NCBI RefSeq assembly: GCF_031834595.1
Contig: NZ_CP115541.1
Location: forward strand, 4,272,501 to 4,336,500
Origin: Stenotrophomonas oahuensis
GTDB taxonomy: Bacteria > Pseudomonadota > Gammaproteobacteria > Xanthomonadales > Xanthomonadaceae
Direction: 5' to 3'
DNA length: 64,000 nt
Shown: positions 1-64,000 of the stretch, piece by piece
How the letters are laid out: each line of letters opens with the position of its first letter
How positions within the stretch are numbered: the first letter of the stretch is position 1
Program-made: the position numbers and the translations under genes
Notes under the pieces: model-generated
What the model saw: only the letters and a program-made list of their open reading frames with translations
Databases searched by the model: none
Told to the model about the DNA's origin: nothing

Positions 1-1622
1 GCCAACTGCATCCCGGCCACCTGAAGCTGTGCACCGCGCCCACGCAGGTCGGCGCGACCGCGCCCTACCCGGCCCGACGTATCCAGCTCCACATCGCCGC
101 TCAGCAGTCCGGTACCGCCGAGCAGGCGCACGCTGCCTTCGCCCAGATATCGGTTGTACGCGGTCAGGTCGGGTACCCGTGCGTCGGTGAACTGCAGCCG
201 CGATTGCAGCGTGTCGCGCATCTGCTGCAAGCGGGCATCGGCCTGCAGTGCCAGGTCCATGTTCTGCCCTTCAAACAGCACCTGCTTCTCGCCGGATGCC
301 GCCGCGCGGAACGTCGGAATGCGCACATCCAGATGTGCCTGCGCCGGCTTGCCTGCTGCAATGCGTCCCTTGGCCCGCGCATCGCCCTGCATGCGCACGC
401 CGGCCACTTCGGCCACCGCCGCCACCTTGGGGATATCCAGCGTACTGCCCGGGGCCAGCGTGCCATCCACGATCTTGAGGTCGGCGTTGAGCAAGCCGCC
501 GCCATCCAGATGGAACCACGGCTTGCGCACGAACAGGTCGGCGATCCAGTTCAGCGACTCGAACTGCCACGCGCCACGCACCTCGCCCGACAGTCGCGGC
601 AGCAACGTGGCCGGGGCCTCGAACGGAATCTTCCGCCCTGCCACTTTCAGGTCTGCATCCAGCTCACTGCCCGTGTCTTCATCGCGCGGTAACCGCGCCT
701 GAACGCGGATGTCCTGCGCCACGTCCAACTGCAAGGCCAGCAGCCCGCGGTCGGTGGCGTGCACGCCGGCATGCAGCGGCAAGCGCCACACCAGCCGGCT
801 GCCCGGGCGTAGTTCGCCACGATCCAACCCCAGTGCGCCCTTGATGTGCGCTTCGGCCGGTGCCGTGCCGACCTTGGCGTGCGCCCCGGCGGTATCGATC
901 TGCAAGGCGCGACTGCGGCCCTCGATCTCCAGGCTGGCCTGCACCAGTCCGAACTTGCGGATACCCGGCGCTTCGTCGCGGTAATGCCGCGGGTAGCTGA
1001 AGCGCGCATCCAGCCGCGTGTCTTCCAGCAGCTTTACACCGTCCCAGCTCACCGTGGCGTCTTTGAACCCGGCGTTGGAATCCAGCAGCTCTGACGGGCC
1101 GCCCTTGATCTGCTTGACGAAGCCGACCGTACCATCGCCCTTGCCGGCAATCATCAACTTGCCGAAACGGGCGCTGTGGATGCTGTCGCTGTGGATCGCA
1201 TCCAACCGCATCACCCAGCCGCGGTCACCGCGCGGCGGTGGCGGGATGGCTTTCTCCACCCGTTCCACTTCAGCCTCGACATCGGTCGCGTTGATGCGCG
1301 GAATGTGGACCTCCTTGCGTACCAGTGCCGGCAGCGAAATCCACGCGCTGGCGCGTTCGGCGCGGAAGATATACACCGTGTGGTTGGCCTGGCCGCGAAT
1401 ACGGATGTTCCAGACAATGGCGTGCCCCGGCAGCAGGGTCACGGCGGGCCCGGTCTGCAGGGTGAACTTCTCCGGCTTGCGGTTCACCACTGTTTCGAAC
1501 AACGGCGTGTTGAGAAACACGTTTCCGGCCAGCAGGTACACCGCGTAGATCGCCAGGAACCACAGCAGCGCGGTGCGCCATGGCCAGGGCAATCGTCGCA
1601 CACGCTCAGGAATCAACGGCAT
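1..1622 (-). CDS. AsmA-like / DUF748-type envelope protein, C-terminus cut by window edge
   Basis: A minus-strand frame is open from an ATG at 1622 to the left edge, so the gene is incomplete. The N-terminus reads MPLIPERVRRLPWPWRTALL and continues into one hydrophobic helix (LAIYAVYLLAGNVF), a signal anchor. The body consists of alternating beta-type sequence with many short polar/hydrophobic repeats, for example GRADLRGRGAQLQVAGMQL near the edge, as in AsmA/TamB/DUF748 periplasmic proteins involved in envelope lipid homeostasis. No clear Shine-Dalgarno precedes this ATG. The family call is by general architecture and could be a related inner-membrane-anchored periplasmic protein. All forward-strand frames here look like shadows. 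Confidence 0.6.
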   Translation of the reverse strand, partial: MPLIPERVRRLPWPWRTALLWFLAIYAVYLLAGNVFLNTPLFETVVNRKPEKFTLQTGPAVTLLPGHAIVWNIRIRGQANHTVYIFRAERASAWISLPALVRKEVHIPRINATDVEAEVERVEKAIPPPPRGDRGWVMRLDAIHSDSIHSARFGKLMIAGKGDGTVGFVKQIKGGPSELLDSNAGFKDATVSWDGVKLLEDTRLDARFSYPRHYRDEAPGIRKFGLVQASLEIEGRSRALQIDTAGAHAKVGTAPAEAHIKGALGLDRGELRPGSRLVWRLPLHAGVHATDRGLLALQLDVAQDIRVQARLPRDEDTGSELDADLKVAGRKIPFEAPATLLPRLSGEVRGAWQFESLNWIADLFVRKPWFHLDGGGLLNADLKIVDGTLAPGSTLDIPKVAAVAEVAGVRMQGDARAKGRIAAGKPAQAHLDVRIPTFRAAASGEKQVLFEGQNMDLALQADARLQQMRDTLQSRLQFTDARVPDLTAYNRYLGEGSVRLLGGTGLLSGDVELDTSGRVGRGRADLRGRGAQLQVAGMQL

Positions 1623-1711
1623 CGGGGAAGGAGGAAGAACGCAGACATGCGTCCACTATCGGCAACGCCCGCGCGATGCCGCGTGAAAGCCCCCGCGTTC
1701 TGCTTACCGGT

Positions 1712-2116
1712 TCAGCCCGGGCGACGCTCCGGGTCCCAGGCATTGGGCTGCCACAGTTCGACCTTGTTGCCGTCCGGATCGACGATCCACGCGAACGCCC
1801 CGTTCTCGTGCGGCTCCGGCCCGGCCACCACCTGCACGCCGGCCTCACGCAACTGCGCCAGCAATGCGTCCAGGTCATCGACCCGGTAGTTGATCATGAA
1901 GGCCGAGTCACTGGGGCTGAACCATTGCGTGTCGCGCTCGGCTACATGCCAGACGGTCAGGCCGCCATCATCGGCGCGGTCATCCGGCCAGCGCAGCACC
2001 GCGCCGCCAAAGTCCTCCAGCGCCATGCCCAGGTGCTGGCGGTACCAGTCGGCCAGTTCCTTGCGGTCGCCACGCGCCTTGAAGAACACCCCACCAATTC
2101 CGGTCACCTTCGCCAT
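1712..2116 (-). CDS. VOC superfamily (glyoxalase/bleomycin-resistance-like) protein
   Basis: The 134-aa protein begins MAKVTGIGGVFFKARGDRK, with a GAGGG Shine-Dalgarno just upstream; a longer upstream reading has no such site. The two-module beta-alpha-beta-beta-beta pattern ends in AWIVDPDGNKVELWQPN, the usual C-terminal signature of single-domain vicinal oxygen chelate proteins. Metal-ligand-type positions are present (E in KVELW, H in WHVAERD). The substrate cannot be predicted. It lies between the AsmA-like gene and an outer-membrane protein gene whose terminator intervenes, so it is probably transcribed alone. Confidence 0.85.
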   Translation of the reverse strand: MAKVTGIGGVFFKARGDRKELADWYRQHLGMALEDFGGAVLRWPDDRADDGGLTVWHVAERDTQWFSPSDSAFMINYRVDDLDALLAQLREAGVQVVAGPEPHENGAFAWIVDPDGNKVELWQPNAWDPERRPG

Positions 2117-2164
2117 CACGCCCTCGAGCACCGTTATGTGCGCCGAGGGTACACCAGGGCAGGG

Positions 2165-2197
2165 AAAAAAAACGGCAGACCGTTGCCGGCCTGCCGT
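2165..2197 (-). terminator. Rho-independent terminator of the outer-membrane protein gene
   Basis: Read on the minus strand, a ten-pair stem (ACGGCAGGCC with GGTCTGCCGT, one G-T pair) closes a GGCAAC loop and is followed by eight T residues. It lies 33 bp beyond the stop codon at 2231. Confidence 0.85.
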
Positions 2198-2230
2198 CCG
2201 CATCGACGAGGATGCTGGTAACGCGTGCTA

Positions 2231-2779
2231 TCAAAAACGGAATTCGCCACCCAGGCTGTAGGTGTCCACGTCCACGTCCACGCCGCTGAAGTCACCCTGG
2301 CGACGGTCATAGTTCAGGCTCAGGCCCCAGCGACGGCTGAAGTCGTAGCCAACGTTCACGCCGTAGTACGGCTTGGTCGAGCTTTCGTCATCGACCACGT
2401 CCCAGGTGTCTTCGCGGACCTGCGCGGTCATGCGCGCGATACCTGCACGGGCACCGATGAAGAAGCCGGTGTTGTCCGCGCCGAAGTTCTTCTTGACCAC
2501 CAGACCGGCACCGATCGAGACCAGGTCCAGCTCTTCGTCGTAGCCCACGCTCTTGTTGTACAGCGAGCCGACATGGCCTTCCACACCGATGTTCGGGGTG
2601 AACCAGTAGCCACCGCCGAGGATCGCGGCGGTGTCGGATTCGCTGCCGCGGAAGCCGTCGAAGCTGACTTCGGTTTCGCTGCTGCCGAGCTCGCCGCGGA
2701 CAAAGGCCTGGCCGGCGAAGGCGTTGGTGGACAGGGTGGCCAGTGCAAGGGCGGCGGCCAGGGAGACGTACTTCTTCAT
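2231..2779 (-). CDS. Outer-membrane beta-barrel protein with signal peptide
   Basis: The 182-aa product starts MKKYVSLAAALALATLSTNA and the signal peptide ends in AFA|GQA. The ATG at 2779 has an AAGGA Shine-Dalgarno six bases away; the longer frame to 2848 is unlikely. The mature part has about eight amphipathic strands with glycine/aromatic alternation and ends in the terminal aromatic TYSLGGEFRF, typical of small porin-like barrels such as OmpW/OmpA-like or Opacity families. Ligand and function are unknown. A strong terminator follows, so it is probably a single-gene unit. Confidence 0.8.
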   Translation of the reverse strand: MKKYVSLAAALALATLSTNAFAGQAFVRGELGSSETEVSFDGFRGSESDTAAILGGGYWFTPNIGVEGHVGSLYNKSVGYDEELDLVSIGAGLVVKKNFGADNTGFFIGARAGIARMTAQVREDTWDVVDDESSTKPYYGVNVGYDFSRRWGLSLNYDRRQGDFSGVDVDVDTYSLGGEFRF

Positions 2780-2974
2780 TGAAATCCTTCCAGGGAGTTT
2801 TTGGTGCCCATCCGGGCGGTGCCAACTCTGCCCTCTGTTCATGCTCATGTCAATTTTCCGTTAATACCGCCTTCACGCATCACTCAGCGCTCGCTACAGG
2901 GCTGGACAGCCCCCAGTCTTATCGTTTATCAATAAATAGACGGCCACTGGCGGCCGTCCATTCCGGAGGCCCGC

Positions 2975-3520
2975 GTGGCAGGCAGTACCGACCGCCCCCC
3001 TGCGTCGGGCGACATCGTTCACTTCACCCGCATCGCACTGCGCGCCGTCATGGCCCTGTGCTGGCTGGGCATCCTGGCGGCGCTGTGCGCCTTCCCCATC
3101 GTCTACTTCGACCGCAGTTGGCTGCTGCAGGCTGCAGGCCTTAGCGCCGAGCAGGCGCAGCAGCAGTGGCTGTTCCCGCACTTCAGCCTGGGCCTGCTCG
3201 GCATCGTGGTGCTGCTCAGCATCGGCCTGGTGTTCCTGCGCCACCTGCAGCGCTTCGTGCGTGCGGTGCGCGGCGGGCACCTGTTCGCGCACGGCCATGC
3301 GCTTCGGCTGCGGCGCATGGCCTGGCTGATGCTGGCAATGGAACTGCTGTCGATTGCCATTGGTCTGCATGCCAGCTGGATGGGCCCAGCGTTCGCGTGG
3401 ATGGAGGTCGGCGGCGGCATGTCGATCACCGGCCTGATCGCGGTGCTGATGCTGTTCGTGATGGCGCGCGTGTTCGAGGCCGGTGCGGCCATGCGCGAAG
3501 ACCTGGACGGCGTGGTCTGA
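2975..3520 (+). CDS. DUF2975 membrane protein
   Basis: The 181-aa protein has four hydrophobic segments (about residues 20-45, 70-90, 115-135 and 150-170) and the charged stretch HLQRFVRAVRGGHLFAHGHA typical of DUF2975 proteins. Its TGA overlaps the ATG of a small XRE regulator (TGATG), an arrangement that recurs for DUF2975/YozG-like pairs, so the two are translationally coupled. Function is unknown; such pairs are generally thought to be sensor/regulator modules. Confidence 0.8.
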   Translation: MAGSTDRPPASGDIVHFTRIALRAVMALCWLGILAALCAFPIVYFDRSWLLQAAGLSAEQAQQQWLFPHFSLGLLGIVVLLSIGLVFLRHLQRFVRAVRGGHLFAHGHALRLRRMAWLMLAMELLSIAIGLHASWMGPAFAWMEVGGGMSITGLIAVLMLFVMARVFEAGAAMREDLDGVV

Positions 3521-3738
3521 TGGCGGTGGTCATCACCTTGGACCAGATGCTGGCCAAGCGGGGAATGACCCTGTCAGAGCTGTCCGCGCGGGTGGACATC
3601 ACCCTGGCCAATCTGTCGATCCTGAAGACCGGCAAGGCCAAAGCCATCCGTTTTTCCACGCTGGACGCCATCTGCCGTGAGCTGCAGTGCCAGCCCGGCG
3701 ATTTGATGATGCATGACCCTGATAAGGCAGATATTTAA
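3520..3738 (+). CDS. Small XRE/YozG-family transcriptional regulator
   Basis: The 72-aa protein is essentially one helix-turn-helix domain: the recognition region reads [20 protein letters not shown] and is followed by the family signature [19 protein letters not shown]. The start overlaps the stop of the DUF2975 gene and its own TAA overlaps the ATG of the TerC gene, so three genes are tightly coupled. It probably regulates this unit, together with the membrane partner. Confidence 0.9.
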
Positions 3739-5279
3739 TGGAATGGCTCGCTGACCCCAACCTCTGGCTGGGGCTTGCAACCTTGGTGGTGCTGGAAATC
3801 GTTCTCGGCATCGACAACCTCGTCTTCATCGCGATCCTTGCCGACAAGCTGCCGCCGCATCAGCGCGACCGCGCACGGATGATCGGCCTGACCCTGGCCC
3901 TGCTGATGCGGCTGGTGCTGCTGGCCGCGCTGTCGTGGATCATGAAGCTCACCGAGCCCCTGTTCGAGGTGTTCGGGCACAGCTTCTCCGGACGCGACCT
4001 GATCCTGCTCGGCGGCGGCATATTCCTGCTGTTCAAGGGCACCATGGAGCTGCACGAGCGCCTGGAAGGCCGCGAACACAACGAGAATGGCAGCAAGGTG
4101 TACGCGGGTTTCGCCGCTGTGGTCACCCAGATCGTGGTGCTGGACGCGGTGTTCTCGCTGGACTCGGTAATCACCGCAGTCGGCATGGTCGACCACCTGG
4201 GCGTGATGTACGCCGCGGTGACCATCGCCATGGCAGTGATGATGCTGGCCAGCAAGCCGCTGACGCGCTTCGTCAACAAGCACCCCACCGTGGTGGTGCT
4301 GTGCCTGGGCTTCCTGTTGATGATCGGTTTCAGCCTGGTCGCCGAAGGCTTGGGTTACAAGATTCCGAAGGGCTATCTGTACGCCGCGATTGCGTTCTCG
4401 ATCCTGGTGGAAAGCTTCAACCAGTGGGTACGTTTCAACCGTGAGCGCAACGAAAAGCGCCTGCCGTTCCGTCAGCGCACGGCCGATGCGGTGCTACGCA
4501 TGCTGGGCGCACAGCCCAGGCAGGGCCATGACGACGAACACGAAGAAGGTACGGACGAAGAGCGCTTGGAGCCAGCCGAGCAGGACATGATCCGCAGTGT
4601 GCTCAGCCTGGCCGATCGTCCGGTGTCGAGCGTCATGACGGTGCGTGCGGATCTGGAATGGATCGACACCGGTCGTGGTGAGGCGCATGCGATGCAGAAG
4701 CTGATCGACTCGCCGCACACCCGCATGCTGGTGGCCGAGGGCGACCTGGACCAGGTGCAGGGCATCGTGCAGAGCCGCGACCTGCTGGCGGGCGTGCTGA
4801 AGGGCAAGCCGCTGTCATTGCAGGATGCGCTGCGCGAGCCGGCGTATGTGATTTCCAGCGCCAGCGTGCTGCAGGCGCTGGAGGTGATCCGCGAACAGCC
4901 GGTGCCGGTGGCGGTCGTGGTGGATGAGTACGGCAGCGTGGAAGGCCTGGTCACCGCCAACGACCTGCTGGCGGCGATTGCTGGCGACCTGGCCGACACC
5001 CAGGATGAACGTTATGGCGTGCAGACGCAGGCTGACGGCAGCTGGGAAGCCGACGGTGCCCTGACCCTGGATGACCTGCAGCGCCTCACGGGGATCAACT
5101 TCCCACGACACGCGCGCTACCAGACCCTGGCCGGTTTGCTGCTGCAGCAGTTGGATCGTCTGCCGGTGGAAGGCGACGCCATTGAGCACGAGGGTTACAC
5201 AGTGCAGGTGGAGGCCATGGACCGCAGGCGCGTCACCCGCCTGCGGATCAACGCTCCGGCAACTTCGCCACCACCTTGA
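3738..5279 (+). CDS. TerC-family membrane protein with CBS pair and CorC/HlyC domain
   Basis: The 513-aa protein has an N-terminal TerC domain (about residues 1-235, seven membrane helices) with the characteristic acidic motifs [14 protein letters not shown] and [15 protein letters not shown] cytosolic CBS pair follows (about 285-410), then a C-terminal CorC/HlyC domain (about 425-505, containing [12 protein letters not shown]). This is the architecture of E. coli YoaE/YegH/YfjD-type proteins. TerC proteins are linked to metal (manganese) export and tellurite phenotypes; the substrate here is an inference. The ATG overlaps the upstream stop codon. The last 32 bases overlap the convergent RidA-family gene. 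Confidence 0.9.
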
Positions 5280-5643
5280 ACTCCACGTCGAACCCGGCCA
5301 GCCAGGTCACCCCTACTGCGGTCAGCGTCGGATGCGGGGCCTCGCCCCAGTACTCCATCACCACCGGCCACACCCGTTCCAGGATGTTGGCCGGGTCGAT
5401 CATGAACACTGTCACATCCTGCACGTCATCGAACGTGCAGCCGGCCTCGGCGAGGATCGCGTTGAGGTTCTGAAACGCCCGCCGGACCTGCGCCTCGACG
5501 TCCGGCTCGGGGGAACCGTCTTCCCGACTCCCGACCTGCCCGGAAACAAACAGCAGGCCGTTGGTCTTCACCGCCGGCGAATAGCGGTAACGGTCATACA
5601 GATCCTGCCGCCCCTTCGGAAACACCACATCACGCTTAGCCAT
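5248..5643 (-). CDS. RidA/YjgF-family protein lacking the usual arginine
   Basis: The 131-aa protein ([19 protein letters not shown]) has the YjgF/RidA fold pattern with VSGQVG and the C-terminal VEFKVVAKL. The segment that in enamine/imine deaminase RidA carries a catalytic arginine (P-x-R-S-A-V-G-V) reads [10 protein letters not shown] here, with threonine in place of arginine. This points to one of the non-RidA subfamilies, so 2-aminoacrylate deaminase activity should not be assumed. It overlaps the end of the TerC gene and stands divergent from the LysR gene. Confidence 0.85.
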
Positions 5644-5773
5644 GAAACTCTCCACGGGGCTGCGCCCCTGATTGCGATGGCACCATGCTGGACCTGCCCC
5701 GGCCACGGATAAACCGCCCCGTTTGTCCATCACTGTTTGTAGAATCCAAACAATCACCCCCTCAGGAGCGCCG

Positions 5774-6697
5774 ATGGACCGCTTCGATGCCATGCGCGCC
5801 TTTGCCCGGGTCGTGGAGACCGGCAGCTTCACCCAGGCCGCGCAGACCCTGCATATGAGCCGCACCACCGTGACCCAGTTGGTACAGCAGTTGGAGGCCC
5901 GGTTGCGGGTGCGCCTGCTCAACCGCACCACCCGGCAGGTCAACGTCACTGCCGACGGCGCGGCCTACTACGAGCGGGTGATTCGCCTGCTGGCCGACCT
6001 CGACGATGCCGAGACCAGCCTGTCCACCTTCGCTGCAAACCCCCGCGGTCGGCTGCGGGTGGACGTGCCCAGCCCGCTGGCACGGCTGATCATCGTCCCT
6101 GCCCTGCACGACTTCCACGCCCGCTGGCCGGACATCCAGCTCGACCTGGGTGCCAGCGACCGCCATGTCGATCTGATCGACGAGAACGTGGACTGCGTGA
6201 TCCGTGGTGGTGCGATCACCGATCCTTCGCTGGTGGCCCGCCATATCGGCGACCTGCAGGCCGGGTTGTATGCCGCACCGGCCTACCTGGAAAAACATGG
6301 CACCCCGGTACACCCGTCCGAACTGGAAGCCGAGCCGCACCAGATCATCGGCTACCTGCGCAAACACGGCGGACGCCTGCTGCACGTCACCCTGCAGCGC
6401 GGTACTGAACGGCTCACCGTGCAGGGGCGACACACCTTCGCCATGGACGACGGCAATACCTACATGGCGGCGGGGCTGGCCGGGTTGGGCGCGATCTGGT
6501 TGCCCGACTACATGGCCGATGCGCACGTGCAGCGCGGCGAACTGGTACGGTTGTTCCCGGACTGGACGCTGGATGCGATGCCCTTGAACCTCGCCTTCCC
6601 GCCCAACCGGCATGTCAGCGCCAAGCTGCGGGTGTTCATTGACTGGGTGGTGGAACTGATGGATCGACACGTACCGGTACGGAGGCCGACGCAATGA
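5774..6697 (+). CDS. LysR-family transcriptional regulator
   Basis: The 307-aa protein has an N-terminal winged helix-turn-helix (residues 1-60: MDRFDAMRAFARVVETGSFT, then AAQTLHMSRTTVTQLVQQLE) and a LysR substrate-binding domain (about 90-300). The ATG at 5774 is preceded by CAGGAG at good spacing; a longer upstream frame is not supported. It resembles the CrgA/DmlR-like subgroup. It is divergent from the RidA-family gene, a common LysR target geometry. The ATG of the next gene lies just inside its end (6694). Confidence 0.9.
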   Translation: MDRFDAMRAFARVVETGSFTQAAQTLHMSRTTVTQLVQQLEARLRVRLLNRTTRQVNVTADGAAYYERVIRLLADLDDAETSLSTFAANPRGRLRVDVPSPLARLIIVPALHDFHARWPDIQLDLGASDRHVDLIDENVDCVIRGGAITDPSLVARHIGDLQAGLYAAPAYLEKHGTPVHPSELEAEPHQIIGYLRKHGGRLLHVTLQRGTERLTVQGRHTFAMDDGNTYMAAGLAGLGAIWLPDYMADAHVQRGELVRLFPDWTLDAMPLNLAFPPNRHVSAKLRVFIDWVVELMDRHVPVRRPTQ

Positions 6698-7128
6698 TCG
6701 AGGGCATGCTGGATATCTTTGGTACACGTCTCACACTGACTTTTGCGGCGATCGCGCTGCTGTATCTGCTGTGGTCGACCGCGCCGATCTGGTGGCCAAT
6801 GCAGCGGGTGCTGCGGCGGAAGGACCTCCAGCAGCGGTGGAGTTTTGTCTTTACTGCACTTGCGTTGATCTATGGCGCAACTGCACTGGTGCTTGTTCCG
6901 CTGGTTGCGATGCTGAAGCTGCATGAGCTGTTGGTTCAACCCGCTCATCTGCCGTGGTCATGGATCGTGACGCCTGGTGCGTGGGTGATCGAACATGACC
7001 GAAAGGTATTTGCTGCAGTGTTGGCACTTTCTCCCCTGCTGTTGACCTGGTGGATCACCCGCACGCTGGCCACACACTGGACAGTGCTGTGCACACGCAG
7101 TGCCACTCCGCCCAAGGACCCACGCTGA
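6694..7128 (+). CDS. Small membrane protein, first of a tandem paralogous pair
   Basis: The 144-aa protein has three or four hydrophobic segments and the motif STAPIWWPMQRVLRR. It overlaps the end of the LysR gene by four bases, and its TGA overlaps the ATG of the next gene. The neighbour has the matching motif STPIWWPALRVLIQR at nearly the same position, so the two are probably ancient tandem duplicates. I do not recognise the family. Confidence 0.7.
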   Translation: MIEGMLDIFGTRLTLTFAAIALLYLLWSTAPIWWPMQRVLRRKDLQQRWSFVFTALALIYGATALVLVPLVAMLKLHELLVQPAHLPWSWIVTPGAWVIEHDRKVFAAVLALSPLLLTWWITRTLATHWTVLCTRSATPPKDPR

Positions 7129-7556
7129 TGCAACTGTCTGACGATGGATTCAACTGGCTGATGTGGCTGTTGTTTGAACAGGGGCTGTGGATCGTCTGGA
7201 TCAGCACACCGATCTGGTGGCCGGCACTCCGGGTGCTGATACAGCGCGGCCGTCTGCCGCGCCCGCTGGCTTACATCACCGTCTGCGCCGCGCTGGGCTA
7301 TGGCTTTGTTGCCGCCGTGCTGCTGGTTGCCGTTGTTCCGGTCAAAGTCATCGGCATCTATCTGGTGCCGCAACTGCTGGAGGCCGGCATTGCCGGTGGC
7401 GAGCAACTGCAGGCCGCGGACCAGGAAATGAGCTTCCTGACGGCAGCACTGCTCTTCTCCGTGCCGTTCGCGGCGATCTTCGGCTCGCGCACGCTGACCC
7501 GCCGCTGGCCCGCGCTCTGCGGCCTCGGGACATCTAACGACCGGACAACCGGATGA
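7128..7556 (+). CDS. Small membrane protein, second of a tandem paralogous pair
   Basis: The 142-aa protein begins MQLSDDGFNWLMWLLFEQGL, and its ATG overlaps the upstream stop (TGATG). It has four hydrophobic segments and shares the xTPIWWPxxRVL motif and helix layout with its neighbour. The last codons and the stop lie inside a short tandem repeat (CCGGATGA units), so the C-terminus may vary between strains. Function is unknown. Confidence 0.7.
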   Translation: MQLSDDGFNWLMWLLFEQGLWIVWISTPIWWPALRVLIQRGRLPRPLAYITVCAALGYGFVAAVLLVAVVPVKVIGIYLVPQLLEAGIAGGEQLQAADQEMSFLTAALLFSVPFAAIFGSRTLTRRWPALCGLGTSNDRTTG

Positions 7557-7584
7557 CCGGATGACCGGATGACCGGATGACTGG
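7541..7584. repeat. 8-bp tandem repeat (CCGGATGA, four exact copies plus one degenerate)
   Basis: Units start at 7549, 7557, 7565 and 7573, preceded by a degenerate CCGGACAA and followed by CTGGTAGGGT, which resembles the end of a SMAG element. The repeat supplies the stop codon of the upstream gene. Confidence 0.9.
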
Positions 7585-7638
7585 TAGGGTCCCGCATCTC
7601 GTTACAATTGCCGCAACGGACTCTCTGCAAGGATCGCA

Positions 7639-8061
7639 ATGCAACCGGCAACGGTCGAAACCTATTTCCGCACTCGACGTGTTCTCACCAGCCTGCTGGT
7701 CTGGCTGCTGTGTGCACCCGGCATCTTCTTTCATTGCGCGTTTGCCATCATTGCAGGGGGATCGCTCCTTACCGGGCAACACCTCTCTCCATTTGACGCC
7801 AGCGAAGTACTGGCCGGCGTGTTCGGCGTCATCACCCTGTTCGCCTGGGTTGCGCTGGGCTGGATGGATTACCGCTGGATGGAAGACCGTACCTTTCATT
7901 GGGCGTGGCCCGTATTTGGAACCCTGATCGCGCTCGTCGCAGCTGTATTCACCCATATCCTTGCGCTGATCTTCGCTGGACCCGGCATTCTGTTGGCGAC
8001 CTACCTCTGCATCTGGCACATCCGCCGGGCGCGGCTGGACGCGGCTGGGGCGGCCGGCTGA
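7639..8061 (+). CDS. Small membrane protein of unknown function
   Basis: The 140-aa protein begins MQPATVETYFRTRRVLTSLL, with AAGGA six bases before the ATG. Four hydrophobic segments are visible (about residues 17-45, 58-76, 90-105 and 108-125). Size and helix layout recall the two preceding membrane proteins, but I see no shared motif. No function can be assigned. Confidence 0.65.
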   Translation: MQPATVETYFRTRRVLTSLLVWLLCAPGIFFHCAFAIIAGGSLLTGQHLSPFDASEVLAGVFGVITLFAWVALGWMDYRWMEDRTFHWAWPVFGTLIALVAAVFTHILALIFAGPGILLATYLCIWHIRRARLDAAGAAG

Positions 8062-8093
8062 CCAACGGTCATGCCTTCCCGAACGCGGCACCG

Positions 8094-8125
8094 CTATCGG
8101 CGGTCGACTGTCGTGCGACCCTACC
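8094..8125. repeat. Single SMAG-like palindromic repeat
   Basis: The sequence CTATCGGCGGTCGACTGTCG, followed by TGCGACCCTACC, is the complement of the GTAG-headed element found several more times between 10.6 and 14.1 kb. It lies in the 69-bp gap between two convergent genes. Confidence 0.85.
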
Positions 8126-8130
8126 GCGTC

Positions 8131-8457
8131 TCATTGCCGCGGCAACGGCACTATCACCAACGTATCACCCTTGCACGCATCCACATCGCGATACACCGCT
8201 TGACGCCCATTGCGAAACTGCAGGCGCACATCAAAGCGGCAACCCGCCTGCCCCAGCCGCACCGTCGTACTCCCACCGCCTCCGGGCACCGGGTCGATCA
8301 CGCGCGGCAGGTAAGCCTCACTCCCCTGCGCGGCCACCTCCACCGCAACAACACTGTCATGCGCACGATTGAGCAGCGTCAGGTAGCGCGCCTGACCGGC
8401 CAGCGCCACACCCGAAAGCAACAGAGTGCACATCACGGCAATACGCGTCACGATCAT
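8131..8457 (-). CDS. Small secreted protein of unknown function
   Basis: The 108-aa product begins MIVTRIAVMCTLLLSGVALA, a clear signal peptide cut near ALA|GQA; AAGGAG lies ten bases before this ATG. The mature part (about 87 aa) is beta-rich with two cysteines (QAGCRFDV and DVDACKGD) that could form one disulfide. The family is not recognised. It points towards the membrane-protein gene at 7639-8061 across a SMAG element. Confidence 0.75.
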   Translation of the reverse strand: MIVTRIAVMCTLLLSGVALAGQARYLTLLNRAHDSVVAVEVAAQGSEAYLPRVIDPVPGGGGSTTVRLGQAGCRFDVRLQFRNGRQAVYRDVDACKGDTLVIVPLPRQ

Positions 8458-8636
8458 GGCAGCAGCTCCTTCAGTTGGGGGTGGCTGCATCAGAGCCCCC
8501 CGCAACCGGGCACGCCACCGATCGGGGACGAATCGTAGCCACACCGGGACCAATCGCAGCGGGCCCATTCCCACACTTCTCCCACCACCCCACCACGCCT
8601 AAGATGACCCTGGCCCTTCGGCCCAGGACCCCGGTC

Positions 8637-9761
8637 ATGCCCATCCGCCTTGGCACCACCTCCCTGCCCGTGCACCGTTACCTCGCACTCTGGGGCGTGG
8701 TAATCGTGGTTTTCGCCATCCAGGACTGGATCGCCGGGCATGTCCACGGCCAGCACTGGTCATGGTTCACCCACCTGCGCTGGTCGGCCATTCAATGGGG
8801 CACCTGGGCCGCATTGGCTCCCCTCGTGTTCCGCCTGGGCGCACGCTATCCGCTGCTCAGCGAAGCACGCTGGGTCGGTCTGGGCCGCCACATACTGCTC
8901 AGCTTCGGCATCACCTCGGCCGCCATGGCGATCGGTGCGCTGGTGTCCACCTTCTTTGAACCCAGCGGCTTCTTTGAACAGCTGGCGTACTTCATTGCCC
9001 AGCACTTCGCCATCGGCCTGCTCACCTACTGGGCGCTGCTGGCGATCCAGCAGGCGCTGCACTACCACGCCGAAAAATCGCGCCGTGAACTGGAATCCGC
9101 ACGACTGGCTACCGAACTGGCACAGTCGCGGCTGGTCGCGCTGAAGTCGCAGCTGCAGCCGCATTTCCTGTTCAACACGCTGCACGCCATCATCACCCTG
9201 CTTGACGAAGATAAGCTGTCCGCCGAAGACATGCTGCTGCGCCTGAGCGAACTGCTGCGTGCCTTCCTGGAGGATTACGACGGCCAGGAGATCCAGCTGC
9301 GGCAGGAACTGGATCTGCTGGAGCTGTACCTGGGCATCCAGCGCACCCGCTTCAAGGACAGGCTCACGACCCGCACCTACATCGCCCCCGACGCGTTGGA
9401 TTGCGCGGTGCCCAGCCTGATCCTGCAACCGCTGGTGGAGAACGCCGTCCGCCACGGCATCGGCCAGCGCGTCGGCAGTGACGTAATTGAAATTGAAGCG
9501 CGTCGCGACGGCGACAGCCTGCTGCTGGAGGTCCGCAACCGCAACAGCGTGCTGGAAGCCGGCGACAGCAAGGCGGCCGGCCACGGCATCGGCATGGCCA
9601 ACACCCGCCTGCGACTGCGTGAGCTGTACGGCGACGCCGCCGAGGTCCGGCTGGACATTACCTGGCCCGAAGGCGTGGCCTGCCGTGTGCGCCTGCCGTT
9701 CCGGGAAATGGAAAACGCGGAGGATGCGCCCGAGTTCAATACCGGACTGGCGGCACCATGA
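8637..9761 (+). CDS. LytS/YehU-type sensor histidine kinase
   Basis: The 374-aa protein has an N-terminal membrane module of four helices (about residues 10-150), a coiled segment, then a His_kinase domain whose phosphoacceptor is in SQLQPHFLFNTLHAIITLL. The ATP-binding N box (LILQPLVENAVRHGI) and G box (GHGIGMANTRLRLRELYG) follow. This layout is the LytS/YehU/AlgZ class. The start at 8637 (MPIRLGTTS) follows a CAGGA; an upstream ATG at 8604 is possible. It overlaps its partner regulator by four bases. Confidence 0.9.
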   Translation: MPIRLGTTSLPVHRYLALWGVVIVVFAIQDWIAGHVHGQHWSWFTHLRWSAIQWGTWAALAPLVFRLGARYPLLSEARWVGLGRHILLSFGITSAAMAIGALVSTFFEPSGFFEQLAYFIAQHFAIGLLTYWALLAIQQALHYHAEKSRRELESARLATELAQSRLVALKSQLQPHFLFNTLHAIITLLDEDKLSAEDMLLRLSELLRAFLEDYDGQEIQLRQELDLLELYLGIQRTRFKDRLTTRTYIAPDALDCAVPSLILQPLVENAVRHGIGQRVGSDVIEIEARRDGDSLLLEVRNRNSVLEAGDSKAAGHGIGMANTRLRLRELYGDAAEVRLDITWPEGVACRVRLPFREMENAEDAPEFNTGLAAP

Positions 9762-10531
9762 GCATCACCGCACTGGTGGTGGACGACGAGCCGATCGCGC
9801 GACGGGCCATTGTGCGGCTGCTGGAGCAGGATCCCGACATCACCGTGCTGGGTGAATGCGGCGACGGCGTATCGGCAGTCAAGGACATTCGCGCGCAGTC
9901 ACCCGACCTGGTGTTTCTGGACATCCAGATGCCCGCCATCACCGGGCTGGATGTGGTCGCGACCATTGGTGCGGAACGCATGCCCGCCACGGTGTTCGTC
10001 ACCGCCTACGAGCAATACGCGGTGAAGGCGTTCGAAGCGAACGCGGTGGACTACCTGGTCAAGCCTTTCAGCCGTGAACGTTTCGCCGCCACGCTGCAGC
10101 GGGCCAAGGCGCGGCTGACGCAGGCCGGCGGCACCGGCGCACAGACGTCGCAACAGATCCTGCAGGCGCTGGATGCCTTGCGTCAGCGCGACCAGTACCT
10201 CGAACGCATTCCGGTTCGGGTGGACGAGCATGTCGTGCTGGTGCCGGTGGATGACATCATCTGGATCAAGGCGTCACGCAACAGCGTGCTGATCCATGTA
10301 CCGGGGCATGTGCATGAACTGCGGCAGACCATGACCCAGCTCACAGCCCAGCTGGATCCTCGTCACTTTGCTCGCGTTCACCGCTCGGCTATCGTGAATG
10401 TGCGGCGGGTGAAAGCGATCCATCCGTGGTTCAACGGCCATCACGTAGTGACGCTGGATAACGGGCAGCAGCTGCGGATGAGCCGATACCAGAACGAGGC
10501 GTTCCTGAAATTGGTGTCGACGCGGACGTGA
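9758..10531 (+). CDS. LytTR-family response regulator
   Basis: The 257-aa protein has a receiver domain (residues 1-120) with the acidic pair VVDDEP, phosphorylation site LVFLDIQMP and switch lysine YLVKPFS. A C-terminal LytTR DNA-binding domain (about 155-255) contains DDIIWIKASRNSVLIH and HRSAIVNVRRVKAI. It is translationally coupled to the kinase gene (ATGA overlap), forming an AlgZ/AlgR- or BtsSR-like pair. Targets are unknown. Two hexamer repeats begin directly after its stop codon. Confidence 0.93.
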   Translation: MSITALVVDDEPIARRAIVRLLEQDPDITVLGECGDGVSAVKDIRAQSPDLVFLDIQMPAITGLDVVATIGAERMPATVFVTAYEQYAVKAFEANAVDYLVKPFSRERFAATLQRAKARLTQAGGTGAQTSQQILQALDALRQRDQYLERIPVRVDEHVVLVPVDDIIWIKASRNSVLIHVPGHVHELRQTMTQLTAQLDPRHFARVHRSAIVNVRRVKAIHPWFNGHHVVTLDNGQQLRMSRYQNEAFLKLVSTRT

Positions 10532-10536
10532 TTGTG

Positions 10537-10588
10537 GGCTGTGGCTGTGGCTGTGGCTGTGGCTGTGGCTGTGGCTGTGGCTGTGGCT
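10537..10588. repeat. Hexamer tandem repeat (GGCTGT, about 8.7 copies)
   Basis: An uninterrupted run of GGCTGT units starts six bases after the stop codon of the LytTR regulator. Perfect identity of the units suggests recent expansion and probable length variation. Confidence 0.95.
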
Positions 10589-10590
10589 CT

Positions 10591-10620
10591 GACGTGGACG
10601 TGGACGTGGACGTGGACGTG
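10591..10620. repeat. Hexamer tandem repeat (GACGTG, five copies)
   Basis: Five perfect GACGTG units follow the GGCTGT run after a CT dinucleotide. The hexamer itself occurs at the end of the regulator gene (GCGGACGTGA), which may be its source. Confidence 0.95.
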
Positions 10621-10624
10621 AAAT

Positions 10625-10768
10625 GGTAGGGTCGCACGACAGTCGACCGCCGATAGGCGATCAACGTCCGGTAGGGCATGACATTGGACGACAACGTATG
10701 CCCGTCAGAGTCCATGCCCTAATGCGCCGATCACCTTTATCGGCGGTCGACTGTCGTGCGACCCTACC
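10625..10768. repeat. SMAG dimer (inverted pair, about 144 bp)
   Basis: A GGTAGGGTCGCACGACAGTC element and its inverse, ending GTGCGACCCTACC, flank a conserved core containing GTAGGGCATGACA and CAGAGTCCATGCCCTA. The core is in the opposite orientation to those in the dimers at 11.2 and 12.7 kb. Confidence 0.9.
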
Positions 10769-10849
10769 GAGCCTCCGCCTGTCCGGCATCGGGCAGTCAA
10801 ACAACCCGCTACCCCGTCAGCACATCCGCTATGATCCAAGCAGGCAAAG

Positions 10850-11218
10850 ATGATCCAAAGGCAAGGGGACGAAGTGAATCGATGGGACAAGCCCTTCCAG
10901 CTGGGGTGGGGCCGTTTTGCTCGCGTGGCCATTATGTTCCTGCTGCTTGCCGCAGGCTGTATTGCATTGGACTCAGGCGAAGATGACATCGGCGCGGGCA
11001 CCCCCATGGCAATCTCGGTGGTGCTGATGCTGGCTTATCAGGCGACTGGATGGCGGCGCATGCAGAGGGCGCACGCGGTCGAGCCCCTTTCGCTGTCGCA
11101 GCTGGATCGCGTGATGAAGGTGATGATCGGTCCGATCATCCCGGCCGTCATCTGGGTAGTGGTCATCATCGCCCCGATTCCAATCTACCTGATCTACTTC
11201 ATCATCAATCTCCGGTAG
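10850..11218 (+). CDS. Small membrane protein of unknown function; stop codon lies in a SMAG repeat
   Basis: The 122-aa frame (MIQRQGDEVNRWDKPFQLGW) has three hydrophobic segments (about residues 25-43, 52-64 and 93-120). An in-frame GTG at codon 9, preceded by AAGGGGAC, is an alternative start. The last codons read CTCCGGTAG, and that TAG is the GTAG head of the next SMAG dimer, so the repeat has set the C-terminus. No family is recognised. Confidence 0.6.
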   Translation: MIQRQGDEVNRWDKPFQLGWGRFARVAIMFLLLAAGCIALDSGEDDIGAGTPMAISVVLMLAYQATGWRRMQRAHAVEPLSLSQLDRVMKVMIGPIIPAVIWVVVIIAPIPIYLIYFIINLR

Positions 11219-11357
11219 GGTCGCACGCCAGTCGACCGCCAATAACGGCGATCGGTGCTGCAGGGCATGGACCCTGCCGGGCATAGGCTTTCTCCAAAGT
11301 TCATGCCCTACCGGGCGTTGAACGCCTATCGACGGTCGACTGTCGTGCGACCCCACC
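11214..11357. repeat. SMAG dimer (inverted pair, about 144 bp)
   Basis: It has the same layout as the 12.7-kb copy: GGTAGGGTCGCACG head, core with AGGGCATGGACCCTGCCGGG and TTCATGCCCTA, then the inverted element ending TGTCGTGCGACCCCACC. Its first bases overlap the end of the preceding gene. Confidence 0.9.
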
Positions 11358-11384
11358 ATGCGTTTCCGCGAACTGCGCGAAGCA

Positions 11385-11418
11385 CGCCAGAACGCCAGAA
11401 CGCCAGAACGCCAGAACG
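11385..11418. repeat. 8-bp tandem repeat (CGCCAGAA, about 4.25 copies)
   Basis: Units start at 11385, 11393, 11401 and 11409, with a partial fifth. The run lies just before the stop codon end of the minus-strand gene at 11423. Confidence 0.9.
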
Positions 11419-11422
11419 CATG

Positions 11423-12400
11423 TTACGCAGGACCGAGTCCGATGGTGTTTCCATCGCTGGAATGACGGATCATGATTTTCCCCCTGTTCCCATTCTGATC
11501 CCAGTAAAACGCTTCCAGGTGCTCGGCAATGGACGGATTGGGATAGATCCAGCACGAGATGCGCGCCACCGATGCTTTCCCTGAATACTTATTCACCGTG
11601 AACCACGGTGCCAGATGCTCCTCTCCTGATGGAGGGTTACTGGGATAACGGAAGCTGCGCTTCTCCCCCACGGCGAATGCAATGTGAACCTTGGAACGCC
11701 AGCCGCCCTTCTCCCACCGATAGTGCGGCTTGTTCAGTTCGTGGGAGTTGGATAGATCCCTCACGATCCGTAACGATTCATCCTTGAACCCGATGTAGTA
11801 CATGTCGATGTCCACCCACATGGAGTCCAGTTCATCCTCCCGTTCGATCTTGAAGGAATCAACGGTATGAACGACCTCCGGAACCATGATCGCTTGAATC
11901 CAACTGTCGAAATGTCCAGGACCGGTGGTAGTGTGGTTTGTCTTGAACGTACTGCCGTCAGGCGAAATGACCATCGCGGAAGCTTTGATGTTCGTGCTTC
12001 TCGCCGCAATCAGGTAGCGCATGACCGTCTGGACACCCGCAGGCGCAGCCTCCGTTGCCGCAGCATCACCGTCCCCCTGCTCGCGTCCAACCGTCCATCC
12101 GTACTCAAAGACGGGGTTGTACTGTGCCGTCGGCAAAGAGCTCTCGTCGTAGAAGTCGATCAACTTGATTCCGTCCAACTGACTCTGACTCAGCGTAACG
12201 ACGTTACCGTTTGCGTCCAAAGCCCTGATTTCGATAGAAATCGGCATCTGTTGGTAGCCGTTGGCATATATGGGGGCGTCGACAAACTCCCTGCCCTGGC
12301 ATTTAACCCGAAACCAATCCAGCGTCTTCCACGCTGTCTGCGCTTCAACGCCGTCGTCGGGAGTCTTCTGCCCTACTGAATCTGCAGAATCATTGCTCAT
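11423..12400 (-). CDS. Unrecognised 325-aa protein
   Basis: The frame starts at an ATG (MSNDSADSVGQKTPDDG) with AAGGAG at good spacing; the upstream extension to 12580 is probably spurious. There is no signal peptide or membrane helix. The sequence is acidic in its first 25 residues, then rich in aromatic residues and predicted strands (DWFRVKCQGREFVDAP, MWVDIDMYYIGFKDES, AFYWDQNGNRGKIM). Base composition is visibly less GC-rich than that of its neighbours. It stands alone between SMAG dimers with no operon partner, which suggests acquisition by transfer. I cannot assign a family. Confidence 0.75.
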   Translation of the reverse strand: MSNDSADSVGQKTPDDGVEAQTAWKTLDWFRVKCQGREFVDAPIYANGYQQMPISIEIRALDANGNVVTLSQSQLDGIKLIDFYDESSLPTAQYNPVFEYGWTVGREQGDGDAAATEAAPAGVQTVMRYLIAARSTNIKASAMVISPDGSTFKTNHTTTGPGHFDSWIQAIMVPEVVHTVDSFKIEREDELDSMWVDIDMYYIGFKDESLRIVRDLSNSHELNKPHYRWEKGGWRSKVHIAFAVGEKRSFRYPSNPPSGEEHLAPWFTVNKYSGKASVARISCWIYPNPSIAEHLEAFYWDQNGNRGKIMIRHSSDGNTIGLGPA

Positions 12401-12665
12401 CACACGTTTCTCCTTGGTTGGATCCGTTTGGCTTGAACAGCAACCAACATGGATCGCAAGCAGGGAGGGCGCGCGACGCACAGAAGCGCCCGCGCAGGGC
12501 TGCACCGAACAGATGAAGTCACAACAGGACACGGTATCGCCTTGGCCGCCCCGCCGGACCGTCCACCGCTCGCGATTCACCCCCGTGAGGCTCGGACGCT
12601 ACGCCCGGCGCTGTTAGAAGCGCGTCATGATCTGAAAGACTGAAGAGCAATGCTGAGGTTGCTTC

Positions 12666-12809
12666 GGTAGGGTCGCACGACAGTCGACCGCCGATAACGG
12701 CGATCGGCGCTTTAGGGCATGGACTCTGACGGGCATAGGCTTTCCCCCAAGGTCATGCCCTACAGGACGTTGAACGCCTATCGGCGGTCGACTGTCGTGC
12801 GACCCTACC
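12666..12809. repeat. SMAG dimer (inverted pair, about 144 bp)
   Basis: GGTAGGGTCGCACGACAGTC head, core with TAGGGCATGGACTCTGACGG and GGTCATGCCCTACA, then the inverted element ending in GACCCTACC. It is the best-preserved copy in the window. Confidence 0.92.
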
Positions 12810-12851
12810 AAAGCACCAGCAAAGCACCAGCAAAGCACCAGCAAAGCACCA
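12810..12851. repeat. 11-bp tandem repeat (AAAGCACCAGC, about 3.8 copies)
   Basis: Units start at 12810, 12821, 12832 and 12843, directly at the edge of the SMAG dimer. Together with the rest of 12401-12887 this stretch shows no gene. Confidence 0.9.
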
Positions 12852-12887
12852 CCAGAGCGCCACCCTCCACCGCACCATCCGCGGCGA

Positions 12888-13652
12888 TCAAGGGGCGCGC
12901 TCGCCCTCGCGCACCGTCAACACCTGCACACCATCAGCGGTCACCAGCACGGTGTGCTCGAACTGCGCGGAAAGCTTGCCGTCGCGCGTGGTCACGGTCC
13001 AACCGTCATCGCTGTGGTCAATCGCCGCGCGCCCCTGGTTGATCATCGGCTCGATGGTGAAGGTCATGCCCTCTTCCAGCTCCAGCCCGGCACCGCGCTT
13101 GCCGTAGTGCAGCACCTGCGGCTCTTCATGCATCTCACGGCCAATGCCGTGGCCGCAGAATTCCTTCACTACGCTATAGCCGTGCGCCTTGGCGTGCTGC
13201 TGAATGGCGAAGCCGATATCACCCAGCGTTGCCCCAGGGCGCACCACCTCGATGCCTTTCCACATCGCCTCGCGGGTGACCCGCACCAGGCGCTTGGCGG
13301 CGTAGTCCACCTCGCCGATCAGGTAGGTCTTGCTGGAATCGGCGATGAAGCCGTTCTTCTCGAGGGTGATATCGAGGTTCACGATGCTGCCGGCACGCAG
13401 GATGTCGTTGGCCGAGGGCACGCCGTGGCAGACCACGGTGTCGATGGAGGTGTTGAGCACGTATTCGAAGCCGTACTGACCCTTGCTGGCCGGGCGGGCC
13501 TGCAGTTCGTCGACGATGAAGCGCTCCACCCAGTCGTTGACCTGCAGGGTGGACATGCCTTCCAGCTGCAGCTGGTCCAGCGCTTCGAACACGCGTGCCA
13601 GCAGACGACCGGATTCGGCCATCAGGCGGCGTTCTTCGGGGGTCTTGATCAT
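12888..13652 (-). CDS. map: Type I methionine aminopeptidase
   Basis: The 254-aa enzyme removes initiator methionine from nascent proteins. Metal ligands are visible in order: D in GSIVNLDITL, D in FIADSSKTY, H in EFCGHGIGREMHEEPQV, E in FTIEPM and E in AQFEHTVLV. The catalytic His is in VVCHGVPS. Length fits type Ia enzymes without extra N-terminal domains. The ATG overlaps the stop of a ParD-like gene (ATGA), a pairing seen in other gammaproteobacteria. Because it sits with ParD-like rather than rpsB, it may be a second, non-housekeeping copy. Confidence 0.93.
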   Translation of the reverse strand: MIKTPEERRLMAESGRLLARVFEALDQLQLEGMSTLQVNDWVERFIVDELQARPASKGQYGFEYVLNTSIDTVVCHGVPSANDILRAGSIVNLDITLEKNGFIADSSKTYLIGEVDYAAKRLVRVTREAMWKGIEVVRPGATLGDIGFAIQQHAKAHGYSVVKEFCGHGIGREMHEEPQVLHYGKRGAGLELEEGMTFTIEPMINQGRAAIDHSDDGWTVTTRDGKLSAQFEHTVLVTADGVQVLTVREGERAP

Positions 13653-13861
13653 GCTTCGGCCACCCTCAGTGCGCCGGGGTCGACCCCGGCGGCGCGTAGT
13701 TCGCGACAGACGATCTCCTGGTAGCTCAGGCCGGGGTTCATTTCGCAGAGCATGCCGACCTTGATCCAGAAGCCCGCTTGGGCATTGATGGAGCGGCCGG
13801 AAACGGCGCTGGCGCGGCGCAGGTTGTCGTGCAGCTGGTCGTCAATGTTGACGATGCCCAT
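13649..13861 (-). CDS. ParD-like small protein upstream of methionine aminopeptidase
   Basis: The 70-aa protein reads MGIVNIDDQLHDNLRRASAV and continues SGRSINAQAGFWIKVGM, a ribbon-helix-helix pattern of the ParD-like family (PF11903-type). The ATG is preceded by GGAG. Its stop overlaps the ATG of map, so the aminopeptidase gene occupies the place of a ParE toxin. Autoregulation is plausible given the perfect palindrome upstream at 13883. No toxin gene is adjacent. Confidence 0.8.
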   Translation of the reverse strand: MGIVNIDDQLHDNLRRASAVSGRSINAQAGFWIKVGMLCEMNPGLSYQEIVCRELRAAGVDPGALRVAEA

Positions 13862-13882
13862 GGGGGCTCCGGGTGTATATGA

Positions 13883-13905
13883 ACCATATATGGTACGCAT
13901 ATGCC
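13883..13905 (-). promoter_or_regulatory. Possible operator/promoter region of the ParD-like-map operon
   Basis: A perfect 12-bp palindrome, ACCATATATGGT, is followed by ACGCATATG, 22 bases upstream of the ParD-like start codon. The A/T-rich palindrome overlaps plausible -10 sequences and would suit binding by a ribbon-helix-helix dimer. This is inferred from position only. Confidence 0.4.
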
Positions 13906-13907
13906 CC

Positions 13908-14056
13908 GGTAGAGTCGACCCCCGGTCGACTGCACGGAACCGATCAACGTTCGATATCGGCATGACCGTCGAACGGTGATGCGCGTTGCCGTTGTGGATA
14001 CGGCCTTCGCCGCGCCGATCACCGTTATCGGCGGTCGACTGTCGTGCGACCCTACC
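13908..14056. repeat. Divergent SMAG dimer
   Basis: It starts GGTAGAGTCGACCCCCGGTC and ends with the standard inverted element GCGGTCGACTGTCGTGCGAC CCTACC. The left half and core differ from the other dimers, so it is an older or different subfamily member. Confidence 0.8.
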
Positions 14057-14070
14057 AATCGTCTCCCCGT

Positions 14071-14115
14071 CCAATCGTTCCAATCGTTCCAATCGCGCCG
14101 ATTGTTCCAATCATT
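14071..14115. repeat. 9-bp tandem repeat (CCAATCGTT, five units, two degenerate)
   Basis: Units at 14071, 14080, 14089, 14098 and 14107 read CCAATCGTT twice, then CCAATCGCG, CCGATTGTT and CCAATCATT. Again a short tandem repeat abuts a SMAG dimer. Confidence 0.85.
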
Positions 14116-14149
14116 CGGAACGTTTCGAACGCGCCCGCCATTACGCCCC

Positions 14150-15052
14150 TCACGTCCACGCGGGGTCTGCGGTGAAATCAATCGTCAGCCAGAAGTCGCT
14201 CCCCCGCGCATCCAGCCGCTCGGCAATCTCGTCCCGCAACGCATCCACATTGCCGATGCTGCCGATCACCGTATCCGGGCGGGTCAGGATATGAATCTCC
14301 ACGAACCGCATCCGCCCCATCTTGGCCACGTGGCTGGTGAAGTCCAGATACCCATGCTCAGCCACGAACGCACTCATCACCGCCTGCACCCGCGCATCCA
14401 GCGTGTCAGGAGCCACCTGCAGCACCTCACGCATCGCCCGCCAAGCCCCACGCAAGGGCACCGGAAGCACCGCCAGACTGATCGCAGCCAGTACCAGCGG
14501 ATCCAGATAGGGAATCCAATGCGCGTGCTCTCCATCGCGCAACAGCAACGCAATCGCAAACGCCAGCACCACGGCCAGACTCATCAGCCCGCTCAGCAGC
14601 CACGCACGCACATCCAGCCACAGCAGTCCGGACTGCAACCTCTGCGCATAAACCCGAACAATTGCGGCCATGGCCAGATTGCTCACGCACAACAGCGAGG
14701 CCCACGCCAGCGCAGGCCCGGCCTTGACCGTATGCCCGCCGGTGGTCAGCCCAATGATCGAGTTGGCCAGCGCATAGATGCAGGCCAGCGCCAGGATCGC
14801 CCCGCCCAGTGCCTCCACCATCGGTTCCAGATGCCAATAGCCATACTGGAAGCGCGGGCTTTCCTCCCGCGCCACCAGCCGCAGCACCGCCAGCGCCACC
14901 AAGGTGAGCGCCACGTCCACCAGACTGTAGACGCCGTCGAACAGAATCGCCTGCGACCCCACCAGCAGGCCGCCGACGAAGCCGGTGGCGCTGACCGCCA
15001 CCGTGACCCCGATCGAGAACTTCAGAACCCGCTGCTCGCGTGCTGTATCCAT
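14150..15052 (-). CDS. CDF-family cation transporter
   Basis: The 300-aa inner-membrane protein has six helices (about residues 10-180) and a cytosolic ferredoxin-like C-terminal domain (about 205-295), the cation diffusion facilitator plan. In the second helix the usual metal site (H/D-x3-D) reads DGVYSLVD, with tyrosine at the H/D position, and in the fifth helix LDPLVLA lacks the second ligand. Zinc or iron efflux should therefore not be assumed. It follows the decarboxylase gene by 27 bases and probably closes that operon. Confidence 0.8.
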   Translation of the reverse strand: MDTAREQRVLKFSIGVTVAVSATGFVGGLLVGSQAILFDGVYSLVDVALTLVALAVLRLVAREESPRFQYGYWHLEPMVEALGGAILALACIYALANSIIGLTTGGHTVKAGPALAWASLLCVSNLAMAAIVRVYAQRLQSGLLWLDVRAWLLSGLMSLAVVLAFAIALLLRDGEHAHWIPYLDPLVLAAISLAVLPVPLRGAWRAMREVLQVAPDTLDARVQAVMSAFVAEHGYLDFTSHVAKMGRMRFVEIHILTRPDTVIGSIGNVDALRDEIAERLDARGSDFWLTIDFTADPAWT

Positions 15053-15079
15053 CGCCCGCCAAAGGTCCTGTGCGTGCGC

Positions 15080-17368
15080 TCAGACCTTCAGCACCTCCAC
15101 CTTGTAGCTCGGCGCGTCGCCGCTGCGGTCGATGATAAGCCCGTGCACGTCCGACTCGAAACCCGGGAACCGGGCGTTCTGCTCGCGGGCAATTCGCAGC
15201 GACTGGATGATGGGCTCATCGGAGGCCCCGAAGCGCTCCCCCGGCATGATGGTCGGAATGCCCGGCGGGTACGGCACCAGCATGGTGCCGGCGATGCGCC
15301 CGCTCAGCGCCTCGATATCGACCCGCTCGATCTCCCCGCGCACCAGATGGTCGTAAGCCTTGGCCGGGGTCATCACCGGCGTGGGCAGGTCCACGTACAT
15401 CTCGCGCATCACCTTGGCGACCGCGAACTCGCGGTTGAAGTCATGCAGGGCCTGGCACAGGTCGCGCAGGCCCCAGCCGTCGTAGATGGCTCCATAGTCG
15501 GCGGCCAGGTCCGGCAGCGCCCGACTCAGCGGCGCGTTGTGGTCGTACAGCTCCTTGAACGCCATCAGCTCGGTCACCAGGGTGCTCCACTTGCCCTTGG
15601 TGATGCCCATCGAGAACAGGAACAGCACCGAGTACAGATTGGTCTTCTCCACGGTGATTCCGCGCGTCCACAGGAACTTGCTGAGCACCGCGGCGGGGAT
15701 GCCATGCTCGGCCACCTCGCCACTGATCGACAACCCCGGGGTCAGAAGGGTGACCTTGATCGGGTCGATCAGCACGTAGTCTTCCACCAGCCCGTCGAAG
15801 CCGTGCCAGTACGCATCCGGCTGCAGATACCATTCCTCGCGCTTGGCCACCAGCGGGGCCGGCGCATCGCCCTTGGCCAGCGAACGCTCCAGCTTGTCCG
15901 GCTGCCAGACGCTGAACCACCAGTCATCGCGCCCCAGATCATCGCGCACATGCAGCATGGCACGGCGGAACGCGATGGCCTCATCGTGCATTTCCTGCAC
16001 CAGTGATTCGCCGGCTGGCCCCTCCATCATCTTCGAGGCCACATCACAGGCAGCAATCACCCCGTAATGCGGGCTGGTGGTGGTGTGCATCATGAACGCC
16101 TCGTTGAAACGCTCGGCATCCAGCTCACGGGTGGCGGCATTGCGCACGTGGATCATCGACGCCTGCGAGAACGCGGCCAGCAGCTTGTGCGTGGAATGGG
16201 TGGTGAAGATGATCGCATCCTGCTCGCGCGCCTTGCCCTTGGCCATGCCGTAATGGTTCTCATAGAACGGATGGAAGGCCGCGTAGGCGTACCAAGCCTC
16301 GTCAAAGTGCAGGAAGTCCACCGCGCTACCGATCTCGTCGGCAATCTTCTCGGCGTTGTAGCACAGCCCGTCGTAGGTGGAATTGGTGACCACGGCGATG
16401 CGCGGCTTGGAACCCGCCTGGAACGCCTGGCTGGCCAGGGGATTGGCGGCAATCGCCTGCAGCAGCGCCTCGGGCGTGAACTGATCCAGGCTGATCGGCC
16501 CGATGATGCCGTGCGCATTACGGCTGGGGGTGAAGTAGACCGGAACGCCGCCGGTCATGATCAACGCATGCAACAGCGATTTGTGACAGTTACGGTCCAC
16601 GAACACCACATCGCCGCGCCCCACCGTGCCGTGCCAGACAATCTTGTTGGCGGTGGAGGTGCCATTGGTCACGAAGAAGGTGTGGTCTGCACCAAAGTTG
16701 CGTGCGGCCTCGTTCTCGGCCTCCTTGATCGGCCCGCTATGGTCGAGCAGCGAGCCCAGCTCGGGAACCGATATGGAAAGATCGCTGCGCAGCGTGTTCT
16801 CGCCATAGAACTGATGGAACGCGCGCCCCACGGGTGATTTGGTGAAGGCCACGCCACCGGCATGCCCCGGCGTATGCCAGGAGTAGTTGGACTCGGCCGC
16901 GTGATGGATCAGCGCCTTGAAGAACGGCGGCAACAGCGTATGCATGTAGTCTTCGGCCGCACGCATCACCTGGCGGGCAATGAAGCTCTTGGTGTCCTCG
17001 AACAGGAAGATGTAGCCGTGCACGTACTTCAGCAGCTTGCTCGGCACCTTCTCGATGGTACGGCGCTCACCGTACAGGAACACCGGCAAGCCTCCTCGGC
17101 GCGCGCTCTGCTCACGCAGGAAACCGAGCAGGCGCTGGAACTCAGTGGGCTCATCCTCGGTGCCGTCGATGGAGATCAGCACCGCCGACGCAGCCACATA
17201 GGTGCGCGCCCCGGCTTGGGCGTCCGCCAGAGTCAGCCCGCAGAGCACGCGCTGCTCGTTCTTGCGCAGCTCCTCCACCAGCGCGCGGATCAGAATGCCA
17301 CCAATGCGCGGCGACTCGTAGTCGGCATCGATGACGATGACCGGGTAATCCAATGATTTGAAGTACAC
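15080..17368 (-). CDS. Biodegradative arginine/lysine decarboxylase (PLP, fold type I)
   Basis: The 762-aa enzyme has an N-terminal wing (about residues 1-125), a PLP-binding core and the C-terminal Orn/Lys/Arg decarboxylase domain. The PLP lysine is in THSTHKLLAAFSQASMIHVR, with the upstream cofactor aspartate in FLHFDEAWYAY. I place the start at GTG 17368 (VYFKSLDYPV), seven bases after AGGAG; a 776-aa frame starting further upstream has no such site. LFLFSMGITKGKWSTLV recalls AdiA, while MMHTTTSPHYGV recalls CadA. Pseudomonas LdcA shows that this group can be lysine-specific, so the substrate stays open. Role: proton-consuming decarboxylation or polyamine supply. Confidence 0.9.
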   Translation of the reverse strand: MYFKSLDYPVIVIDADYESPRIGGILIRALVEELRKNEQRVLCGLTLADAQAGARTYVAASAVLISIDGTEDEPTEFQRLLGFLREQSARRGGLPVFLYGERRTIEKVPSKLLKYVHGYIFLFEDTKSFIARQVMRAAEDYMHTLLPPFFKALIHHAAESNYSWHTPGHAGGVAFTKSPVGRAFHQFYGENTLRSDLSISVPELGSLLDHSGPIKEAENEAARNFGADHTFFVTNGTSTANKIVWHGTVGRGDVVFVDRNCHKSLLHALIMTGGVPVYFTPSRNAHGIIGPISLDQFTPEALLQAIAANPLASQAFQAGSKPRIAVVTNSTYDGLCYNAEKIADEIGSAVDFLHFDEAWYAYAAFHPFYENHYGMAKGKAREQDAIIFTTHSTHKLLAAFSQASMIHVRNAATRELDAERFNEAFMMHTTTSPHYGVIAACDVASKMMEGPAGESLVQEMHDEAIAFRRAMLHVRDDLGRDDWWFSVWQPDKLERSLAKGDAPAPLVAKREEWYLQPDAYWHGFDGLVEDYVLIDPIKVTLLTPGLSISGEVAEHGIPAAVLSKFLWTRGITVEKTNLYSVLFLFSMGITKGKWSTLVTELMAFKELYDHNAPLSRALPDLAADYGAIYDGWGLRDLCQALHDFNREFAVAKVMREMYVDLPTPVMTPAKAYDHLVRGEIERVDIEALSGRIAGTMLVPYPPGIPTIMPGERFGASDEPIIQSLRIAREQNARFPGFESDVHGLIIDRSGDAPSYKVEVLKV

Positions 17369-17390
17369 AGCATTTCTCCTGGGGGCAGAC

Positions 17391-18731
17391 TCACGAAGCC
17401 TTCGACGCATCCAGCGGCGGCAGCTGGCCGCGCTGGCGGCGGCGCTCCTCGCTGAAGAACGGGTAGAACACGGTGATGAACAGCACGAACAGGAACGCGT
17501 ACTGCACGATGCTGCCGGACGAGCCGAATATCGCCCACAGGCAATACACGACGGTGATGCTGGTCAGGAACCAGAACGCGCCGATGTGCACCAGCGTGTG
17601 CGAACGTTCCACCACGAAGTAGCAGGCCACGCAGGAGTAGATGTACGGCAGCAGCGTCAACACCACGGCCGCCGAGGTGATGACATCGAACTGGGCCGAG
17701 GCGGTTTCCGAGGTCGACGTCACAAGCACGGCGACGGTCATCAGCACCGCCACGATCAGCACGCCCTTGACCGGCACGTCGTCTTTGTTGGTCTTGCTGA
17801 AGATGCTGGGAAACAGGCCGTCATCCGAGGCCGCCTTGGCACTCTGTGCGGTCAGCAGGATCCAGCCGCCGAGCGAACCCGCCGCACCGACGAAGGCGCA
17901 CAGGCTGACCGCCGCCCCACCCCATCCGCCTACCGCGTTGGCGGCGGCCAGCGCGAACGGCGCATCGGAGGTCTGCAGCTCGCCATTGGGGACCATCCCC
18001 ATGATTACTGAAGAACTGGCGATGTAGGCGATGGCGGCCAGGAACACGCCGGCCAGGGTCGCACGCGCGACATTCTTCTCCGGGTTCTCCACCACGCCGG
18101 CGGTCACCGAGGCCGATTCCACCCCGATGAATGCCCACAAGGTGAGCGCGGCGGCGCTGGAAATCGCGCCGAAGTTGGATTCGCCGGACACGTTGTACGC
18201 GCCCTTGAAAATGGCCGGATCGAAGAAGAACCAGCCGAAGATCGCGATCCCGAGTATGGGAATCAAGGCGAAGCTGGTGGTCACGGTCTGCACGCGGCTG
18301 ACAAAGGCCGGCCCGATCACATTGGCGAAACTGAGCACCCACACCAGCGCCAGCACCGCGATGCAGCGCGGAATGGGTTGGGACAGAATCGGGAAGAAGT
18401 AGCTGAAATAGCCTACCGCCGCGATGGGAATGGCGACATTGCCGATCCAGTTGGCGAACCAGTAGATGGTGTTGGTCTGGAAGCCCATGTACGGCCCAAA
18501 CCAGTCGCGCGCATACGCGTAAGGACCACCGGCCTTGGGGGCGAGCTTGCCCAGTTTGGCGAACACAAAGGCCAGCAGCAGCGCGCCGGCGGTGGTGATC
18601 AACCACCCCCAGATTGACGCGGTACCGATCTTGGCCAGGCTGGACGGCAGCAGAAACACCCCCGACCCCATCATGTTGCCGGCCACCAGGAAGGTGGCTC
18701 CGACCACTCCGATCTTCTTGCCCTGCGCCAT
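17391..18731 (-). CDS. AdiC/CadB-like amino acid/amine antiporter
   Basis: The 446-aa APC-superfamily protein has about 12 membrane helices. The substrate-site segment GNMMGSGVFLLPSSLAKIG is almost that of AdiC, as are FQTNTIYWFANWIGN and the distal-gate region SLGGWILLTAQSAKAA. It should exchange external arginine or lysine for the decarboxylated amine made by the next gene, 22 bases downstream. GAGGAG precedes the start. The close AdiC match in helices 1, 3 and 8 favours arginine/agmatine exchange, but this is inference. Confidence 0.92.
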   Translation of the reverse strand: MAQGKKIGVVGATFLVAGNMMGSGVFLLPSSLAKIGTASIWGWLITTAGALLLAFVFAKLGKLAPKAGGPYAYARDWFGPYMGFQTNTIYWFANWIGNVAIPIAAVGYFSYFFPILSQPIPRCIAVLALVWVLSFANVIGPAFVSRVQTVTTSFALIPILGIAIFGWFFFDPAIFKGAYNVSGESNFGAISSAAALTLWAFIGVESASVTAGVVENPEKNVARATLAGVFLAAIAYIASSSVIMGMVPNGELQTSDAPFALAAANAVGGWGGAAVSLCAFVGAAGSLGGWILLTAQSAKAASDDGLFPSIFSKTNKDDVPVKGVLIVAVLMTVAVLVTSTSETASAQFDVITSAAVVLTLLPYIYSCVACYFVVERSHTLVHIGAFWFLTSITVVYCLWAIFGSSGSIVQYAFLFVLFITVFYPFFSEERRRQRGQLPPLDASKAS

Positions 18732-18749
18732 GACGCTTCTCCTCGGCCG

Positions 18750-20174
18750 CTACTTGATGAAGTTGTATTGAAGGCTGCCCTGCAGCCGCATCGTGTCGGC
18801 GCGTTGGCCGTCCTGTTGTTCCAGCTGCCCGTACAGCAGCTCCATGCCCATGGTCCAGGACGGGGCCGGACTCCAGATCAGGTTCAGCACCCCGTAGCGG
18901 CTCTGTCGGAACGCATCGGCCGCCAGCGCGTCGTCACGTCCGAGCGTGAGCTGGCCCAGCACCAGGTTCGAACGCCACATCGGTGACCAGTAATGGGTGT
19001 AGCCGACGAAGCCACCGGCCAGAGACAGCATCCGCAGCCGACCATCCAGCGCGATGGCGGCGTCCAGGCCGGAGCCGGTGAGATCGGCGGTGTAGCGGCT
19101 CAGGCCCTTGCCACCGAGCACACCGAACAGCAGCAGGTCCTGCTCGCCGACACTGGCCGAGCCACTCAACTGCACGCCACCGCCGAGCTTGCGCTCATCA
19201 CGGTCGATGCCGTCGTAGCCGATGCTGCGTGCCACCGCGCCCAGTTGCAGGTGGCCCCAGTCACGTTCCATGCGCGCGGTCAGGGTCACGTCGGGCAAGC
19301 GGCTTTCAGCGCGGGTGTCGTCAGTGGTGCCAGCAAGTTCGCTGTCCGGGTCCTCCGCGGCAATCGTCAACGTATTGCCCTTGCCCATGGCGAAGGTGTG
19401 GTGGATGCCGGCCACCAGCAGGTAGCCTGCGCCGCCCGGACCTGCGAAGTCCAGGGTGTCGGGCAGGCTGTCGGCATCCATGAAGCTCGAATAGCCGTAA
19501 CCGGCGTACGTGTTGCCCAGTTGTCCGTAGGCATGACGCAGGCGGAACTCATAGCCGTCGCTGCTGCCGAAAAAGTCGTTCTCCAGATAGAAGCGCAGGT
19601 TGCCGCGCGTGGTCGGGCGGCGTGCCTCGAAACTGAAACGGGTCTGCTTGGCATGCAGATTGAGGTTGCGCATGTCGCGGTGGTCGCCGCCCACCGGAAT
19701 GGTCGAGGTGATGAACTGGTCCTCGTCACCACTGGCGCGCGCATCGGCAATCGCATCCAGCTTGGCGTAGCCGCCAATGCGGATCATCGTGTCGGTGTTG
19801 GGAATGGCGAAGAAGCCTTTCAGCTCCGGGTCGGTCGGACCGGCGGCGCTGTCAGGGCGCGAGGCTGCGGTGGAGGGATCACCGACCGAATCACGCGGCG
19901 GCAGAATCGCCTGGCCAGTGCCGGGCACCTGGGCAGCGCGCGCCAAGGTACTGGCAGGAGCCGTGGCGACTACCGCGGGCGGCGGTGACGCGACGGCAGC
20001 CGCAGGCGTACCGGCCTCGGTCTGCTCCAGCGCCTGCAGGCGCTGCTCCATGCTTTCCAGCGTTCGACGCAGGGTCTGGATGTCCTGGCGCAACGCCTGC
20101 GCCGAATCCTGCGCCTGTGCCGGCATCGCCGCCGCACAAAGCGCGCACATCACCATCCACACAGACAGGCGCAT
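18750..20174 (-). CDS. DcaP-like trimeric outer-membrane porin
   Basis: The 474-aa protein has a signal peptide (MRLSVWMVMCALCAAAMPAQ, then AQA|Q), an N-terminal coiled coil (about residues 25-55, LRQDIQTLRRTLESMEQRL), a Pro/Ala-rich linker and a 16-strand-type barrel ending LRLQGSLQYNFIK. FAIPNTDTMIRIGGYAKLDA is the DcaP-family entry motif. GGAGG precedes the ATG. It heads the decarboxylase operon (18 bases to the antiporter), so it may admit the amino acid or release the amine across the outer membrane. Confidence 0.88.
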   Translation of the reverse strand: MRLSVWMVMCALCAAAMPAQAQDSAQALRQDIQTLRRTLESMEQRLQALEQTEAGTPAAAVASPPPAVVATAPASTLARAAQVPGTGQAILPPRDSVGDPSTAASRPDSAAGPTDPELKGFFAIPNTDTMIRIGGYAKLDAIADARASGDEDQFITSTIPVGGDHRDMRNLNLHAKQTRFSFEARRPTTRGNLRFYLENDFFGSSDGYEFRLRHAYGQLGNTYAGYGYSSFMDADSLPDTLDFAGPGGAGYLLVAGIHHTFAMGKGNTLTIAAEDPDSELAGTTDDTRAESRLPDVTLTARMERDWGHLQLGAVARSIGYDGIDRDERKLGGGVQLSGSASVGEQDLLLFGVLGGKGLSRYTADLTGSGLDAAIALDGRLRMLSLAGGFVGYTHYWSPMWRSNLVLGQLTLGRDDALAADAFRQSRYGVLNLIWSPAPSWTMGMELLYGQLEQQDGQRADTMRLQGSLQYNFIK

Positions 20175-20444
20175 CGCATCCTCCGTGAACTGCAGTCAAC
20201 ACTGCCGGTCCACGTGAACGCACAGGCGCTACGAGGTCAGACCGGCAACCCGGTACTGCAACGCAGGATTGTGATGCGCAACACACTGCGTGACCGCGCA
20301 CGCAGTGAACTCGCCCTCAGGCACCCGCGTGGGATTCCCTCCTCATCCCGGGTGATCTGCCGTTCGCCGGCGGCAGACCAGCGCCTTGATTAACAAGACG
20401 CTGGTGAGTGCGTCGTGAAGTGATGATGAAACGTCGCGCGGCGA

Positions 20445-21254
20445 TCAGCGCGGACCCATCACCTTTTCCATGTCCTCGCCCTGTGGCATGCCGCTCACGC
20501 GCTGCACGACGCCCTGCGCATCACGGAACAGAATGCCGGGGGTGCCCTGGAAGCCGAGTTCCAGCATCAGGCGCTGGTTGGCATCCAGCTTGTTGGCCAG
20601 GGCCGGGCTGATGCTGGCGGCCGGCTTGATGCCGCCCTTGCTGAAGCTGTGTTCGTTTTCCAGGAACACGGCACTGGGATTGGGTGCCCCGAGAATGGCC
20701 GCGGCCTTGGCCGGGCTGTCCTCTCGGATCACACCAACCATCACATGGCGCAGCTGCACCTTGCCGCTGTCCACCCACGGCCGCGCGGCCTGCCAGAAGT
20801 GATGGCAGTACGGGCAGTTGGCGTCGCTGAAGGTGTAGATCACCCGGGGCGCATCGGCACGGCCGTCGCGTACCCAGCTGCTGGCATCCAGCTTGCGCCA
20901 GATGGTGTCGGACATCGGCTTGGCCACCAGCCGGTCCAGCGCGGCCGCGCCCACGTCCTCGCCCTTGTCGTTGAACAAGGTGCCGAACAGCACATGCGAG
21001 CCATCGGCGGTGACGTAGGCCGTGGCCGGCTGCTGCTCGCTGACCACGCCGGCAAAGCCCCGCAGGCCGGCGGGTGCATCGAATTCACCCAGCACCTTGA
21101 AGCCCTGCTTCTCAATGCCCTGCAGCACCGCCGGGCGGGCCTTGGCAGCGGGTGCTGCCGCGCCGGAAGCAGCCTGTGCGTGGCCGGCAATGGGCAGCAG
21201 AGTCAGCGCGGCGACCAACATGGACGCCCGCACGGACGGTGGTTTCAACAACAT
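20445..21254 (-). CDS. dsbG: Thiol:disulfide interchange protein DsbG/DsbC-like
   Basis: The 269-aa periplasmic protein has a signal peptide (MLLKPPSVRASMLVAALTLL, cut near AQA|A), an N-terminal dimerisation domain (about residues 40-115) and a thioredoxin domain with active site DANCPYCHHFW and cis-proline in FQGTPGILF. CPYC and the length favour DsbG over DsbC (CGYC). AGGAG lies six bases before the ATG at 21254; a longer frame to 21359 is unlikely. It needs DsbD for reduction, which is not in the window. Confidence 0.88.
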   Translation of the reverse strand: MLLKPPSVRASMLVAALTLLPIAGHAQAASGAAAPAAKARPAVLQGIEKQGFKVLGEFDAPAGLRGFAGVVSEQQPATAYVTADGSHVLFGTLFNDKGEDVGAAALDRLVAKPMSDTIWRKLDASSWVRDGRADAPRVIYTFSDANCPYCHHFWQAARPWVDSGKVQLRHVMVGVIREDSPAKAAAILGAPNPSAVFLENEHSFSKGGIKPAASISPALANKLDANQRLMLELGFQGTPGILFRDAQGVVQRVSGMPQGEDMEKVMGPR

Positions 21255-21324
21255 GGCAACTCCTGGCAATGAACGCGTTCGCTCTGCGCACAGGGTAGTC
21301 GCAACCGCGAAGCCTGCCCACCAC

Positions 21325-22401
21325 TCATGCAACCGATGCCACCGAGCGCATCGGTTCACTCTGCGTCTTGCCAGGGGCCGGACGCGCGCGCTCGCGCCGT
21401 GCCGAGAAGATCTGCCGGCGATAGCGCGCCGGGGTCACCCCCACAATGCGCAGGAACAGGCGACGGAACGCACTCTGGTCGGAATAGCCGACCGTCCACG
21501 ACACTTCATCGACCGCACCGCCGGCCTGCAGCAGCAACTGCGCCTTGGCGATGCGCAACCGCTGGCAGTACGCAATGGGGCGCATGCCGGTGGCCTTGAG
21601 GAAACGACGCTGCAGCGTGCGCGGCTCCAGCCCGGAGGCCTCGCAGATGTCCGGCAGCGAGACGCCGCGCGCGGCGATGCTGTGCAGCCAGCGCTGGGCC
21701 TTGAGGATGCCGCGGTCACCGTGCGCGAAATTCGGGCTGAAGCGCTCCAGGTCTTCCTGCACGGCCTTGGGAATGGTGAGCTGCAGCTGCTGGATGGCCG
21801 CGCTCATCACGCTCTGGCCGTAGATGCGGGCCAGCAGGCGCAGGCTGAGGAACTTCCAGGCATCGTTGCCGGAGGAGGTCATGAGGTCGCCTTCGTCGAC
21901 CAGCGCTCGCTCGCTCGGCAGCCAGCTGGGCACCATCTGCGCCAGCGGCGGGCAACGGGTGAGTGCCGGCAAGCTGACCGAGCGCCCGGTCAACAGCCCG
22001 GCCATCGCCAGCATCAACCCCCCTTCCTCGCAGCCCGCCAGCATGCTGCCCGCATCATGGCTGTCGCGTAGCCAGCTGAGCATGCGTTCATCCGGGCGCG
22101 CCAACGGCCAGGTCGGCTCGTTGCCCGGCACCACGATCACCGACGGCACCGCATCACCGAACAGTTCCGCACCGGCCACCCGCTGCATGCCGGTACCGCG
22201 TGTGGACATGGTCCAGCGGGTGACCAGCATGCGCGCGCCCGGGCGACGGCCCGCCGCGGCCGTCCGGTTGCAGCGCTGGGCCAGTTCCGACAGGACCGGG
22301 GCGGCCTGACGGAGGCTGCCGGGGTATTCCAGGACCCCGACTTCCATCAGGAGGGGCGAGGATTTCGAGGGGGACGAGGAAGAAGGGGGCGATGCATCCA
22401 T
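21325..22401 (-). CDS. GlxA-type AraC-family transcriptional regulator
   Basis: The 358-aa protein has an N-terminal DJ-1/PfpI-like domain (about residues 18-200; IVVPGNEPTW and AGCEEGGLMLAMAGLL) and a C-terminal double helix-turn-helix (about 235-335) ending WTVGYSDQSAFRRLFLRIVG VTPARYRR. The class-I amidotransferase-like pocket has cysteine in AGCEEGG. Such regulators sense amino-acid-derived or quaternary amine ligands; the ligand here is unknown. It is divergent from the MerR-copA unit. Confidence 0.88.
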   Translation of the reverse strand: MDASPPSSSSPSKSSPLLMEVGVLEYPGSLRQAAPVLSELAQRCNRTAAAGRRPGARMLVTRWTMSTRGTGMQRVAGAELFGDAVPSVIVVPGNEPTWPLARPDERMLSWLRDSHDAGSMLAGCEEGGLMLAMAGLLTGRSVSLPALTRCPPLAQMVPSWLPSERALVDEGDLMTSSGNDAWKFLSLRLLARIYGQSVMSAAIQQLQLTIPKAVQEDLERFSPNFAHGDRGILKAQRWLHSIAARGVSLPDICEASGLEPRTLQRRFLKATGMRPIAYCQRLRIAKAQLLLQAGGAVDEVSWTVGYSDQSAFRRLFLRIVGVTPARYRRQIFSARRERARPAPGKTQSEPMRSVASVA

Positions 22402-22573
22402 GGGTCACGCTCCTGGAACGGCTGCACTGGCGGGCTGTTTTGGCGAGGGCAAACCCTGTGGAAACAAGGATTTGCGGCGATTGAACGGAGCGTACGGACC
22501 ACCCTCTGCGCCAGCTATGAAACTTGTTGCAAATCTGGTCCGGACGCGACATCCCCGCCCCGGCCGCCAACCC

Positions 22574-22605
22574 TTGACTCTTGACCAGACTCCAGGGTGC
22601 AGACT
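22574..22605 (+). promoter_or_regulatory. MerR-type promoter/operator of the merR-copA unit
   Basis: TTGACT is followed by a 19-20 bp spacer holding an imperfect dyad (ACTCT-N12-AGGGT), then GCAGACT. An over-long spacer with a central dyad is characteristic of MerR-regulated promoters. The start codon of the regulator is 27 bases downstream, so the gene pair is probably autoregulated. Confidence 0.6.
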
Positions 22606-22631
22606 GTCCGCACGCCTCCTCCAGGACCGCC

Positions 22632-23030
22632 ATGAACATCGGACAACTTGCACGCCAAGCCGGCGTGCCCATCGACACCGTGCGTTACTACGAACGCCAG
22701 CACCTGCTGCCCACCGCACAGCGCAGCGCGGGTGGATACCGGGTCTTTTCCGACAGCGACCTCATCCGCCTGCGCTTCATCCGCCGTGCCAAGGCGCTGG
22801 GCTTCACCCTGGAGGAGATCGGCGAACTGCTGGCACTGAGCGACCAGCGCCACCACGACGTGGCCAAGGTCCGCGAAACGGCCGTACACCGGCTGGATGA
22901 CATCGAGCAACGCATTGCCGAACTGCAGCGCATGCATGGCGCGTTGAAGCAGCTGGTGGATGCCTGCCCTGGGCACGGGGCCAATGAGGCCTGCCCGATC
23001 CTGGCGGCACTGACGGAGCCCCGCGCATGA
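22632..23030 (+). CDS. MerR-family heavy-metal (probably copper) regulator
   Basis: The 132-aa protein begins [20 protein letters not shown], the MerR winged helix, followed by a long dimerisation helix (about residues 75-110). The C-terminal metal loop has two cysteines ([15 protein letters not shown]) in CueR-like positions. CCAGGA precedes the ATG; an upstream ATG at 22581 falls within the promoter and is unlikely. It overlaps the copper ATPase gene by four bases, so it is most likely a CueR-type Cu(I) activator of that gene. Confidence 0.9.
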
Positions 23031-25225
23031 GCGCCCATGGCAACTGCTGCAGTCACAAGGGCCACGCCGCCCCGACCGTGCTGAAGAACCCGCCCCCGCC
23101 GGGCACGCGGTACACCTGCCCGATGGACCCGCAGATCGTGCAGGACGGTCCCGGCACCTGCCCGATCTGTGGCATGGCGCTGGAGCCGATGATGCCCAGC
23201 CTGGAGGACACCGAGAATCCGGAGCTGACCGACTTCTGCCGCCGCTTCTGGTGGAGCCTGCCGCTGAGCGTGGCGGTGATGGCGCTGGCCATGCTGGCGA
23301 TGACGCCTCTGCTGCACGGGCTGCCGCCCACGGTGCGGGTATGGATTGAATTCGCCCTGGCCACCCCGGTGGTGCTGTGGGCGGGCTGGCCGTTCCTTCA
23401 GCGTTGGGCGCAGTCGATCGCCAACCGCAACCCGAACATGTGGACCCTGATCGGCACCGGCGTGATCGCGGCCTATGGCTACAGCGTGGTGGCCACCATT
23501 GCGCCCGGCCTGTTCCCGCCCTCGTTCCAGCAGCACGGCCATGTGGGCGTGTACTTTGAAGCCGCCGCCGTCATCATTTCGCTCACCCTGCTGGGGCAGC
23601 TGATGGAACTGCGCGCCCGCGCGCAGACCTCGGCGGCGATCAAGGGGCTGCTGGGCCTGGCCCCGAAGACCGCGCGCGTGCTGCGCGACGATGGCCACGA
23701 AGAGGACGTGGAACTGGCGAACGTGCAGGCCGGCGATCGCGTGCGCGTGCGTCCTGGCGAAAAGGTGCCGGTGGACGGCACCGTGCTGGAAGGCGGTTCC
23801 AGCGTGGACGAATCGATGCTGACCGGCGAACCGGTACCGGTCAGCAAAACCGCCGGCGACACGGTGATCGGCGCAACCCTCAACGGCACCGGCAGTCTGG
23901 TGATCCGCGCCGAGCGCGTGGGCGACGACAGCATGCTGGCGCAGATCGTCCATCTGGTGGCGCAGGCGCAGCGCTCGCGCGCGCCGATGCAGCGCATGGC
24001 CGACAAGGCCGCCTACTGGTTCGTGCTCGCGGTGCTGGGTGTGGCGGTAGTGACCCTGCTCGGCTGGGGCCTGTTCGGGCCCGAGCCATCGTGGACGCAT
24101 GCGGTGCTGAGCGCGGTGGCGGTGCTGATCATCGCCTGCCCCTGCGCGCTGGGCCTGGCCACGCCGATGACAATCATGGTCGCCACCGGGCGCGCCGCCC
24201 AGCACGGCGTGCTGTTCCGCGACGCCGAAGCGATCGAAGCGTTACGCAAGGTCGACACCCTGGTGGTGGACAAGACCGGTACCCTCACCGAGGGGCGCCC
24301 GGCGTTCCGCACGGTGCAGGCAAATGCCGCATTCAACGACACCGACGTGCTGCGCTGGGCCGCCAGCCTCGACCAGGGCAGCGAGCATCCACTGGCCGCC
24401 GCCATCGTGGCCGAAGCCCGCAGTCGCGGCATCGCACTCGCCACGCCGGGCGACTTCGATTCGCTGACCGGCATGGGCGTGCAGGGCAGCGTCGACGGCC
24501 GACGACTGCTGCTCGGCAATGTGTCACTGATGCACGAACACGGCATTGCGCTCACCGAGTTGGACGCCGATGCACAGCAGCTGCGGTCCAGCGGTGCCAG
24601 CGTGATGTTCCTGGCCGTGGACGGCGCACTGGCCGGATTGCTGGCAGTAGCCGACCCGATCAAGGCGTCCACCGCCGAGGCGATCAAGCAGCTGCACGAC
24701 GCCGGCCTGCGTATCGTGATGGCCACGGGTGATGGCACGGCAACCGCACAGTCCGTTGCCGCCGCCCTGGGTCTGGACGAGGTGCACGGTGAAATGCGCC
24801 CCGCCGACAAGGCGGCGTTGATCCGCACGCTGCAGGCACAGGGACGCACCGTGGCGATGGCAGGCGACGGCATCAACGACGCGCCGGCACTGGCCAGCGC
24901 GGATGTGGGCATTGCCATGGGCAACGGCACCGACGTGGCCATGTCCAGCGCACAGGTGACCCTGGTGAAGGGCGATCTGCGCGGCATCGTGCGGGCACGC
25001 CAGCTCTCCCAGGCCAGCGTGCGCAACATGCGCCAGAACCTTGGCTTTGCTTTCCTGTACAACGGACTGGGCATTCCGGTGGCCGCCGGGGTGTTGTATC
25101 CGCTGGGCATTTCGCTGTCGCCAATGCTGGCTGCCGTGGCGATGAGCCTGAGTTCGGTGTCGGTGATCAGCAACGCCCTGCGGCTGCGCTTCCAGCGCCT
25201 GCCTGGCGCGCAGACAGGGTCGTGA
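23027..25225 (+). CDS. copA: Cu(I)-translocating P1B-type ATPase
   Basis: The 732-aa inner-membrane pump exports cytosolic Cu(I). It carries a cysteine/methionine-rich N-terminal metal domain ([20 protein letters not shown] then PICGMALEP) in place of the usual CxxC HMA domain. Hallmarks in order: actuator motif TGEPVPVSK, transmembrane [10 protein letters not shown], phosphorylation site [14 protein letters not shown] in the nucleotide-binding domain, TGDG and [10 protein letters not shown]. The C-terminal helices carry [11 protein letters not shown] and MSLSSVSVI, as in P1B-1 ATPases. It is coupled to the MerR gene. Confidence 0.95.
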
Positions 25226-25268
25226 CGGAAGTTCATGCGGAACATGAAGCAATGCGTGCAAATTTCGC

Positions 25269-25297
25269 TTGCCAAGCGAAAACGCCATCGCTATAGT
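25269..25297 (+). promoter_or_regulatory. Promoter of the first tRNA-Ala/tRNA-Glu pair
   Basis: TTGCCA, a 17-bp spacer and TATAGT lie 18 bases upstream of the first tRNA-Ala: a near-consensus sigma-70 promoter with a GC-rich discriminator as expected for stable RNA. Confidence 0.7.
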
Positions 25298-25314
25298 TTC
25301 GCTCCTCACGACGT

Positions 25315-25390
25315 GGGGCCATAGCTCAGCTGGGAGAGCGCCTGCATGGCATGCAGGAGGTCAGCGGTTCGATCCCGCTTGGCTCCACCA
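25315..25390 (+). tRNA. tRNA-Ala (GGC), copy 1
   Basis: 76 nt with encoded CCA; acceptor GGGGCCA pairs with TGGCTCC; anticodon loop ATGGCAT gives GGC. Identical to the three later alanine copies. Confidence 0.97.
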
Positions 25391-25443
25391 CTTCAATCAT
25401 TAGGCCGATTGAAGGGTTGTGATCAAAATTTAAAGTTTCGTGC

Positions 25444-25519
25444 GTCCCCATCGTCTAGAGGCCTAGGACATCACCCTTTCACGGTGGCGACCGGGGTTCG
25501 AATCCCCGTGGGGACGCCA
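25444..25519 (+). tRNA. tRNA-Glu (UUC), copy 1
   Basis: 76 nt with encoded CCA; acceptor GTCCCCA pairs with TGGGGAC; anticodon loop CTTTCAC gives TTC. The anticodon stem has a U-G pair at 27-43. Confidence 0.97.
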
Positions 25520-25532
25520 ATAACACAACGAA

Positions 25533-25556
25533 CCTCGGCCTGGCCGGGGTTTTTTG
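25533..25556 (+). terminator. Terminator after tRNA pair 1
   Basis: CCTCGGCC-T-GGCCGGGG hairpin followed by TTTTTT. Confidence 0.8.
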
Positions 25557-25616
25557 TTGCCGGTCCTGCAGCGACATCGCGCGTGAAATTTTTCACTGCG
25601 ATGTCACACAAAAGAC

Positions 25617-25645
25617 TTGGCGAAAGCGGCATTCACGCGTAGAAT
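25617..25645 (+). promoter_or_regulatory. Promoter of the second tRNA pair
   Basis: TTGGCG, a 17-bp spacer and TAGAAT, 18 bases before tRNA-Ala copy 2. Confidence 0.6.
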
Positions 25646-25662
25646 TCCGCCTCCAGCATCGT

Positions 25663-25738
25663 GGGGCCATAGCTCAGCTGGGAGAGCGCCTGCATGGCAT
25701 GCAGGAGGTCAGCGGTTCGATCCCGCTTGGCTCCACCA
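25663..25738 (+). tRNA. tRNA-Ala (GGC), copy 2
   Basis: Identical in all 76 positions to copy 1, including encoded CCA. Confidence 0.97.
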
Positions 25739-25790
25739 CTTCGAACCTTAGGCCGTTCGGGGTTGCTGAAAAAATTGATGAGTTACATGC

Positions 25791-25866
25791 GTCCCCATCG
25801 TCTAGAGGCCTAGGACATCACCCTTTCACGGTGGCGACCGGGGTTCGAATCCCCGTGGGGACGCCA
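25791..25866 (+). tRNA. tRNA-Glu (UUC), copy 2
   Basis: Identical to copy 1. Only 39 bases, without an obvious promoter, separate it from the next tRNA-Ala, so pairs 2 and 3 are probably cotranscribed. Confidence 0.97.
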
Positions 25867-25905
25867 CTCATCATTGCTGCAAACCTGGCCCGCCAGGTGT
25901 TTCGT

Positions 25906-25981
25906 GGGGCCATAGCTCAGCTGGGAGAGCGCCTGCATGGCATGCAGGAGGTCAGCGGTTCGATCCCGCTTGGCTCCACCA
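25906..25981 (+). tRNA. tRNA-Ala (GGC), copy 3
   Basis: Identical to copy 1. It is preceded by a weak CCTGGCCCGCCAGG hairpin in the spacer. Confidence 0.97.
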
Positions 25982-26031
25982 CTTCTTCAGACATAGGCCG
26001 TCTGCAGGAAGCAAAATTCAAAGTTTCGTGC

Positions 26032-26107
26032 GTCCCCATCGTCTAGAGGCCTAGGACACCACCCTTTCACGGTGGCGACCGGGGTTCGAATCCCCGTGGG
26101 GACGCCA
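26032..26107 (+). tRNA. tRNA-Glu (UUC), copy 3, with one base difference
   Basis: Same as the other glutamate copies except that the anticodon stem begins CCACC instead of TCACC, turning the 27-43 U-G wobble into a C-G pair. Confidence 0.96.
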
Positions 26108-26120
26108 ATAACGCAACAGA

Positions 26121-26146
26121 CCCCGGCACTGCCGGGGTTTTTTGTA
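26121..26146 (+). terminator. Terminator after tRNA pair 3
   Basis: CCCCGGCACTGCCGGGG hairpin followed by TTTTTT. Confidence 0.85.
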
Positions 26147-26154
26147 GGAAATGT

Positions 26155-26182
26155 TTGCATTTCCTGAAAATGCCGATATGAT
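26155..26182 (+). promoter_or_regulatory. Promoter of the fourth tRNA pair
   Basis: TTGCAT, a 16-bp spacer and TATGAT, 22 bases upstream of tRNA-Ala copy 4. Confidence 0.55.
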
Positions 26183-26204
26183 AGGCGGCTCGCAGCATCA
26201 CTGT

Positions 26205-26280
26205 GGGGCCATAGCTCAGCTGGGAGAGCGCCTGCATGGCATGCAGGAGGTCAGCGGTTCGATCCCGCTTGGCTCCACCA
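26205..26280 (+). tRNA. tRNA-Ala (GGC), copy 4
   Basis: Identical to copy 1. The spacer after it (CTTCAATCATTAGGCCGATT, then GAAG) is the same as in pair 1. Confidence 0.97.
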
Positions 26281-26329
26281 CTTCAATCATTAGGCCGATT
26301 GAAGTGCAAAAAAATTAAAAGTTTCGTGC

Positions 26330-26405
26330 GTCCCCATCGTCTAGAGGCCTAGGACATCACCCTTTCACGGTGGCGACCGGGGTTCGAATCCCCGTGGGGA
26401 CGCCA
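26330..26405 (+). tRNA. tRNA-Glu (UUC), copy 4
   Basis: Identical to copies 1 and 2, including encoded CCA. Confidence 0.97.
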
Positions 26406-26418
26406 ATAACACAACGAA

Positions 26419-26444
26419 CCCCGGCCCTGCCGGGGTTTTTTGTT
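26419..26444 (+). terminator. Terminator after tRNA pair 4
   Basis: CCCCGGCCCTGCCGGGG hairpin followed by TTTTTT; the SRAP start codon is 12 bases further on. Confidence 0.85.
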
Positions 26445-26456
26445 AGCCTGATCCGC

Positions 26457-27413
26457 ATGTGCTATTCCGCCCAGATCCGCGCCGATTACACCAAGCTGGT
26501 CCGCGAATACGGGGCGGTGATGTCGCTGGATGAATTCGCCCAGCTCTACGCCCACGACGCCGGCAAGCAACGCCCGAAAACGCCGAAGGCGATGGATGAC
26601 GGGTTCGCCGGCGCACGCACGCCTGCCGGCCAGGACATCGTGGCAAAGATCCAGCAGTGGCATGCCGAAGAGATGCAGACCCTGGATGACGAGCTGAGGA
26701 CCCAAGGGGCACGCCTGAAGGCGGCTGAAGATGCCCTCGCCCACCGGCCCACCCAGAAGGCCCGCAACGAAGTCCGCATTGCCGGCAACCGGATCGAGCG
26801 CGCCCGCGCGCGGCTTGAGGATCTACACCGCACCAGCCTGCTGCCGCGCGACAGCCGCATCTTCCCGGGCGTGTACGCGCCGGTGATCGTGTCCGAGCAG
26901 GGGCAGCGGGTGATCAAACCAATGCGCTACCAGTGCCGCCTGGCCGGCAAGCCGGCGCGCAACGATGCCCTGTACCCCGGCACCTACAATGCCCGACGCG
27001 ACAGTCTGGAGGCCTATTGGAAGAACGCATTCGGCCACACCCACGGCGTGGTGGTGGTGCAGTCGTTCTACGAGCACGTGCCCAGGCACGCCATGGAGCA
27101 CAGGTCGCTGCATGCCGGCGAGAAGGCCGAGAATGTCGTGCTGGAGTTCAGATCTGAGCCGCCGCGCGATCTGCTGATCGCGTGCCTGTGGTCGGAATGG
27201 GAGGGCCCCGACGGCCGCCTTCTGTCGTTTGCCGCCATCAGCGACGAACCGCCCGTGGAAGTGGCGGCCGCCGGGCATGACCGCTGCATCGTGCCGATCC
27301 GGCCGGAGAACCTGGACGCGTGGTTGAACCCGGATCCGAGTGACCTGGCTGGTCTGTACCGGATTCTGGATGACCGGGAACCCGTGCATCTGGAGTACGC
27401 CGAGTCGGCGTGA
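26457..27413 (+). CDS. SRAP-family (YedK/HMCES-like) abasic-site DNA-protein crosslink protein
   Basis: The 318-aa protein begins MCYSAQIRADY, exposing after methionine removal the Cys2 that forms a thiazolidine with abasic sites in single-stranded DNA. The frame is open upstream into the tRNA, but only the ATG at 26457 places cysteine second. VVVVQSFYEHVPRH corresponds to the catalytic glutamate loop (GFYEW in YedK), and AAGHDRCIVPI to the histidine region. The protein is about 100 aa longer than E. coli YedK because of a charged, helical insert at about residues 40-120. Confidence 0.85.
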   Translation: MCYSAQIRADYTKLVREYGAVMSLDEFAQLYAHDAGKQRPKTPKAMDDGFAGARTPAGQDIVAKIQQWHAEEMQTLDDELRTQGARLKAAEDALAHRPTQKARNEVRIAGNRIERARARLEDLHRTSLLPRDSRIFPGVYAPVIVSEQGQRVIKPMRYQCRLAGKPARNDALYPGTYNARRDSLEAYWKNAFGHTHGVVVVQSFYEHVPRHAMEHRSLHAGEKAENVVLEFRSEPPRDLLIACLWSEWEGPDGRLLSFAAISDEPPVEVAAAGHDRCIVPIRPENLDAWLNPDPSDLAGLYRILDDREPVHLEYAESA

Positions 27414-27415
27414 CC

Positions 27416-27796
27416 TCACGCGTTCGCCGACTGCCCCTGTAACGCCCGCACCAGCGCCGCATTCAGCTCAACGGTCAGATACGGCTTGGTCAACACCACC
27501 CCACCCCGGAACGCATCCGGCAACTGCTCCCGGGCCATGCCCGTGGCCAGCACAAAAGGAATGCCCCGCGCGGCCAAGTCGGCCGCCACCGGCTCACTGG
27601 TCTGATTGCGGGCAAGCTTGTAATCCAGCAGAGCGACCTGCGGGACCGTCTCTTCCACGAGGCGCAACGCCTCGTCCACACTCCCGGCCAGGCCAACAAC
27701 GACAGCGCCCCCCTGAACCAGCTGCATCTGCAGCAGGGTCGCGCTCATCTCGTCGTTTTCCACCACCAGTACCCGCAGATCCTGCAGCGCGCTCAT
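27416..27796 (-). CDS. Stand-alone response-regulator receiver protein
   Basis: The 126-aa protein is a single receiver domain: acidic pocket VVENDEMS, phosphorylation site ALLDYKLARN, threonine in FVLATGMA and lysine in VVLTKPYL. No output domain is present, so it acts as a phosphorelay intermediate or through protein contacts. GGGAG precedes the ATG at 27796. The glutamate-asparagine-aspartate arrangement at the N-terminal acidic site is slightly unusual. It is convergent with the SRAP gene, and no kinase is adjacent. Confidence 0.88.
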   Translation of the reverse strand: MSALQDLRVLVVENDEMSATLLQMQLVQGGAVVVGLAGSVDEALRLVEETVPQVALLDYKLARNQTSEPVAADLAARGIPFVLATGMAREQLPDAFRGGVVLTKPYLTVELNAALVRALQGQSANA

Positions 27797-27922
27797 CGCT
27801 GGCTCCCTGTATGGTTCAGCGCCATGAGTATAGCGTCGAGCCCGGATGAAGGCGTTCCACATCCCTGAAGCATTCAGACCTGCCCAAAACGGCGCGAGTT
27901 GTATACACTACGCGGCCAGCCA

Positions 27923-27994
27923 GCCGAAGTGGCGGAATCGGTAGACGCAGCGGACTCAAAATCCGCCGCCCTTAAAAGCGTGTGGGTTCGAGTC
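27923..27994 (+). pseudogene. Host tRNA-Leu (CAA), 3' end lost at the prophage junction
   Basis: The sequence GCCGAAGTGGCGGAATCGGT starts a typical class II leucine tRNA; the anticodon stem-loop GCGGA-CTCAAAA-TCCGC gives CAA, and a variable arm follows. The T arm reads GTGGGTTCGAGTC, then changes to GGTGGTATTACCCACACCAA instead of the expected CCAC and a CTTCGGC acceptor strand. The gene thus lacks its 3' T-stem strand and acceptor half. A TATACA -10 box lies about 20 bases upstream, so it may still be transcribed. The missing half should lie at the other prophage end. Confidence 0.8.
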
Positions 27995-28034
27995 GGTGGT
28001 ATTACCCACACCAACTCATTGAATCAGAAAGACT
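27975..28034. other. Probable prophage attachment junction (attL/attR)
   Basis: Host tRNA-Leu identity ends at about 27994, and the integrase stop codon is 97 bases further on. A seven-base inverted repeat (GTGTGGG ... CCCACAC) spans the break point. The exact core cannot be defined without the opposite end, which is outside the window. Confidence 0.6.
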
Positions 28035-28045
28035 TTCCGCCAAAA

Positions 28046-28080
28046 AGTGTGCCAAACACAGGCGGATACAACTCCACGAG
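28046..28080 (-). terminator. Possible terminator of the integrase transcript
   Basis: An inverted repeat TCCGCC ... GGCGGA encloses AAAAAGTGTGCCAAACACA just beyond the integrase stop; on the minus strand the inner loop contains a T run. It might instead be an attP arm structure. Confidence 0.35.
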
Positions 28081-28090
28081 TGGAACTATT

Positions 28091-29191
28091 TCAGGACACG
28101 GAAGAGAGCGTGACACGCCTCGCACCGTTCCGCTCTTCCAGCGCTCCGGCCAGATCGAGCAAATCCCCGTCCATGACGTTGGCGTAGCGCTCCGTCATCG
28201 TGACCGACGAGTGCCCCAGCATCCGGCTCACCTTGTAGATCGGGACACCCGACAGGACCAATCGAGACGCGCAGGTGTGCCGCAGGGTATGCAGGGTGGC
28301 GTCCTCAATCTCCAGCTTGCCGCAGACATAGTTCCATCGCCGCAGGACAGCCTGGGCGGTCAGCGGGTGGCTTGGGTGGGTCAGCAGGGTCTCCACGGAT
28401 GCCGCCGCGCGGGTCGTCAGCGGGACCAGCCTGCCCTCCCCTGATTTCGTCTTTCCGTGTCGGAGCCGCAGAGCGACGGCCTTCCCGTCCCGGCGCATGA
28501 CGTTGACCTCAGTCACCTCCCCCAGCGCCTCGCTAATGCGCATGCCGGAGTCCAGCAGCAGGCCCACCATGGCGATCATGTAGGACTGCTCGCGGCCCCA
28601 ATGCTGGAGCGGGTGCGCCCGGAGCCAGTCGAAGATGCGGCGTTCCTCGTCGTCGGTCAGGTAGCGTTCCTTGACGTTGTTCTCGGCCCAATGCGGGAAC
28701 TTGGGGAGCGTCAGGTCGGGGATCGACTCTTCCTTGGCGTAGGTCATGGCCCGGCTGATGGCGGACATGTAGCGGTTCTTGGTGGCCGCAGAGACGAGGG
28801 TCGAGGAATCCTTGCGATTCTCGTTCGTCAGGCCGTCGGCCCAATCGCGGAGCCGCTGGCGGGTGATCTGCGGGATGGTCCAGTGCCCAATCTCGCGGAT
28901 GATCCTGGTGATGCGGGTTTTGATCGACTTCGCGCTGCGCTTGTGCCGCCATTCGGCGTGGTAGACCTCGCGCAGCAGGCTCGCCAGCGTGGTCATTTCC
29001 AGCCCGGAGCCGCGCCGTTCCGACAGAGGGACGGATTCGACCAGTACCTCCTGCATCATGGCGAGGGCCTTCAGCTTGGCCTCTTCCTTGTTGGTGCAGC
29101 CTGTTGAGAGCCGCTTTCGGGAACCGTCAGGCCCCTCAAAGTGCGCCTGCCATACACCGCCTGCGCGGCGCTGCTTCAGTTCCAATGCCAT
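28091..29191 (-). CDS. int: Tyrosine site-specific integrase of the prophage
   Basis: The 366-aa recombinase has an N-terminal arm-binding region, a SAM-like core-binding domain (about residues 65-160) and a C-terminal catalytic domain (about 175-350). The catalytic set is visible: R in LLLDSGMRISEALGE, K in RHGKTKSGEG, H-x-x-R in LHTLRHTCASRLV, H in MLGHSSVTMTERY, and Y in that last segment. Facing the broken tRNA-Leu across about 100 bases, it is the obvious enzyme for integration there. The ATG is one base from the upstream winged-helix gene, so the two are cotranscribed. Confidence 0.95.
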   Translation of the reverse strand: MALELKQRRAGGVWQAHFEGPDGSRKRLSTGCTNKEEAKLKALAMMQEVLVESVPLSERRGSGLEMTTLASLLREVYHAEWRHKRSAKSIKTRITRIIREIGHWTIPQITRQRLRDWADGLTNENRKDSSTLVSAATKNRYMSAISRAMTYAKEESIPDLTLPKFPHWAENNVKERYLTDDEERRIFDWLRAHPLQHWGREQSYMIAMVGLLLDSGMRISEALGEVTEVNVMRRDGKAVALRLRHGKTKSGEGRLVPLTTRAAASVETLLTHPSHPLTAQAVLRRWNYVCGKLEIEDATLHTLRHTCASRLVLSGVPIYKVSRMLGHSSVTMTERYANVMDGDLLDLAGALEERNGARRVTLSSVS

Positions 29192-29192
29192 T

Positions 29193-29498
29193 TCACACTC
29201 CTGTTAGCTTGGCGATGGCCGCACGGCCTGCCTTGGTGAGGCGGCTCAGGCGCAAGCGCCCATCCGCCGGGTCGAGGAAGGTTTCAATGAGGCCCAGACC
29301 TATCGGCCCGAGCCACTTCAGGTAGCGGCTGATGGCCGCAGGGGAGCCGTCGGTCTTCGTTGCGAGGGCTGTTTGATCGGTGCCGGCCTCTCCCGATTGA
29401 GCAATGACCAGCAGCGCCAGTGCTTGTCGCAAGGTCGCATCGGGGCCAAGTAGGTCGATCAACGCACGTACGAGAAGAGCGGACTGCTGGACAGACAT
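29193..29498 (-). CDS. Small winged-helix (MarR-like) phage regulator
   Basis: The 101-aa protein reads MSVQQSALLVRALIDLLGPD and contains a wHTH pattern (TDQTALATKTDGSPAAISRY) followed by a wing with DPADGRLRLSRLTKAGRAAI. It resembles MarR-type single-domain regulators. Directly upstream of int and cotranscribed with it, it could be a lysogeny regulator or directionality factor. No canonical CI/Cro repressor is visible in the window, which makes this the best candidate for a repressor role, by inference. Confidence 0.7.
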   Translation of the reverse strand: MSVQQSALLVRALIDLLGPDATLRQALALLVIAQSGEAGTDQTALATKTDGSPAAISRYLKWLGPIGLGLIETFLDPADGRLRLSRLTKAGRAAIAKLTGV

Positions 29499-29519
29499 AG
29501 GGGTTCCTTTCAGGGGTGG

Positions 29520-29714
29520 TTATCGTCGCGTGAGCGACAGGATGATTCGCCGCCGGAACAGTACCACGGCGACGGTGATATATGCAGAGGTGGAAGCAAC
29601 GGACATGAATGGGGCGACCTCGCCCACAAGAAGCGACTCAACAGCAAACATCAGGGACAATTCCAAGGGGGAGTAATTGGCAGCGCCCGCACGCATCCGG
29701 CGCACTCGCTGCAT
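29520..29714 (-). CDS. Possible small membrane protein
   Basis: The 64-aa frame has one long hydrophobic stretch (LMFAVESLLVGEVAPFMSVA and following) and a basic C-terminus, RRRIILSLTRR. The start is uncertain; an internal ATG at MFAVESLL gives a 43-aa protein. It fits the gap between the promoter at 29806 and the wHTH gene, but coding support is weak. Confidence 0.35.
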   Translation of the reverse strand: MQRVRRMRAGAANYSPLELSLMFAVESLLVGEVAPFMSVASTSAYITVAVVLFRRRIILSLTRR

Positions 29715-29805
29715 TCAATGAGGCGTGTCCCTTCGCCTGTTCGACTATTTGGTGAGCTGCTATCCAGCGGCTTGCATGTAATAGGTTACGGCCGCGTGAA
29801 GCGAA

Positions 29806-29834
29806 ACATTAGTGTCCGTATGTCGAATTTACAA
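29806..29834 (-). promoter_or_regulatory. Candidate promoter for the regulator-integrase genes
   Basis: On the minus strand TTGTAA, a 17-bp spacer and TAATGT lie in an A/T-richer stretch of the otherwise gene-free 29715-29906. It would read into 29714, the wHTH gene and int. Confidence 0.4.
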
Positions 29835-29906
29835 CACACGTCCATTCAGCCATCAGGCCGCACCCGGCGCACTATAAGTGGCCCTGTACTGCCAGCGTGT
29901 AGGCCC

Positions 29907-30050
29907 TCATGCAACCACCTGCATCTGCGACCGGCGGCAGGCCGCAATCGCCGCGCTGTAGGTCGATGCCTGGACAACACGCGTCGTGCCATCGGTCAGG
30001 CGGAATGTGTATTCATTGCCCGGCTTGCGGGTGTAGGAACGGACGGTCAT
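29907..30050 (-). CDS. Small phage early-type protein, 47 aa
   Basis: The sequence MTVRSYTRKPGNEYTFRLTD is followed by GTTRVVQASTYSAAIAACRR, with beta-strands then a helix. The ATG overlaps the stop of the preceding gene (ATGA), supporting translation. It has the same length and layout (strand, strand, Ala-rich helix) as the 47-aa protein at 30878-31021, so the two may be distant paralogues. Function unknown. Confidence 0.6.
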   Translation of the reverse strand: MTVRSYTRKPGNEYTFRLTDGTTRVVQASTYSAAIAACRRSQMQVVA

Positions 30051-30466
30051 CCCATGCGCTCCACGAGGCGGGCGACATGCTCGCCCATGACCTTTGCGGT
30101 AGGCGGCGCGTCCTGTTTCAGCGCCTCGGCAACCCACAAGTGGCCCAGCGGTTCGCAGACCTCGTATGCCCAGCACCCGCCCACGCCGTCCTCACCCACT
30201 GCGGCCCACGCGGCTTGCACCAGCGGCGCACAGGTGGACACCATGTCCTCAATCAACCCGCACTCCCCGCCGCCCTCCGAAAGTACCCCGTAGGTGGACG
30301 CATCCAGCTTCGCCAGCGCCTCGGCGCAGCCCTTCCCGAGATAGGCCACGTCGGTGAGGTCCGGGGCGTTTTCAAGCTCCCTCACGGCGTCCTGCAGGAC
30401 AGCGGCGATGTTGCCCCCGATCACGTCGGCGGCGTTCTTCATGCGTGCAATGAGTTCAGTGTTCAT
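30047..30466 (-). CDS. Phage early-type protein, 139 aa, unknown
   Basis: The protein starts MNTELIARMKNAADVIGGNI, with GGAG before the ATG at 30466. It is acidic and helical, with five cysteines (for example GGGECGLIEDMVSTCAPL and GGCWAYEVCEPLGH). It has no membrane segment or recognised domain. It overlaps the next 47-aa gene by four bases. Confidence 0.65.
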   Translation of the reverse strand: MNTELIARMKNAADVIGGNIAAVLQDAVRELENAPDLTDVAYLGKGCAEALAKLDASTYGVLSEGGGECGLIEDMVSTCAPLVQAAWAAVGEDGVGGCWAYEVCEPLGHLWVAEALKQDAPPTAKVMGEHVARLVERMG

Positions 30467-30618
30467 GGGTGTGTCTCCGATAGACAGACGCGCAGCGCCG
30501 GGCCGCCAGAGGGGCACCGGGCGGGCGCTTAGGGATTGGTAGAGGGTGGCGGCTCAGGGGCCGCGAGCGGGCCGCGTAGGGCCTCGCTCAGAGGGGTGGC
30601 GGCGGTGGCCGCTGGGTA

Positions 30619-30783
30619 TTACAGGAAGAGCTTTGCGAACGCAGTGGCGGCACCAAAGAAGGCCGCGCCCACCATGAAGGGATACCAGCGCGATTCGGCG
30701 TTGATCTTCGTCGTTTCGGCCATCAGCTTGGCAATCTCGGCCTCTACCTTTTGAGCGTCCATGTGCTTCGTTCGGGGTGTCAT
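30619..30783 (-). CDS. Small phage membrane protein, 54 aa
   Basis: The frame reads MTPRTKHMDAQKVEAEIAKL, then an amphipathic helix and one membrane helix (FMVGAAFFGAATAFAKLFL). AAGGA precedes the ATG at 30783; MDAQKV is an alternative start. Short MDxxKxxAEIAKLMAET-type proteins with a single C-terminal helix recur in phage early regions. Function unknown. Confidence 0.65.
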   Translation of the reverse strand: MTPRTKHMDAQKVEAEIAKLMAETTKINAESRWYPFMVGAAFFGAATAFAKLFL

Positions 30784-30877
30784 CGGGTTTCCTTAGTGTA
30801 GCGCTGTCCGCGCTGGGGTTGTGAAGTGGGCTGGCGGTGTCCCTTTCGATGCCTGGGCAAAAAGGGACACGACGAAC

Positions 30878-31021
30878 TCACTTGAGGGGTTCCACCCGGG
30901 TGACGATTGCCCCCGGCTCAGACCAGCGGATGGCCCGGCGGGCGTCCTCTTCGGTGCTTGCGGCCACGTGGCAGGTGTTGGGCTTGCCGGCCCGGGTGGT
31001 GTAGGTGACGGCGTAGGTCAT
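30878..31021 (-). CDS. Small phage early-type protein, 47 aa
   Basis: The product MTYAVTYTTRAGKPNTCHVA continues ASTEEDARRAIRWSEPGAIV and ends VEPLK. Its ATG overlaps the stop of the gene at 31018-31323 (ATGA). Two short strands precede one helix. It may be distantly related to the 47-aa protein at 29907-30050. Function unknown. Confidence 0.6.
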   Translation of the reverse strand: MTYAVTYTTRAGKPNTCHVAASTEEDARRAIRWSEPGAIVTRVEPLK

Positions 31022-31323
31022 GCGCGGCTGCTCCGGAGTGCTTTAGCCACCTTGTGGCCGTTGATGGGTCGGGTCTCGAAATACACCAGCGCATCGCGCA
31101 CCGTGCGGAAACTGTTCGTGCTGCCGAGATACGGCGAGGTGAACCCGTCACCCTCGCGGTACATGTCAATCTTCGGATTCGTGTCCCGGTACTCCGGCAC
31201 GGCCTCAAAGATGCATACCCCGTCGCTTGCGCGGTTGCTGCTGCCGTACCAATCACCGGTCCGGCTTGCAGGGGCTTTAAAGGTGTCGCCACTGATGCGG
31301 CTGCGAAGAGTCGTGGTGCGCAT
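31018..31323 (-). CDS. Phage early-type protein, 101 aa, unknown
   Basis: The protein begins MRTTTLRSRISGDTFKAPAS, with CTGGAGA upstream of the ATG at 31323. It is basic at the N-terminus and aromatic in the middle (VPEYRDTNPKIDMYREGDGF). A tiny 18-codon frame (31323-31379, MPDNADTFDAHRWILENT) ends on its start codon (TGATG) and could be a leader peptide. Function unknown. Confidence 0.6.
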   Translation of the reverse strand: MRTTTLRSRISGDTFKAPASRTGDWYGSSNRASDGVCIFEAVPEYRDTNPKIDMYREGDGFTSPYLGSTNSFRTVRDALVYFETRPINGHKVAKALRSSRA

Positions 31324-31371
31324 CAGGTGTTCTCCAGAATCCAGCGGTGTGCGTCGAAGGTGTCGGCGTTG

Positions 31372-31524
31372 TCAGGCATTGGTGTTGGCCTCTTTGCAGG
31401 TGTCACAGGCATTGCAGCTAAAGCAATAGCGACAGTCGCAGTCGTATCCACCGCAGTCGCAGCAGGTGAACCGTTGGTCACACGTCAAGGTGTGGTAGGG
31501 AATGCTCAGGAGTTCGCAGGCCAC
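31372..31524 (-). CDS. Cysteine-rich 50-aa phage protein
   Basis: Starting at a GTG six bases after the preceding stop, the frame encodes 50 residues of which 11 are cysteine, nine of them within 22 residues (TCCDCGGYDCDCRYCFSC, then NACDTC). The pairwise spacing suggests binding of zinc or another metal rather than disulfides in the cytosol. A GAGG lies about nine bases before the GTG. Gene-to-gene packing on both sides supports it, but there is no recognised family. Confidence 0.55.
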   Translation of the reverse strand: MACELLSIPYHTLTCDQRFTCCDCGGYDCDCRYCFSCNACDTCKEANTNA

Positions 31525-31527
31525 GGC

Positions 31528-31929
31528 TCAATCCTCGATCACGGTCCACATGGTCAGATTCAGAGCGCGAGCGACTGCGTTCAACGCCTCACGTACCGCC
31601 GTCATGCCGTGCCCGTCGATAGGGTCACGCAAGGTCACACCAGCGTTCTGCAAGGCGTACGCGATGGCCGCGCTTCGCTTGCAGTAGCCCCAGCCGGAAG
31701 CAGTGCCCGACCCGCTGCGGTAGTTGTCCGGCGCATGAATCCAGACCGTCGCGTAGACCGCCATTGCCGACTTGCTGCGGCCCATGTAGCAGCGCACCGT
31801 CACCACGTTGCGGAGCTGGCCGTCTACCAGCCCGACAAGGTGCAGCACGTCGGTAAGCTCTTTCTTGTCGCCGTAGTTCGTGCCGGCCTCGATTGCCTTT
31901 GCGCTAAAGGTTGCTTCGTTCTTATTCAT
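31528..31929 (-). CDS. Phage early-type protein, 133 aa, unknown
   Basis: The protein starts MNKNEATFSAKAIEAGTNYG at 31929. A longer frame to 32016 overlaps the small gene upstream and lacks a good ribosome site. It has a mixed alpha/beta composition with a C-terminal helix (GMTAVREALNAVARALNLTM). No motif is recognised. Confidence 0.6.
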   Translation of the reverse strand: MNKNEATFSAKAIEAGTNYGDKKELTDVLHLVGLVDGQLRNVVTVRCYMGRSKSAMAVYATVWIHAPDNYRSGSGTASGWGYCKRSAAIAYALQNAGVTLRDPIDGHGMTAVREALNAVARALNLTMWTVIED

Positions 31930-31954
31930 GGCATTAGTTCCGTTAGTGGAAGGA

Positions 31955-32032
31955 TTAGACGTTAAAGAAGCGAGCCACGGCGCGACCCAAGGTCCACCCG
32001 GTGACACCGCAAGCAAGTAAGACAGCGATCAT
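31955..32032 (-). CDS. Possible 25-aa membrane peptide
   Basis: MIAVLLACGVTGWTLGRAVA followed by RFFNV, with its ATG overlapping the TGA of the upstream gene (ATGA). A single hydrophobic helix with a basic tail. Overlap coupling is the main support. Confidence 0.35.
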   Translation of the reverse strand: MIAVLLACGVTGWTLGRAVARFFNV

Positions 32033-32262
32033 TGGGCCGGCCCGTAAGCGCACATCAGGCCGAAGGTCAGGCACACCGCAGCGGACTCGTTCACGCAGTC
32101 GGCGATCCAGTCATGCCCGGTGGTGCCCGCCTTTTGCAGATACATACCCCACACCTGCGCCTCTTCCTTCGCACAAGTAATCATGTTCCCGGTGCCGTCA
32201 TCCTTACGCGGTCCGTACTGGATAGAGGTGCCGTTGGCGAGCGTCTTAAAGGTGTCCGTCAT
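32029..32262 (-). CDS. Phage early-type protein, 77 aa, unknown
   Basis: The protein begins MTDTFKTLANGTSIQYGPRK and contains three cysteines (ITCAKEE, ADCVNES, LMCAYG). It follows the first early gene by two bases. No domain is recognised. Confidence 0.6.
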   Translation of the reverse strand: MTDTFKTLANGTSIQYGPRKDDGTGNMITCAKEEAQVWGMYLQKAGTTGHDWIADCVNESAAVCLTFGLMCAYGPAQ

Positions 32263-32264
32263 GT

Positions 32265-32450
32265 TCAGTTCTCGATAGCGGTGGAAGTGAATTCGCTGGG
32301 CCGCGAATGGCGCGAGATTGAGTAGCCCTCGCTGGCCGGGAAGGCCCGCCGCAGTTCATCCTCAAGCCCTGCCGTAATGTCGAAGGTCTGACGCTCAGCC
32401 GTGGCGAACAGGTGACGCCCGTTCTTGGCGATGTTGTATGAGACGTACAT
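32265..32450 (-). CDS. First gene of the early operon, 61 aa, unknown
   Basis: MYVSYNIAKNGRHLFATAER begins a small, mixed-charge protein ending HSRPSEFTSTAIEN. GGAGAG precedes the ATG. It is the first gene after the promoter at 32595-32623, in the place of T7 gene 0.3-type host-takeover proteins. There is no visible similarity to Ocr; the function is open. Confidence 0.55.
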   Translation of the reverse strand: MYVSYNIAKNGRHLFATAERQTFDITAGLEDELRRAFPASEGYSISRHSRPSEFTSTAIEN

Positions 32451-32594
32451 TTGTTGCTCTCCGTGGTGATCGTTGATGCGCCCTCATGTGTTCCGAAGGC
32501 GCATCCCCAATCCGTTCGGATGGGTAGCTCTATGTTGGGAAGGAGCGTGGGGCTGTGCCCCGTCCGGTTGGCCTCAGCGCCGCCCGGTGGAAAC

Positions 32595-32623
32595 ACTATC
32601 CTCCGATCCTTCCACTTGTGCAA
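32595..32623 (-). promoter_or_regulatory. Strong sigma-70-type early promoter of the prophage
   Basis: On the minus strand TTGCAC, a 17-bp spacer and GATAGT are directed at the small-gene operon that ends with int. Position and strength parallel the A promoters at the left end of T7. Confidence 0.6.
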
Positions 32624-32643
32624 GCACTTTCGTTGGTGAAAGT
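32615..32643. promoter_or_regulatory. Candidate operator dyads over and upstream of the early -35 box
   Basis: Two inverted repeats abut: CTTG-TG-CAAG at 32615-32624, covering the -35 hexamer, and ACTTTC-GTTGGT-GAAAGT at 32626-32643. A lysogen would need a repressor at this promoter; these dyads are its likeliest sites, by inference. Confidence 0.4.
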
Positions 32644-32715
32644 TAACGATGGTTCAGGAAGCGATTCCCGATCAGGTAGCTGTTACCGGTCTGTAATAGC
32701 ACGCGCGCGTAGAGG

Positions 32716-33128
32716 CATCAGGAGCGCATCAGGCGGGCATCAGGTGGACTCAGGCACCACCGTAGCGGGCACCTTATGTACGGGCCAAGGCGGGGCGCAC
32801 AGCGCGCCTCATGGACACTTCATGTGTGCAGGGTGACAGGCTGGCATCAGGTGTGCCGTGAGTGGGCATCAGGTGTGCATCGGGTGTGGCCTTGGGTGAT
32901 GCCCTGCCCTGTCGAAAAAAAAACAGATAGGCGAGAGAGGACGCGCCAAACGGCGAGGCTTGCCCATGCCCACATCAGGGCCACATCAGGCCACCTCATG
33001 CCACTCAGGGCGCACCACACGTACCCCGAAGGATGCTGCATCCACTGCTAGCACCTGTCGAATCAAGGGGTTAGCGCAATGTGTGCCATCAGGTGTGCCG
33101 CAGGTAGGCGCATCAGGTGGGCATCAGG
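32716..33128. repeat. Array of CATCAGG heptamers, largely in 11-bp phase
   Basis: Exact CATCAGG occurs at 32716, 32727, 32738, 32845, 32867, 32973, 32984, 33087, 33111 and 33122, all on the plus strand. Near-matches fall on the same phase at 32878 (CATCGGG) and 33098 (CCGCAGG). Neighbouring copies are 11 or 22 bp apart within four sub-clusters. An eleventh copy lies at 33386, beyond the tRNA. Confidence 0.85.
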
Positions 33129-33295
33129 CGGCGTAGGGTGCCACCCCGTGCCCCACGAAACGCCTGCGCATGCCAGGGCCATGGGGGTAACTGACCGCCG
33201 ATGACCTATCGAGACCCCTTCGGATTTTTTCAACCAAATCCGCAGGCCCACCCCATGCACACCCAGGTCCACTTCGGGTACACTTGCCGTCCGCT

Positions 33296-33381
33296 GCCGG
33301 TGTGGCGGAATGGTATACGCATCTGACTCAAAATCAGACGGGGGTGACCCCATGGAGGTTCGAGTCCTCTCACCGGCACCA
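33296..33381 (+). tRNA. Intact tRNA-Leu (CAA) carried by the prophage
   Basis: 86 nt with encoded CCA. Acceptor GCCGGTG pairs with CACCGGC; the anticodon stem-loop TCTGA-CTCAAAA-TCAGA gives CAA; a long variable arm GGGGGTGACCCC is followed by T arm GGAGGTTCGAGTCCTCT. It is on the plus strand, against the surrounding phage genes, and its sequence differs clearly from the broken host tRNA-Leu(CAA) at 27.9 kb, so it is not a duplicate of it. Confidence 0.95.
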
Positions 33382-33389
33382 GCTCCATC

Positions 33390-33421
33390 AGGAGTACCTG
33401 AAGTGATCCCCAGGTACTCCT
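33390..33421. terminator. Perfect 10-bp inverted repeat after tRNA-Leu
   Basis: AGGAGTACCT and AGGTACTCCT flank a 12-base loop, nine bases after the tRNA. It could end the tRNA transcript or the opposing late transcript; there is no clear T run, so an RNA-processing or structural role is possible. Confidence 0.45.
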
Positions 33422-33424
33422 CAT

Positions 33425-33498
33425 GTGTTCTCCTTAAGAGACACCCTCATAATACTCTTGACAGTAAATACTTAAGGAGATACTTAAGTATTCTTAAG
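33425..33498. other. A/T-rich spacer with four CTTAAG sites
   Basis: CTTAAG occurs at 33433, 33471, 33483 and 33493, in a 66-bp stretch that also has TTGACA-17-TACTTA on the plus strand. The segments GTGTTCTC and CCTTAAGAGAC recur near 56.85-56.88 kb in the other order. The rest of 33382-33539 holds nothing else I can identify. Confidence 0.4.
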
Positions 33499-33539
33499 GG
33501 GCGCGCGCATGCGCGTGGTACAGAAATGGATCTTCCCTG

Positions 33540-35255
33540 TCAACGACGAAGCCGATGCGTGGTCGCATTGGATCGGGTCTGAGTCCCAGCCCCTCGTCGG
33601 TTGAACCATTCTCCCCACCTACGCTCGTCTTCAGCCCGCCGAATCTCGGCCTCGGCCTTCTCAGCGTCTACCTTAAGTGCCTCTCGGAACCACCGAACCC
33701 CGTGTGCCAGGGCGTCGATACGGTCGTCGTGTCGCAGGCACCCACGGTCCTTGGTGATGCGCGTGAGCTGGTACAGCAGGCTGTACTTCTGCTCCCTCTC
33801 GTCGCCCTTGCAGGCATCCATGTCTGCCTTTGCGGCCCTTGCGTCCACGATCAGGCGATGCTGGTTCAGCAGAGGCTCCAGGTCATCAATGATCCGGCGC
33901 TCCTTCTGGCCGCTCGCACGGACCTCTTCAAGAGTGCATGGGTAGTTCGCAGCCAGGACAGGCTCCAGCAGAGCCGAGAACATGCCGTCGCCGAAGTTGG
34001 ATTCGACAAGGATATGGTTCACCCGGTGGCGTCGGGCCACCTCGGCCAGACCCTCCAGGCACTGCCGGTCGTAACCGGAGCGGAACCCGCCCCAGGACTT
34101 CAGGAACACCTGCCCTTCAAGCATGTAGAGGACCACCCAGGCGGTCTCGTCTCCACCTCGGCCGGACGGGTCCACGATCAGGAGGCGACCTTGGTACTCC
34201 CGACGCGTCTCTGAGGTGTGCAGCGGGCGGTACATGCGGTCACCCGCGAAGCCCAGGTTGGGCATTTCCTCGCCGTAGGCAAGGCGCGGATCAGAGGCCC
34301 AGGCGAACTTCACCGGAGCGTCGTCGTCGTCCACGTCGGTGACGATCAGGTCGGCAGTCTTCAGCGGGTAGCGGTCAGCGTCCGCCAGGGACGTGTCGAG
34401 CATGAACTGAAGGGCGAAGCCGGAGCGACCGTAGGACGCCTCACGCTCAGCCAGGTCTAGATCGGTGAACCGGGTGGGTTCGACGGTGCGCCCAACGCGG
34501 CTCGGGTCGGCCTGCAGGTCGGCCAGAATGTCCGGCGCAAGGGCACCTTCAAACTTCCCGGGGTCTTCCGGGTAGCGAACGGGCCAGATGCGACAGTCAT
34601 ATCCGCGCTCGCGGACCTTCTTGTAGATCGACTGCTCGGTCTGAGGCGTCCCCAGGTAGATGATATCGAAGCCCTCGGGCACCACCAGGGCGTCGTACTC
34701 CTTAATCAGCTCGGCCAGCTTCTCGCGCATGGTCTCGGTAACCGAGTTCTTCGGCACCTCCACGTCGTCGGAGATAAGGATGGTGGCGCGGCCACCGGTG
34801 AGCTGGCCCGTGATGCCCACGCAGGAGACCGAAGGCGTCACTGCGGCGTCCGACGGGCCAACGTCGAATGCCTGGATGCTGTCACGCTGCCCTGCCCTCG
34901 CCTGGAGGAACTGGAGCTGCGGGACTTCTTGGATCAGGCGCTTGATGAAGACGGCGTTCTCAAGGGCCTTGCCCTCGTTCGCCGAGACGATCTTGATGCG
35001 CTCGTTGGGATTCCTGTAGAGACGCCACAGGGCGTAGGCACAGGTGATCCACGTCTTCGCAGCGCCTCGCCACGCCTGGATCATGCGGCGCTTGGGGCCG
35101 GTCGCGACGTACTGCGCAATTGCGTACTGGCGCTTGGTCGGCTCAGGCAGCTTCAGGTGCCGCCACAGGACGAACAGGAACACCCTGAAGTCGTCGTGCA
35201 TGCGCCGTTCGGACTCGCAGGTTACCCACTCGGGATAGGAAATAGTTTCTGACAC
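33540..35255 (-). CDS. Large terminase subunit (T7 gp19-like)
   Basis: The 571-aa packaging motor matches T7 gp19 (586 aa) throughout. FRVFLFVLWRHLKLPEPTK corresponds to the gp19 N-terminus; the ATPase has a Walker A-like QAWRGAAKTWITCAY and Walker B ILISDDVEV; the nuclease has VDPSGRGGDETAW, VESNFGDGMF and HDDRIDALAHGV. I prefer a GTG start at 35255 (VSETISYPEW), although no strong ribosome site is seen; an ATG at codon 19 of that frame or a longer start at 35387 are alternatives. Confidence 0.93.
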   Translation of the reverse strand: MSETISYPEWVTCESERRMHDDFRVFLFVLWRHLKLPEPTKRQYAIAQYVATGPKRRMIQAWRGAAKTWITCAYALWRLYRNPNERIKIVSANEGKALENAVFIKRLIQEVPQLQFLQARAGQRDSIQAFDVGPSDAAVTPSVSCVGITGQLTGGRATILISDDVEVPKNSVTETMREKLAELIKEYDALVVPEGFDIIYLGTPQTEQSIYKKVRERGYDCRIWPVRYPEDPGKFEGALAPDILADLQADPSRVGRTVEPTRFTDLDLAEREASYGRSGFALQFMLDTSLADADRYPLKTADLIVTDVDDDDAPVKFAWASDPRLAYGEEMPNLGFAGDRMYRPLHTSETRREYQGRLLIVDPSGRGGDETAWVVLYMLEGQVFLKSWGGFRSGYDRQCLEGLAEVARRHRVNHILVESNFGDGMFSALLEPVLAANYPCTLEEVRASGQKERRIIDDLEPLLNQHRLIVDARAAKADMDACKGDEREQKYSLLYQLTRITKDRGCLRHDDRIDALAHGVRWFREALKVDAEKAEAEIRRAEDERRWGEWFNRRGAGTQTRSNATTHRLRR

Positions 35256-35406
35256 GGAAGTAATGCCCAGCAAGGCCCCTCCCGCGCTCGTGGCGGGCCT
35301 CTCAGGGGCGTGGTGATATGGACGTAGCGGGTACGTGTGTAGAGGCGCTGTACGCGCGCTCAGGAGCTTGAGAGAATGGGCACCCAATGAACCTTGAGGT
35401 CACCCA

Positions 35407-35733
35407 ATGTCGTCCTTCGTAGTAGTCCCGCTGGCTATCGCAGCGGTATTCGCCCGCTTCATTTACGTGGCGAAGAAGGACCAAAGGTTGCTGAAGGTGT
35501 TCGCAGGTGCTGTCAAGGGGTGTGGGGACGACGCCCTGCATTTCGCCCTGGAGCGGGCGACTCGGTTCCCTAAGTCTCCGCTGGAGACCTCAGAGTGGAA
35601 AGTGCTTCAGGAGGCCGTGACGCCGCTGTACGTCGAGCGCACCATGGCGCAGTACGGAGACCCGCTGGCGACGTATGACGCGTTATGCAGGCTCCGTGCG
35701 CGGATGCACAAGGTGCAGCTCAAGGTTCAGTGA
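35407..35733 (+). CDS. Plus-strand phage gene against the late operon; membrane-anchored, 108 aa
   Basis: The frame begins MSSFVVVPLAIAAVFARFIY, an N-terminal membrane helix, followed by a soluble helical part with balanced composition (KDQRLLKVFAGAVKGCGDDA). TTGAGGT lies about six bases before the ATG. It fills exactly the gap between the two terminase genes, overlaps the small terminase stop by seven bases and is the only credible plus-strand protein gene in the phage part. Independent expression in the lysogen, for example for superinfection exclusion, is a reasonable guess. Confidence 0.6.
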   Translation: MSSFVVVPLAIAAVFARFIYVAKKDQRLLKVFAGAVKGCGDDALHFALERATRFPKSPLETSEWKVLQEAVTPLYVERTMAQYGDPLATYDALCRLRARMHKVQLKVQ

Positions 35734-35975
35734 GGGACGCCTGAAACCATGTCCTCGGGGCCGAAGTCCGGCAGGTGCGGCGCGAGTTCGTCTGCCACCT
35801 TGCGGGCGCGAACAGGCGAGTTGATATCGTTGTCCTTCAGCAGCTTGATGGCCTGGGCCAGCAGCGCCGGAGGCACCGGCTCACCGCGATCACGGTAGCC
35901 CTCAATCTCTTCTTGAACGATCTGAAACGTCAGGGCGTGCAGCGCGTCGGCTGCTTCTTCACTGGCGCGAGCCAT
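35727..35975 (-). CDS. Small terminase subunit (T7 gp18-like)
   Basis: The 82-aa protein (MARASEEAADALHALTFQIV) is helical and acidic, with the C-terminal DINSPVRARKVADELAPHLP expected of T7 gp18 (89 aa). It lies two genes after the fibres and one before the large terminase, as in T7. It probably recognises concatemer junctions for packaging. It overlaps the upstream small membrane gene by 17 bases. Confidence 0.75.
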   Translation of the reverse strand: MARASEEAADALHALTFQIVQEEIEGYRDRGEPVPPALLAQAIKLLKDNDINSPVRARKVADELAPHLPDFGPEDMVSGVPH

Positions 35976-36213
35976 GCTTCACCTCGTCGTTGAATCGGGT
36001 CTCCAGTACGGCCATGTGCTTGTTGGCCTCGGAAAGCTGGTCCGATAGGTTGTCGATCTTGTGCAGCGTCTCTTCGTGACGTGCGAGCTGTGCGTCCTGC
36101 AATGCGTCCTTGGTCTTTCCTTCGACCAGGGTAGATACGGCCCACAGGGAACCGGCGGTGGCGAAGCCGAAGATCAGCTTCGTCAGCAATGCGTTTGCAG
36201 TAAGTTGGGTCAT
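35959..36213 (-). CDS. Membrane-anchored coiled-coil protein, possible i-spanin or holin accessory
   Basis: The 84-aa protein has one N-terminal membrane helix (LIFGFATAGSLWAVSTLV) followed by a charged coiled coil (EETLHKIDNLSDQLSEANKH). This plan fits an inner-membrane spanin or a haemolysin XhlA-like protein. T7 has its class II holin (17.5) and Rz (18.5) in this part of the genome, but a clearer Rz/Rz1 pair lies at 59 kb here. Confidence 0.6.
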   Translation of the reverse strand: MTQLTANALLTKLIFGFATAGSLWAVSTLVEGKTKDALQDAQLARHEETLHKIDNLSDQLSEANKHMAVLETRFNDEVKHGSRQ

Positions 36214-36265
36214 CAGGGTTTCTCAGGAGGGCGAGAGGGAACCGAAGTTCCCCCTCAAGTGCCCC

Positions 36266-36424
36266 TTAGCGGACCTCGGTCTGCTTCGGAACGTCGCGCG
36301 GGTCGCCAGCCGAGCCAGGGGCTGCGGTGGAAGCCGAGGCGGTCTTGCGCTTCGACAGGTGACGCACGAGGAAGACGACAGCAGCGACGGTGACGAGGCC
36401 AGCGATTACGGAGAAGGTGGTCAT
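36266..36424 (-). CDS. Small single-helix membrane protein (gp17.5-like position)
   Basis: The 52-aa protein reads MTTFSVIAGLVTVAAVVFLV followed by a basic, Ala/Ser-rich tail, RHLSKRKTASASTAAPG. One membrane helix and a charged tail directly after the fibre genes is where T7 encodes its holin 17.5. The stop at 36266 and start at 36424 leave ten bases to the upstream gene. Confidence 0.55.
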   Translation of the reverse strand: MTTFSVIAGLVTVAAVVFLVRHLSKRKTASASTAAPGSAGDPRDVPKQTEVR

Positions 36425-36433
36425 TGAGTGTCC

Positions 36434-36886
36434 TTAGAGGGTGTTGTAGTAGTTGTAGGAGGTGGAGGTGTAGACAACCACGGCGTAGCCGCTGGAGTTG
36501 TCGGTGACGACGCACTGGAGCGAGACCGAACCACCACCGTTGATGGAACAGGTGGCGTAGACGGTGCAGCCAGAAGCGTTCGCGTTGGCGAGGGAGACGG
36601 CGGTGACGCCGGACGAACCGGTGACGGACCATGCGTAGCTGTAACTACCGGAGCCGCCGGAGACCGCAGCCGACACACCGATGGCGGTGGCGATGGTGCG
36701 CGGGGTACTGGAGTTGCCATTGTTCCGCGTGAAGTTCCCGCCGGTAGCACTTGCGGTCATCCCGTAGTACACCGGAACCCACACACCCCCACGTGCAACG
36801 CGTACCGTCTTCACGGTGGCTGCGTTGGCACGGAGGTAGCGGGCCGGATTCCACGCGCCGTTGCGGGCGACGTAGATTTGAGCCAT
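36434..36886 (-). CDS. Probable virion-associated beta-rich protein
   Basis: The 150-aa protein starts MAQIYVARNGAWNPARYLRA and continues with a Ser/Gly-rich immunoglobulin-like stretch (VSGGSGSYSYAWSVTGSSGV, CSINGGGSVSLQCVV). Ig-like decoration modules of this type sit on many phage tails. Its ATG overlaps the stop of the 72-aa gene upstream (ATGA). It is probably an accessory fibre or receptor-binding component. Confidence 0.6.
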   Translation of the reverse strand: MAQIYVARNGAWNPARYLRANAATVKTVRVARGGVWVPVYYGMTASATGGNFTRNNGNSSTPRTIATAIGVSAAVSGGSGSYSYAWSVTGSSGVTAVSLANANASGCTVYATCSINGGGSVSLQCVVTDNSSGYAVVVYTSTSYNYYNTL

Positions 36887-37104
36887 CAGCTCACCAGGGT
36901 CAGCGCCAGCTCGTAGGTCGCGCCCAGGGTGTAACCTGCGGCTTCCTCGGCGGTGATGTTCAGGGCAATGTTGGACTGCCCGTAGGCAATCGTGCCGGGC
37001 GTTGCAAGTTCGCCGGTGTTGGAGAACATCAGAGTGTGAGTGCGATCCGTTGGAACGCTGGTCTCACTGACATTGCTTGCGATGTTCTTGAGCTTGAACT
37101 TCAT
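36886..37104 (-). CDS. Small probable virion protein, 72 aa
   Basis: MKFKLKNIASNVSETSVPTD begins a beta-type protein ending GATYELALTLVS. It is coupled to the Ig-like gene downstream and lies nine bases after the second fibre gene. It may be a fibre chaperone or decoration protein; the family is not recognised. Confidence 0.55.
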   Translation of the reverse strand: MKFKLKNIASNVSETSVPTDRTHTLMFSNTGELATPGTIAYGQSNIALNITAEEAAGYTLGATYELALTLVS

Positions 37105-37113
37105 GTCGATCCT

Positions 37114-39267
37114 TTAAATTTGAATCCAGATGCGACCTTCGATGTAACCGGGGTCGGCGGAAGAGATAATGAGGTTGTTGTCGTCCCACACGGTTCGCCA
37201 TGCGTGGACCACAGTGCCGTTACCGTGGATGCCTCGGAAGTACATCGCAGAGCCGGAGTTGTTGTCTGTGTTGTAGGGCATCAGAAGCTGCGTGGTCGTA
37301 TCGCCGCCGCCGCCGCTGCTCACAAGCATCTGACCGTAGGAGCCGCCGCCGGGAAGGTTGGTGGAGTTCGATCCATCGCCCATGCGGTACAGGCCCGACT
37401 TGAGGCACTGATTCATGTTGCCGTACCAGGGGCCGGTGCCGAAGTTTCCGGTGTGCCACACATAGCCCGCCGAGGTGGTCCCCAGGCCGGAGGTGTGCGT
37501 GCCGTCGGCGTACAAGCCAGCGGTGTCCCAACCGATCCGCGCACCCGCGTTGCCGAACTTGATGAATCCAGCGGCGCGATTGGCGAGGGACTGGATGCCG
37601 AGCGTGTGGTTGATATTCACATCGATCAACATGGAGTCGTCGCCGATCTGAAGAGACCCACCACCGTTTCCATTCTTGATGTAGGCGTCACCACTGATGC
37701 CGACAGTGAAAATGTCGCCGACAGTGTTGGCCCACACGCGATACTGATTGCCGGTGGCATAGGTGGACCACGTTTGGCCGTAGTCGCGCGCAACGATGTT
37801 GTAGCTGGCACTCGTACCTTCGACTTGGACGCCGCCCGTGGAGGTCGCCTTGAAGACGGTCTTCAGGTCACTCCCACGCATACCCATCACGCCCAGCGTT
37901 CGGTTGACGTAGAAGTCGAGGTAGCCGGTGTGGTCAGTTGCGGACGGCCAGGAGCGGACGAGGGTGTCACCGTTCCACGAACCGACGAAACCCTCGCCCT
38001 GGGAGATAGCTGCGCCCGGCTGACGGAACTCAACTAGCGGATACGCGTGAGCGATGTATGCCTGGGCATTCCGCATGTTGAGCGATCCGTCCGTCGTGAT
38101 CGACCCGCCGAAGTAAGCGCCGTACTGGTTCCAGAAGGAGCCATCAGTCAGGAGCGAACAATAGCCAGCGAGCGTGCCGTCCGCCTTGTTCTTCGCCCAA
38201 ATCATTCCGTCACTGGCGATGTTCCAGTACAAGGAGCCTTTCGTGTTCCCGTTGTAGTCGAGGAAGCGCAGCACCGGGTTACTCGTGGACGTGTTCGGCT
38301 GAATCATCAGCGCATCAGAGATAACCGGGTCCACGCGCAGGGCGTAGTTGTTCGGTTCAAACACCTGGGCCTTGGTGGCAGAGCTGGCGGCAGCGGTAGC
38401 GGAACCTGCGGCTGCGCTTGCGCTACCTGCGGCTGCAACTGCGTCAGCGTGGACGCCAGCCTCGGATGCCTTGGCTGCTGCTGCGGAGGCCGCTGCGTTG
38501 GTCTCGGAGGTCTTGGCGTTGACTTCAGAGGACTTCGCGTTCGTCTCGGAGGTCTTCGCGTTGGAAGCCGAGGTGGCGGCGCTGTTTTCTGAGGTCTTCG
38601 CTGCGTTCTGCGAAGCCAGGGCTGCGGAGGCACTTGAGGATGCCTGAGAAGCGCTTGAGGCTGCACTGGAGGCCGACGCGGATGCAGCGGATGCTGACCC
38701 TGCGGCTGCACGCTCGGAAGCGGCTGCGGCCTGCTCCGACGCCAGGGCGGCACTAGCGGAACCTTGGGCTTCGGCAACCGCTTCGTTGAGGGTGTCCAGG
38801 GAGGCCAGAGCCTCGGATGCCGACTGTGCGGCTGCGACGGCGCTGGATGACGCCGCCTCGCTGTAGGACTTGGCATTCGCCGCGTGCGTGCCGGCAGTGT
38901 CGGCATACATTTGAGCGAGGTCACGCGCAGCCTTCGACGCATTGGCGAAGTCGTTGGCCGCGTCCTGGGCCAGCTTGGCGTTGGTCACGTTCGTTACGGC
39001 GGCTTCGGCGGATGCCTGGGCGGCATCGGCGAACGAAGAGGCCGAGTTGACCTCCCCGTCCACGCGGGATGCCTCAAGGGCCGGGCAAGGGACCATGAAG
39101 GTGTTGCCCAGGTGGTCCGTGAGGGGGAACATGCCGTCGCCGTTGGGACCACCCGTCGCGGTGCCGCCGAGCCACGCCTGGAGCTGGGACGTGTAGGTAC
39201 GCCAGCGCTCCATGAGGGCCGTCATGTCGGACGCAAGCTGCGCCGGGGTTGGGGTGGTAGTGGTCAT
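37114..39267 (-). CDS. Tail fibre protein with long Ala/Ser coiled-coil shaft
   Basis: The 717-aa protein has a short head (about residues 1-80), a long Ala/Ser/Thr/Asn repeat shaft (about 85-310) with heptad-like units such as AKTSETNAKSSEVNAKTSET, then a C-terminal receptor-binding region (RFLDYNGNTKGSLYWNIASD; ends GYIEGRIWIQI). Such shafts form trimeric rods. It shares an ATGA junction with the gp17-like fibre upstream, which lacks a comparable tip, so the two may form one jointed fibre. Host range would depend on this protein. Confidence 0.85.
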   Translation of the reverse strand: MTTTTPTPAQLASDMTALMERWRTYTSQLQAWLGGTATGGPNGDGMFPLTDHLGNTFMVPCPALEASRVDGEVNSASSFADAAQASAEAAVTNVTNAKLAQDAANDFANASKAARDLAQMYADTAGTHAANAKSYSEAASSSAVAAAQSASEALASLDTLNEAVAEAQGSASAALASEQAAAASERAAAGSASAASASASSAASSASQASSSASAALASQNAAKTSENSAATSASNAKTSETNAKSSEVNAKTSETNAAASAAAAKASEAGVHADAVAAAGSASAAAGSATAAASSATKAQVFEPNNYALRVDPVISDALMIQPNTSTSNPVLRFLDYNGNTKGSLYWNIASDGMIWAKNKADGTLAGYCSLLTDGSFWNQYGAYFGGSITTDGSLNMRNAQAYIAHAYPLVEFRQPGAAISQGEGFVGSWNGDTLVRSWPSATDHTGYLDFYVNRTLGVMGMRGSDLKTVFKATSTGGVQVEGTSASYNIVARDYGQTWSTYATGNQYRVWANTVGDIFTVGISGDAYIKNGNGGGSLQIGDDSMLIDVNINHTLGIQSLANRAAGFIKFGNAGARIGWDTAGLYADGTHTSGLGTTSAGYVWHTGNFGTGPWYGNMNQCLKSGLYRMGDGSNSTNLPGGGSYGQMLVSSGGGGDTTTQLLMPYNTDNNSGSAMYFRGIHGNGTVVHAWRTVWDDNNLIISSADPGYIEGRIWIQI

Positions 39268-41243
39268 TACTGTTCCGTAGAGACGACGGTGAGCTTCGCC
39301 GTGGTGGATTCGCTGGTGATCGCGCCTCCCACGGTGGACATGGAGAGCTGCGACAGGCGAACGGTGTAGACGTAGTTGTTGGACGCACCTGCGGTGTCAA
39401 CGAAGGTGAAGCTTCCGTTGATCGAACCCCAGGCATCGGACGCACCGTCGGAGACGTTGCTGATGGACCAGTTGCCGTAGACGTACTGCTGGGCTACGAG
39501 AACGTCGCCAGCGCCGTTGAGGTTTCGATACAGGGACACAAGCGCAGAGTTCTGTCCGCCGCCGTTAAAGCCGGTGTTCGGCACCCTCTGATTGACGACG
39601 TGACGGGACCGCGTGTAGGAACACACGATGGTCTTTGCACGCCCATTGGATGCGAAGGGACCAACGACAGCGTAGGTGTCACCAGCGATGGACGTAGAGG
39701 AAGCGGCGTTGTAGAGGACACCTGCGGACAGCGTGCCGCCGAAGTAGGCGGAACCGTCCATGCCCACGTAGGTGATCGCGTTACCCTTCGTGCATGAGCT
39801 AATGGCCATCTTCGGGCCGAACCACTCGATCAGGTCGCGGTTTGCACCGAAGCCGACACCGAGAACCTTCATGAATGCGCCCGTGTCAAGCACGATGCGT
39901 CCGTTGGTGGAGTTCAAAGCCCACTCGGCACTGATGGCACCGCCGGTGATCTTGTCCACCGTCAGGTTGCGAATGTAGGCGTTGTTCATGTAGACGCCGT
40001 TGGCGTCCACGGCGAACGGGACAATGCCCGGATAGCCCGGCGAGACGATGGCGAAGTGATCGGCCAGAATGTTGAACGTCGAGGTTGCCCCGTTGTTCCA
40101 CAGACCGAAGCCTGCGACATAGCCGTTCACGTCCGTCTTCAGCATGTACTGCGCGGACAGGCCATTGGCGACACTCGCGGTCTGCTGGATGCTCGCCTCG
40201 TTCTTACCTACTCGCGTCTGGAGGGTGGAGATATCGGACGCCAGCGCGGAGTCCTTACCGGCCTGGACCGTCACCTGCTGGTCGAACAGAGCCTTGTTCT
40301 CCCCGACGGTCGTCAGGATGCCGTCGAGGCGCGTACCCAGGGCACCGTCTTCATCAGCGCGGGCCTTCGCCTCTTGCGTAATGAGCGCCTGCACGGGACC
40401 GTCAGGGTCCGTCAGGGATGCCACGACGTTATCCACCCGAGTCGCCATCGCTGAGTTCTCGTCGGTGCGCGTGGTGGCTTCCTGGGCGATTGCGGCGGTG
40501 TTCTCGCCGGTCTTCACCTGCATTGCCGTCAGGCGGTCGCCCAAGGACTCGTCAGGGGAAACCTTCAGCGTCCCGAGGTTGGCAATGAAGCCGGTGCCGT
40601 CAGCGCTCTTCGCGCCGATCAGGTCGATGGTCTCAACGATGCCGGTGTCGCCCTCAACGCGTGCGTTGGCTTCCTGCTGGATCAGCGTGGCAACGCCGCC
40701 GTCAGGTGCCGTCAGGGCGTCGATGATGGACTGGAGGCTGCCCAGGTCGATCTGCGTGGAGAGGATCGTGTTTGCGTTCGTGTCGATATCCACGATGCGA
40801 GCCTGAAGTTCCTTCAGCTCTTCGCTCGATAGAATCTGCTCAATCACCTTGTCGATGACCGGGCCTGCCTCTGGAGCGCCCGACTGGAGGACCAAGCCGT
40901 CCAGTGCGCCGTTGACCAGGGCTTCGTAATAGTCACGGGTTTCCTCGGTGGCGTAGAGCGCCTGGAGGAACGCCATGTTCAGCTCGTCCTGCGTGAGGAC
41001 CGAACCGTTGTGGAAGGCCACCAGGGCCTTGCTCACAGGAGTCTGCCGGATAATCTCCAGCACGCCTTTACCCGGCGGATGGTAGAACTCGATGTTCGCC
41101 GAGTCCCGCCAGTAGTAGTCCAGACCCTGACGCTTGATGCGACGGTTGTACGCCACGGTGACGTGGGTGTTGGAAATGTAGGGGAACGGGACGGAGAACT
41201 GGAAGTCCCCCGCCTCGATAGCGAGTGCTACTCGTGAGGTCAT
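39267..41243 (-). CDS. T7 gp17-like tail fibre with lambda J-type (DUF1983-like) middle
   Basis: The 658-aa protein starts with the T7 fibre attachment domain (about residues 1-150; FQFSVPFPYISNTHVTVAYN; VLTQDELNMAFLQALYATEE). The middle repeats trimeric-type segments (TRVDNVVASLTDPDGPVQAL). Residues about 355-430 (YMLKTDVNGYVAGFGLWNNG; STFNILADHFAIV) match the central fibre module of lambda gpJ. A beta-rich C-terminus follows. It is therefore a podoviral adaptor fused to a siphoviral-type fibre module. It starts 45 bases after the gp16-like gene, beyond a terminator. Confidence 0.88.
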   Translation of the reverse strand: MTSRVALAIEAGDFQFSVPFPYISNTHVTVAYNRRIKRQGLDYYWRDSANIEFYHPPGKGVLEIIRQTPVSKALVAFHNGSVLTQDELNMAFLQALYATEETRDYYEALVNGALDGLVLQSGAPEAGPVIDKVIEQILSSEELKELQARIVDIDTNANTILSTQIDLGSLQSIIDALTAPDGGVATLIQQEANARVEGDTGIVETIDLIGAKSADGTGFIANLGTLKVSPDESLGDRLTAMQVKTGENTAAIAQEATTRTDENSAMATRVDNVVASLTDPDGPVQALITQEAKARADEDGALGTRLDGILTTVGENKALFDQQVTVQAGKDSALASDISTLQTRVGKNEASIQQTASVANGLSAQYMLKTDVNGYVAGFGLWNNGATSTFNILADHFAIVSPGYPGIVPFAVDANGVYMNNAYIRNLTVDKITGGAISAEWALNSTNGRIVLDTGAFMKVLGVGFGANRDLIEWFGPKMAISSCTKGNAITYVGMDGSAYFGGTLSAGVLYNAASSTSIAGDTYAVVGPFASNGRAKTIVCSYTRSRHVVNQRVPNTGFNGGGQNSALVSLYRNLNGAGDVLVAQQYVYGNWSISNVSDGASDAWGSINGSFTFVDTAGASNNYVYTVRLSQLSMSTVGGAITSESTTAKLTVVSTEQ

Positions 41244-41264
41244 GGGGTGTCCGTATGAATGATT

Positions 41265-41285
41265 AAGGGGGCCGTAGCCCCCTTT
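41265..41285 (-). terminator. Hairpin between internal virion and fibre genes
   Basis: AAGGGGGC-CGTA-GCCCCCTT is a near-perfect stem. On the minus strand it follows the gp16 stop and precedes TTAATC, so it should attenuate transcription into the fibre genes; on the plus strand it is followed by TTTCGG. Confidence 0.7.
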
Positions 41286-41288
41286 CGG

Positions 41289-44200
41289 TTATTGCCAGAA
41301 CCACTCGGCGTGTTCCTTGTCCGTGTCGTCGTCGGTCTCGGGCAAATCCTGGGCGAATGCCTGGAAGAGCGGAGCCACCGCGAGGTGGTTGCCGAACGGG
41401 ATCACGGCCTGGAGCGCGCGAAGGTCTTTCTGCTTGTACTGACGGTCGCCACGCAGGATTGCCTGGGACACACCGCCGGCGGCGTTGCCGACGTTCGCGG
41501 CCATCGCAAAGCCCGGCACGCTGCCCCCGACGCTTGCGGCGTTGGAGCTGTTACCGGAGTTGCGGTAGTCGAAGTACGTCTGACCCAGCAGCGGACCGGT
41601 GAACGAGTCAACAGCGTCAGGCAGGAGGAACATGAAGCCCGAGTTGCGGACTGCTGCGCGGGCCATTGCGCCCCCGCCCATGTATTCCTTCTTCCACTTC
41701 TCGATCTTCTCGGAATCGACGCCGGCCACCTGCATGCCCTGAAGCTGTGCTTCGGTCTTCGCGTAGTACGCCGCACCGGCCAGAGCCAGGGCCATACCGT
41801 TACGGGTGACCGTCTCGGCGTCCCGCTCATTGATCGACCGCAGGAACTGCTTGGAGTAAGCCGTGATGCCGAACCGACGGAACTGCATGAGGAACTTGGC
41901 GAGGTTCTTGTGTTGCCACAGGAACGTATCGCCCAGGTCTTCTTCCTGAATGCTCTTGCGAGCCTCGCGAACCACACCGTTGAGCATGCGGTCGCGCGCT
42001 TCCAGGTCCGTCCAGTCGGCCCAATTGACCTTGCGGATTTTCCCGCCAAGCTCACCTTCAGCCCACTCTGTGTGTTCCTTCATCTGCGCAGCGATGCGCT
42101 TACCCATCGGCTCGTCAATGCCCAGCGCGGCCATGCGTTCGGCACTGAAGCCACCACGGTCGAACAGGTCATCCTTCATGCGCAGCAGAATGTTCTGAGC
42201 CACGACACGCTGCGAGAACGCGTTGAGACCCGCCATGCCGGAGCCGACGGTGACTGCACGGCCCGTAACGCGAGCTGCGTGGCCTACGGTGGAAGCCGTC
42301 TGTGCCGCCTTGTTCCACACGGAGCGGCCCAAGGTTGCAGCGCCGTCCCCCTGGAACGCACCGGCCACGTCGTAGGACGAGAACACGGAGTTGTTCAGGT
42401 AGTCGGTGCCGACCCCCAGCCACTCTTCCTGCTCACGCCACAGCTCGGACTTGAGCTGCCCATCCTCGCCTCGGCGGAACAGCTCTCCGAGGTTCATGAT
42501 GTGGCGGAAGGTGTACCGAAGGTTGCCGTGGGCCAGCAGTGCGCCCAGGTCCGGCAGGTTGGCGAGGCCGGCGTTCTCCATCTGAGTGGCGTAGGTGATA
42601 TCGCGCGTGGTGCGCATCAGCTCACTCCAGAACCCAGCCTCTTCCAAGGGCTTGCCGGTAATCAGGTCGTATGCGCCCTGCCCGGCCTTCAGGATTCGGT
42701 CGGCGTCTTCCTGCCCCTCAAGGGCGTTCTTCACGGCCTTCACTCGGCCAGTCCAGTCAGCGGCACTCTTGATGCCGATGTGCGCCAGGGCGGTATGCCC
42801 CGAGACGGTACGCACGTAGCGACCCACGAGACCTTCCACGTTGTTATCCAACAGGTCGCTCACTCGGACGCGCTCCAGGGAGCCGTCGCCGCCACGGACG
42901 CGGAGGTCCAGGGCGAAGTTCTCGTCAAACTTGGCGCGGCGCTTGGCGTTGCGGAAGGAACCCTCGCCCTTTGCAGCGCGATCCCCCAGCTTCACCTCGG
43001 CGAATCGGGCGACCGTCTCTTCCAGTTCGTCGGCACCAACGCCGGCTTCCTGAAGGAACTGACGGAGATACCCAATGTCATCGAAGGACATGCCGGCGAG
43101 GACGCCCGGGTCGTTGCCCACGCGCATTTCGCGCATCTTCTGGACATAGTGCGCACCGGCCTTCGCGGCAATCTCGTCGGACAGCTCCGGGTTGGTCTCC
43201 TTCATGGCCTGAGTAATCAGGTTGGAGAGCTGGTCGGAACCGAAGCGCTCTTCCAGTTCGCCGAAGCGCTGGAAGTTGAACACACGAGGCAGGTAGTTGG
43301 CATTGACTTCGACGTTATCGAAGCCCTGGACGCCGGCACGCTTCGCCTCGGTCAGCACGTCAGCGAACAGCTTGCTCACGCGACCGGCCATTGCGGCGAC
43401 CGCAGGGGAATCGCTGGCCTCTCCACGAACGTGGCGACCAACGTCATCCATGAACTGCGCACGGACCTGACGGTCGTAGTACCGGTACTTGGGGATGCCC
43501 TGCTCTTTCATCCAGGGGCCGTAGGAGGAATCCACGCCCTTGCTGAAGTCGGCGATGTAGCGGCGCTGGAGCGTCGAGCTGATTTCCGAAGCGCCCTCAC
43601 GGACGGCGGACCCATCGACGTTGCCGAAGATATTGCCCACCAACAGGCCGAAGTTGTCGCGCACGGCCTGGAACTCGGAACCGCGCAGGATTCCCGACAG
43701 GGTGCCTCGGTTCTTCAGGTTCGTTGCGCCCGACATACGGGCACGCGGGACCACTTCGCCGGTGCCGGAGGCATTCGGGTACAGCTCGTCGGAGTAGCCG
43801 ATCGCTCGCGCAGCCGACAGGGTGTCGGTGCCAAAGGACGGCCCGGCGTTTGCCTCGGTCAGGCCCTGTGCAACGGTGTCGTTGGCATCCAGCTTGCCCA
43901 ACGTCTCACGACGTGCGGCGGTCTGTTCAATCTCCCGGCGCAGACCCAAGGCTGCACGCAGGTTGTCACGGTCGGCCTGCTGCGAGCGGAGGCGCTTGGC
44001 TTCCCCACGCGCGGCCAGGGCGTTGTCGTCCAGGGTGCGGCGTGCGGTTGCGTCTGCAAGCTCACCTCGGGTGCGCTTCAGGTCAGCGGCGTCTTCCTTT
44101 CGGACACCGCGGATTTGTTCGGCCAGGGTACGGCGGTCGGTGTCCACTGCATCGCGCACAGAACGGCGGCGCAGCTTCGCCACGGCGGGCGCATCCACTT

Positions 44201-45956
44201 GGTCACCGAAGGTAGCGGCGTCGGCCTCGCGGGCCACACGCATGCGCTCAGGAGCGCTCTCGGCCACCTTGGCGTCTTGCGCCACGAGGCGGTCAAGGTC
44301 GGCCTTACGGGCACCTCGGGAGGTTCCGTAGAGGGCCTTGGTGTTGGCCTCCAGGGCGTCGATGGCACGCTCCAGCTTGCGCCGTGCGCCCTGCTTCATG
44401 GCAGTGCCAGCTTCAAAGTCCAGACCCGGAAGGCGGGCCTCGGCTTCATCAGCCTGACGGACACGTTCGATCATCGACTCGGTGCTGAAGTCAGTCACCT
44501 GGGCGGTGCGGTATCCCTCGGCGTCGGTGACACCGGAGCGGCCCAGCATGGCGTCGGTATCGACACCACCTTTGCGGGCGCGGTCGGTCCAGTTGGAGAC
44601 CACCTCTGCCTTGGTCTTCCCGCGAAGATACGGGTTGGCCTTCAGGACGGCCTCGGGGAAAAGCTCGTCCATCAGGGCATCGTCAGCCGCCTTGGCGAAC
44701 TTCACCGCACGGGACGGACCAAAGTGGTGCGCCGCGTACAGGGTGTAGTTGTTGACCGGTGCCCCCGCGCGCTCCAGGGCGGACGCATTCTGTGCGTCGA
44801 GGAACTGCGCCATTTCACCGGAACGCTCAGCGTTGGTACGCTGGGCCAGGATTTCGTCACGGGACAGGCCCTCGGCCCATGCCGGCTTCGCCTGCTCCAC
44901 GGTGGAGAGCCAGGTCTTTTCAAGGAACTGGTCAGCACCGGTAGCGGTGGAAGTCGAGGAACGCGCGGAGGCGTCACCGCCGGACTCCAGCACTCGGCGG
45001 AAGTCAGCGTAGCTTTCGGTCGGGCCGTTGTTGGATGCCAGGAAGGAACCTACGCGCCCCTGAAGCTGACCTTCGGCTGCACGTGCGGCATCCTCGCCGC
45101 CCACCAGGGACGACACCAGGGCCGTGCGGTTCTCAGCCACGCCTTCGGCGAGCTGGAGGGTGTCCATGCGGTCCTTGTAGAGACGCACCACGTCGTTGAC
45201 GCGGCCATTGGCGTACACGCGACCGCCGATGCTGAAGGTGCTGTGCAGGGCGAAACCCGCGAGAGCGGCATGCACTACGTCAGTGCCGTCCTTGTTCGCG
45301 TTGTTGGAGTTCAGGCCGGCAGTGATCGCGGCATTCTCCAGGGCTGCGCCGGTGGAACCATAGGCGATACGCCGGATGGAACCTGCGGTGCCCAGGGAGG
45401 CGACCTCTTCGGCCAGCGGTGCGAGCGCCTTGGTGGACGCAGCGATGCGGACAGCGTTGCCGATCTGCTCGGCCTTCGCCACAGCGCCGAGACCGCCAGT
45501 GCCCACCATGAGGGCGAGGTTCGTGGGGTCTGCCAGCGCGCCGACGAAGCGGCCCGTGGTGCCCCAGCCGCCGTACTCGGCGAGCTTCTGTTCATTCTCT
45601 GCCTGCTGGCGGGCTTCACCGGCCAGGAAGTACAGATCATGCAGAGAGCGGGAGTTGTAATACAGGTTGTCTACGGTGTCCTGCGGGAAACCCTTGAAGA
45701 TTTCGTCGCGGTCAGCCGCAGGCAAGTCTTCGATCCGGAAGTTCGGATCGGAGGGAATCTGGCCTTCGACAAGGAATCGTGCGGCTGCATTCGGGGTCGA
45801 ATCAGTCTTCGCCCACAGCTTCACGAAGTTGACGAAGGAGGTGTCCGGCTCAACACCGGTGGTGTCGGACGGAGCGTAGAGAGTCGGGGCAACGGACGAT
45901 ACTTCGTCCGGCATAGCTACTTTGTCCAAGGCGGACTGGTATTCGTTCGTTGCCAT
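41289..45956 (-). CDS. Largest internal virion protein (T7 gp16-like), without visible transglycosylase domain
   Basis: The 1555-aa protein has the order and late-gene place of T7 gp16 (1318 aa), an ejected core protein forming the DNA translocation channel. NLAKFLMQFRRFGITAYSKQ near residue 1360 matches the gp16 C-terminal region, and the helix-rich middle (about 450-750) is coiled. The first 150 residues lack the SLT motif set of T7 gp16 (the ESxF and GxMQ motifs); they read MATNEYQSALDKVAMPDEVS onward. Peptidoglycan cleavage must then be supplied elsewhere. The opposing 1709-aa frame is a shadow. Confidence 0.88.
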   Translation of the reverse strand: MATNEYQSALDKVAMPDEVSSVAPTLYAPSDTTGVEPDTSFVNFVKLWAKTDSTPNAAARFLVEGQIPSDPNFRIEDLPAADRDEIFKGFPQDTVDNLYYNSRSLHDLYFLAGEARQQAENEQKLAEYGGWGTTGRFVGALADPTNLALMVGTGGLGAVAKAEQIGNAVRIAASTKALAPLAEEVASLGTAGSIRRIAYGSTGAALENAAITAGLNSNNANKDGTDVVHAALAGFALHSTFSIGGRVYANGRVNDVVRLYKDRMDTLQLAEGVAENRTALVSSLVGGEDAARAAEGQLQGRVGSFLASNNGPTESYADFRRVLESGGDASARSSTSTATGADQFLEKTWLSTVEQAKPAWAEGLSRDEILAQRTNAERSGEMAQFLDAQNASALERAGAPVNNYTLYAAHHFGPSRAVKFAKAADDALMDELFPEAVLKANPYLRGKTKAEVVSNWTDRARKGGVDTDAMLGRSGVTDAEGYRTAQVTDFSTESMIERVRQADEAEARLPGLDFEAGTAMKQGARRKLERAIDALEANTKALYGTSRGARKADLDRLVAQDAKVAESAPERMRVAREADAATFGDQVDAPAVAKLRRRSVRDAVDTDRRTLAEQIRGVRKEDAADLKRTRGELADATARRTLDDNALAARGEAKRLRSQQADRDNLRAALGLRREIEQTAARRETLGKLDANDTVAQGLTEANAGPSFGTDTLSAARAIGYSDELYPNASGTGEVVPRARMSGATNLKNRGTLSGILRGSEFQAVRDNFGLLVGNIFGNVDGSAVREGASEISSTLQRRYIADFSKGVDSSYGPWMKEQGIPKYRYYDRQVRAQFMDDVGRHVRGEASDSPAVAAMAGRVSKLFADVLTEAKRAGVQGFDNVEVNANYLPRVFNFQRFGELEERFGSDQLSNLITQAMKETNPELSDEIAAKAGAHYVQKMREMRVGNDPGVLAGMSFDDIGYLRQFLQEAGVGADELEETVARFAEVKLGDRAAKGEGSFRNAKRRAKFDENFALDLRVRGGDGSLERVRVSDLLDNNVEGLVGRYVRTVSGHTALAHIGIKSAADWTGRVKAVKNALEGQEDADRILKAGQGAYDLITGKPLEEAGFWSELMRTTRDITYATQMENAGLANLPDLGALLAHGNLRYTFRHIMNLGELFRRGEDGQLKSELWREQEEWLGVGTDYLNNSVFSSYDVAGAFQGDGAATLGRSVWNKAAQTASTVGHAARVTGRAVTVGSGMAGLNAFSQRVVAQNILLRMKDDLFDRGGFSAERMAALGIDEPMGKRIAAQMKEHTEWAEGELGGKIRKVNWADWTDLEARDRMLNGVVREARKSIQEEDLGDTFLWQHKNLAKFLMQFRRFGITAYSKQFLRSINERDAETVTRNGMALALAGAAYYAKTEAQLQGMQVAGVDSEKIEKWKKEYMGGGAMARAAVRNSGFMFLLPDAVDSFTGPLLGQTYFDYRNSGNSSNAASVGGSVPGFAMAANVGNAAGGVSQAILRGDRQYKQKDLRALQAVIPFGNHLAVAPLFQAFAQDLPETDDDTDKEHAEWFWQ

Positions 45957-45971
45957 AAGGGCCTCTGTAGG

Positions 45972-48110
45972 TTACTGGAGCATCTGACGGGCCATCGGGT
46001 TGTCCGGGCTGTAGACGCGATCAAGGGTGTTGCGGTACGCACGGCCCTTGCGGGCTTCTTCCTGTGCCTTCTGGAAGTCCACCGCAGGCTGCGTCTTGCG
46101 CCATTCGTTCGTGAGCGCCGACAGGTCGATTGCCGGTCCCTGGCCGATGCCGTGGGCATCCACCATGCGGACCTGCACGTCGTTACCGTTGGTCGGCGGG
46201 GTGAACTGGAGACGCATCCCCTTGGCACCCTGGAGACCGTCATCGGTCGCCTTCTTGACCAGCATCGGCTGCGCCCATTCAAGGACCGCCTTCAGCTGGT
46301 CAGGACTACCTGCGGTCGTCGGAACCACGACGGACTTGCCGTTGATTTCGATGGCCTGATTGGTTGCCTTGAAGCGCTCGGTGGCTAGACGCAAGGCGGC
46401 GTCGGGGGATTCCCCCATTCCGGTGTAGTAGCCCGCAAGTTCTTTCAGCTTGGCCGACGCGTAGTTCTTCGATCCGTTGTCGAGGTCAGCAATGGCAGTA
46501 TCGCCGTCGCCGAACAGGAAGCCGCCACCGATGGTGTCGAGCTTTAGAGAGTCGATCTTCCGCGCGATCTGCGCCTTCTGCTGCTGCTGGGTTGCCTGGA
46601 ACGTCGGGTCGCCGTAGCGGGCGATGTTGCGGGCGATATCCTCGTCCTTCGCGCCCAGGTCACGCTGGTTCAGGGCAGACTCAAACACTGCGGCCTGCTG
46701 GTCGTCAGTGAAATACTGCGAGGTCAGGCCCGAGGCTTTGATGGCGCGGTAGGCGTCAAGGCGGCGAACCACGGTCTGCCCGTTGGACAGGTCGATGTTG
46801 TTCATCGCGCCCTTCAGGGTGTCGTTGGCGGATCGCATCCGCTTCGACAGGACCAAGGTCTGCTGGAGCGCCTTCGGGTTGTCCAGGATTTCGGGGCCGG
46901 ACAGCTCCTTACCACCACCGACGGTGGCCGCGAGGATTTCGTTCTGAACCCGCGAGTTCCACTGAGCTGCCTCGGAGGAAGTCTTCGGGCCGTTCTCCAC
47001 GCCCACAATGTCGCGGAAGGTGTCAACGCCGAAGGTGGACAGCAGGGACTTTTGGTCGTTCCACTTCTGTGCCTTGTCGTGGCGCTCCTTCATCGCGGTC
47101 TGCGAGCGGTTCACGTAGGACCACGCGGCCTCGCGGGATAGGACTCCCGACTTGACCAGCGGCTCCATTTCGGTGATCGCAATGGGCAAGCCGTTATCGA
47201 TTCGATCCTCAAACGGCGCGAGCTGAACGGTGTTCTCCCACTCCTTCTGAGGCTTGGCGATGGTGTCGGCGTACTTCTGATTCCGCTGACGGGCCACCGC
47301 GATGCGGGCCTGGGCCTTCACCCCGTTGATCGGGGAAGCGACCTCGCGCCCGTTGGCGTCGATGTAAGTCTTCGGGATCAGCTCCAGCAGACGGTCGTCA
47401 TGCTGCGACTCGGCGAGCTGGGCGACTTGATCGATGTAGCCTTCCCAGGCGGCGGTGCGTCCCAGGACGCCCGAGGCGGTCTGAATGATCGAACTCGGGG
47501 TGAGCGTGCCGTTGGCATCTGCGCCGTCGGCAAGGGCTGCGATCTGCGCACCCATGGCGCTCTGCGCGTTGGTCTGGTGATCGCCCTGCAGGCCGTGCAC
47601 ACGGGCACCGGCGAAGCGCTGGTAGGCATCCTGAATCAGCGGAGAGAGGGCCTTGCGGGCCGTCGGGTCCGTCAGGAGCGGTGCCATCTGCTTCTGCACC
47701 AGGGCGTCGAACTGAGCGAGCTGTTCCCCGATGGGTGCGGTGTGGTCGATATCCTCGTCAGCCGAGGTGAACACGTCAGCCAGCGCGGCGTTGCCCTGGG
47801 TGATCGACGCGGCGTGCGTGACGCCCTGCTGGTACGCGGCGTGTGCGGCGTACTCAGGATTCACCTGACCGGCGATTTCGTCGGCCTGCCCCTGGGCCTG
47901 CCATGCTCCGGCGTTGGCCTCTTCCTCGCGCTTGGCTGCGCCGACGGCAGAAGCGCCGGTGGTCAGGATGCTCTTCAGGGCATTCCACGACTGCTGGGAA
48001 TTGTCGCGCGGGGCGATGATCTGCGCCGAAACGGAAAGCTGCGGCTGCGAGACCGGCGCTGCGTTCTGCTGCGTGCGCTGGCGGGAAGCGGTGACAGTCT
48101 CACGTGCCAT
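45972..48110 (-). CDS. Internal virion protein (T7 gp15-like)
   Basis: The 712-aa protein begins MARETVTASRQRTQQNAAPV and is largely helical with frequent glutamine/alanine (GAWQAQGQADEIAGQVNPEY). Length and position between the gp14- and gp16-like genes match T7 gp15 (747 aa), part of the ejectosome. AAGGA lies upstream of the ATG. I see no catalytic motif. The C-terminal KGRAYRNTLDRVYSPDNPMA recalls the linker residues of gp15. Confidence 0.82.
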   Translation of the reverse strand: MARETVTASRQRTQQNAAPVSQPQLSVSAQIIAPRDNSQQSWNALKSILTTGASAVGAAKREEEANAGAWQAQGQADEIAGQVNPEYAAHAAYQQGVTHAASITQGNAALADVFTSADEDIDHTAPIGEQLAQFDALVQKQMAPLLTDPTARKALSPLIQDAYQRFAGARVHGLQGDHQTNAQSAMGAQIAALADGADANGTLTPSSIIQTASGVLGRTAAWEGYIDQVAQLAESQHDDRLLELIPKTYIDANGREVASPINGVKAQARIAVARQRNQKYADTIAKPQKEWENTVQLAPFEDRIDNGLPIAITEMEPLVKSGVLSREAAWSYVNRSQTAMKERHDKAQKWNDQKSLLSTFGVDTFRDIVGVENGPKTSSEAAQWNSRVQNEILAATVGGGKELSGPEILDNPKALQQTLVLSKRMRSANDTLKGAMNNIDLSNGQTVVRRLDAYRAIKASGLTSQYFTDDQQAAVFESALNQRDLGAKDEDIARNIARYGDPTFQATQQQQKAQIARKIDSLKLDTIGGGFLFGDGDTAIADLDNGSKNYASAKLKELAGYYTGMGESPDAALRLATERFKATNQAIEINGKSVVVPTTAGSPDQLKAVLEWAQPMLVKKATDDGLQGAKGMRLQFTPPTNGNDVQVRMVDAHGIGQGPAIDLSALTNEWRKTQPAVDFQKAQEEARKGRAYRNTLDRVYSPDNPMARQMLQ

Positions 48111-48119
48111 GAGGTTTCC

Positions 48120-48611
48120 TTATGTTGCGTTGGGTGGGCGCTGGGCGAAGGAGCCGCCTGCGGAGCTGTATGCGCTCGCGCCTGCGTTCAATGCGCCTGC
48201 GGCAATCTCCAGGCCGGAGGGCTTCACCACACTGGAGATAGCCACGTCGAGGGACGTTCCGTTCGCCTTGATTGCGTTGTTGAGGTTCTTGCTCTGGAGG
48301 CCCTGGGCCTCGTCAAGCTGCTGGTCGAAGGACTGGAGCTGGGCCAGGAAGGAACCGGAGGCAAGGTTGATGCCGGCACCCGACGCGGACGCACGGGCAC
48401 TTGCGGTGGCCTTGCGGATTTCCTTGGCGCGGGCGTTGAGTTCCTGCGAGGCTTGATCGGCGAGCTGCTGGGCACGCTCTTCAGCCTGCTCCTTCAGCAA
48501 CTGCTCCTGCTTCTTCGCCTTCTTCCGCTGGTCCACGGCAGATGCAATGGACACAGCAGCGGTTGCAGCAGAGATTGCCCACGCAACGGCGGGCGCTACT
48601 ACCACACACAT
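48120..48611 (-). CDS. Internal virion protein (T7 gp14-like)
   Basis: The 163-aa protein starts MCVVVAPAVAWAISAATAAV; a cysteine at position 2 and an N-terminal Ala-rich helix also mark T7 gp14 (196 aa). A long charged helix follows (QRKKAKKQEQLLKEQAEERA) and then SGAGINLASGSFLAQLQSFD, similar to the gp14 core. It should form the outer-membrane part of the DNA ejection channel. It overlaps the gp13-like gene by 13 bases. Confidence 0.82.
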   Translation of the reverse strand: MCVVVAPAVAWAISAATAAVSIASAVDQRKKAKKQEQLLKEQAEERAQQLADQASQELNARAKEIRKATASARASASGAGINLASGSFLAQLQSFDQQLDEAQGLQSKNLNNAIKANGTSLDVAISSVVKPSGLEIAAGALNAGASAYSSAGGSFAQRPPNAT

Positions 48612-49057
48612 TGGTGGAATCTCCGAATGGGGAAGCCCCGTTCGTTGATGACCGGGGGATCGATGGTGTAGCCCAGGCTGGCAAGCCAGCGCAGGCTCTC
48701 GGTGTTATCGGCGTCGGCGAAGTTCGCCAGCGTCGTGTACTTCGTCAGGAGGTGCTTGTGCCAGTTGACGGCAACCCAATGGAAGAACTTTCGGTTCTCC
48801 TTCAGGTGGTCCGTGGCAATCATCCAGGGCACGCCCTCCCCTTCAATGTCGGGGTTGGAGGCGCACCCATAGATGCAGAACGGCACACCGTCAGCGTCAC
48901 GAATGACGTTCACTTCGTCGGAGACCTCTGCGGAGTACCGCATCGCGGCCAGTACGGACAGACCGGTTGCCCGGTCCACCTCCTGCACGTCTGCCCCACG
49001 CGCGTTGAACGCAACGTGGGTGATATCGCCGTAGGTGGCGACGGTCGTGTGGGTCAT
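48599..49057 (-). CDS. Acetyltransferase-fold virion assembly protein (T7 gp13-like)
   Basis: The 152-aa protein aligns by eye with T7 gp13 (138 aa) in its second half: PWMIATDHLKENRKFFHW, HLLTKYTTLANFADADNTES and LRWLASLGYTI correspond to the gp13 segments around WFVTSDQVW, KYDTLWNYVWVGN and IRFLKTIGA. This is a degenerate GNAT fold. It helps internal core assembly in T7. It overlaps the tail tube B gene by four bases. Confidence 0.8.
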   Translation of the reverse strand: MTHTTVATYGDITHVAFNARGADVQEVDRATGLSVLAAMRYSAEVSDEVNVIRDADGVPFCIYGCASNPDIEGEGVPWMIATDHLKENRKFFHWVAVNWHKHLLTKYTTLANFADADNTESLRWLASLGYTIDPPVINERGFPIRRFHQCVW

Positions 49058-51237
49058 CGGAATTGCGCTCGCTTCTGCCAGAACAGCTCCACCTCGGCGC
49101 TGGTGAACCAGCTTCCCAAGTGGCTGTCGTTGACGATGGAAATGACGGCGTCCTGCGCGTCGCCGTAGACTTGGAATGAGTAGTCCCCGTCGGTGAACGT
49201 GGGCGAACCCACAAGCAGCTCGGCGTTGCCGATGGTCTTGCCGGTGAACTGCGAAAGCAGACCAGGGACCACGGGCTGCACATCGGGCGACACGCCGTAG
49301 GGCGCGACCTCGGTGGCGAAGTAGCCGGCGCGGGTGTACGCGAGGGTTACCGTGCGAATCTGAAGGCGACCGGACAGGTCCGGGTTACCCTGAGAGTTCT
49401 TCTGATACCAGCGCGAGAACGTCCAGCGCGAGGTGTACTGCACGCCCAGGTAGGAAACGCCCTGGCTCACATTGCCGGGCACCGTCATGGTGTACTGGTC
49501 AATCCACCGGTAGCCGTTCGGGTCCACAAGTCCGCCGGCACCCGAAGGCGCGTTAGGCCCACGCACGACTTGCCACAAGCTGCGCTCGTTGTCGGGCACG
49601 GCGAAGGGGAAGTCGAAGATGGTGATGTTGTTCACCGCGTTGTAGCCCCCCTGAAGCGCCATGCGGCGGTCGAGGAACACGTCGTAGGACATGCCAGGAG
49701 CAACTGCGGTGGCCGAGAGGTTGATGCTCTCAAGGTAGGTGCCATCGGCCCGCGCAGTGACAAGCCACAGGGTGCCGTTGAGCGCCTTGATGGCAAGCAC
49801 ATGGTCACCTGCCGGGAACTCCCAGCGGCCCCACGCGGACTGAGCGAGCTTGTCGCCGTCGTAGAAGAACTTGTAGTGGTAGACACAATTGGGCGCACCG
49901 TCGGTGATGACGAACGCGGCCTCAAGGTCCGGACTGACGGTCAACCCTCGGACACCTTGCGGAATGTACCGGGGCACATGCGCGGTCACGTCGTCCGCTT
50001 CCGTTGAGTTCGTACCGTCCTGGCGGACGAAATACTGAAGCACCTTCGCCCAGCCGCCCTCTTCCGAGGGGAAGTAGATATCGCTACCCGACGCTTCGGG
50101 GGCGACACTCTGCGTTGCCGGGTAGGACGTGACAGGCGACAGGGAACAGTTGCTCGGCGTGAATGCGCCGTTGTTGCCCTTCTCCATGCGGAACTGCGTT
50201 TGATCCGAGAACAGCAGGATCGAACCCAACATCGGCAGGGCGTGAAGCATCTTCGTGACCTTGGCTTCGGATGCCTGGATATCAATGAAGTCGTCGTCAA
50301 GCTGCTGCGTGACGGTCATCCGCCAGAACATGCCGAAGTCCCCTGCCCGGCTCAGGACGATGTTCTCGTCACAGAGGAAGCCCAGGCGGTTCTCCACGAA
50401 CAGCACGTCTTTGATCGTGCGGCCCAGGAACGAGGGACCGGGATTGGTCGCAGCGTCACCCGCGCGGCGCGGCCCCCAGGAGAACGGGGCGACCTCAAAG
50501 ACGCCATCCGGCTGACGGACCAATGCCCAAGGCATCGTCTTCTCGTCAATCGTGTTGTTGGAGTCGTTGTCGGTGACCTCGGCCCAGGTGCCTTGCGTGC
50601 GGCGCACGTAGTACCCGACGAAGTTGCTATCAGCGGTGGACTGAATCTTGTAGGTGGCACCTTCGGCAGACCCGGTGGGCAAGTCTTGGAAGGTCTGCAC
50701 GATGCCGTAGTACGTCCCCTTCTTCGGGTTCGGGGCATACGTGCCGTAGACAGCGCCGGTCTGGCCCGGAGGCCGGTTCGGGCTGTAGTAGTCGTATCCG
50801 TTGGTGGTGCGGTCAGAGTCCTTGACGCCCTGCTTCACTGTCACGGACTTGTTCACGATGAACGTGTAGTCAGTGACGGTGGTAGCGGCGAAGGTGTCCC
50901 TTGCGGTGGAACCTGCGGGGACGCTGATGTACTGCTTGCCATACGGCCAGTTGACGGCGTGCTGCCTGCCATCCATGCCGAACACGAGGATATCGCCGTT
51001 GGTGATGACCACCACGTAGCGCTCATTCACGTCACGATTGATGATGTGGATATAGGCGTCCGACAGGATCGCGGCGGAGATTTTGGCGACGTGCTGGCGC
51101 GGTGCGCGCTTGCCGATGCCGTCCACGATGGTGGGCCAGCAGTTGACCATTTCGCGGAGCTGAATGTCGCTTCGGAGAGTATCCGGCTGCTGCGATACGC
51201 CGCCGTACAACGCGGGGATCGACTTTGAAGTAAGCAT
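49054..51237 (-). CDS. Tail tubular protein B (T7 gp12-like)
   Basis: The 727-aa nozzle protein starts MLTSKSIPALYGGVSQQPDT, the conserved gp12 opening, with GGAGGTGAC before the ATG at 51237; the frame continuing to 51453 overlaps the gp11 gene and is not coding. Middle segments such as IKDVLFVENRLGFLCDENIV and SRAGDFGMFWRMTVTQ are characteristic. T7 gp12 is 794 aa. It assembles as a hexamer below the gp11 ring. Confidence 0.93.
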   Translation of the reverse strand: MLTSKSIPALYGGVSQQPDTLRSDIQLREMVNCWPTIVDGIGKRAPRQHVAKISAAILSDAYIHIINRDVNERYVVVITNGDILVFGMDGRQHAVNWPYGKQYISVPAGSTARDTFAATTVTDYTFIVNKSVTVKQGVKDSDRTTNGYDYYSPNRPPGQTGAVYGTYAPNPKKGTYYGIVQTFQDLPTGSAEGATYKIQSTADSNFVGYYVRRTQGTWAEVTDNDSNNTIDEKTMPWALVRQPDGVFEVAPFSWGPRRAGDAATNPGPSFLGRTIKDVLFVENRLGFLCDENIVLSRAGDFGMFWRMTVTQQLDDDFIDIQASEAKVTKMLHALPMLGSILLFSDQTQFRMEKGNNGAFTPSNCSLSPVTSYPATQSVAPEASGSDIYFPSEEGGWAKVLQYFVRQDGTNSTEADDVTAHVPRYIPQGVRGLTVSPDLEAAFVITDGAPNCVYHYKFFYDGDKLAQSAWGRWEFPAGDHVLAIKALNGTLWLVTARADGTYLESINLSATAVAPGMSYDVFLDRRMALQGGYNAVNNITIFDFPFAVPDNERSLWQVVRGPNAPSGAGGLVDPNGYRWIDQYTMTVPGNVSQGVSYLGVQYTSRWTFSRWYQKNSQGNPDLSGRLQIRTVTLAYTRAGYFATEVAPYGVSPDVQPVVPGLLSQFTGKTIGNAELLVGSPTFTDGDYSFQVYGDAQDAVISIVNDSHLGSWFTSAEVELFWQKRAQFR

Positions 51238-51238
51238 G

Positions 51239-51829
51239 TCACCTCCGGTTGTAGATGCGGTTGATCGCTGCCGGCGAGCTGAAGAAGTTGGTCGTGCGGC
51301 TGCGGAGCTGATAGCGGTCGTGTTCCGCTGCGGCCTCGCTTTCCATCTGGAGGTTGAACTGATGGAGAATCTGTGAGCCGACGATTTGTGCCTGGAAGAG
51401 ACGGCCTGCGCGGCGCTCGATGTACTTGCGCGCGATCTGCGGGAGGTCTTCATAGGCCAGGAACCACGTCACCTCTGCGGTGACCTTGGCATCGACACCG
51501 ACGGTGAACGTGCGGTTGCCGGTGTCGTACAACTTGCGTGCGCGCTCTACGTAGGTGCCGTCATCGGGGACGACCTGAAGCGCGTTCGCGGGAATTGGAA
51601 TGGTGCCGTCCACGTCCCGAGGCATCGGGTAGGCGGTGTCCACGTTGTAGCTCCAGCCCTTCGACTGCACCTCGCGTGAGGTGTCATGAAGGATCATCTG
51701 AGCGATACTCACGTCCTTCACGCCGGGGACGCTCAGGGTGTTGACCGGCGACTGACCAATGGACAGCAGCAGGTTGTTCACCGAGTCCAGTTCGGACACG
51801 GGAACGTAGTTCAGCGGCGGGAGGGCCAT
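51239..51829 (-). CDS. Tail tubular protein A (T7 gp11-like)
   Basis: The 196-aa gatekeeper/adaptor protein has exactly the length of T7 gp11. It opens MALPPLNYVPVSELDSVNNL and holds LLSIGQSPVNTL and WFLAYEDLPQIARKYIERRA, typical for the family. It forms the dodecameric ring between portal and nozzle. AGGAACACC precedes the ATG, and its stop is one base from the gp12 start. Confidence 0.92.
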   Translation of the reverse strand: MALPPLNYVPVSELDSVNNLLLSIGQSPVNTLSVPGVKDVSIAQMILHDTSREVQSKGWSYNVDTAYPMPRDVDGTIPIPANALQVVPDDGTYVERARKLYDTGNRTFTVGVDAKVTAEVTWFLAYEDLPQIARKYIERRAGRLFQAQIVGSQILHQFNLQMESEAAAEHDRYQLRSRTTNFFSSPAAINRIYNRR

Positions 51830-51844
51830 GAGGTGTTCCTAAGT

Positions 51845-51890
51845 AAAAAGCCCCCACCCCCGGTTAGGGAGTGAGGGCATGCGGGGGCTT
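51845..51890 (-). terminator. Terminator overlapping the capsid stop codon (T7 T-phi-like position)
   Basis: On the minus strand AAGCCCCC and GGGGGCTT form an eight-pair stem around a second GC-rich hairpin, then TTTTT. It lies between capsid and gp11 genes, where T7 has T-phi, and would favour capsid over tail transcripts. Confidence 0.85.
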
Positions 51891-52890
51891 ACTTGCCCTT
51901 CAGCGCCACGGCGCACTTGTTGCGCAAGGCACCGCCGCCAGCGGCCATTTCGGCAACCAGCAGGGTGGCGCGACGACGTGCGTCCCAGGTCTGCTCGGTG
52001 TTCAGGTCCAGCACGTGCAGCATCGCCGCAGCGTCTTCGGTGAACACGAGGCCACGGATCTTCGACAGATCACCCTGGTACTTCGACGCGATGTTGGCCG
52101 GCAGGCGGCGAACGTCGGTCGGGTGGCCCACCAAGCCATTGGCATTGGTCGAGGCGTTGTACGCGGTCACGTTCTTGCCGAACATGAAGTTGTTCGACTT
52201 CAGCACTTCGATATCCGAAATGGTGCGCAGGACGGTCGAAGCGGTCGAACCCTGACCGCCGAAGTCGCGGTTGATGTTCTTGTCCGAGTTCGCGATCAGC
52301 GACCACTGGAGCGGCAGGAACACAGAACGCAGCACCGAGGTGTCCACGTCCTGCTCTTCCAGGCCCAGCTTGGCCGAGTTCAGCGCGTCGATCAGGTCCA
52401 GACCGGAGGTCATGAAGTCCTGCGAAGCGCCCTCGGTCAGGGTGATGCCGCCACCGTCGCCGGGGAACAGCTCGGCACCCTGCGAAGCCTGATAGACCAG
52501 CATCTGCGCCATCACGTCGTACACGCGGGCCAGACCGTTGCCCTGGGCCTTCGCGTACGGGCCGCGCAGGTCGTAGTGGGTCATCATTTCGTCGATGCGG
52601 TCCACGTAGATATCGTGGATCAGCAGGCCATCGGCTTCGATGGTCACTTCGTTCTTCAGAACGTCCTTACCGGTCAGCTCGGCACCCGGAGTGTGCAGCT
52701 CCGCGAACGCCTTGAAGAAGGCCGGGAACTGTGCGGTGCGACCGCCGGTGATCGAACGGTTGCGGATCAGGCCGTTCATGATGACGTTCGATTCAAACGC
52801 CTCCAGAACTTCGCCTGCGTACTGAGTCAGTCGCAGGGCTTCGGTATCCGAACCGACCTGTGCGCCGTAGGAAATGGTTGCATTGCTCAT
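51889..52890 (-). CDS. Major capsid protein (T7 gp10-like)
   Basis: The 333-aa protein (MSNATISYGAQVGSDTEALR) has the HK97-type features of T7 gp10A (345 aa): an N-arm, the long E-loop region around TIEADGLLIHDIYVDRIDEM, and the A domain ending GGGALRNKCAVALKGK. No frameshift-derived longer form is evident: the stop is followed at once by the terminator stem. Upstream is a 103-bp gap, the longest in the structural region, which may hold a phage RNA polymerase promoter. Confidence 0.93.
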   Translation of the reverse strand: MSNATISYGAQVGSDTEALRLTQYAGEVLEAFESNVIMNGLIRNRSITGGRTAQFPAFFKAFAELHTPGAELTGKDVLKNEVTIEADGLLIHDIYVDRIDEMMTHYDLRGPYAKAQGNGLARVYDVMAQMLVYQASQGAELFPGDGGGITLTEGASQDFMTSGLDLIDALNSAKLGLEEQDVDTSVLRSVFLPLQWSLIANSDKNINRDFGGQGSTASTVLRTISDIEVLKSNNFMFGKNVTAYNASTNANGLVGHPTDVRRLPANIASKYQGDLSKIRGLVFTEDAAAMLHVLDLNTEQTWDARRRATLLVAEMAAGGGALRNKCAVALKGK

Positions 52891-52993
52891 TGCGTTTCTC
52901 GCTGTTAGTGTTACGGTATGTGTGGGTTATTGCGTGCGTGCCTTTAGACCAGTCGAAGGCGAGCGCCTGGTTCTCCGCCGTAGCGGGCCAGGG

Positions 52994-53302
52994 TCAGAAC
53001 TTCGCGGTCTGCATTGCCTGCATCGTCAGTGCGCCACACTGGTCCACGAGGACTTCGTCGTTGCACTCGTCTGTGCGTCCGAGAGTCCAGTAAAGGGCGT
53101 GGAAGTATTCGTGCCAGAACGTCCCCAGCAGCAGCTCTTCCCGGTGTGTCTCCGAAGGTGCCCGAAGATAGATCGTGAGTTCGCCAGGAACCCACAGTCC
53201 GTAGACTGCGAGTCCTGCACGCTCATTGAGCTTGTCTTCGGGAAGCACCTTGACGGTGATCCGGTAAGGCCCCAGGGTGAAACTCTTGGGAACCTTGGTC
53301 AT
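52994..53302 (-). CDS. Small HExxH metallopeptidase-like protein
   Basis: The 102-aa protein begins MTKVPKSFTLGPYRITVKVL and contains FWHEYFHALYWTLG, a zinc-binding HExxH motif, with acidic residues about 15 further on (ECNDEVLVDQCG) as possible third ligand. Two strands precede the motif, as in minimal zincins. Its ATG overlaps the scaffold stop (TGATGA) and it precedes the capsid gene. T7 has no protease in its head module, so a role in head maturation or scaffold removal is possible but unproven. Confidence 0.75.
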   Translation of the reverse strand: MTKVPKSFTLGPYRITVKVLPEDKLNERAGLAVYGLWVPGELTIYLRAPSETHREELLLGTFWHEYFHALYWTLGRTDECNDEVLVDQCGALTMQAMQTAKF

Positions 53303-54075
53303 CAGCGCCGGTTGATGCTGACGCCCAGGTTGACGTTGTTCTTCACAGCGATGGCCAGCTTGCGCTGCACCTCGTCGCGGAAGGACTGGTCCTTCTTGTA
53401 TTCCGGCTTCCGCATATCGGCCAGCCATTCCGACTTGGTGGTGTAACCACCGGTCAGCTTGTTGGCGGATTCGCCGGTAACCATGCGAGCGTCGATGCCC
53501 ATGTCGGTGTCGTACCTGTTCTTGAGGGTAGCCACGGCTGCAACAGCAGCGGCCTTGTCTTTACCGAAGATGACGGAGTTGAACGACTCGGCCTCTTCAG
53601 CGGTGTAGTTGCCTGCAACGGCCCAAGCGACCATGGCCTTGTAGTTGTCCTCGCCGCCGGCCGCGCCGACGATCTGGAGCGTGCGCAGCTCGTTGGCATC
53701 ACGCTGACCCTGGACGTAGGTATCGACCTGGGCGCGGGTGACACCGCCGGTCTCCGTCAGGAGTGCGTAGGTCTCGTCGGTAATCGAATCCGACTGCGCC
53801 AGCTCTTCGGTGGCCTTTGCCACGGCAGCGGCGTAAGCGGCTTCGTCACGAACAGGCACCTGCGGGGAAACCGCAGCGGCAGCAGCAGCGGCCACTCGGG
53901 CGGCTTCTGCATCGGCGTCGGCTTTCGCGCGAGTAGCCTGGGAGGTTTCCAGCTCGGTGTAGGAAGCCAGGAGGGCGTCGGTATTCACCGCGCCGGTCTC
54001 GGCGTTCCAGAACTTCTCGGGAACGTTGTCCGGGCGCTGCGGTGCGCCCTCGTTGGTGTTGGTGGTGTCGGTCAT
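53302..54075 (-). CDS. Capsid scaffolding protein (T7 gp9-like)
   Basis: The 257-aa protein opens MTDTTNTNEGAPQRPDNVPE KFWNAETGAVN, the typical gp9-family start, followed by an Ala/Glu-rich helical middle (AEAARVAAAAAAAVSPQVPV) and a basic C-terminal helix-loop segment that would bind the capsid (KKDQSFRDEVQRKLAIAVKN). T7 gp9 is 307 aa. It is coupled to portal upstream and the HExxH gene downstream. Confidence 0.88.
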   Translation of the reverse strand: MTDTTNTNEGAPQRPDNVPEKFWNAETGAVNTDALLASYTELETSQATRAKADADAEAARVAAAAAAAVSPQVPVRDEAAYAAAVAKATEELAQSDSITDETYALLTETGGVTRAQVDTYVQGQRDANELRTLQIVGAAGGEDNYKAMVAWAVAGNYTAEEAESFNSVIFGKDKAAAVAAVATLKNRYDTDMGIDARMVTGESANKLTGGYTTKSEWLADMRKPEYKKDQSFRDEVQRKLAIAVKNNVNLGVSINRR

Positions 54076-55661
54076 TACTGAGCCTGTTGTGCCGCCGCGA
54101 GCTGCGACAGCTGTGAAGGATCGATGTCACCCTTCGCCATCGCCGAAGCGAGCGGCGCGGTAGCCTTATCGAGCATGTTGGATGCCATCTGCTGCTGAGC
54201 GGCCTGCTGCTGCTCCATCGCAACTTGGTCCGGCGTCTTGACGATTTCGGATGCGTTGGTGACGCCCCAGCCGGTAGCGAGGCGCTGCGCCAGGACGGGT
54301 GCCTGGACGAGACCCACGGCCACCTGCGGAGTCACCAACTGGAACAAGTCCTGCATGAAGCCACGGAGCTGGTTGAGCTGATGGTTGCGACCAAGTGCTT
54401 GGAAGCCGGTCACAATGACAGGCATCACGGAACCCTTCGGCAACACCGGGATCAGCCGCTTCTTTTCCAGAATGGCAATCGTGCGGTTCACCCAAGGGAA
54501 CTGAAGGTCTTGCGACTGGACCGTGTAGATGCCGCCCACAACGTCCTCAAGCTCCTGCGCGGTGGCGCGGATTTCCTCTGCGGTGACACGCTCTGCGTTT
54601 CGCGTGGTGCCGGCCTGCAGGAGGAATGCCTGGGAGAGACGTTGGGCGAGGTCTTCAGCGGTGCGTTGGGCGACCTGGAAGTCCGCGTACTTGTCGAGCT
54701 GGAGAATGTCGATATCGGCTCGGGAGCCAGTAACGCAGTCGCCGGACTCGGCGTTGGCGATATCCTCCATGCGCGTCGAGGACGACGGATGCTTCAGGAA
54801 GACGATCTTCGCTGCGGCTGCGGCGAACTGGACGATGGCCTGACAGATGCCGTCGTAGGAAATGAGGTCTCCCATCAGCTCTTCCACGTGGCCTCGGCCA
54901 TAGTGGGAACCTGGGATCGCCTTCCAGCGACCGACGATCCACGGCGACTTCGCCTCGGGCGCGGAGCCTTCGGAGCCGGGGATGCGGATATCGTTGATTT
55001 CCTGCCACCACGTCACGGTGCCGTTGCGCCACTGCACGCCGGTGAACATTTCAACGTCGTTCTTGTCGGTCGGCTCGATGCCGACTGCGGCGCACACGTC
55101 AAGGTCCAGGGCGGCCGGACTGACCTTCTCCAGAATGGCGAGGTCGATCATCTGCCCCGAGGGCGCACGACGGGACCGGAACTGGTCCAGGGTGAACATG
55201 CGCATGGACTGCATGTCGGGGTAATACAACGTTGCGTTGCCACCGACGATCAGATGCAGGAAGTATTCGTAGAGGATCGGTCGCTGCGGGGATGCTTCGA
55301 CTTGATCCATAATGTCGGACTCGCGCTGCGCCAGGGCAGCTTCGACCTCCGACGTGTCCTCGTTGCCGGCACCCTGCTGGGCGACCTTCGACAACGTGTA
55401 GCGGAACGGAGCGGAACCGGGCGGGAACAATGCCATGAGCATCTTCGACGCGAGGTTGTTGACGCCGCGTGCCCCAAGGGACTGGTACGGCTGCGTCAGG
55501 TTGGAACTGTCGTTGTTGCCTTCGGGCGGCAACAGAGAGGGAATCGTCAGGGCCGACGCAGCACGGGCACGAGTCAGCGGCGCGGAATGCGCATTGCCGT
55601 TATCGTTCCAGAGACTGCGTGCGGATACCTGCGGTGCCCCCGAGGTATCCGGGGTTGCCAT
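54075..55661 (-). CDS. Portal / head-tail connector (T7 gp8-like)
   Basis: The 528-aa protein matches T7 gp8 (536 aa) in length and motifs: RGVNNLASKMLMALFPPGSA, GNATLYYPD and GVTNASEIVKTPDQVAMEQQ. The C-terminus is Gln/Ala-rich. It forms the dodecameric vertex for packaging and tail attachment. Its ATG overlaps the stop of the gene upstream (TAATG). Confidence 0.93.
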   Translation of the reverse strand: MATPDTSGAPQVSARSLWNDNGNAHSAPLTRARAASALTIPSLLPPEGNNDSSNLTQPYQSLGARGVNNLASKMLMALFPPGSAPFRYTLSKVAQQGAGNEDTSEVEAALAQRESDIMDQVEASPQRPILYEYFLHLIVGGNATLYYPDMQSMRMFTLDQFRSRRAPSGQMIDLAILEKVSPAALDLDVCAAVGIEPTDKNDVEMFTGVQWRNGTVTWWQEINDIRIPGSEGSAPEAKSPWIVGRWKAIPGSHYGRGHVEELMGDLISYDGICQAIVQFAAAAAKIVFLKHPSSSTRMEDIANAESGDCVTGSRADIDILQLDKYADFQVAQRTAEDLAQRLSQAFLLQAGTTRNAERVTAEEIRATAQELEDVVGGIYTVQSQDLQFPWVNRTIAILEKKRLIPVLPKGSVMPVIVTGFQALGRNHQLNQLRGFMQDLFQLVTPQVAVGLVQAPVLAQRLATGWGVTNASEIVKTPDQVAMEQQQAAQQQMASNMLDKATAPLASAMAKGDIDPSQLSQLAAAQQAQ

Positions 55662-56056
55662 TAGATCGCCAGGAGTGCTTCGCGCACGTTCCGATACCCA
55701 CCGCTACCACCACCGACGGACGGATTGGCGGACGGGAGGTTGGACGTGGGCGGGAGAGTGGACGGTTCCTGCGAGGTGTCGTACTGCGACGCCACTACAG
55801 GGATTCGCTGCGACTGACCGGAGAGGTCCATGCGCAGGTTGTTGCGACCGATGACGCCTCGCGAGGTGCCCGTACCGTCGAGCCAAAAGTTGCTCAGGTA
55901 CTGGATCGGCTTGTCCTCGGGGGTCTCTTCAGCCGCCGGGTCGTTGGGAAACAGGCCACCGGGGTCGGCCAGCTTCTCCACGTTCTTGTCACCGATGACC
56001 TTGTTCAGGCCGGGATGGGTGATCTTGGCGAGCTTCTTCTTGGTGATAGAACACAT
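55661..56056 (-). CDS. Tail/head assembly protein in the T7 gp7.3 position
   Basis: The 131-aa protein starts MCSITKKKLAKITHPGLNKV and ends in a Ser/Pro/Gly-rich low-complexity tail (PSANPSVGGGSGGYRNVREA). T7 gp7.3 (99 aa, tail component affecting adsorption) sits directly before the connector, as this gene does. The resemblance is mainly positional. The ATG overlaps the upstream stop. Confidence 0.65.
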   Translation of the reverse strand: MCSITKKKLAKITHPGLNKVIGDKNVEKLADPGGLFPNDPAAEETPEDKPIQYLSNFWLDGTGTSRGVIGRNNLRMDLSGQSQRIPVVASQYDTSQEPSTLPPTSNLPSANPSVGGGSGGYRNVREALLAI

Positions 56057-56247
56057 CAGCGAACCCTCGCGTTGTCGGCAAGGTGCCGTAGGTGATCCAG
56101 AAGTCGCTTCTCGCCCAGCTTCATCCAGACCTCTCGGTCGGAGTCAGTGATGCGGGGGGTGGTGTCGCGGGTTTCGTTCAGGAGCTGGACCAGCTCGGAG
56201 GCGTCGAGTGCGACCGCTTCTGCCCAGCGCTCGTTATGCGTAGGCAT
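56056..56247 (-). CDS. Small phage protein, 63 aa, unknown
   Basis: MPTHNERWAEAVALDASELV begins a charged helical protein ending LRHLADNARVR. It is the first gene after the tRNA block and terminator, so a promoter for the structural operon should lie just upstream. It is coupled to the gp7.3-like gene. Function unknown. Confidence 0.6.
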   Translation of the reverse strand: MPTHNERWAEAVALDASELVQLLNETRDTTPRITDSDREVWMKLGEKRLLDHLRHLADNARVR

Positions 56248-56259
56248 GGGCGCGTCTCG

Positions 56260-56318
56260 AAAAAAAAGGCCCGCATCAACAACCCTGGGAGAGAGACAGG
56301 ATTGCCGACGCGGGCCGT
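56260..56318 (-). terminator. Terminator downstream of the phage tRNA block
   Basis: On the minus strand GGCCCGCGTC ... GATGCGGGCC (10-bp stem with one G-T pair, long loop) is followed by eight T residues. It separates the replication/tRNA transcript from the structural operon. Confidence 0.8.
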
Positions 56319-56362
56319 GTTGCGATGCCGTCCGTGTGCTGAAGCTACGGACGATCTGTTGC

Positions 56363-56437
56363 TGGTAGCGGAACCTGGGATCGAACCAGGGACTTCCGGG
56401 GTATGAACCCGGCGTTCTGCCTCTGAGCTATTCCGCT
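56363..56437 (-). tRNA. Phage tRNA with CAU anticodon (Met or Ile2)
   Basis: 75 nt with encoded CCA. Acceptor AGCGGAA pairs with TTCCGCT; the anticodon stem-loop CCGGG-TTCATAC-CCCGG gives CAT; the T arm CCTGG-TTCGATC-CCAGG is regular. Whether it is elongator Met or a lysidine-modified Ile tRNA cannot be told from sequence alone. Confidence 0.92.
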
Positions 56438-56529
56438 GTTTGGCTTCCCCTCCCCGGCTCAGTCACTTGTGACCCAATGGGTTCAGTCGTTTGTGGCCGG
56501 GGCTGCGGCGCTCAAGGCGCGGGGGAATC

Positions 56530-56605
56530 TGGCTGGCAAGGCAGGGATCGAACCTGCGGCCACGCGGTTAACAGCCGCGCGCTCTACCTACTGAGCTACT
56601 TGCCA
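56530..56605 (-). tRNA. Phage tRNA-Asn (GUU)
   Basis: 76 nt with encoded CCA. Acceptor TGGCAAG pairs with CTTGCCA; the anticodon loop CTGTTAA gives GTT; the T arm GCAGG-TTCGATC-CCTGC is regular. Confidence 0.95.
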
Positions 56606-56613
56606 AAAGATGG

Positions 56614-56732
56614 TCGCCCCTCGGTCATGTTCGACGGTCGCAATGACGTGTCTCTACTGACGGTGAGGGGCGATAGAAGATGGTCGGCCGATTGTCGCCC
56701 CCTGATGAGGGGCTATCGTCGGCCGATGGAAT
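56614..56732. other. Hairpin-rich spacer between phage tRNAs
   Basis: GCCCCTC at 56614 pairs with GAGGGGC near 56665, and TCGGCCGA at 56683 pairs with TCGGCCGA near 56720 around a GCCCC/GGGGC inner stem. No protein gene is visible; the structures could guide tRNA processing. Confidence 0.5.
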
Positions 56733-56733
56733 G

Positions 56734-56808
56734 TGGTCGAGGCGGTAGGGTTTGCACCTACACTGACGGCAGATTCCGCCGCTGCTCTACTAGTTGAGCT
56801 ACGCCCCG
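56734..56808 (-). tRNA. Divergent tRNA-like sequence, anticodon uncertain
   Basis: A cloverleaf can be drawn: acceptor CGGGGCG with CGCCTCG, D stem GCTC/GAGC, anticodon stem GCGGC/GCCGT, T stem GTAGG/CCTAC, ACCA end. However, the anticodon loop GGAATCT lacks U33 and the T loop reads TGCAAAC instead of TTC. It may be a decayed tRNA or one with unusual folding. Confidence 0.5.
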
Positions 56809-56913
56809 TGATGGGATGGCCCCTGCATTTCGAGCGGGGGCCGGGGGATGCCCTTAAGAGACCTTGAGTGTTCTCTTTAGGTATATCTGTCCCTCGAGGG
56901 TGCGGGGTGAAAA

Positions 56914-57696
56914 TCACCGGGCTACCGGAGGACTCCACAGACGCACCTTCTTGGCCTTGAAGTCCCAATCGTCGGCACGCAGAATGCGCGCGCATCGGGC
57001 CTGCGCCAGGGCGTCGCCTTCCGTCTTCCCCTTCGACTCGTACCCCTTCTTGACAAGCGCCCACATTTCCCGAATGTCCTTGCAGTCGGACAGGCCGGTC
57101 ACGTAGGGAGACTTTGCGCCAATCCCCTTGCAACCCGGGTAGCCGTCGGTGGAGTCACCGGTCAGCGTCTGCTCCATGAAGTAGCGGTCCGCGTCCCATT
57201 GGGACACCTTGACCACCTGCCCTCGCTTCATCTTGCCGGGGGCGTGGAGTTCGCCTGGGATGGTCTTCAAGTCCTTGTCGTCGGACACGACGATCTTGCG
57301 GCCCTTGATAAGGGTCGGATGCGTGGACAGAATGCCCATGCAGTCGTCGGCCTCCAGGCCAGGACGCTTGTAGGTCTCGTATTCTTTGGCGAGGAAGTCC
57401 TTGACAGCGCGCAGGAGTTCCGGCTTGCGGAGACTCTTTCGGTTTCCCTTGTACTCCGGGTAGACCCCGTAGCGGAAGTTCTCGTCGTCCGTCAGGCAGA
57501 CCACGATGCGCGTGGCTTTCAGATCGTTGGCGACCTGTTCAACGTCGTTGCGTGCTTTTGCGAACGCCTCGTCCGGGTAGGTGACTACCGACGGTTCCTC
57601 TTCCGGACCGTTCCAGTAGTACACCTTCTCGGCGACCGACGCTGCGGCGAACGCGAAGATATCCGCGTCCACCAGCAGAGTGACCGGCGTCACCAT
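56914..57696 (-). CDS. 5'-3' exonuclease (T7 gp6-like)
   Basis: The 260-aa enzyme is a FEN-type nuclease. Metal-site acidic residues occur in LLVDADIFAF, RPGLEADDCMG and IVVSDDKDLK, and a helix-hairpin-helix-type element in LTGDSTDGYPGCKGIGAK. T7 gp6 (300 aa) degrades host DNA and removes RNA primers. It follows the block of small overlapping genes and is coupled to the one before it. The 105-bp gap downstream leads into the tRNA block. Confidence 0.92.
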   Translation of the reverse strand: MVTPVTLLVDADIFAFAAASVAEKVYYWNGPEEEPSVVTYPDEAFAKARNDVEQVANDLKATRIVVCLTDDENFRYGVYPEYKGNRKSLRKPELLRAVKDFLAKEYETYKRPGLEADDCMGILSTHPTLIKGRKIVVSDDKDLKTIPGELHAPGKMKRGQVVKVSQWDADRYFMEQTLTGDSTDGYPGCKGIGAKSPYVTGLSDCKDIREMWALVKKGYESKGKTEGDALAQARCARILRADDWDFKAKKVRLWSPPVAR

Positions 57697-57899
57697 TCGA
57701 TACCGAGGGCCAGCAGAACGTCGCGCGCCTGATGCGCGTTGCCGTCTTCTTCGCCACGGTCCCAGGCGTCATCGACGTTGGAACCCACGCAGTCGTAGGC
57801 GGTAATGTCCTCGTCGTTGTCGATGGCATCCCGCAGGGTTTCGCGGCGGGCATCGTTCTGGAGGGTTGCGATCAGATCGTCAGGTACGGTCAGGATCAT
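57690..57899 (-). CDS. Small acidic phage protein, 69 aa
   Basis: MILTVPDDLIATLQNDARRE begins a very acidic protein (DNDEDITAYDCVGSNVDDAW). The ATG at 57899 overlaps the preceding stop and its own end overlaps the exonuclease start. Function unknown. Confidence 0.65.
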   Translation of the reverse strand: MILTVPDDLIATLQNDARRETLRDAIDNDEDITAYDCVGSNVDDAWDRGEEDGNAHQARDVLLALGIEW

Positions 57900-58018
57900 G
57901 CGGAGAATGCTCCTTGGGTCGCCCACTCGATAACGGCGGCGGCGACAATGGCGGAAATGAGGACGGTGAAGGCGATCACCGTGATGGCGTAGCAAACGTC
58001 AATGATCTTGTCGATCAC
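57896..58018 (-). CDS. 40-aa single-helix membrane protein
   Basis: From a GTG overlapping the preceding TGA (GTGA) the frame reads MIDKIIDVCYAITVIAFTVL and ISAIVAAAVIEWATQGAFSA, one long membrane helix. Its stop overlaps the next ATG (ATGA). Coupling on both sides supports translation. Function unknown. Confidence 0.6.
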   Translation of the reverse strand: MIDKIIDVCYAITVIAFTVLISAIVAAAVIEWATQGAFSA

Positions 58019-58251
58019 GACAGGGCTTCCTGCACTCGGTCGGACATGAGGTGGGCGGAGGTCTTCACCACGCGGTCGGAAGTCGGCCGGCCTGCGTACT
58101 GGCCCACGCCGCCGTCGCGGTACACCGTCACGCTCTTGAACTTGCCGTCCGGCATGACGCGTCCGATGTTCGTGTAGATACTGCTACAGGACGCGTGGGC
58201 GTACACGAAGTAGTCGCCAGCTTCTAGGGGGTTGCCCATCAGGTCTTTCAT
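58015..58251 (-). CDS. Small phage protein, 78 aa, unknown
   Basis: MKDLMGNPLEAGDYFVYAHA starts at the ATG overlapping the upstream stop; the longer frame to 58278 is less likely. The beta-type composition (DGKFKSVTVYRDGGVGQYAG) suggests a small barrel. Similar short MxDLxGNPLExGDxV proteins are common in phages; function unknown. Confidence 0.65.
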   Translation of the reverse strand: MKDLMGNPLEAGDYFVYAHASCSSIYTNIGRVMPDGKFKSVTVYRDGGVGQYAGRPTSDRVVKTSAHLMSDRVQEALS

Positions 58252-58583
58252 GCTTTCTCCGGGTGCCGCTTGTACCACTCAGCGAGACGTGCTTCGTACT
58301 CGCGGTAGCGCTGTTGATAGTCGGGGCCGTCACCGTTCGGGTACTCGCGAACGTCGCAGACATAGCTCTCCTGAACAACCGGGATGGACACCGTGTTCGG
58401 ATAGACGCCCATCGTTTGGTAGGTGATGTAGGAGTCGTGGTGCCCCTTGAGGCATTCGCCGTAGTCGCCGAAGAACGGCGGACTCGGCTTCCAGTCGGGG
58501 ACCAACATCAGCACGAGGAACCCCAGGAACCCGCTGGTGAGGACGCTTGCGCAGAACCAGTCGCGGCCCCTCACAGCGACCAC
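58248..58583 (-). CDS. Phage membrane-anchored protein, 111 aa, unknown
   Basis: An N-terminal hydrophobic helix (FCASVLTSGFLGFLVLMLVP) is followed by a soluble part with two cysteines (DYGECLKGH, SYVCDVREY) and a charged helical end (QQRYREYEARLAEWYKRHPE). Located in the periplasm, the cysteines could pair. The ATG overlaps the end of the preceding gene by 13 bases. Confidence 0.6.
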   Translation of the reverse strand: MVAVRGRDWFCASVLTSGFLGFLVLMLVPDWKPSPPFFGDYGECLKGHHDSYITYQTMGVYPNTVSIPVVQESYVCDVREYPNGDGPDYQQRYREYEARLAEWYKRHPEKA

Positions 58584-58780
58584 CGATCGGCGTCGATTTC
58601 GATTGCCAGGAACTTGCCGGGGATGATGAACTTCCGTCCGTCGCGCGTCTCAAGCCGGTGATTCGTCGGGCGGATGCAGATGGAGACCACGTTATCGACG
58701 CGGATGGTCTGACCCCCCGCGAAGGTGTAAACGCGGGAGCGTTCCTTGACTTTATTGAACGTCAGGCCGGATGCGCTCAT
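58571..58780 (-). CDS. Small phage protein, 69 aa, unknown
   Basis: MSASGLTFNKVKERSRVYTF starts at 58780, overlapping the stop of the 44-aa gene (ATGA). A beta-rich, basic protein (ETRDGRKFIIPGKFLAIEID). The longer frame to 59023 covers two other genes and is not real. Confidence 0.6.
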   Translation of the reverse strand: MSASGLTFNKVKERSRVYTFAGGQTIRVDNVVSICIRPTNHRLETRDGRKFIIPGKFLAIEIDADRWSL

Positions 58781-58911
58781 GCGGTGATGACGCCCATCCA
58801 GCGCAGAACGAGAACCACTACATAGACCGCCAGCGCCAGCGGCAGGACGGTCGCGGCAACATACATGGTGGCCCACAGCAGGGCGGCACAGATTCCAACG
58901 ATGATACGCAT
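58777..58911 (-). CDS. 44-aa membrane protein
   Basis: MRIIVGICAALLWATMYVAA is followed by TVLPLALAVYVVVLVLRWMG: two hydrophobic helices with almost no loop. CTGGAGA lies seven bases before the ATG, and the stop overlaps the next start. It could be a small holin-like or inner-membrane protein. Confidence 0.6.
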   Translation of the reverse strand: MRIIVGICAALLWATMYVAATVLPLALAVYVVVLVLRWMGVITA

Positions 58912-58928
58912 AGGTGTTCTCCAGGGAA

Positions 58929-59174
58929 TTAGTTGATGGGAAGGCCAAGGACGGCGCGACCCACGGCTCGCACCTGCTGCTGGACCAAGGAGTCAACGAA
59001 GTACCGGCCAACGCCGGCGTCACTTTGGGACGCCACGTAGGTGTCGAGCATCCCTTCAGCGCAAATGAACTCGTCGTCCAGCTTGGTGCGCAGACCCAAG
59101 GCCAGCGTGCGGGTGCCTTCGTTGAGCGATACGGACCATTCGCTGTTGTCGAGGTTCGGCAGGGTCAGCTTCAT
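58929..59174 (-). CDS. Small phage protein, 81 aa, unknown
   Basis: MKLTLPNLDNSEWSVSLNEG begins a soluble protein with strands then helices, ending VRAVGRAVLGLPIN. The start overlaps the o-spanin-like gene end. No motif recognised. Confidence 0.6.
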   Translation of the reverse strand: MKLTLPNLDNSEWSVSLNEGTRTLALGLRTKLDDEFICAEGMLDTYVASQSDAGVGRYFVDSLVQQQVRAVGRAVLGLPIN

Positions 59175-59431
59175 TTGCTCTCCAGAATCTTCAGGACGCT
59201 GGCCTTGTCGGCGTTGCAGCGCAGGAACCCGTCCTCGGCATTACCTCCGAACAGGTAGAGGGTGTAGGTGGACGACACGGGATCGGCCATCACGGCGTCG
59301 AGGGACTTGTAGTTGCCCTCAATGACCGTCGGTTGCAGGAACGGTCGCGGGTCCGGGCGCGACACCGAAGTGGGCGCGGCGCAGCTCGTCAGGAATGCGC
59401 TCGTCAAGATAAGCGCGAGTGATCGGATCAT
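59171..59431 (-). CDS. Probable o-spanin lipoprotein (Rz1-like)
   Basis: The 86-aa protein begins MIRSLALILTSAFLTSCAAP, a lipoprotein signal with lipobox LTSC, followed by a proline-rich stretch (SVSRPDPRPFLQPTV). It starts inside the i-spanin-like gene in another frame and runs 148 bases past it, the classical partly embedded Rz/Rz1 geometry. In the outer membrane it would bind the i-spanin and fuse the membranes at lysis. Confidence 0.75.
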   Translation of the reverse strand: MIRSLALILTSAFLTSCAAPTSVSRPDPRPFLQPTVIEGNYKSLDAVMADPVSSTYTLYLFGGNAEDGFLRCNADKASVLKILESK

Positions 59432-59684
59432 TGGCTCTCACGGTTTCGATGCGGGTGACCGTCTGCAAGCGCGCGTCACGAATGGCGGCGTCAAGCTGCT
59501 GACGAGTGATGACCTCGGTGGCGAGGGTGTCCTGGGCGCGCTGGAGGGCGGCTACCTGCGACTTCAGTGGGTCGATCTGACCCACCTGCTCGCTCATGTG
59601 GTTGTAGTTCCACACGAAGTAGCCGCACACCCCCAGGAACGCCAGGAGGACAAGCCCCTTGGCGGTCTGGAGATATGCGTCCAT
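59319..59684 (-). CDS. Probable i-spanin (Rz-like)
   Basis: The 121-aa protein starts MDAYLQTAKGLVLLAFLGVC (membrane anchor), continues as a coiled coil (SQVAALQRAQDTLATEVITR) and carries ANDPITRAYLDERIPDELRR, close to the conserved Rz C-terminal pattern. The ATG overlaps the stop of the holin-like gene (TGATG). It contains the start of the Rz1-like gene. Confidence 0.78.
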   Translation of the reverse strand: MDAYLQTAKGLVLLAFLGVCGYFVWNYNHMSEQVGQIDPLKSQVAALQRAQDTLATEVITRQQLDAAIRDARLQTVTRIETVRANDPITRAYLDERIPDELRRAHFGVAPGPATVPATDGH

Positions 59685-60031
59685 CACTTCACCGGGCGTG
59701 CCAGAAGGGCGTCGCGGAGCGCAGGCTTCCACCAGCCGAGGCCGGCAAGGAACGCGTTCCACAGCGCCGGGGTGACCAGTGCGGTGACCAGTGCAGCCAC
59801 GTTGGCGTCGGCGTCTTTGCCGCCCCAGGTTGCGAAGGTGACGCTGAAGGCGACGAGGAACACCACGGCCTGCGTGGCGACCTCATGGGACTTGTCGTCC
59901 CACTTGTCGGGCAGCAGGCGGCGGATGCGTTGGGTCAAGCCGAAGCCGGCGAGGATGCCGGCAGCGACGGACCACACTTCACGCGGAACCTCGTTCACCT
60001 TCGACAGAGCGGAGGTGATTTCAGAGAGCAT
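59684..60031 (-). CDS. Probable holin, three membrane segments
   Basis: The 115-aa protein has three hydrophobic segments (WSVAAGILAGFGL, ATQAVVFLVAFSVTFATW, ALVTALVTPALWNAFLAGLG) separated by charged loops, fitting a class I holin. It is directly coupled to the Rz/Rz1-like pair. No endolysin gene adjoins it in the window, so the cell-wall enzyme must lie elsewhere, perhaps beyond 64 kb as T7 gp3.5 would. Confidence 0.65.
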   Translation of the reverse strand: MLSEITSALSKVNEVPREVWSVAAGILAGFGLTQRIRRLLPDKWDDKSHEVATQAVVFLVAFSVTFATWGGKDADANVAALVTALVTPALWNAFLAGLGWWKPALRDALLARPVK

Positions 60032-60428
60032 CGATCAGACGCTCCACGGTCTCGCCGCCCTTGCGGAGGCTGAAGGTCGCACCGGTGACGGCCACACCCA
60101 CGAGGATGAAGGCCAGCCACACGACCAGCGAGAACGGCAGGCACCACGCGTAGTACGCGCCGATCTTGAGGTCAGCCCAGGCACCCTTCGCGAGAGCCTT
60201 GATGTGCGGCATCACGTAGTTCCGGGTGACGGCGCGGTTGAACGCCTTCTCTTCCTTCAGGATTTCCTTGGCACGGACACGGGCGACGTACAGCTCGCGC
60301 TCCAGATCGGCCACGTCGTCGTACAGGTCGAACGCCAGTTCGTTGATGCCGGCCTTCGATTCCGACAGGTGTTCCTTGATGGCCGGGAGTTCAGCCTTGA
60401 GGTTGCGGATTGCGGTGCGAATGCTCAT
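60021..60428 (-). CDS. Phage protein with coiled coil and membrane segment, 135 aa
   Basis: MSIRTAIRNLKAELPAIKEH starts a long charged helix (about residues 1-75), followed by a hydrophobic hairpin (CLPFSLVVWLAFILVGVAVT) and a short basic tail. It overlaps the holin-like gene by 11 bases, so it may belong to the lysis module. Function unknown. Confidence 0.6.
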   Translation of the reverse strand: MSIRTAIRNLKAELPAIKEHLSESKAGINELAFDLYDDVADLERELYVARVRAKEILKEEKAFNRAVTRNYVMPHIKALAKGAWADLKIGAYYAWCLPFSLVVWLAFILVGVAVTGATFSLRKGGETVERLIDAL

Positions 60429-60432
60429 GCGG

Positions 60433-60801
60433 TTACCTGTGATGGGTGGTTCGCTTCAAGAGGCCGAGGGCTTCCTGTACGCGGGTACGGGCGCTGCCCT
60501 TGGGAAGTTCGCGGAAGTGGATGCCCAGGTATGCCTGGGGGCCTTTCTCCACGAGGAACGGTTCGATTGCTTCCAGCACCGTCTGTGCCTTCGCGCCGTA
60601 GACGCGCCAGACCCACGACAGACGGGTCTTCTCGTCGCCGGTGTTGTGCACGTCGATGGCACCGCCGAAGGCGGCTTGATACCGCTCCAGCGTGGGCTTG
60701 TAGGTGTTGGTGATGCGGACACACAGAGAGCCGCCGGCAGTGCCGATGGAACCCTCACCGTCGAAGAAGCCGGCCAAGTAGGCCAGCTCCTTCTCGGTCA
60801 T
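60433..60801 (-). CDS. Free-standing LAGLIDADG homing endonuclease
   Basis: The 122-aa protein opens MTEKELAYLAGFFDGEGSIG, containing one LAGLIDADG motif (LAGFFDGEG) with its catalytic acid. The following CVRITNTYKPTLERYQAAFG and VWRVYGAKAQTVLEAIEPFL fit the family core. A single motif implies action as a homodimer. GGAG precedes the ATG at 60801, 14 bases after the DNA polymerase gene. The polymerase frame is uninterrupted, so it behaves as an intronless mobile gene. Confidence 0.85.
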   Translation of the reverse strand: MTEKELAYLAGFFDGEGSIGTAGGSLCVRITNTYKPTLERYQAAFGGAIDVHNTGDEKTRLSWVWRVYGAKAQTVLEAIEPFLVEKGPQAYLGIHFRELPKGSARTRVQEALGLLKRTTHHR

Positions 60802-60814
60802 CGGCTCCGGAACG

Positions 60815-62734
60815 TCAGTGGGTTTCTGACCAGTTGGCACCAATGTCAAAGGCACCGGCGAGCGGACACCGGAAACCGAAATGCTCACCGGCGAGTCGGA
60901 TGGAGTCAGCGGCAAGCTGACCAAGTTCTGTTGCAACATCGGGATGGGCTTCCATCTGGAACTCGTCGTGCACGTTCGCTACGAACTTGACTGCACGCAT
61001 GAGGGGGTTGGGGTGGACAGCGAGTGCTTCGGCCAGGATGACCAGGGCCTTCTTCATGGCGACTGCGCCTGCGGATTGGAGAAGCGTGTTGAGTGCGGCG
61101 TGCTGACCGCGAACGTGCAGCAGACGACCGTCGATGCCCTTCAGGTGGCCGCGCTTGGCGGCAGCAGCCTTCACGGCCTTGGTCAGCTCGGCGAGTGCCG
61201 GCAGACGTTCCATCAGGCGTGCCCGGCGCTTGCGCCCCAGGGTTGCCAATGCGCGGTCTCGGTCCTTCTTCGCCCCTTCGGACGCGTCGAACTTCTCCTG
61301 CTGCACAGGCGTCATGTCGTCGTAGATCACGGAACCCAGCTTGTGATCGCCGGCACCGTAGATCAGCGCGTAGATGAACGTCTTCGCGGCGTCACGCTTG
61401 TTGAGGCCGACGGCGTGCTGGTTCACGGTGTGAACGTCAGTACCGTCTTCCTTCTTGCCGTTGACCACGGCCTCGCCGTAAGCGCCGTTGTCCCAGCGGG
61501 CCATGTAGTGCGCCAGGGCGCGAAGCTCCAGACCCTCGGCGTCACAGCCGACAAGGACGAGACCCCAGCCTGCGATCCACAGTGCACGCATGGGCTTCCA
61601 CTTATCGGCCTGCGCCACGTTGGGCTTGCTGTGCGTCATACGGCCCGTCACGGCACCGTTGGTGTTCACGCGGCCATGGATGCGGCCATTGCGGCACGCC
61701 TTCAGCCACGCTTCCTTGCCGTCTGCGAGCTGGCCCAAGCGCTTGACGATGGTCAGGTACTCGGTCAGCTTCTTCGCTTCTTCCCACGGCAGCGCCGAGA
61801 GAACCGTTTCGTCCACCTTGGGCTTACCGCCGTCGGTGAACTCCGTGGGTGTCCACCCGTAGAGCGTCTTCAGACGATCCGCGATGTGGTCACGGGAGCC
61901 AGGGTTGAACACGACGGTCTTCCAGACCTCGTACACCTCGCCTTTGACGCGGCCCAGCTTCTTGTTGTTCACCTTGGAAATGGCGCGCTTCGCCAGAACC
62001 TGCCACGGCGGGAACACGTCACGCAACGACTCGTCCAGCCCGATCTTCTCCTTCAGGAGCTGGCCGTGCAGGACGGTGGCACCCTCGTAATCGAAGGCGA
62101 ACCCGTTGGCGGACTGCTGCTGAATGATGACGGCGACCGCCTGCTCCAGCGTCAGGCACTCCAGGGAGTAGTCCTTGCCGTCGATCTTGTCGAACCACGC
62201 ATCGGTGACCGTCACGTCCTGCGCGCAGTAGTCGTCCATTTCCTTCAGGAACGGAACGTTCGCCCAGGTGTACCCGAAGTCCTTGGGGTCGAAGTCGCCC
62301 TTGTGGATGCCGAGGCGGTAGCCCCAGGCGGCGAGCTTGTGCGTGCCGATCAGGCCCTTCTTCCGGAATTCTTCCGGCAGCTTGCCGGCGCGGAGTAGAC
62401 CGAAGTCCACGTCCGCCATGTTCGTCCAGATGACGCGGGACTCCACCAGGGTGTCTCGCTGCACGGTCCCCGGGGTGGGCTTCCAACCGTACAGCTTGAA
62501 GAACACCGGATCGTCGTAGCCGACGATGTTCTGACCACCGATTGCCGGAGCGTCCGAAAGCATCTTCAGGCCGTCAGCAATGGTGCCGTCACGCGGCGTG
62601 GGGGTGCCGCAGTGGTAATGCGAGTGGTCAGTGAAGCGGTACACGCGCTTGGTGGCGCGGTCGAGGATGTTCAGACAGTGGACCTTGGTGACCTCTTCGA
62701 GGAGGCCATCGGTCTCCGCGTCATAAATGAGCAT
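60815..62734 (-). CDS. Family A DNA polymerase (T7 gp5-like)
   Basis: The 639-aa replicative polymerase opens MLIYDAETDGLLEEVTKVHC, holding the 3'-5' exonuclease DxE motif; later exonuclease motifs include IVGYDDPVFF and DDYCAQDVTVT. Polymerase motif A is VGCDAEGLELRALAHYMAR, motif B NKRDAAKTFIYALIYGAG and motif C VHDEFQ. T7 gp5 is 704 aa; the thioredoxin-binding loop region appears shorter here. The proofreading acids are intact. It precedes a homing endonuclease. Confidence 0.96.
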   Translation of the reverse strand: MLIYDAETDGLLEEVTKVHCLNILDRATKRVYRFTDHSHYHCGTPTPRDGTIADGLKMLSDAPAIGGQNIVGYDDPVFFKLYGWKPTPGTVQRDTLVESRVIWTNMADVDFGLLRAGKLPEEFRKKGLIGTHKLAAWGYRLGIHKGDFDPKDFGYTWANVPFLKEMDDYCAQDVTVTDAWFDKIDGKDYSLECLTLEQAVAVIIQQQSANGFAFDYEGATVLHGQLLKEKIGLDESLRDVFPPWQVLAKRAISKVNNKKLGRVKGEVYEVWKTVVFNPGSRDHIADRLKTLYGWTPTEFTDGGKPKVDETVLSALPWEEAKKLTEYLTIVKRLGQLADGKEAWLKACRNGRIHGRVNTNGAVTGRMTHSKPNVAQADKWKPMRALWIAGWGLVLVGCDAEGLELRALAHYMARWDNGAYGEAVVNGKKEDGTDVHTVNQHAVGLNKRDAAKTFIYALIYGAGDHKLGSVIYDDMTPVQQEKFDASEGAKKDRDRALATLGRKRRARLMERLPALAELTKAVKAAAAKRGHLKGIDGRLLHVRGQHAALNTLLQSAGAVAMKKALVILAEALAVHPNPLMRAVKFVANVHDEFQMEAHPDVATELGQLAADSIRLAGEHFGFRCPLAGAFDIGANWSETH

Positions 62735-62746
62735 GAGGTTCCTTGG

Positions 62747-63406
62747 TCAGTAGCCCCCGGCGACGCGAGGGAGACGTGCGATGTAGCGATAGGCCGTGAC
62801 GGTGGACACGAAGGCGCGTGGACTCAGGTACGGGCCGTCGGTGTCGTAGAGGTCGTCCTGAATCTCGTCCAGGGCTTCCGGACGATCCGGCTCCAGGTGG
62901 TCCTCCAGCGACACGTCGAGCGTGTAGCCGTAGTCCTGCACGTAGTGGTTGATGCGCTTCACCGTGCGGGGGGTGCCGTTGTTCACGAGGATCACGAGAG
63001 TCTTCGTGACGGCATCGCCGACGGCACCGTGACCGAACAACGTCCGGAGACCACCGTCGGCGTCGTACCACGCGGCCATGCGGCAGCAGCGGAAGTCGAA
63101 ACGCGCGATGGTGTCTTCCGGCGTGCCGTGCATGAAGCCAATCAGGTTGAACTCCATGCCATCCACGTTCCGCTTGAACACGGCGCTGCGGCCCTTCCAC
63201 TCCATGAAGGTATAGTCCCGCGAACACATGGCGACGAAGGCCGCGTCGAAGTCCTCCCGGTTCTGGAAGCACAGATCAACGTCGGCCAGCTTGGTCTTGT
63301 CGTAGTAAGCACGGAGGGCACCGCCCGCGAGGATCGCGGTACGGCGAACAGCCTCCGGCAGCTCCGCGAGCAAATGCTTCGCGTAGCGCGTGACGGTCTG
63401 AGTCAT
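62747..63406 (-). CDS. Nucleotidyltransferase-fold phage protein
   Basis: The 219-aa protein has the polymerase-beta-like nucleotidyltransferase motif ILAGGALRAYYDKTKLADVD LCF (GG, then D-x-D) and a later acidic strand in VDGMEFNLIGF. It resembles the head of tRNA nucleotidyltransferases or toxin-like transferases, without the tRNA-binding tail. It lies 12 bases upstream of the DNA polymerase gene. Substrate unknown; tRNA or nucleotide modification are options. Confidence 0.75.
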   Translation of the reverse strand: MTQTVTRYAKHLLAELPEAVRRTAILAGGALRAYYDKTKLADVDLCFQNREDFDAAFVAMCSRDYTFMEWKGRSAVFKRNVDGMEFNLIGFMHGTPEDTIARFDFRCCRMAAWYDADGGLRTLFGHGAVGDAVTKTLVILVNNGTPRTVKRINHYVQDYGYTLDVSLEDHLEPDRPEALDEIQDDLYDTDGPYLSPRAFVSTVTAYRYIARLPRVAGGY

Positions 63407-63417
63407 GGTTGTTCCAG

Positions 63418-63933
63418 TTAGAAGGCCGGACCCGGTGGAATGAACAGTTCGGGGTCAGGCAGGTTGTCCCCGGAGGGCCAGCTATCCACGAAGGTGCGGA
63501 GCATCACGAGGTTGCACATCATGTGACCGATGTGGCTCTCGCCGGATTCGGCATCAGTGGCCTCGCCGTCGATGTACTGCAAGGCGTGACGTGCGGCGCA
63601 CGCCAGGGGGATATTCCAGTCCATGCCCTTGGCCCAATTCCACTCGGCGTACTTCTTCCTGCCGTAGTCGAACACCTTGGCGCACGAGGACCAATGGTCC
63701 TTCAGGTAGCCCAGGGAGCGCTCAAGGTGCGCCACGTCGCGTTTCGTCTGGAAGTCGCCAAGCGCCTCCAGGGACTTCAGTACGTCGATCATCGCGGAGC
63801 CGGGAACCAGCTTCGGCCCCAGCTCACGACGAATGGACCGCGCAATGACTGCCAGCGGGATCAGGTCGAGCGGGGCCTTGCCGGAGTTGTAGCGCGCGCC
63901 GGAGCCGCGTGCGGTGGAGTTCACGTCACCCAC
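63418..63933 (-). CDS. dATP/dGTP diphosphohydrolase-type (DUF5664) protein
   Basis: The 171-aa protein carries RYNSGKAPLDLIP, YGRKKYAEWNWAKGMDW and ACAARHALQYIDGEATDAES, the signature pattern of the phage dATP/dGTP diphosphohydrolase N-terminal-type family, with a histidine/aspartate-rich helical site. The GTG start at 63933 follows a GGGGCGG; the frame continues upstream, so the start is provisional. It belongs to the nucleotide metabolism block before the polymerase. Confidence 0.75.
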   Translation of the reverse strand: MGDVNSTARGSGARYNSGKAPLDLIPLAVIARSIRRELGPKLVPGSAMIDVLKSLEALGDFQTKRDVAHLERSLGYLKDHWSSCAKVFDYGRKKYAEWNWAKGMDWNIPLACAARHALQYIDGEATDAESGESHIGHMMCNLVMLRTFVDSWPSGDNLPDPELFIPPGPAF

Positions 63934-64000
63934 CGCCCCTTTCGGGGCAGTCGGCGGGAACGATGCGGTGGGGATTTTGAAACCGGGATAGACAGGTTGA

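Follow-up and report, generated by a model that had tools for sequence, protein, structure and literature searches.

The prophage and its genes

The window, a stretch of 64,000 nucleotides from the Stenotrophomonas oahuensis genome (contig NZ_CP115541.1, positions 4,272,501 to 4,336,500), contains a truncated host tRNA-Leu(CAA) gene that ends at the left end of a prophage (Table 1). The prophage is 44.1 kb long, much longer than the stretch treated in the initial annotation, and its right end lies 8.1 kb past the window. It encodes a single-subunit RNA polymerase together with T7-type replication and packaging genes (phrog_414, PF00940, PF22530 and PF21265, among others) and is T7-like; such phages are assigned to the Autographiviridae in database records. 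Further matches include a DNA polymerase, a primase/helicase, a major head protein and head-tail adaptor proteins. The tyrosine integrase gene adjoins the attL junction and has retained its catalytic residues, with R218, H301, R304, H327 and Y336 invariant among 20 aligned integrases, its own included. The small regulator-like protein encoded upstream of it has no Pfam match.

In addition to a complete tRNA-Leu(CAA) gene, the prophage carries tRNA-Met, tRNA-Asn and tRNA-Ile genes. The sequence TACACT begins 17 nt upstream of the tRNA-Leu(CAA) gene, and a promoter scan of the region before the gene found no sigma-70-like promoter. The gene is directly followed by a hairpin that may serve as a 3' end signal; there is no T run behind it, and a consensus scan lists no plus-strand terminator here.

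Table 1. Coordinates of the features at the split tRNA gene and in the prophage (window positions unless a locus is named).
Feature	Position	Strand	Evidence or remark
Host tRNA-Leu(CAA), first 72 of 87 nt	27923..27994	+	Stops at the attL junction, within the T arm
attL core TCGAGTC, 7 bp, common to attL and attR; prophage left end	27988..27994	+	Comparison of both junctions
Prophage part inside the window	27988..64000		Right end shortly past the start of the RNA polymerase gene
Tyrosine integrase, 366 aa	28091..29191	-	phrog_1 E 1.2e-49; PF00589 E 3.2e-21
Small regulator-like protein	29193..29498	-	phrog_9665, transcription regulation, E 5.8e-10
Prophage tRNA-Leu(CAA), complete, CCA encoded, type II body	33296..33381	+	ARAGORN; RF00005 61.4 bits
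Perfect 11-bp hairpin, possible 3' end signal	33390..33421	+	Read from the sequence
Terminase large subunit, T7 type	33540..35387	-	PF22530 E 6.3e-37; phrog_38
T7-like RNA polymerase	L011:5493-7949	-	phrog_414 E 1.1e-249

The host gene is split and rebuilt at neither junction

The truncated gene matches nucleotides 1-72 of the intact 87-nt host tRNA-Leu(CAA) at 100% and diverges afterwards. Its missing 3' end, GATCGAGTCCCACCTTCGGCACCA, is found at the opposite end of the prophage (G000:C1:4344587-4344610), where the right copy of the TCGAGTC core occupies G000:C1:4344589-4344595. ARAGORN called no tRNA at the attL junction (locus L039) or at the attR junction (locus L012). Joining the host flanks at TCGAGTC produced one complete tRNA-Leu(CAA), which constitutes attB, and the reciprocal reconstructed attP contained no tRNA and had only 7 bp in common with the host gene. 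As attL and attR have just these 7 bp in common, the gene is rebuilt at neither junction. Classical tRNA integration, in which the gene is rebuilt, does not describe this locus, as attP lacks the 3' end of the gene. A tRNA formed through a hybrid T arm at attL, with GTGTGGG pairing to CCCACAC downstream, was considered and dropped, given that the acceptor partner is absent and ARAGORN calls nothing there.

The prophage has thus split the single tRNA-Leu(CAA) gene of its host. The initial annotation had described a truncated host gene that is not restored from attP and had proposed a search for the lost 3' half at the other prophage end; the description holds at both junctions, and the search located the half.

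The prophage carries the only intact tRNA-Leu(CAA) gene found in the genome

A genome-wide census returned 64 tRNA matches at E ≤ 0.001, in which the leucine genes were UAG, CAG (three copies), UAA, GAG and the prophage CAA. A CAA-specific pattern hit the genome twice, once at the broken gene and once at the prophage gene. Neither approach, applied to the whole genome, revealed a second intact chromosomal tRNA-Leu(CAA), a finding that the annotation had named as grounds for abandoning its reading, and the prophage copy is the sole intact CAA gene found. Alignment with the broken target gene gave 63 of 87 identical columns. The proposal that the phage destroys the host gene and brings a different, complete tRNA-Leu(CAA) is borne out.

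Two forms of tRNA-Leu(CAA) in host relatives

Matches were obtained in 42 genus genomes. Thirty loci, 29 from relatives and our own, were scanned with ARAGORN, and the other 12 have full-length sequence matches. The tRNA-Leu(CAA) gene was whole at all 29 scanned loci of relatives, so no unoccupied relative with the same truncation, the other observation that would have spoken against the annotation, was encountered there.

Within the genus, tRNA-Leu(CAA) exists in two forms, type I and type II, at a single locus. Of 395 family genomes, 321 match type I or a near form, and type II occurs in 46 of 91 genus genomes. Altogether 89 of the 91 genus genomes match one type or the other, a total that includes the broken gene of our genome and one gene divided between the ends of contigs. 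Partial type I-like pieces (80-83%) are present in G033 and G079. One genome rated 99% complete, G086, has neither type nor the CAA pattern, which suggests that tRNA-Leu(CAA) may not be strictly required. The notion that the type II genes sit elsewhere in the genome proved wrong, as their flanks show one common locus; the type II body apparently replaced the type I gene body in place, once.

The prophage tRNA is close to the type II host genes (82 of 86 nt, 95% identity) and differs from them at two compensated pairs. By a count made by eye, capture by the phage would take as many changes as donation to the host. A search for the phage variant in IMG/VR gave 14 matches, all of the host form, and a search of named phage records gave two matches only, at 75-79%. 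Phages may have driven the swap of types, or a type II host may have been the source of the phage tRNA.

Related phages and the match between target and carried tRNA

Close relatives of the integrase were not recovered from genomes or viral contigs by single-sequence search; alignment queries, unlike the single sequence, did find relatives. Among the related phages, G452 shows both halves of a host tRNA-Leu(UAG) gene, interrupted within the anticodon loop at a core of 12 bp; the tRNA-Leu(UAG) that the phage itself carries agrees with the split gene in 66 of 87 columns. G455, in which the host 5' half is present, also carries Leu(UAG), as do G456 and G457 with a core-only attP, and G466 has a core and carries Leu(UAA). 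Judged by their sequences, related phages follow the same design with Leu(UAG) and probably with Leu(UAA). G458 and G460 show the opposite design: int is followed by the 3' half of a tRNA gene, and a search of both records with RF00005 gave no tRNA. No host junctions are visible in the records of G453 and G454, and attP was not resolved for the Leu tRNAs of G469, G472 and Pasto.

We also compared the regions downstream of int with the 41 anticodons of the present host, the cores having already been viewed by eye before scoring. The best-matching anticodon was that of the carried tRNA in four of seven phages, with match lengths mostly within the range of Markov shuffles (5, 2, 11 and 5 of 30 shuffles were as long). 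The three failures were our own phage, whose core is just 7 bp, G462, and LUZ100, which was compared with the anticodons of the present host.

A model of tRNA-dependent lysogeny and its alternatives

We consider it very likely that a temperate T7-like phage splits the host tRNA-Leu(CAA) gene and replaces it with its own tRNA, an arrangement known as tRNA-dependent lysogeny. The tyrosine integrase inserts the phage into the T arm of the one host gene, at the core of 7 bp, and integration splits the gene because attP has the core only and not the rest. In the lysogen the prophage tRNA-Leu(CAA) would take over from the lost host tRNA, and integration by a phage devoid of this tRNA would be lethal or costly. 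Clean excision would restore the host gene; loss of the prophage by deletion would not. The body of the phage tRNA is so unlike its target that recombination with the broken gene would find few homologous stretches to work on.

Identical anatomy, with no addiction, would be expected if the phage tRNA compensated a mild cost only and the lysogen did not depend on it, a reading that we hold to be plausible if somewhat short of an even chance. The host retains an intact tRNA-Leu(UAA). In other bacteria this tRNA decodes UUG by wobble, and leuX (CAA) of E. coli is dispensable, so by analogy tRNA-Leu(UAA) may cover UUG in the lysogen; the apparent lack of both types in G086 points the same way. Against this stand the wide distribution of type I or a near form across the family and the agreement between carried anticodon and target in the resolvable related phages. 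UUG is also frequent, at about 10 per 1000 codons (10.1) in a mechanical selection of 26 host ORFs from the window region. Given this frequency and the presence of type I or II in nearly all genus genomes, loss of the tRNA should carry a cost.

Were the phage tRNA kept for lytic growth, for codon supply or for resistance to tRNA-cutting defences, its anticodon would agree with the broken gene by chance. The three other tRNA genes of the prophage fit such a role, as do the many lytic phages that carry tRNAs and the 193 phage records with something like the host tRNA-Leu. However, the carried anticodon also fits the target or core in G452, G455, G456, G457 and G466, and the prophage ORFs use UUG less often (5.7 per 1000) than those of the host, which makes this role very improbable. 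We give even less credence to a decayed or misassembled locus, in which another cause broke the gene or the assembly is wrong. Its one favourable point is that, among the matches listed for 395 family genomes (integrase at E ≤ 1e-25, at most five candidates scored per genome), our own genome was the only lysogen of this phage. The two-contig genome is rated 100% complete, the junctions are cleanly reciprocal, the integrase is intact, rejoining the flanks gives an intact attB, and G452 provides a second example with both junctions.

A broader proposal is that tRNA-dependent lysogeny rewrote the host tRNA set, one clade having swapped type I once, in place, for a type II body still carried by a T7-like phage that targets this very gene; we regard this as unlikely. 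If true, bacteria would be able to exchange core tRNA genes through lysogeny by phages that bring a substitute tRNA. The in-place body swap in half of the genus, towards a phage-like form, makes it possible to test whether phages drive the turnover of host tRNA genes.

Comparison with known systems

Prophages that rebuild tRNA-Leu(CAA) use the identical target gene in the same bacterial group. In IMG/VR records their attP supplies the gene from the anticodon to the 3' end, and the gene stays whole; second 3'-half copies of tRNA-Leu(CAA) occur in G007, G030 and G047.

tRNA-dependent lysogeny was described by Guerrero-Bustamante and Hatfull (2024, PMC10865867) for the mycobacteriophages Fionnbharth, Gaia and others; in Gaia the target is tRNA-Leu-CAA and the core is 8 bp long (Table 2 of that paper). 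Our locus has the same elements: a tyrosine integrase at the junction, attB in a host tRNA gene that is the only one of its kind and is not rebuilt, a short core (about 10 bp in their systems, 7 bp here) and a carried tRNA of the same isotype. It differs in phage family and host phylum, and the need for the phage tRNA, proven by deletion in the mycobacteriophage work, is here a prediction from the sequence. As a single possible example beyond the Actinobacteria that paper names Lj965, and it urges a broader search.

Prophages of Sinorhizobium meliloti are described as inactivating a host tRNA for which a prophage tRNA substitutes (PMC11476347). By this description they resemble our prophage, although their hosts, unlike ours, are Alphaproteobacteria. 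Prophages similar to Mesorhizobium phage Lo5R7ANS are named in PMC12429752; Lo5R7ANS has a T7-like genome with a tRNA-Leu(UAG) gene, and GATTTAGGTTCC follows 17 nt after this tRNA.

Among T7-like phages with int, LUZ100 (PMC10134795) and the cyanophages P-SSP7 and S-TIP37 (PMC8776855) likewise have a tRNA-Leu that adjoins int or serves as attB. LUZ100 carries tRNA-Leu(UAA) and CAGACTTAAAA between int and the RNA polymerase gene, and its tRNA was read as recruited by imprecise excision (PMC10134795). Integration reported for the two cyanophages was not accompanied by stable lysogeny (PMC8776855). The initial annotation had cited P-SSP7 as a parallel: its tRNA-Leu match next to int is indeed reported there, but a replacement tRNA is not described in the available part of that source.

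The principle was thus published in 2024; what is new is that a T7-like phage uses it in a host of the Xanthomonadaceae type, with relatives at other leucine tRNA genes. The actinobacteriophage discovery is extended to a T7-like prophage with both junctions in a complete genome of this kind, and related integrases act likewise at different leucine tRNA genes. Our prophage offers a plain reason for the tRNA-Leu near int in several temperate T7-like phages.

The host gene is rebuilt at neither junction

The S. oahuensis genome (4.68 Mb, two contigs, rated 100% complete) retains nucleotides 1–72 of the 87-nt host tRNA-Leu(CAA), followed by unrelated sequence, and the missing 3' end lies 44.1 kb away, outside the window, at the other prophage end, where the initial annotation had proposed to look for it. 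Rejoining the flanks at the common TCGAGTC restored one complete tRNA-Leu(CAA), while the reciprocal joint, attP, contained no tRNA. Because the bases flanking TCGAGTC differ between the two junctions, the core is 7 bp and the tRNA is rebuilt at neither end. tRNA calling at both junctions (stretches L039 and L012) returned no tRNA, bearing out the earlier claim that the gene is cut short and not restored. Tandem Ala(GGC)-Glu(TTC) tRNA pairs lie just upstream of the broken gene, and such pairs also occur near tRNA-Leu(CAA) in several relatives.

Coordinates of the tRNA features (G000:C1, contig NZ_CP115541.1 of the S. oahuensis genome; window, G000:C1:4272501-4336500; L numbers, fetched sequence stretches)
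Feature	Sequence	Position	Strand
Four tandem Ala(GGC)-Glu(TTC) tRNA pairs	window	25315-26405	
Broken host tRNA-Leu(CAA)	window	27923-27994	
Prophage tRNA-Leu(CAA)	window	33296-33381	
Prophage tRNA-Met, tRNA-Asn, tRNA-Ile	window	56363-56808	minus
Missing 3' end of host tRNA-Leu(CAA)	G000:C1	4344587-4344610	
LUZ100 tRNA-Leu(UAA)	L130	2658-2743	
LUZ100 CAGACTTAAAA	L130	3914-3924	
Lo5R7ANS tRNA-Leu(UAG) and flanking genes	L387	2362-4551	
G461 tRNA 5' half	L125	1132-1219	
G471 tRNA 5' half	L145	shortly after 1163	

Protein family searches, covering 16 prophage proteins and one host protein, identified the integrase as a tyrosine recombinase and revealed T7-type terminase, tail, head, connector, DNA polymerase and primase/helicase genes, together with a single-strand binding protein and a single-subunit RNA polymerase. 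Given this T7-type set and the tyrosine integrase, the element is, by its gene content, a temperate T7-like phage, in which attP separates int from the RNA polymerase gene. An integrase relative, P0008 (Stenotrophomonas maltophilia by name), is 43% identical. Besides tRNA-Leu(CAA), the prophage encodes tRNA-Met, tRNA-Asn and a tRNA-Ile whose anticodon was called as AAT, which is unusual in bacteria; at 47.1 bits it was the lowest-scoring of all tRNA matches in the genome.

The prophage holds the only intact tRNA-Leu(CAA)

Searching the genome with RF00005 (E <= 0.001) gave 64 tRNA matches. The host leucine tRNAs read UAG, CAG (three copies), UAA and GAG, CAA occurred in the prophage only, and the remaining host matches included no further Leu(CAA). 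A CAA-specific pattern matched twice, once in the broken gene and once in the prophage gene. The second intact chromosomal copy that would have contradicted the initial annotation was thus absent from both genome-wide searches. Among relatives, the first 71 nt (up to 3 mismatches) occur in 42 of 91 genus genomes, our own counted; 30 loci were scanned, our own among them, and tRNA-Leu(CAA) was whole in all 29 others, so that no relative in these loci shares the truncation. In the longest non-overlapping predicted ORFs of the region (at least 150 aa), UUG occurs 99 times among the 9764 codons of 26 host ORFs and 64 times among the 11231 codons of 24 prophage ORFs; loss of the CAA tRNA would therefore affect many genes, although the host's tRNA-Leu(UAA) may cover UUG.

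Two tRNA-Leu(CAA) bodies alternate at one locus

The genus contains two tRNA-Leu(CAA) bodies, type I, that of the broken host gene, and type II, to which the phage tRNA is 95% identical (71–72% to type I). Type I matched 321 of 395 genomes in the family (E <= 1e-14), spread over 49 of its 54 genera, with 97–100% identity among the matches listed. Type II matched 70 of 395: 18 within the genus, the phage copy counted (95–100% identity), and 52 outside it (79–89%), 19 of which also match the type I query through a single intermediate gene or two genes each. Within the genus, type II is present in 47 of 91 genomes, the copy in our own being that of the phage, and type I in 43 (E <= 1e-30), including our broken gene and that of G016, which is split across contig ends. 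No genus genome other than our own has both at these cut-offs, and neither type nor the CAA pattern was found in two, G070 (76% complete) and G086 (99%).

The left flank of our host gene aligned with every one of the 34 scanned type II loci (71–76% identity over 637 to 1377 columns) and with 17 of the 29 type I loci (76–79% over 1358 to 1392 columns); of the other 12 type I loci, nine aligned only over a short stretch and three not at all. Three type II genomes (G011, G023, G069) have TTTACACTACGCGGCCA ahead of the gene, a near match to motif TATACACTACGCGGCCA of type I. Among the loci inspected by eye, a similar terminator (AAAGGCCAGG...CCTGGCCTTT or close) follows the gene in 9 of 14 with type II and in 3 of 10 with type I, and the right flank matched in four loci. 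Judged by these surroundings, type II occupies the same locus as type I. In a midpoint-rooted flank tree (636 columns; 52 genomes, 34 type II and 18 type I with our own, leaving aside the 12 of type I with unalignable flanks), the change between types falls on one branch with 100/99 support, a single change versus about 15 in shuffles. The shared locus and single-branch change point to what was apparently a single in-place exchange of the core tRNA gene body.

The phage tRNA differs from host type II at 4 of 86 nt, which form two compensated stem pairs, and certain type II-like genes from other genera share the T-stem pair in the phage's form. Host type II possibly descended from a phage, or both may derive from a shared third source; the plainest of the possible origins is that the phage captured its tRNA from a type II host.

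Some related phages carry leucine tRNAs and matching cores

The IMG/VR record G452, whose integrase is 38% identical to ours, contains both junctions. The break in its host tRNA-Leu(UAG) lies within the anticodon loop, at a 12-bp core common to both junctions, AGATTTAGGTTC; rejoining gives an intact tRNA-Leu(UAG), and attP contains none. The tRNA-Leu(UAG) it carries shares 66 of 87 columns with the target. G455, which its record id suggests is from an isolate, also carries Leu(UAG) and runs from a host tRNA 5' half, whose first 45 nt equal the Leu(UAG) of our host, into phage sequence; the record has one junction, the other being trimmed off. In G456 and G457, which also carry Leu(UAG), int is followed by GGATTTAGGTT; in G466, which carries Leu(UAA), it is followed by AGACTTAAAATCTG. 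Lo5R7ANS has a Leu(UAG) gene closely followed by GATTTAGGTTCC; annotated RtcB and methyltransferase/transcriptional activator genes flank this tRNA. LUZ100 carries Leu(UAA) beside int and has CAGACTTAAAA, which resembles a Leu(UAA) anticodon loop, in the interval from int to the RNA polymerase gene.

To relate cores to carried tRNAs, 15 int-downstream regions were compared with 63 tRNA calls of our host representing 41 anticodons, a few calls being doubled by overlapping stretches. Seven of these regions are from phages carrying a leucine tRNA and having no tRNA half after int. Among these seven, the best of the 41 anticodons was the carried one in four (G452, G456, G457, G466) and a different one in our phage, G462 and LUZ100. 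With a chance expectation of 1/41 each, four of seven corresponds to about 1 in 100,000, assuming independence and with cores that had been seen by eye before scoring. The host set contains CAA solely via the rejoined site. The four match lengths were reached by 5, 2, 11 and 5 of 30 Markov shuffles and, taken alone, are weak evidence. Our own case and G452 are independent of this argument because each has both junctions. LUZ100, scored with another host's tRNAs, may use tRNA-dependent lysogeny, as its tRNA and core-like sequence suggest.

In contrast to our phage, a tRNA 3' half follows int in G458 and G460, and RF00005 found no tRNA in either record. The stretches of S2B and jiawei that were examined cover part of each genome and showed no tRNA. 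Pasto has a Leu(UAA) gene, and no core was found in it. Integration also occurs at non-leucine tRNAs, as in G465, which adjoins a whole tRNA-Arg. G461 and G471 have the 5' half of a tRNA-Leu(CAA) or Leu(UAG) after int, perhaps reflecting a gene rebuilt from the 5' side.

Comparison with described systems

By eye, the 27 type I 3'-end matches in IMG/VR comprise about 7 whole genes and about 10 3' halves behind phage sequence, and all 14 type II matches are whole genes. IMG/VR prophages at the same tRNA-Leu(CAA) have the gene rebuilt, unlike our phage. Among the papers listed on Stenotrophomonas with T7-like temperate prophages, no title or abstract opening describes such a case. The mechanism itself was named tRNA-dependent lysogeny in 2024 (PMC10865867), and PMC12429752 ascribes it to Lo5R7ANS-like prophages; literature matches for the term also include PMC13015707 and PMC11476347. 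Our prophage is a further instance of this already described mechanism, and the apparent genus-wide tRNA-Leu(CAA) swap is the more novel part of the case.
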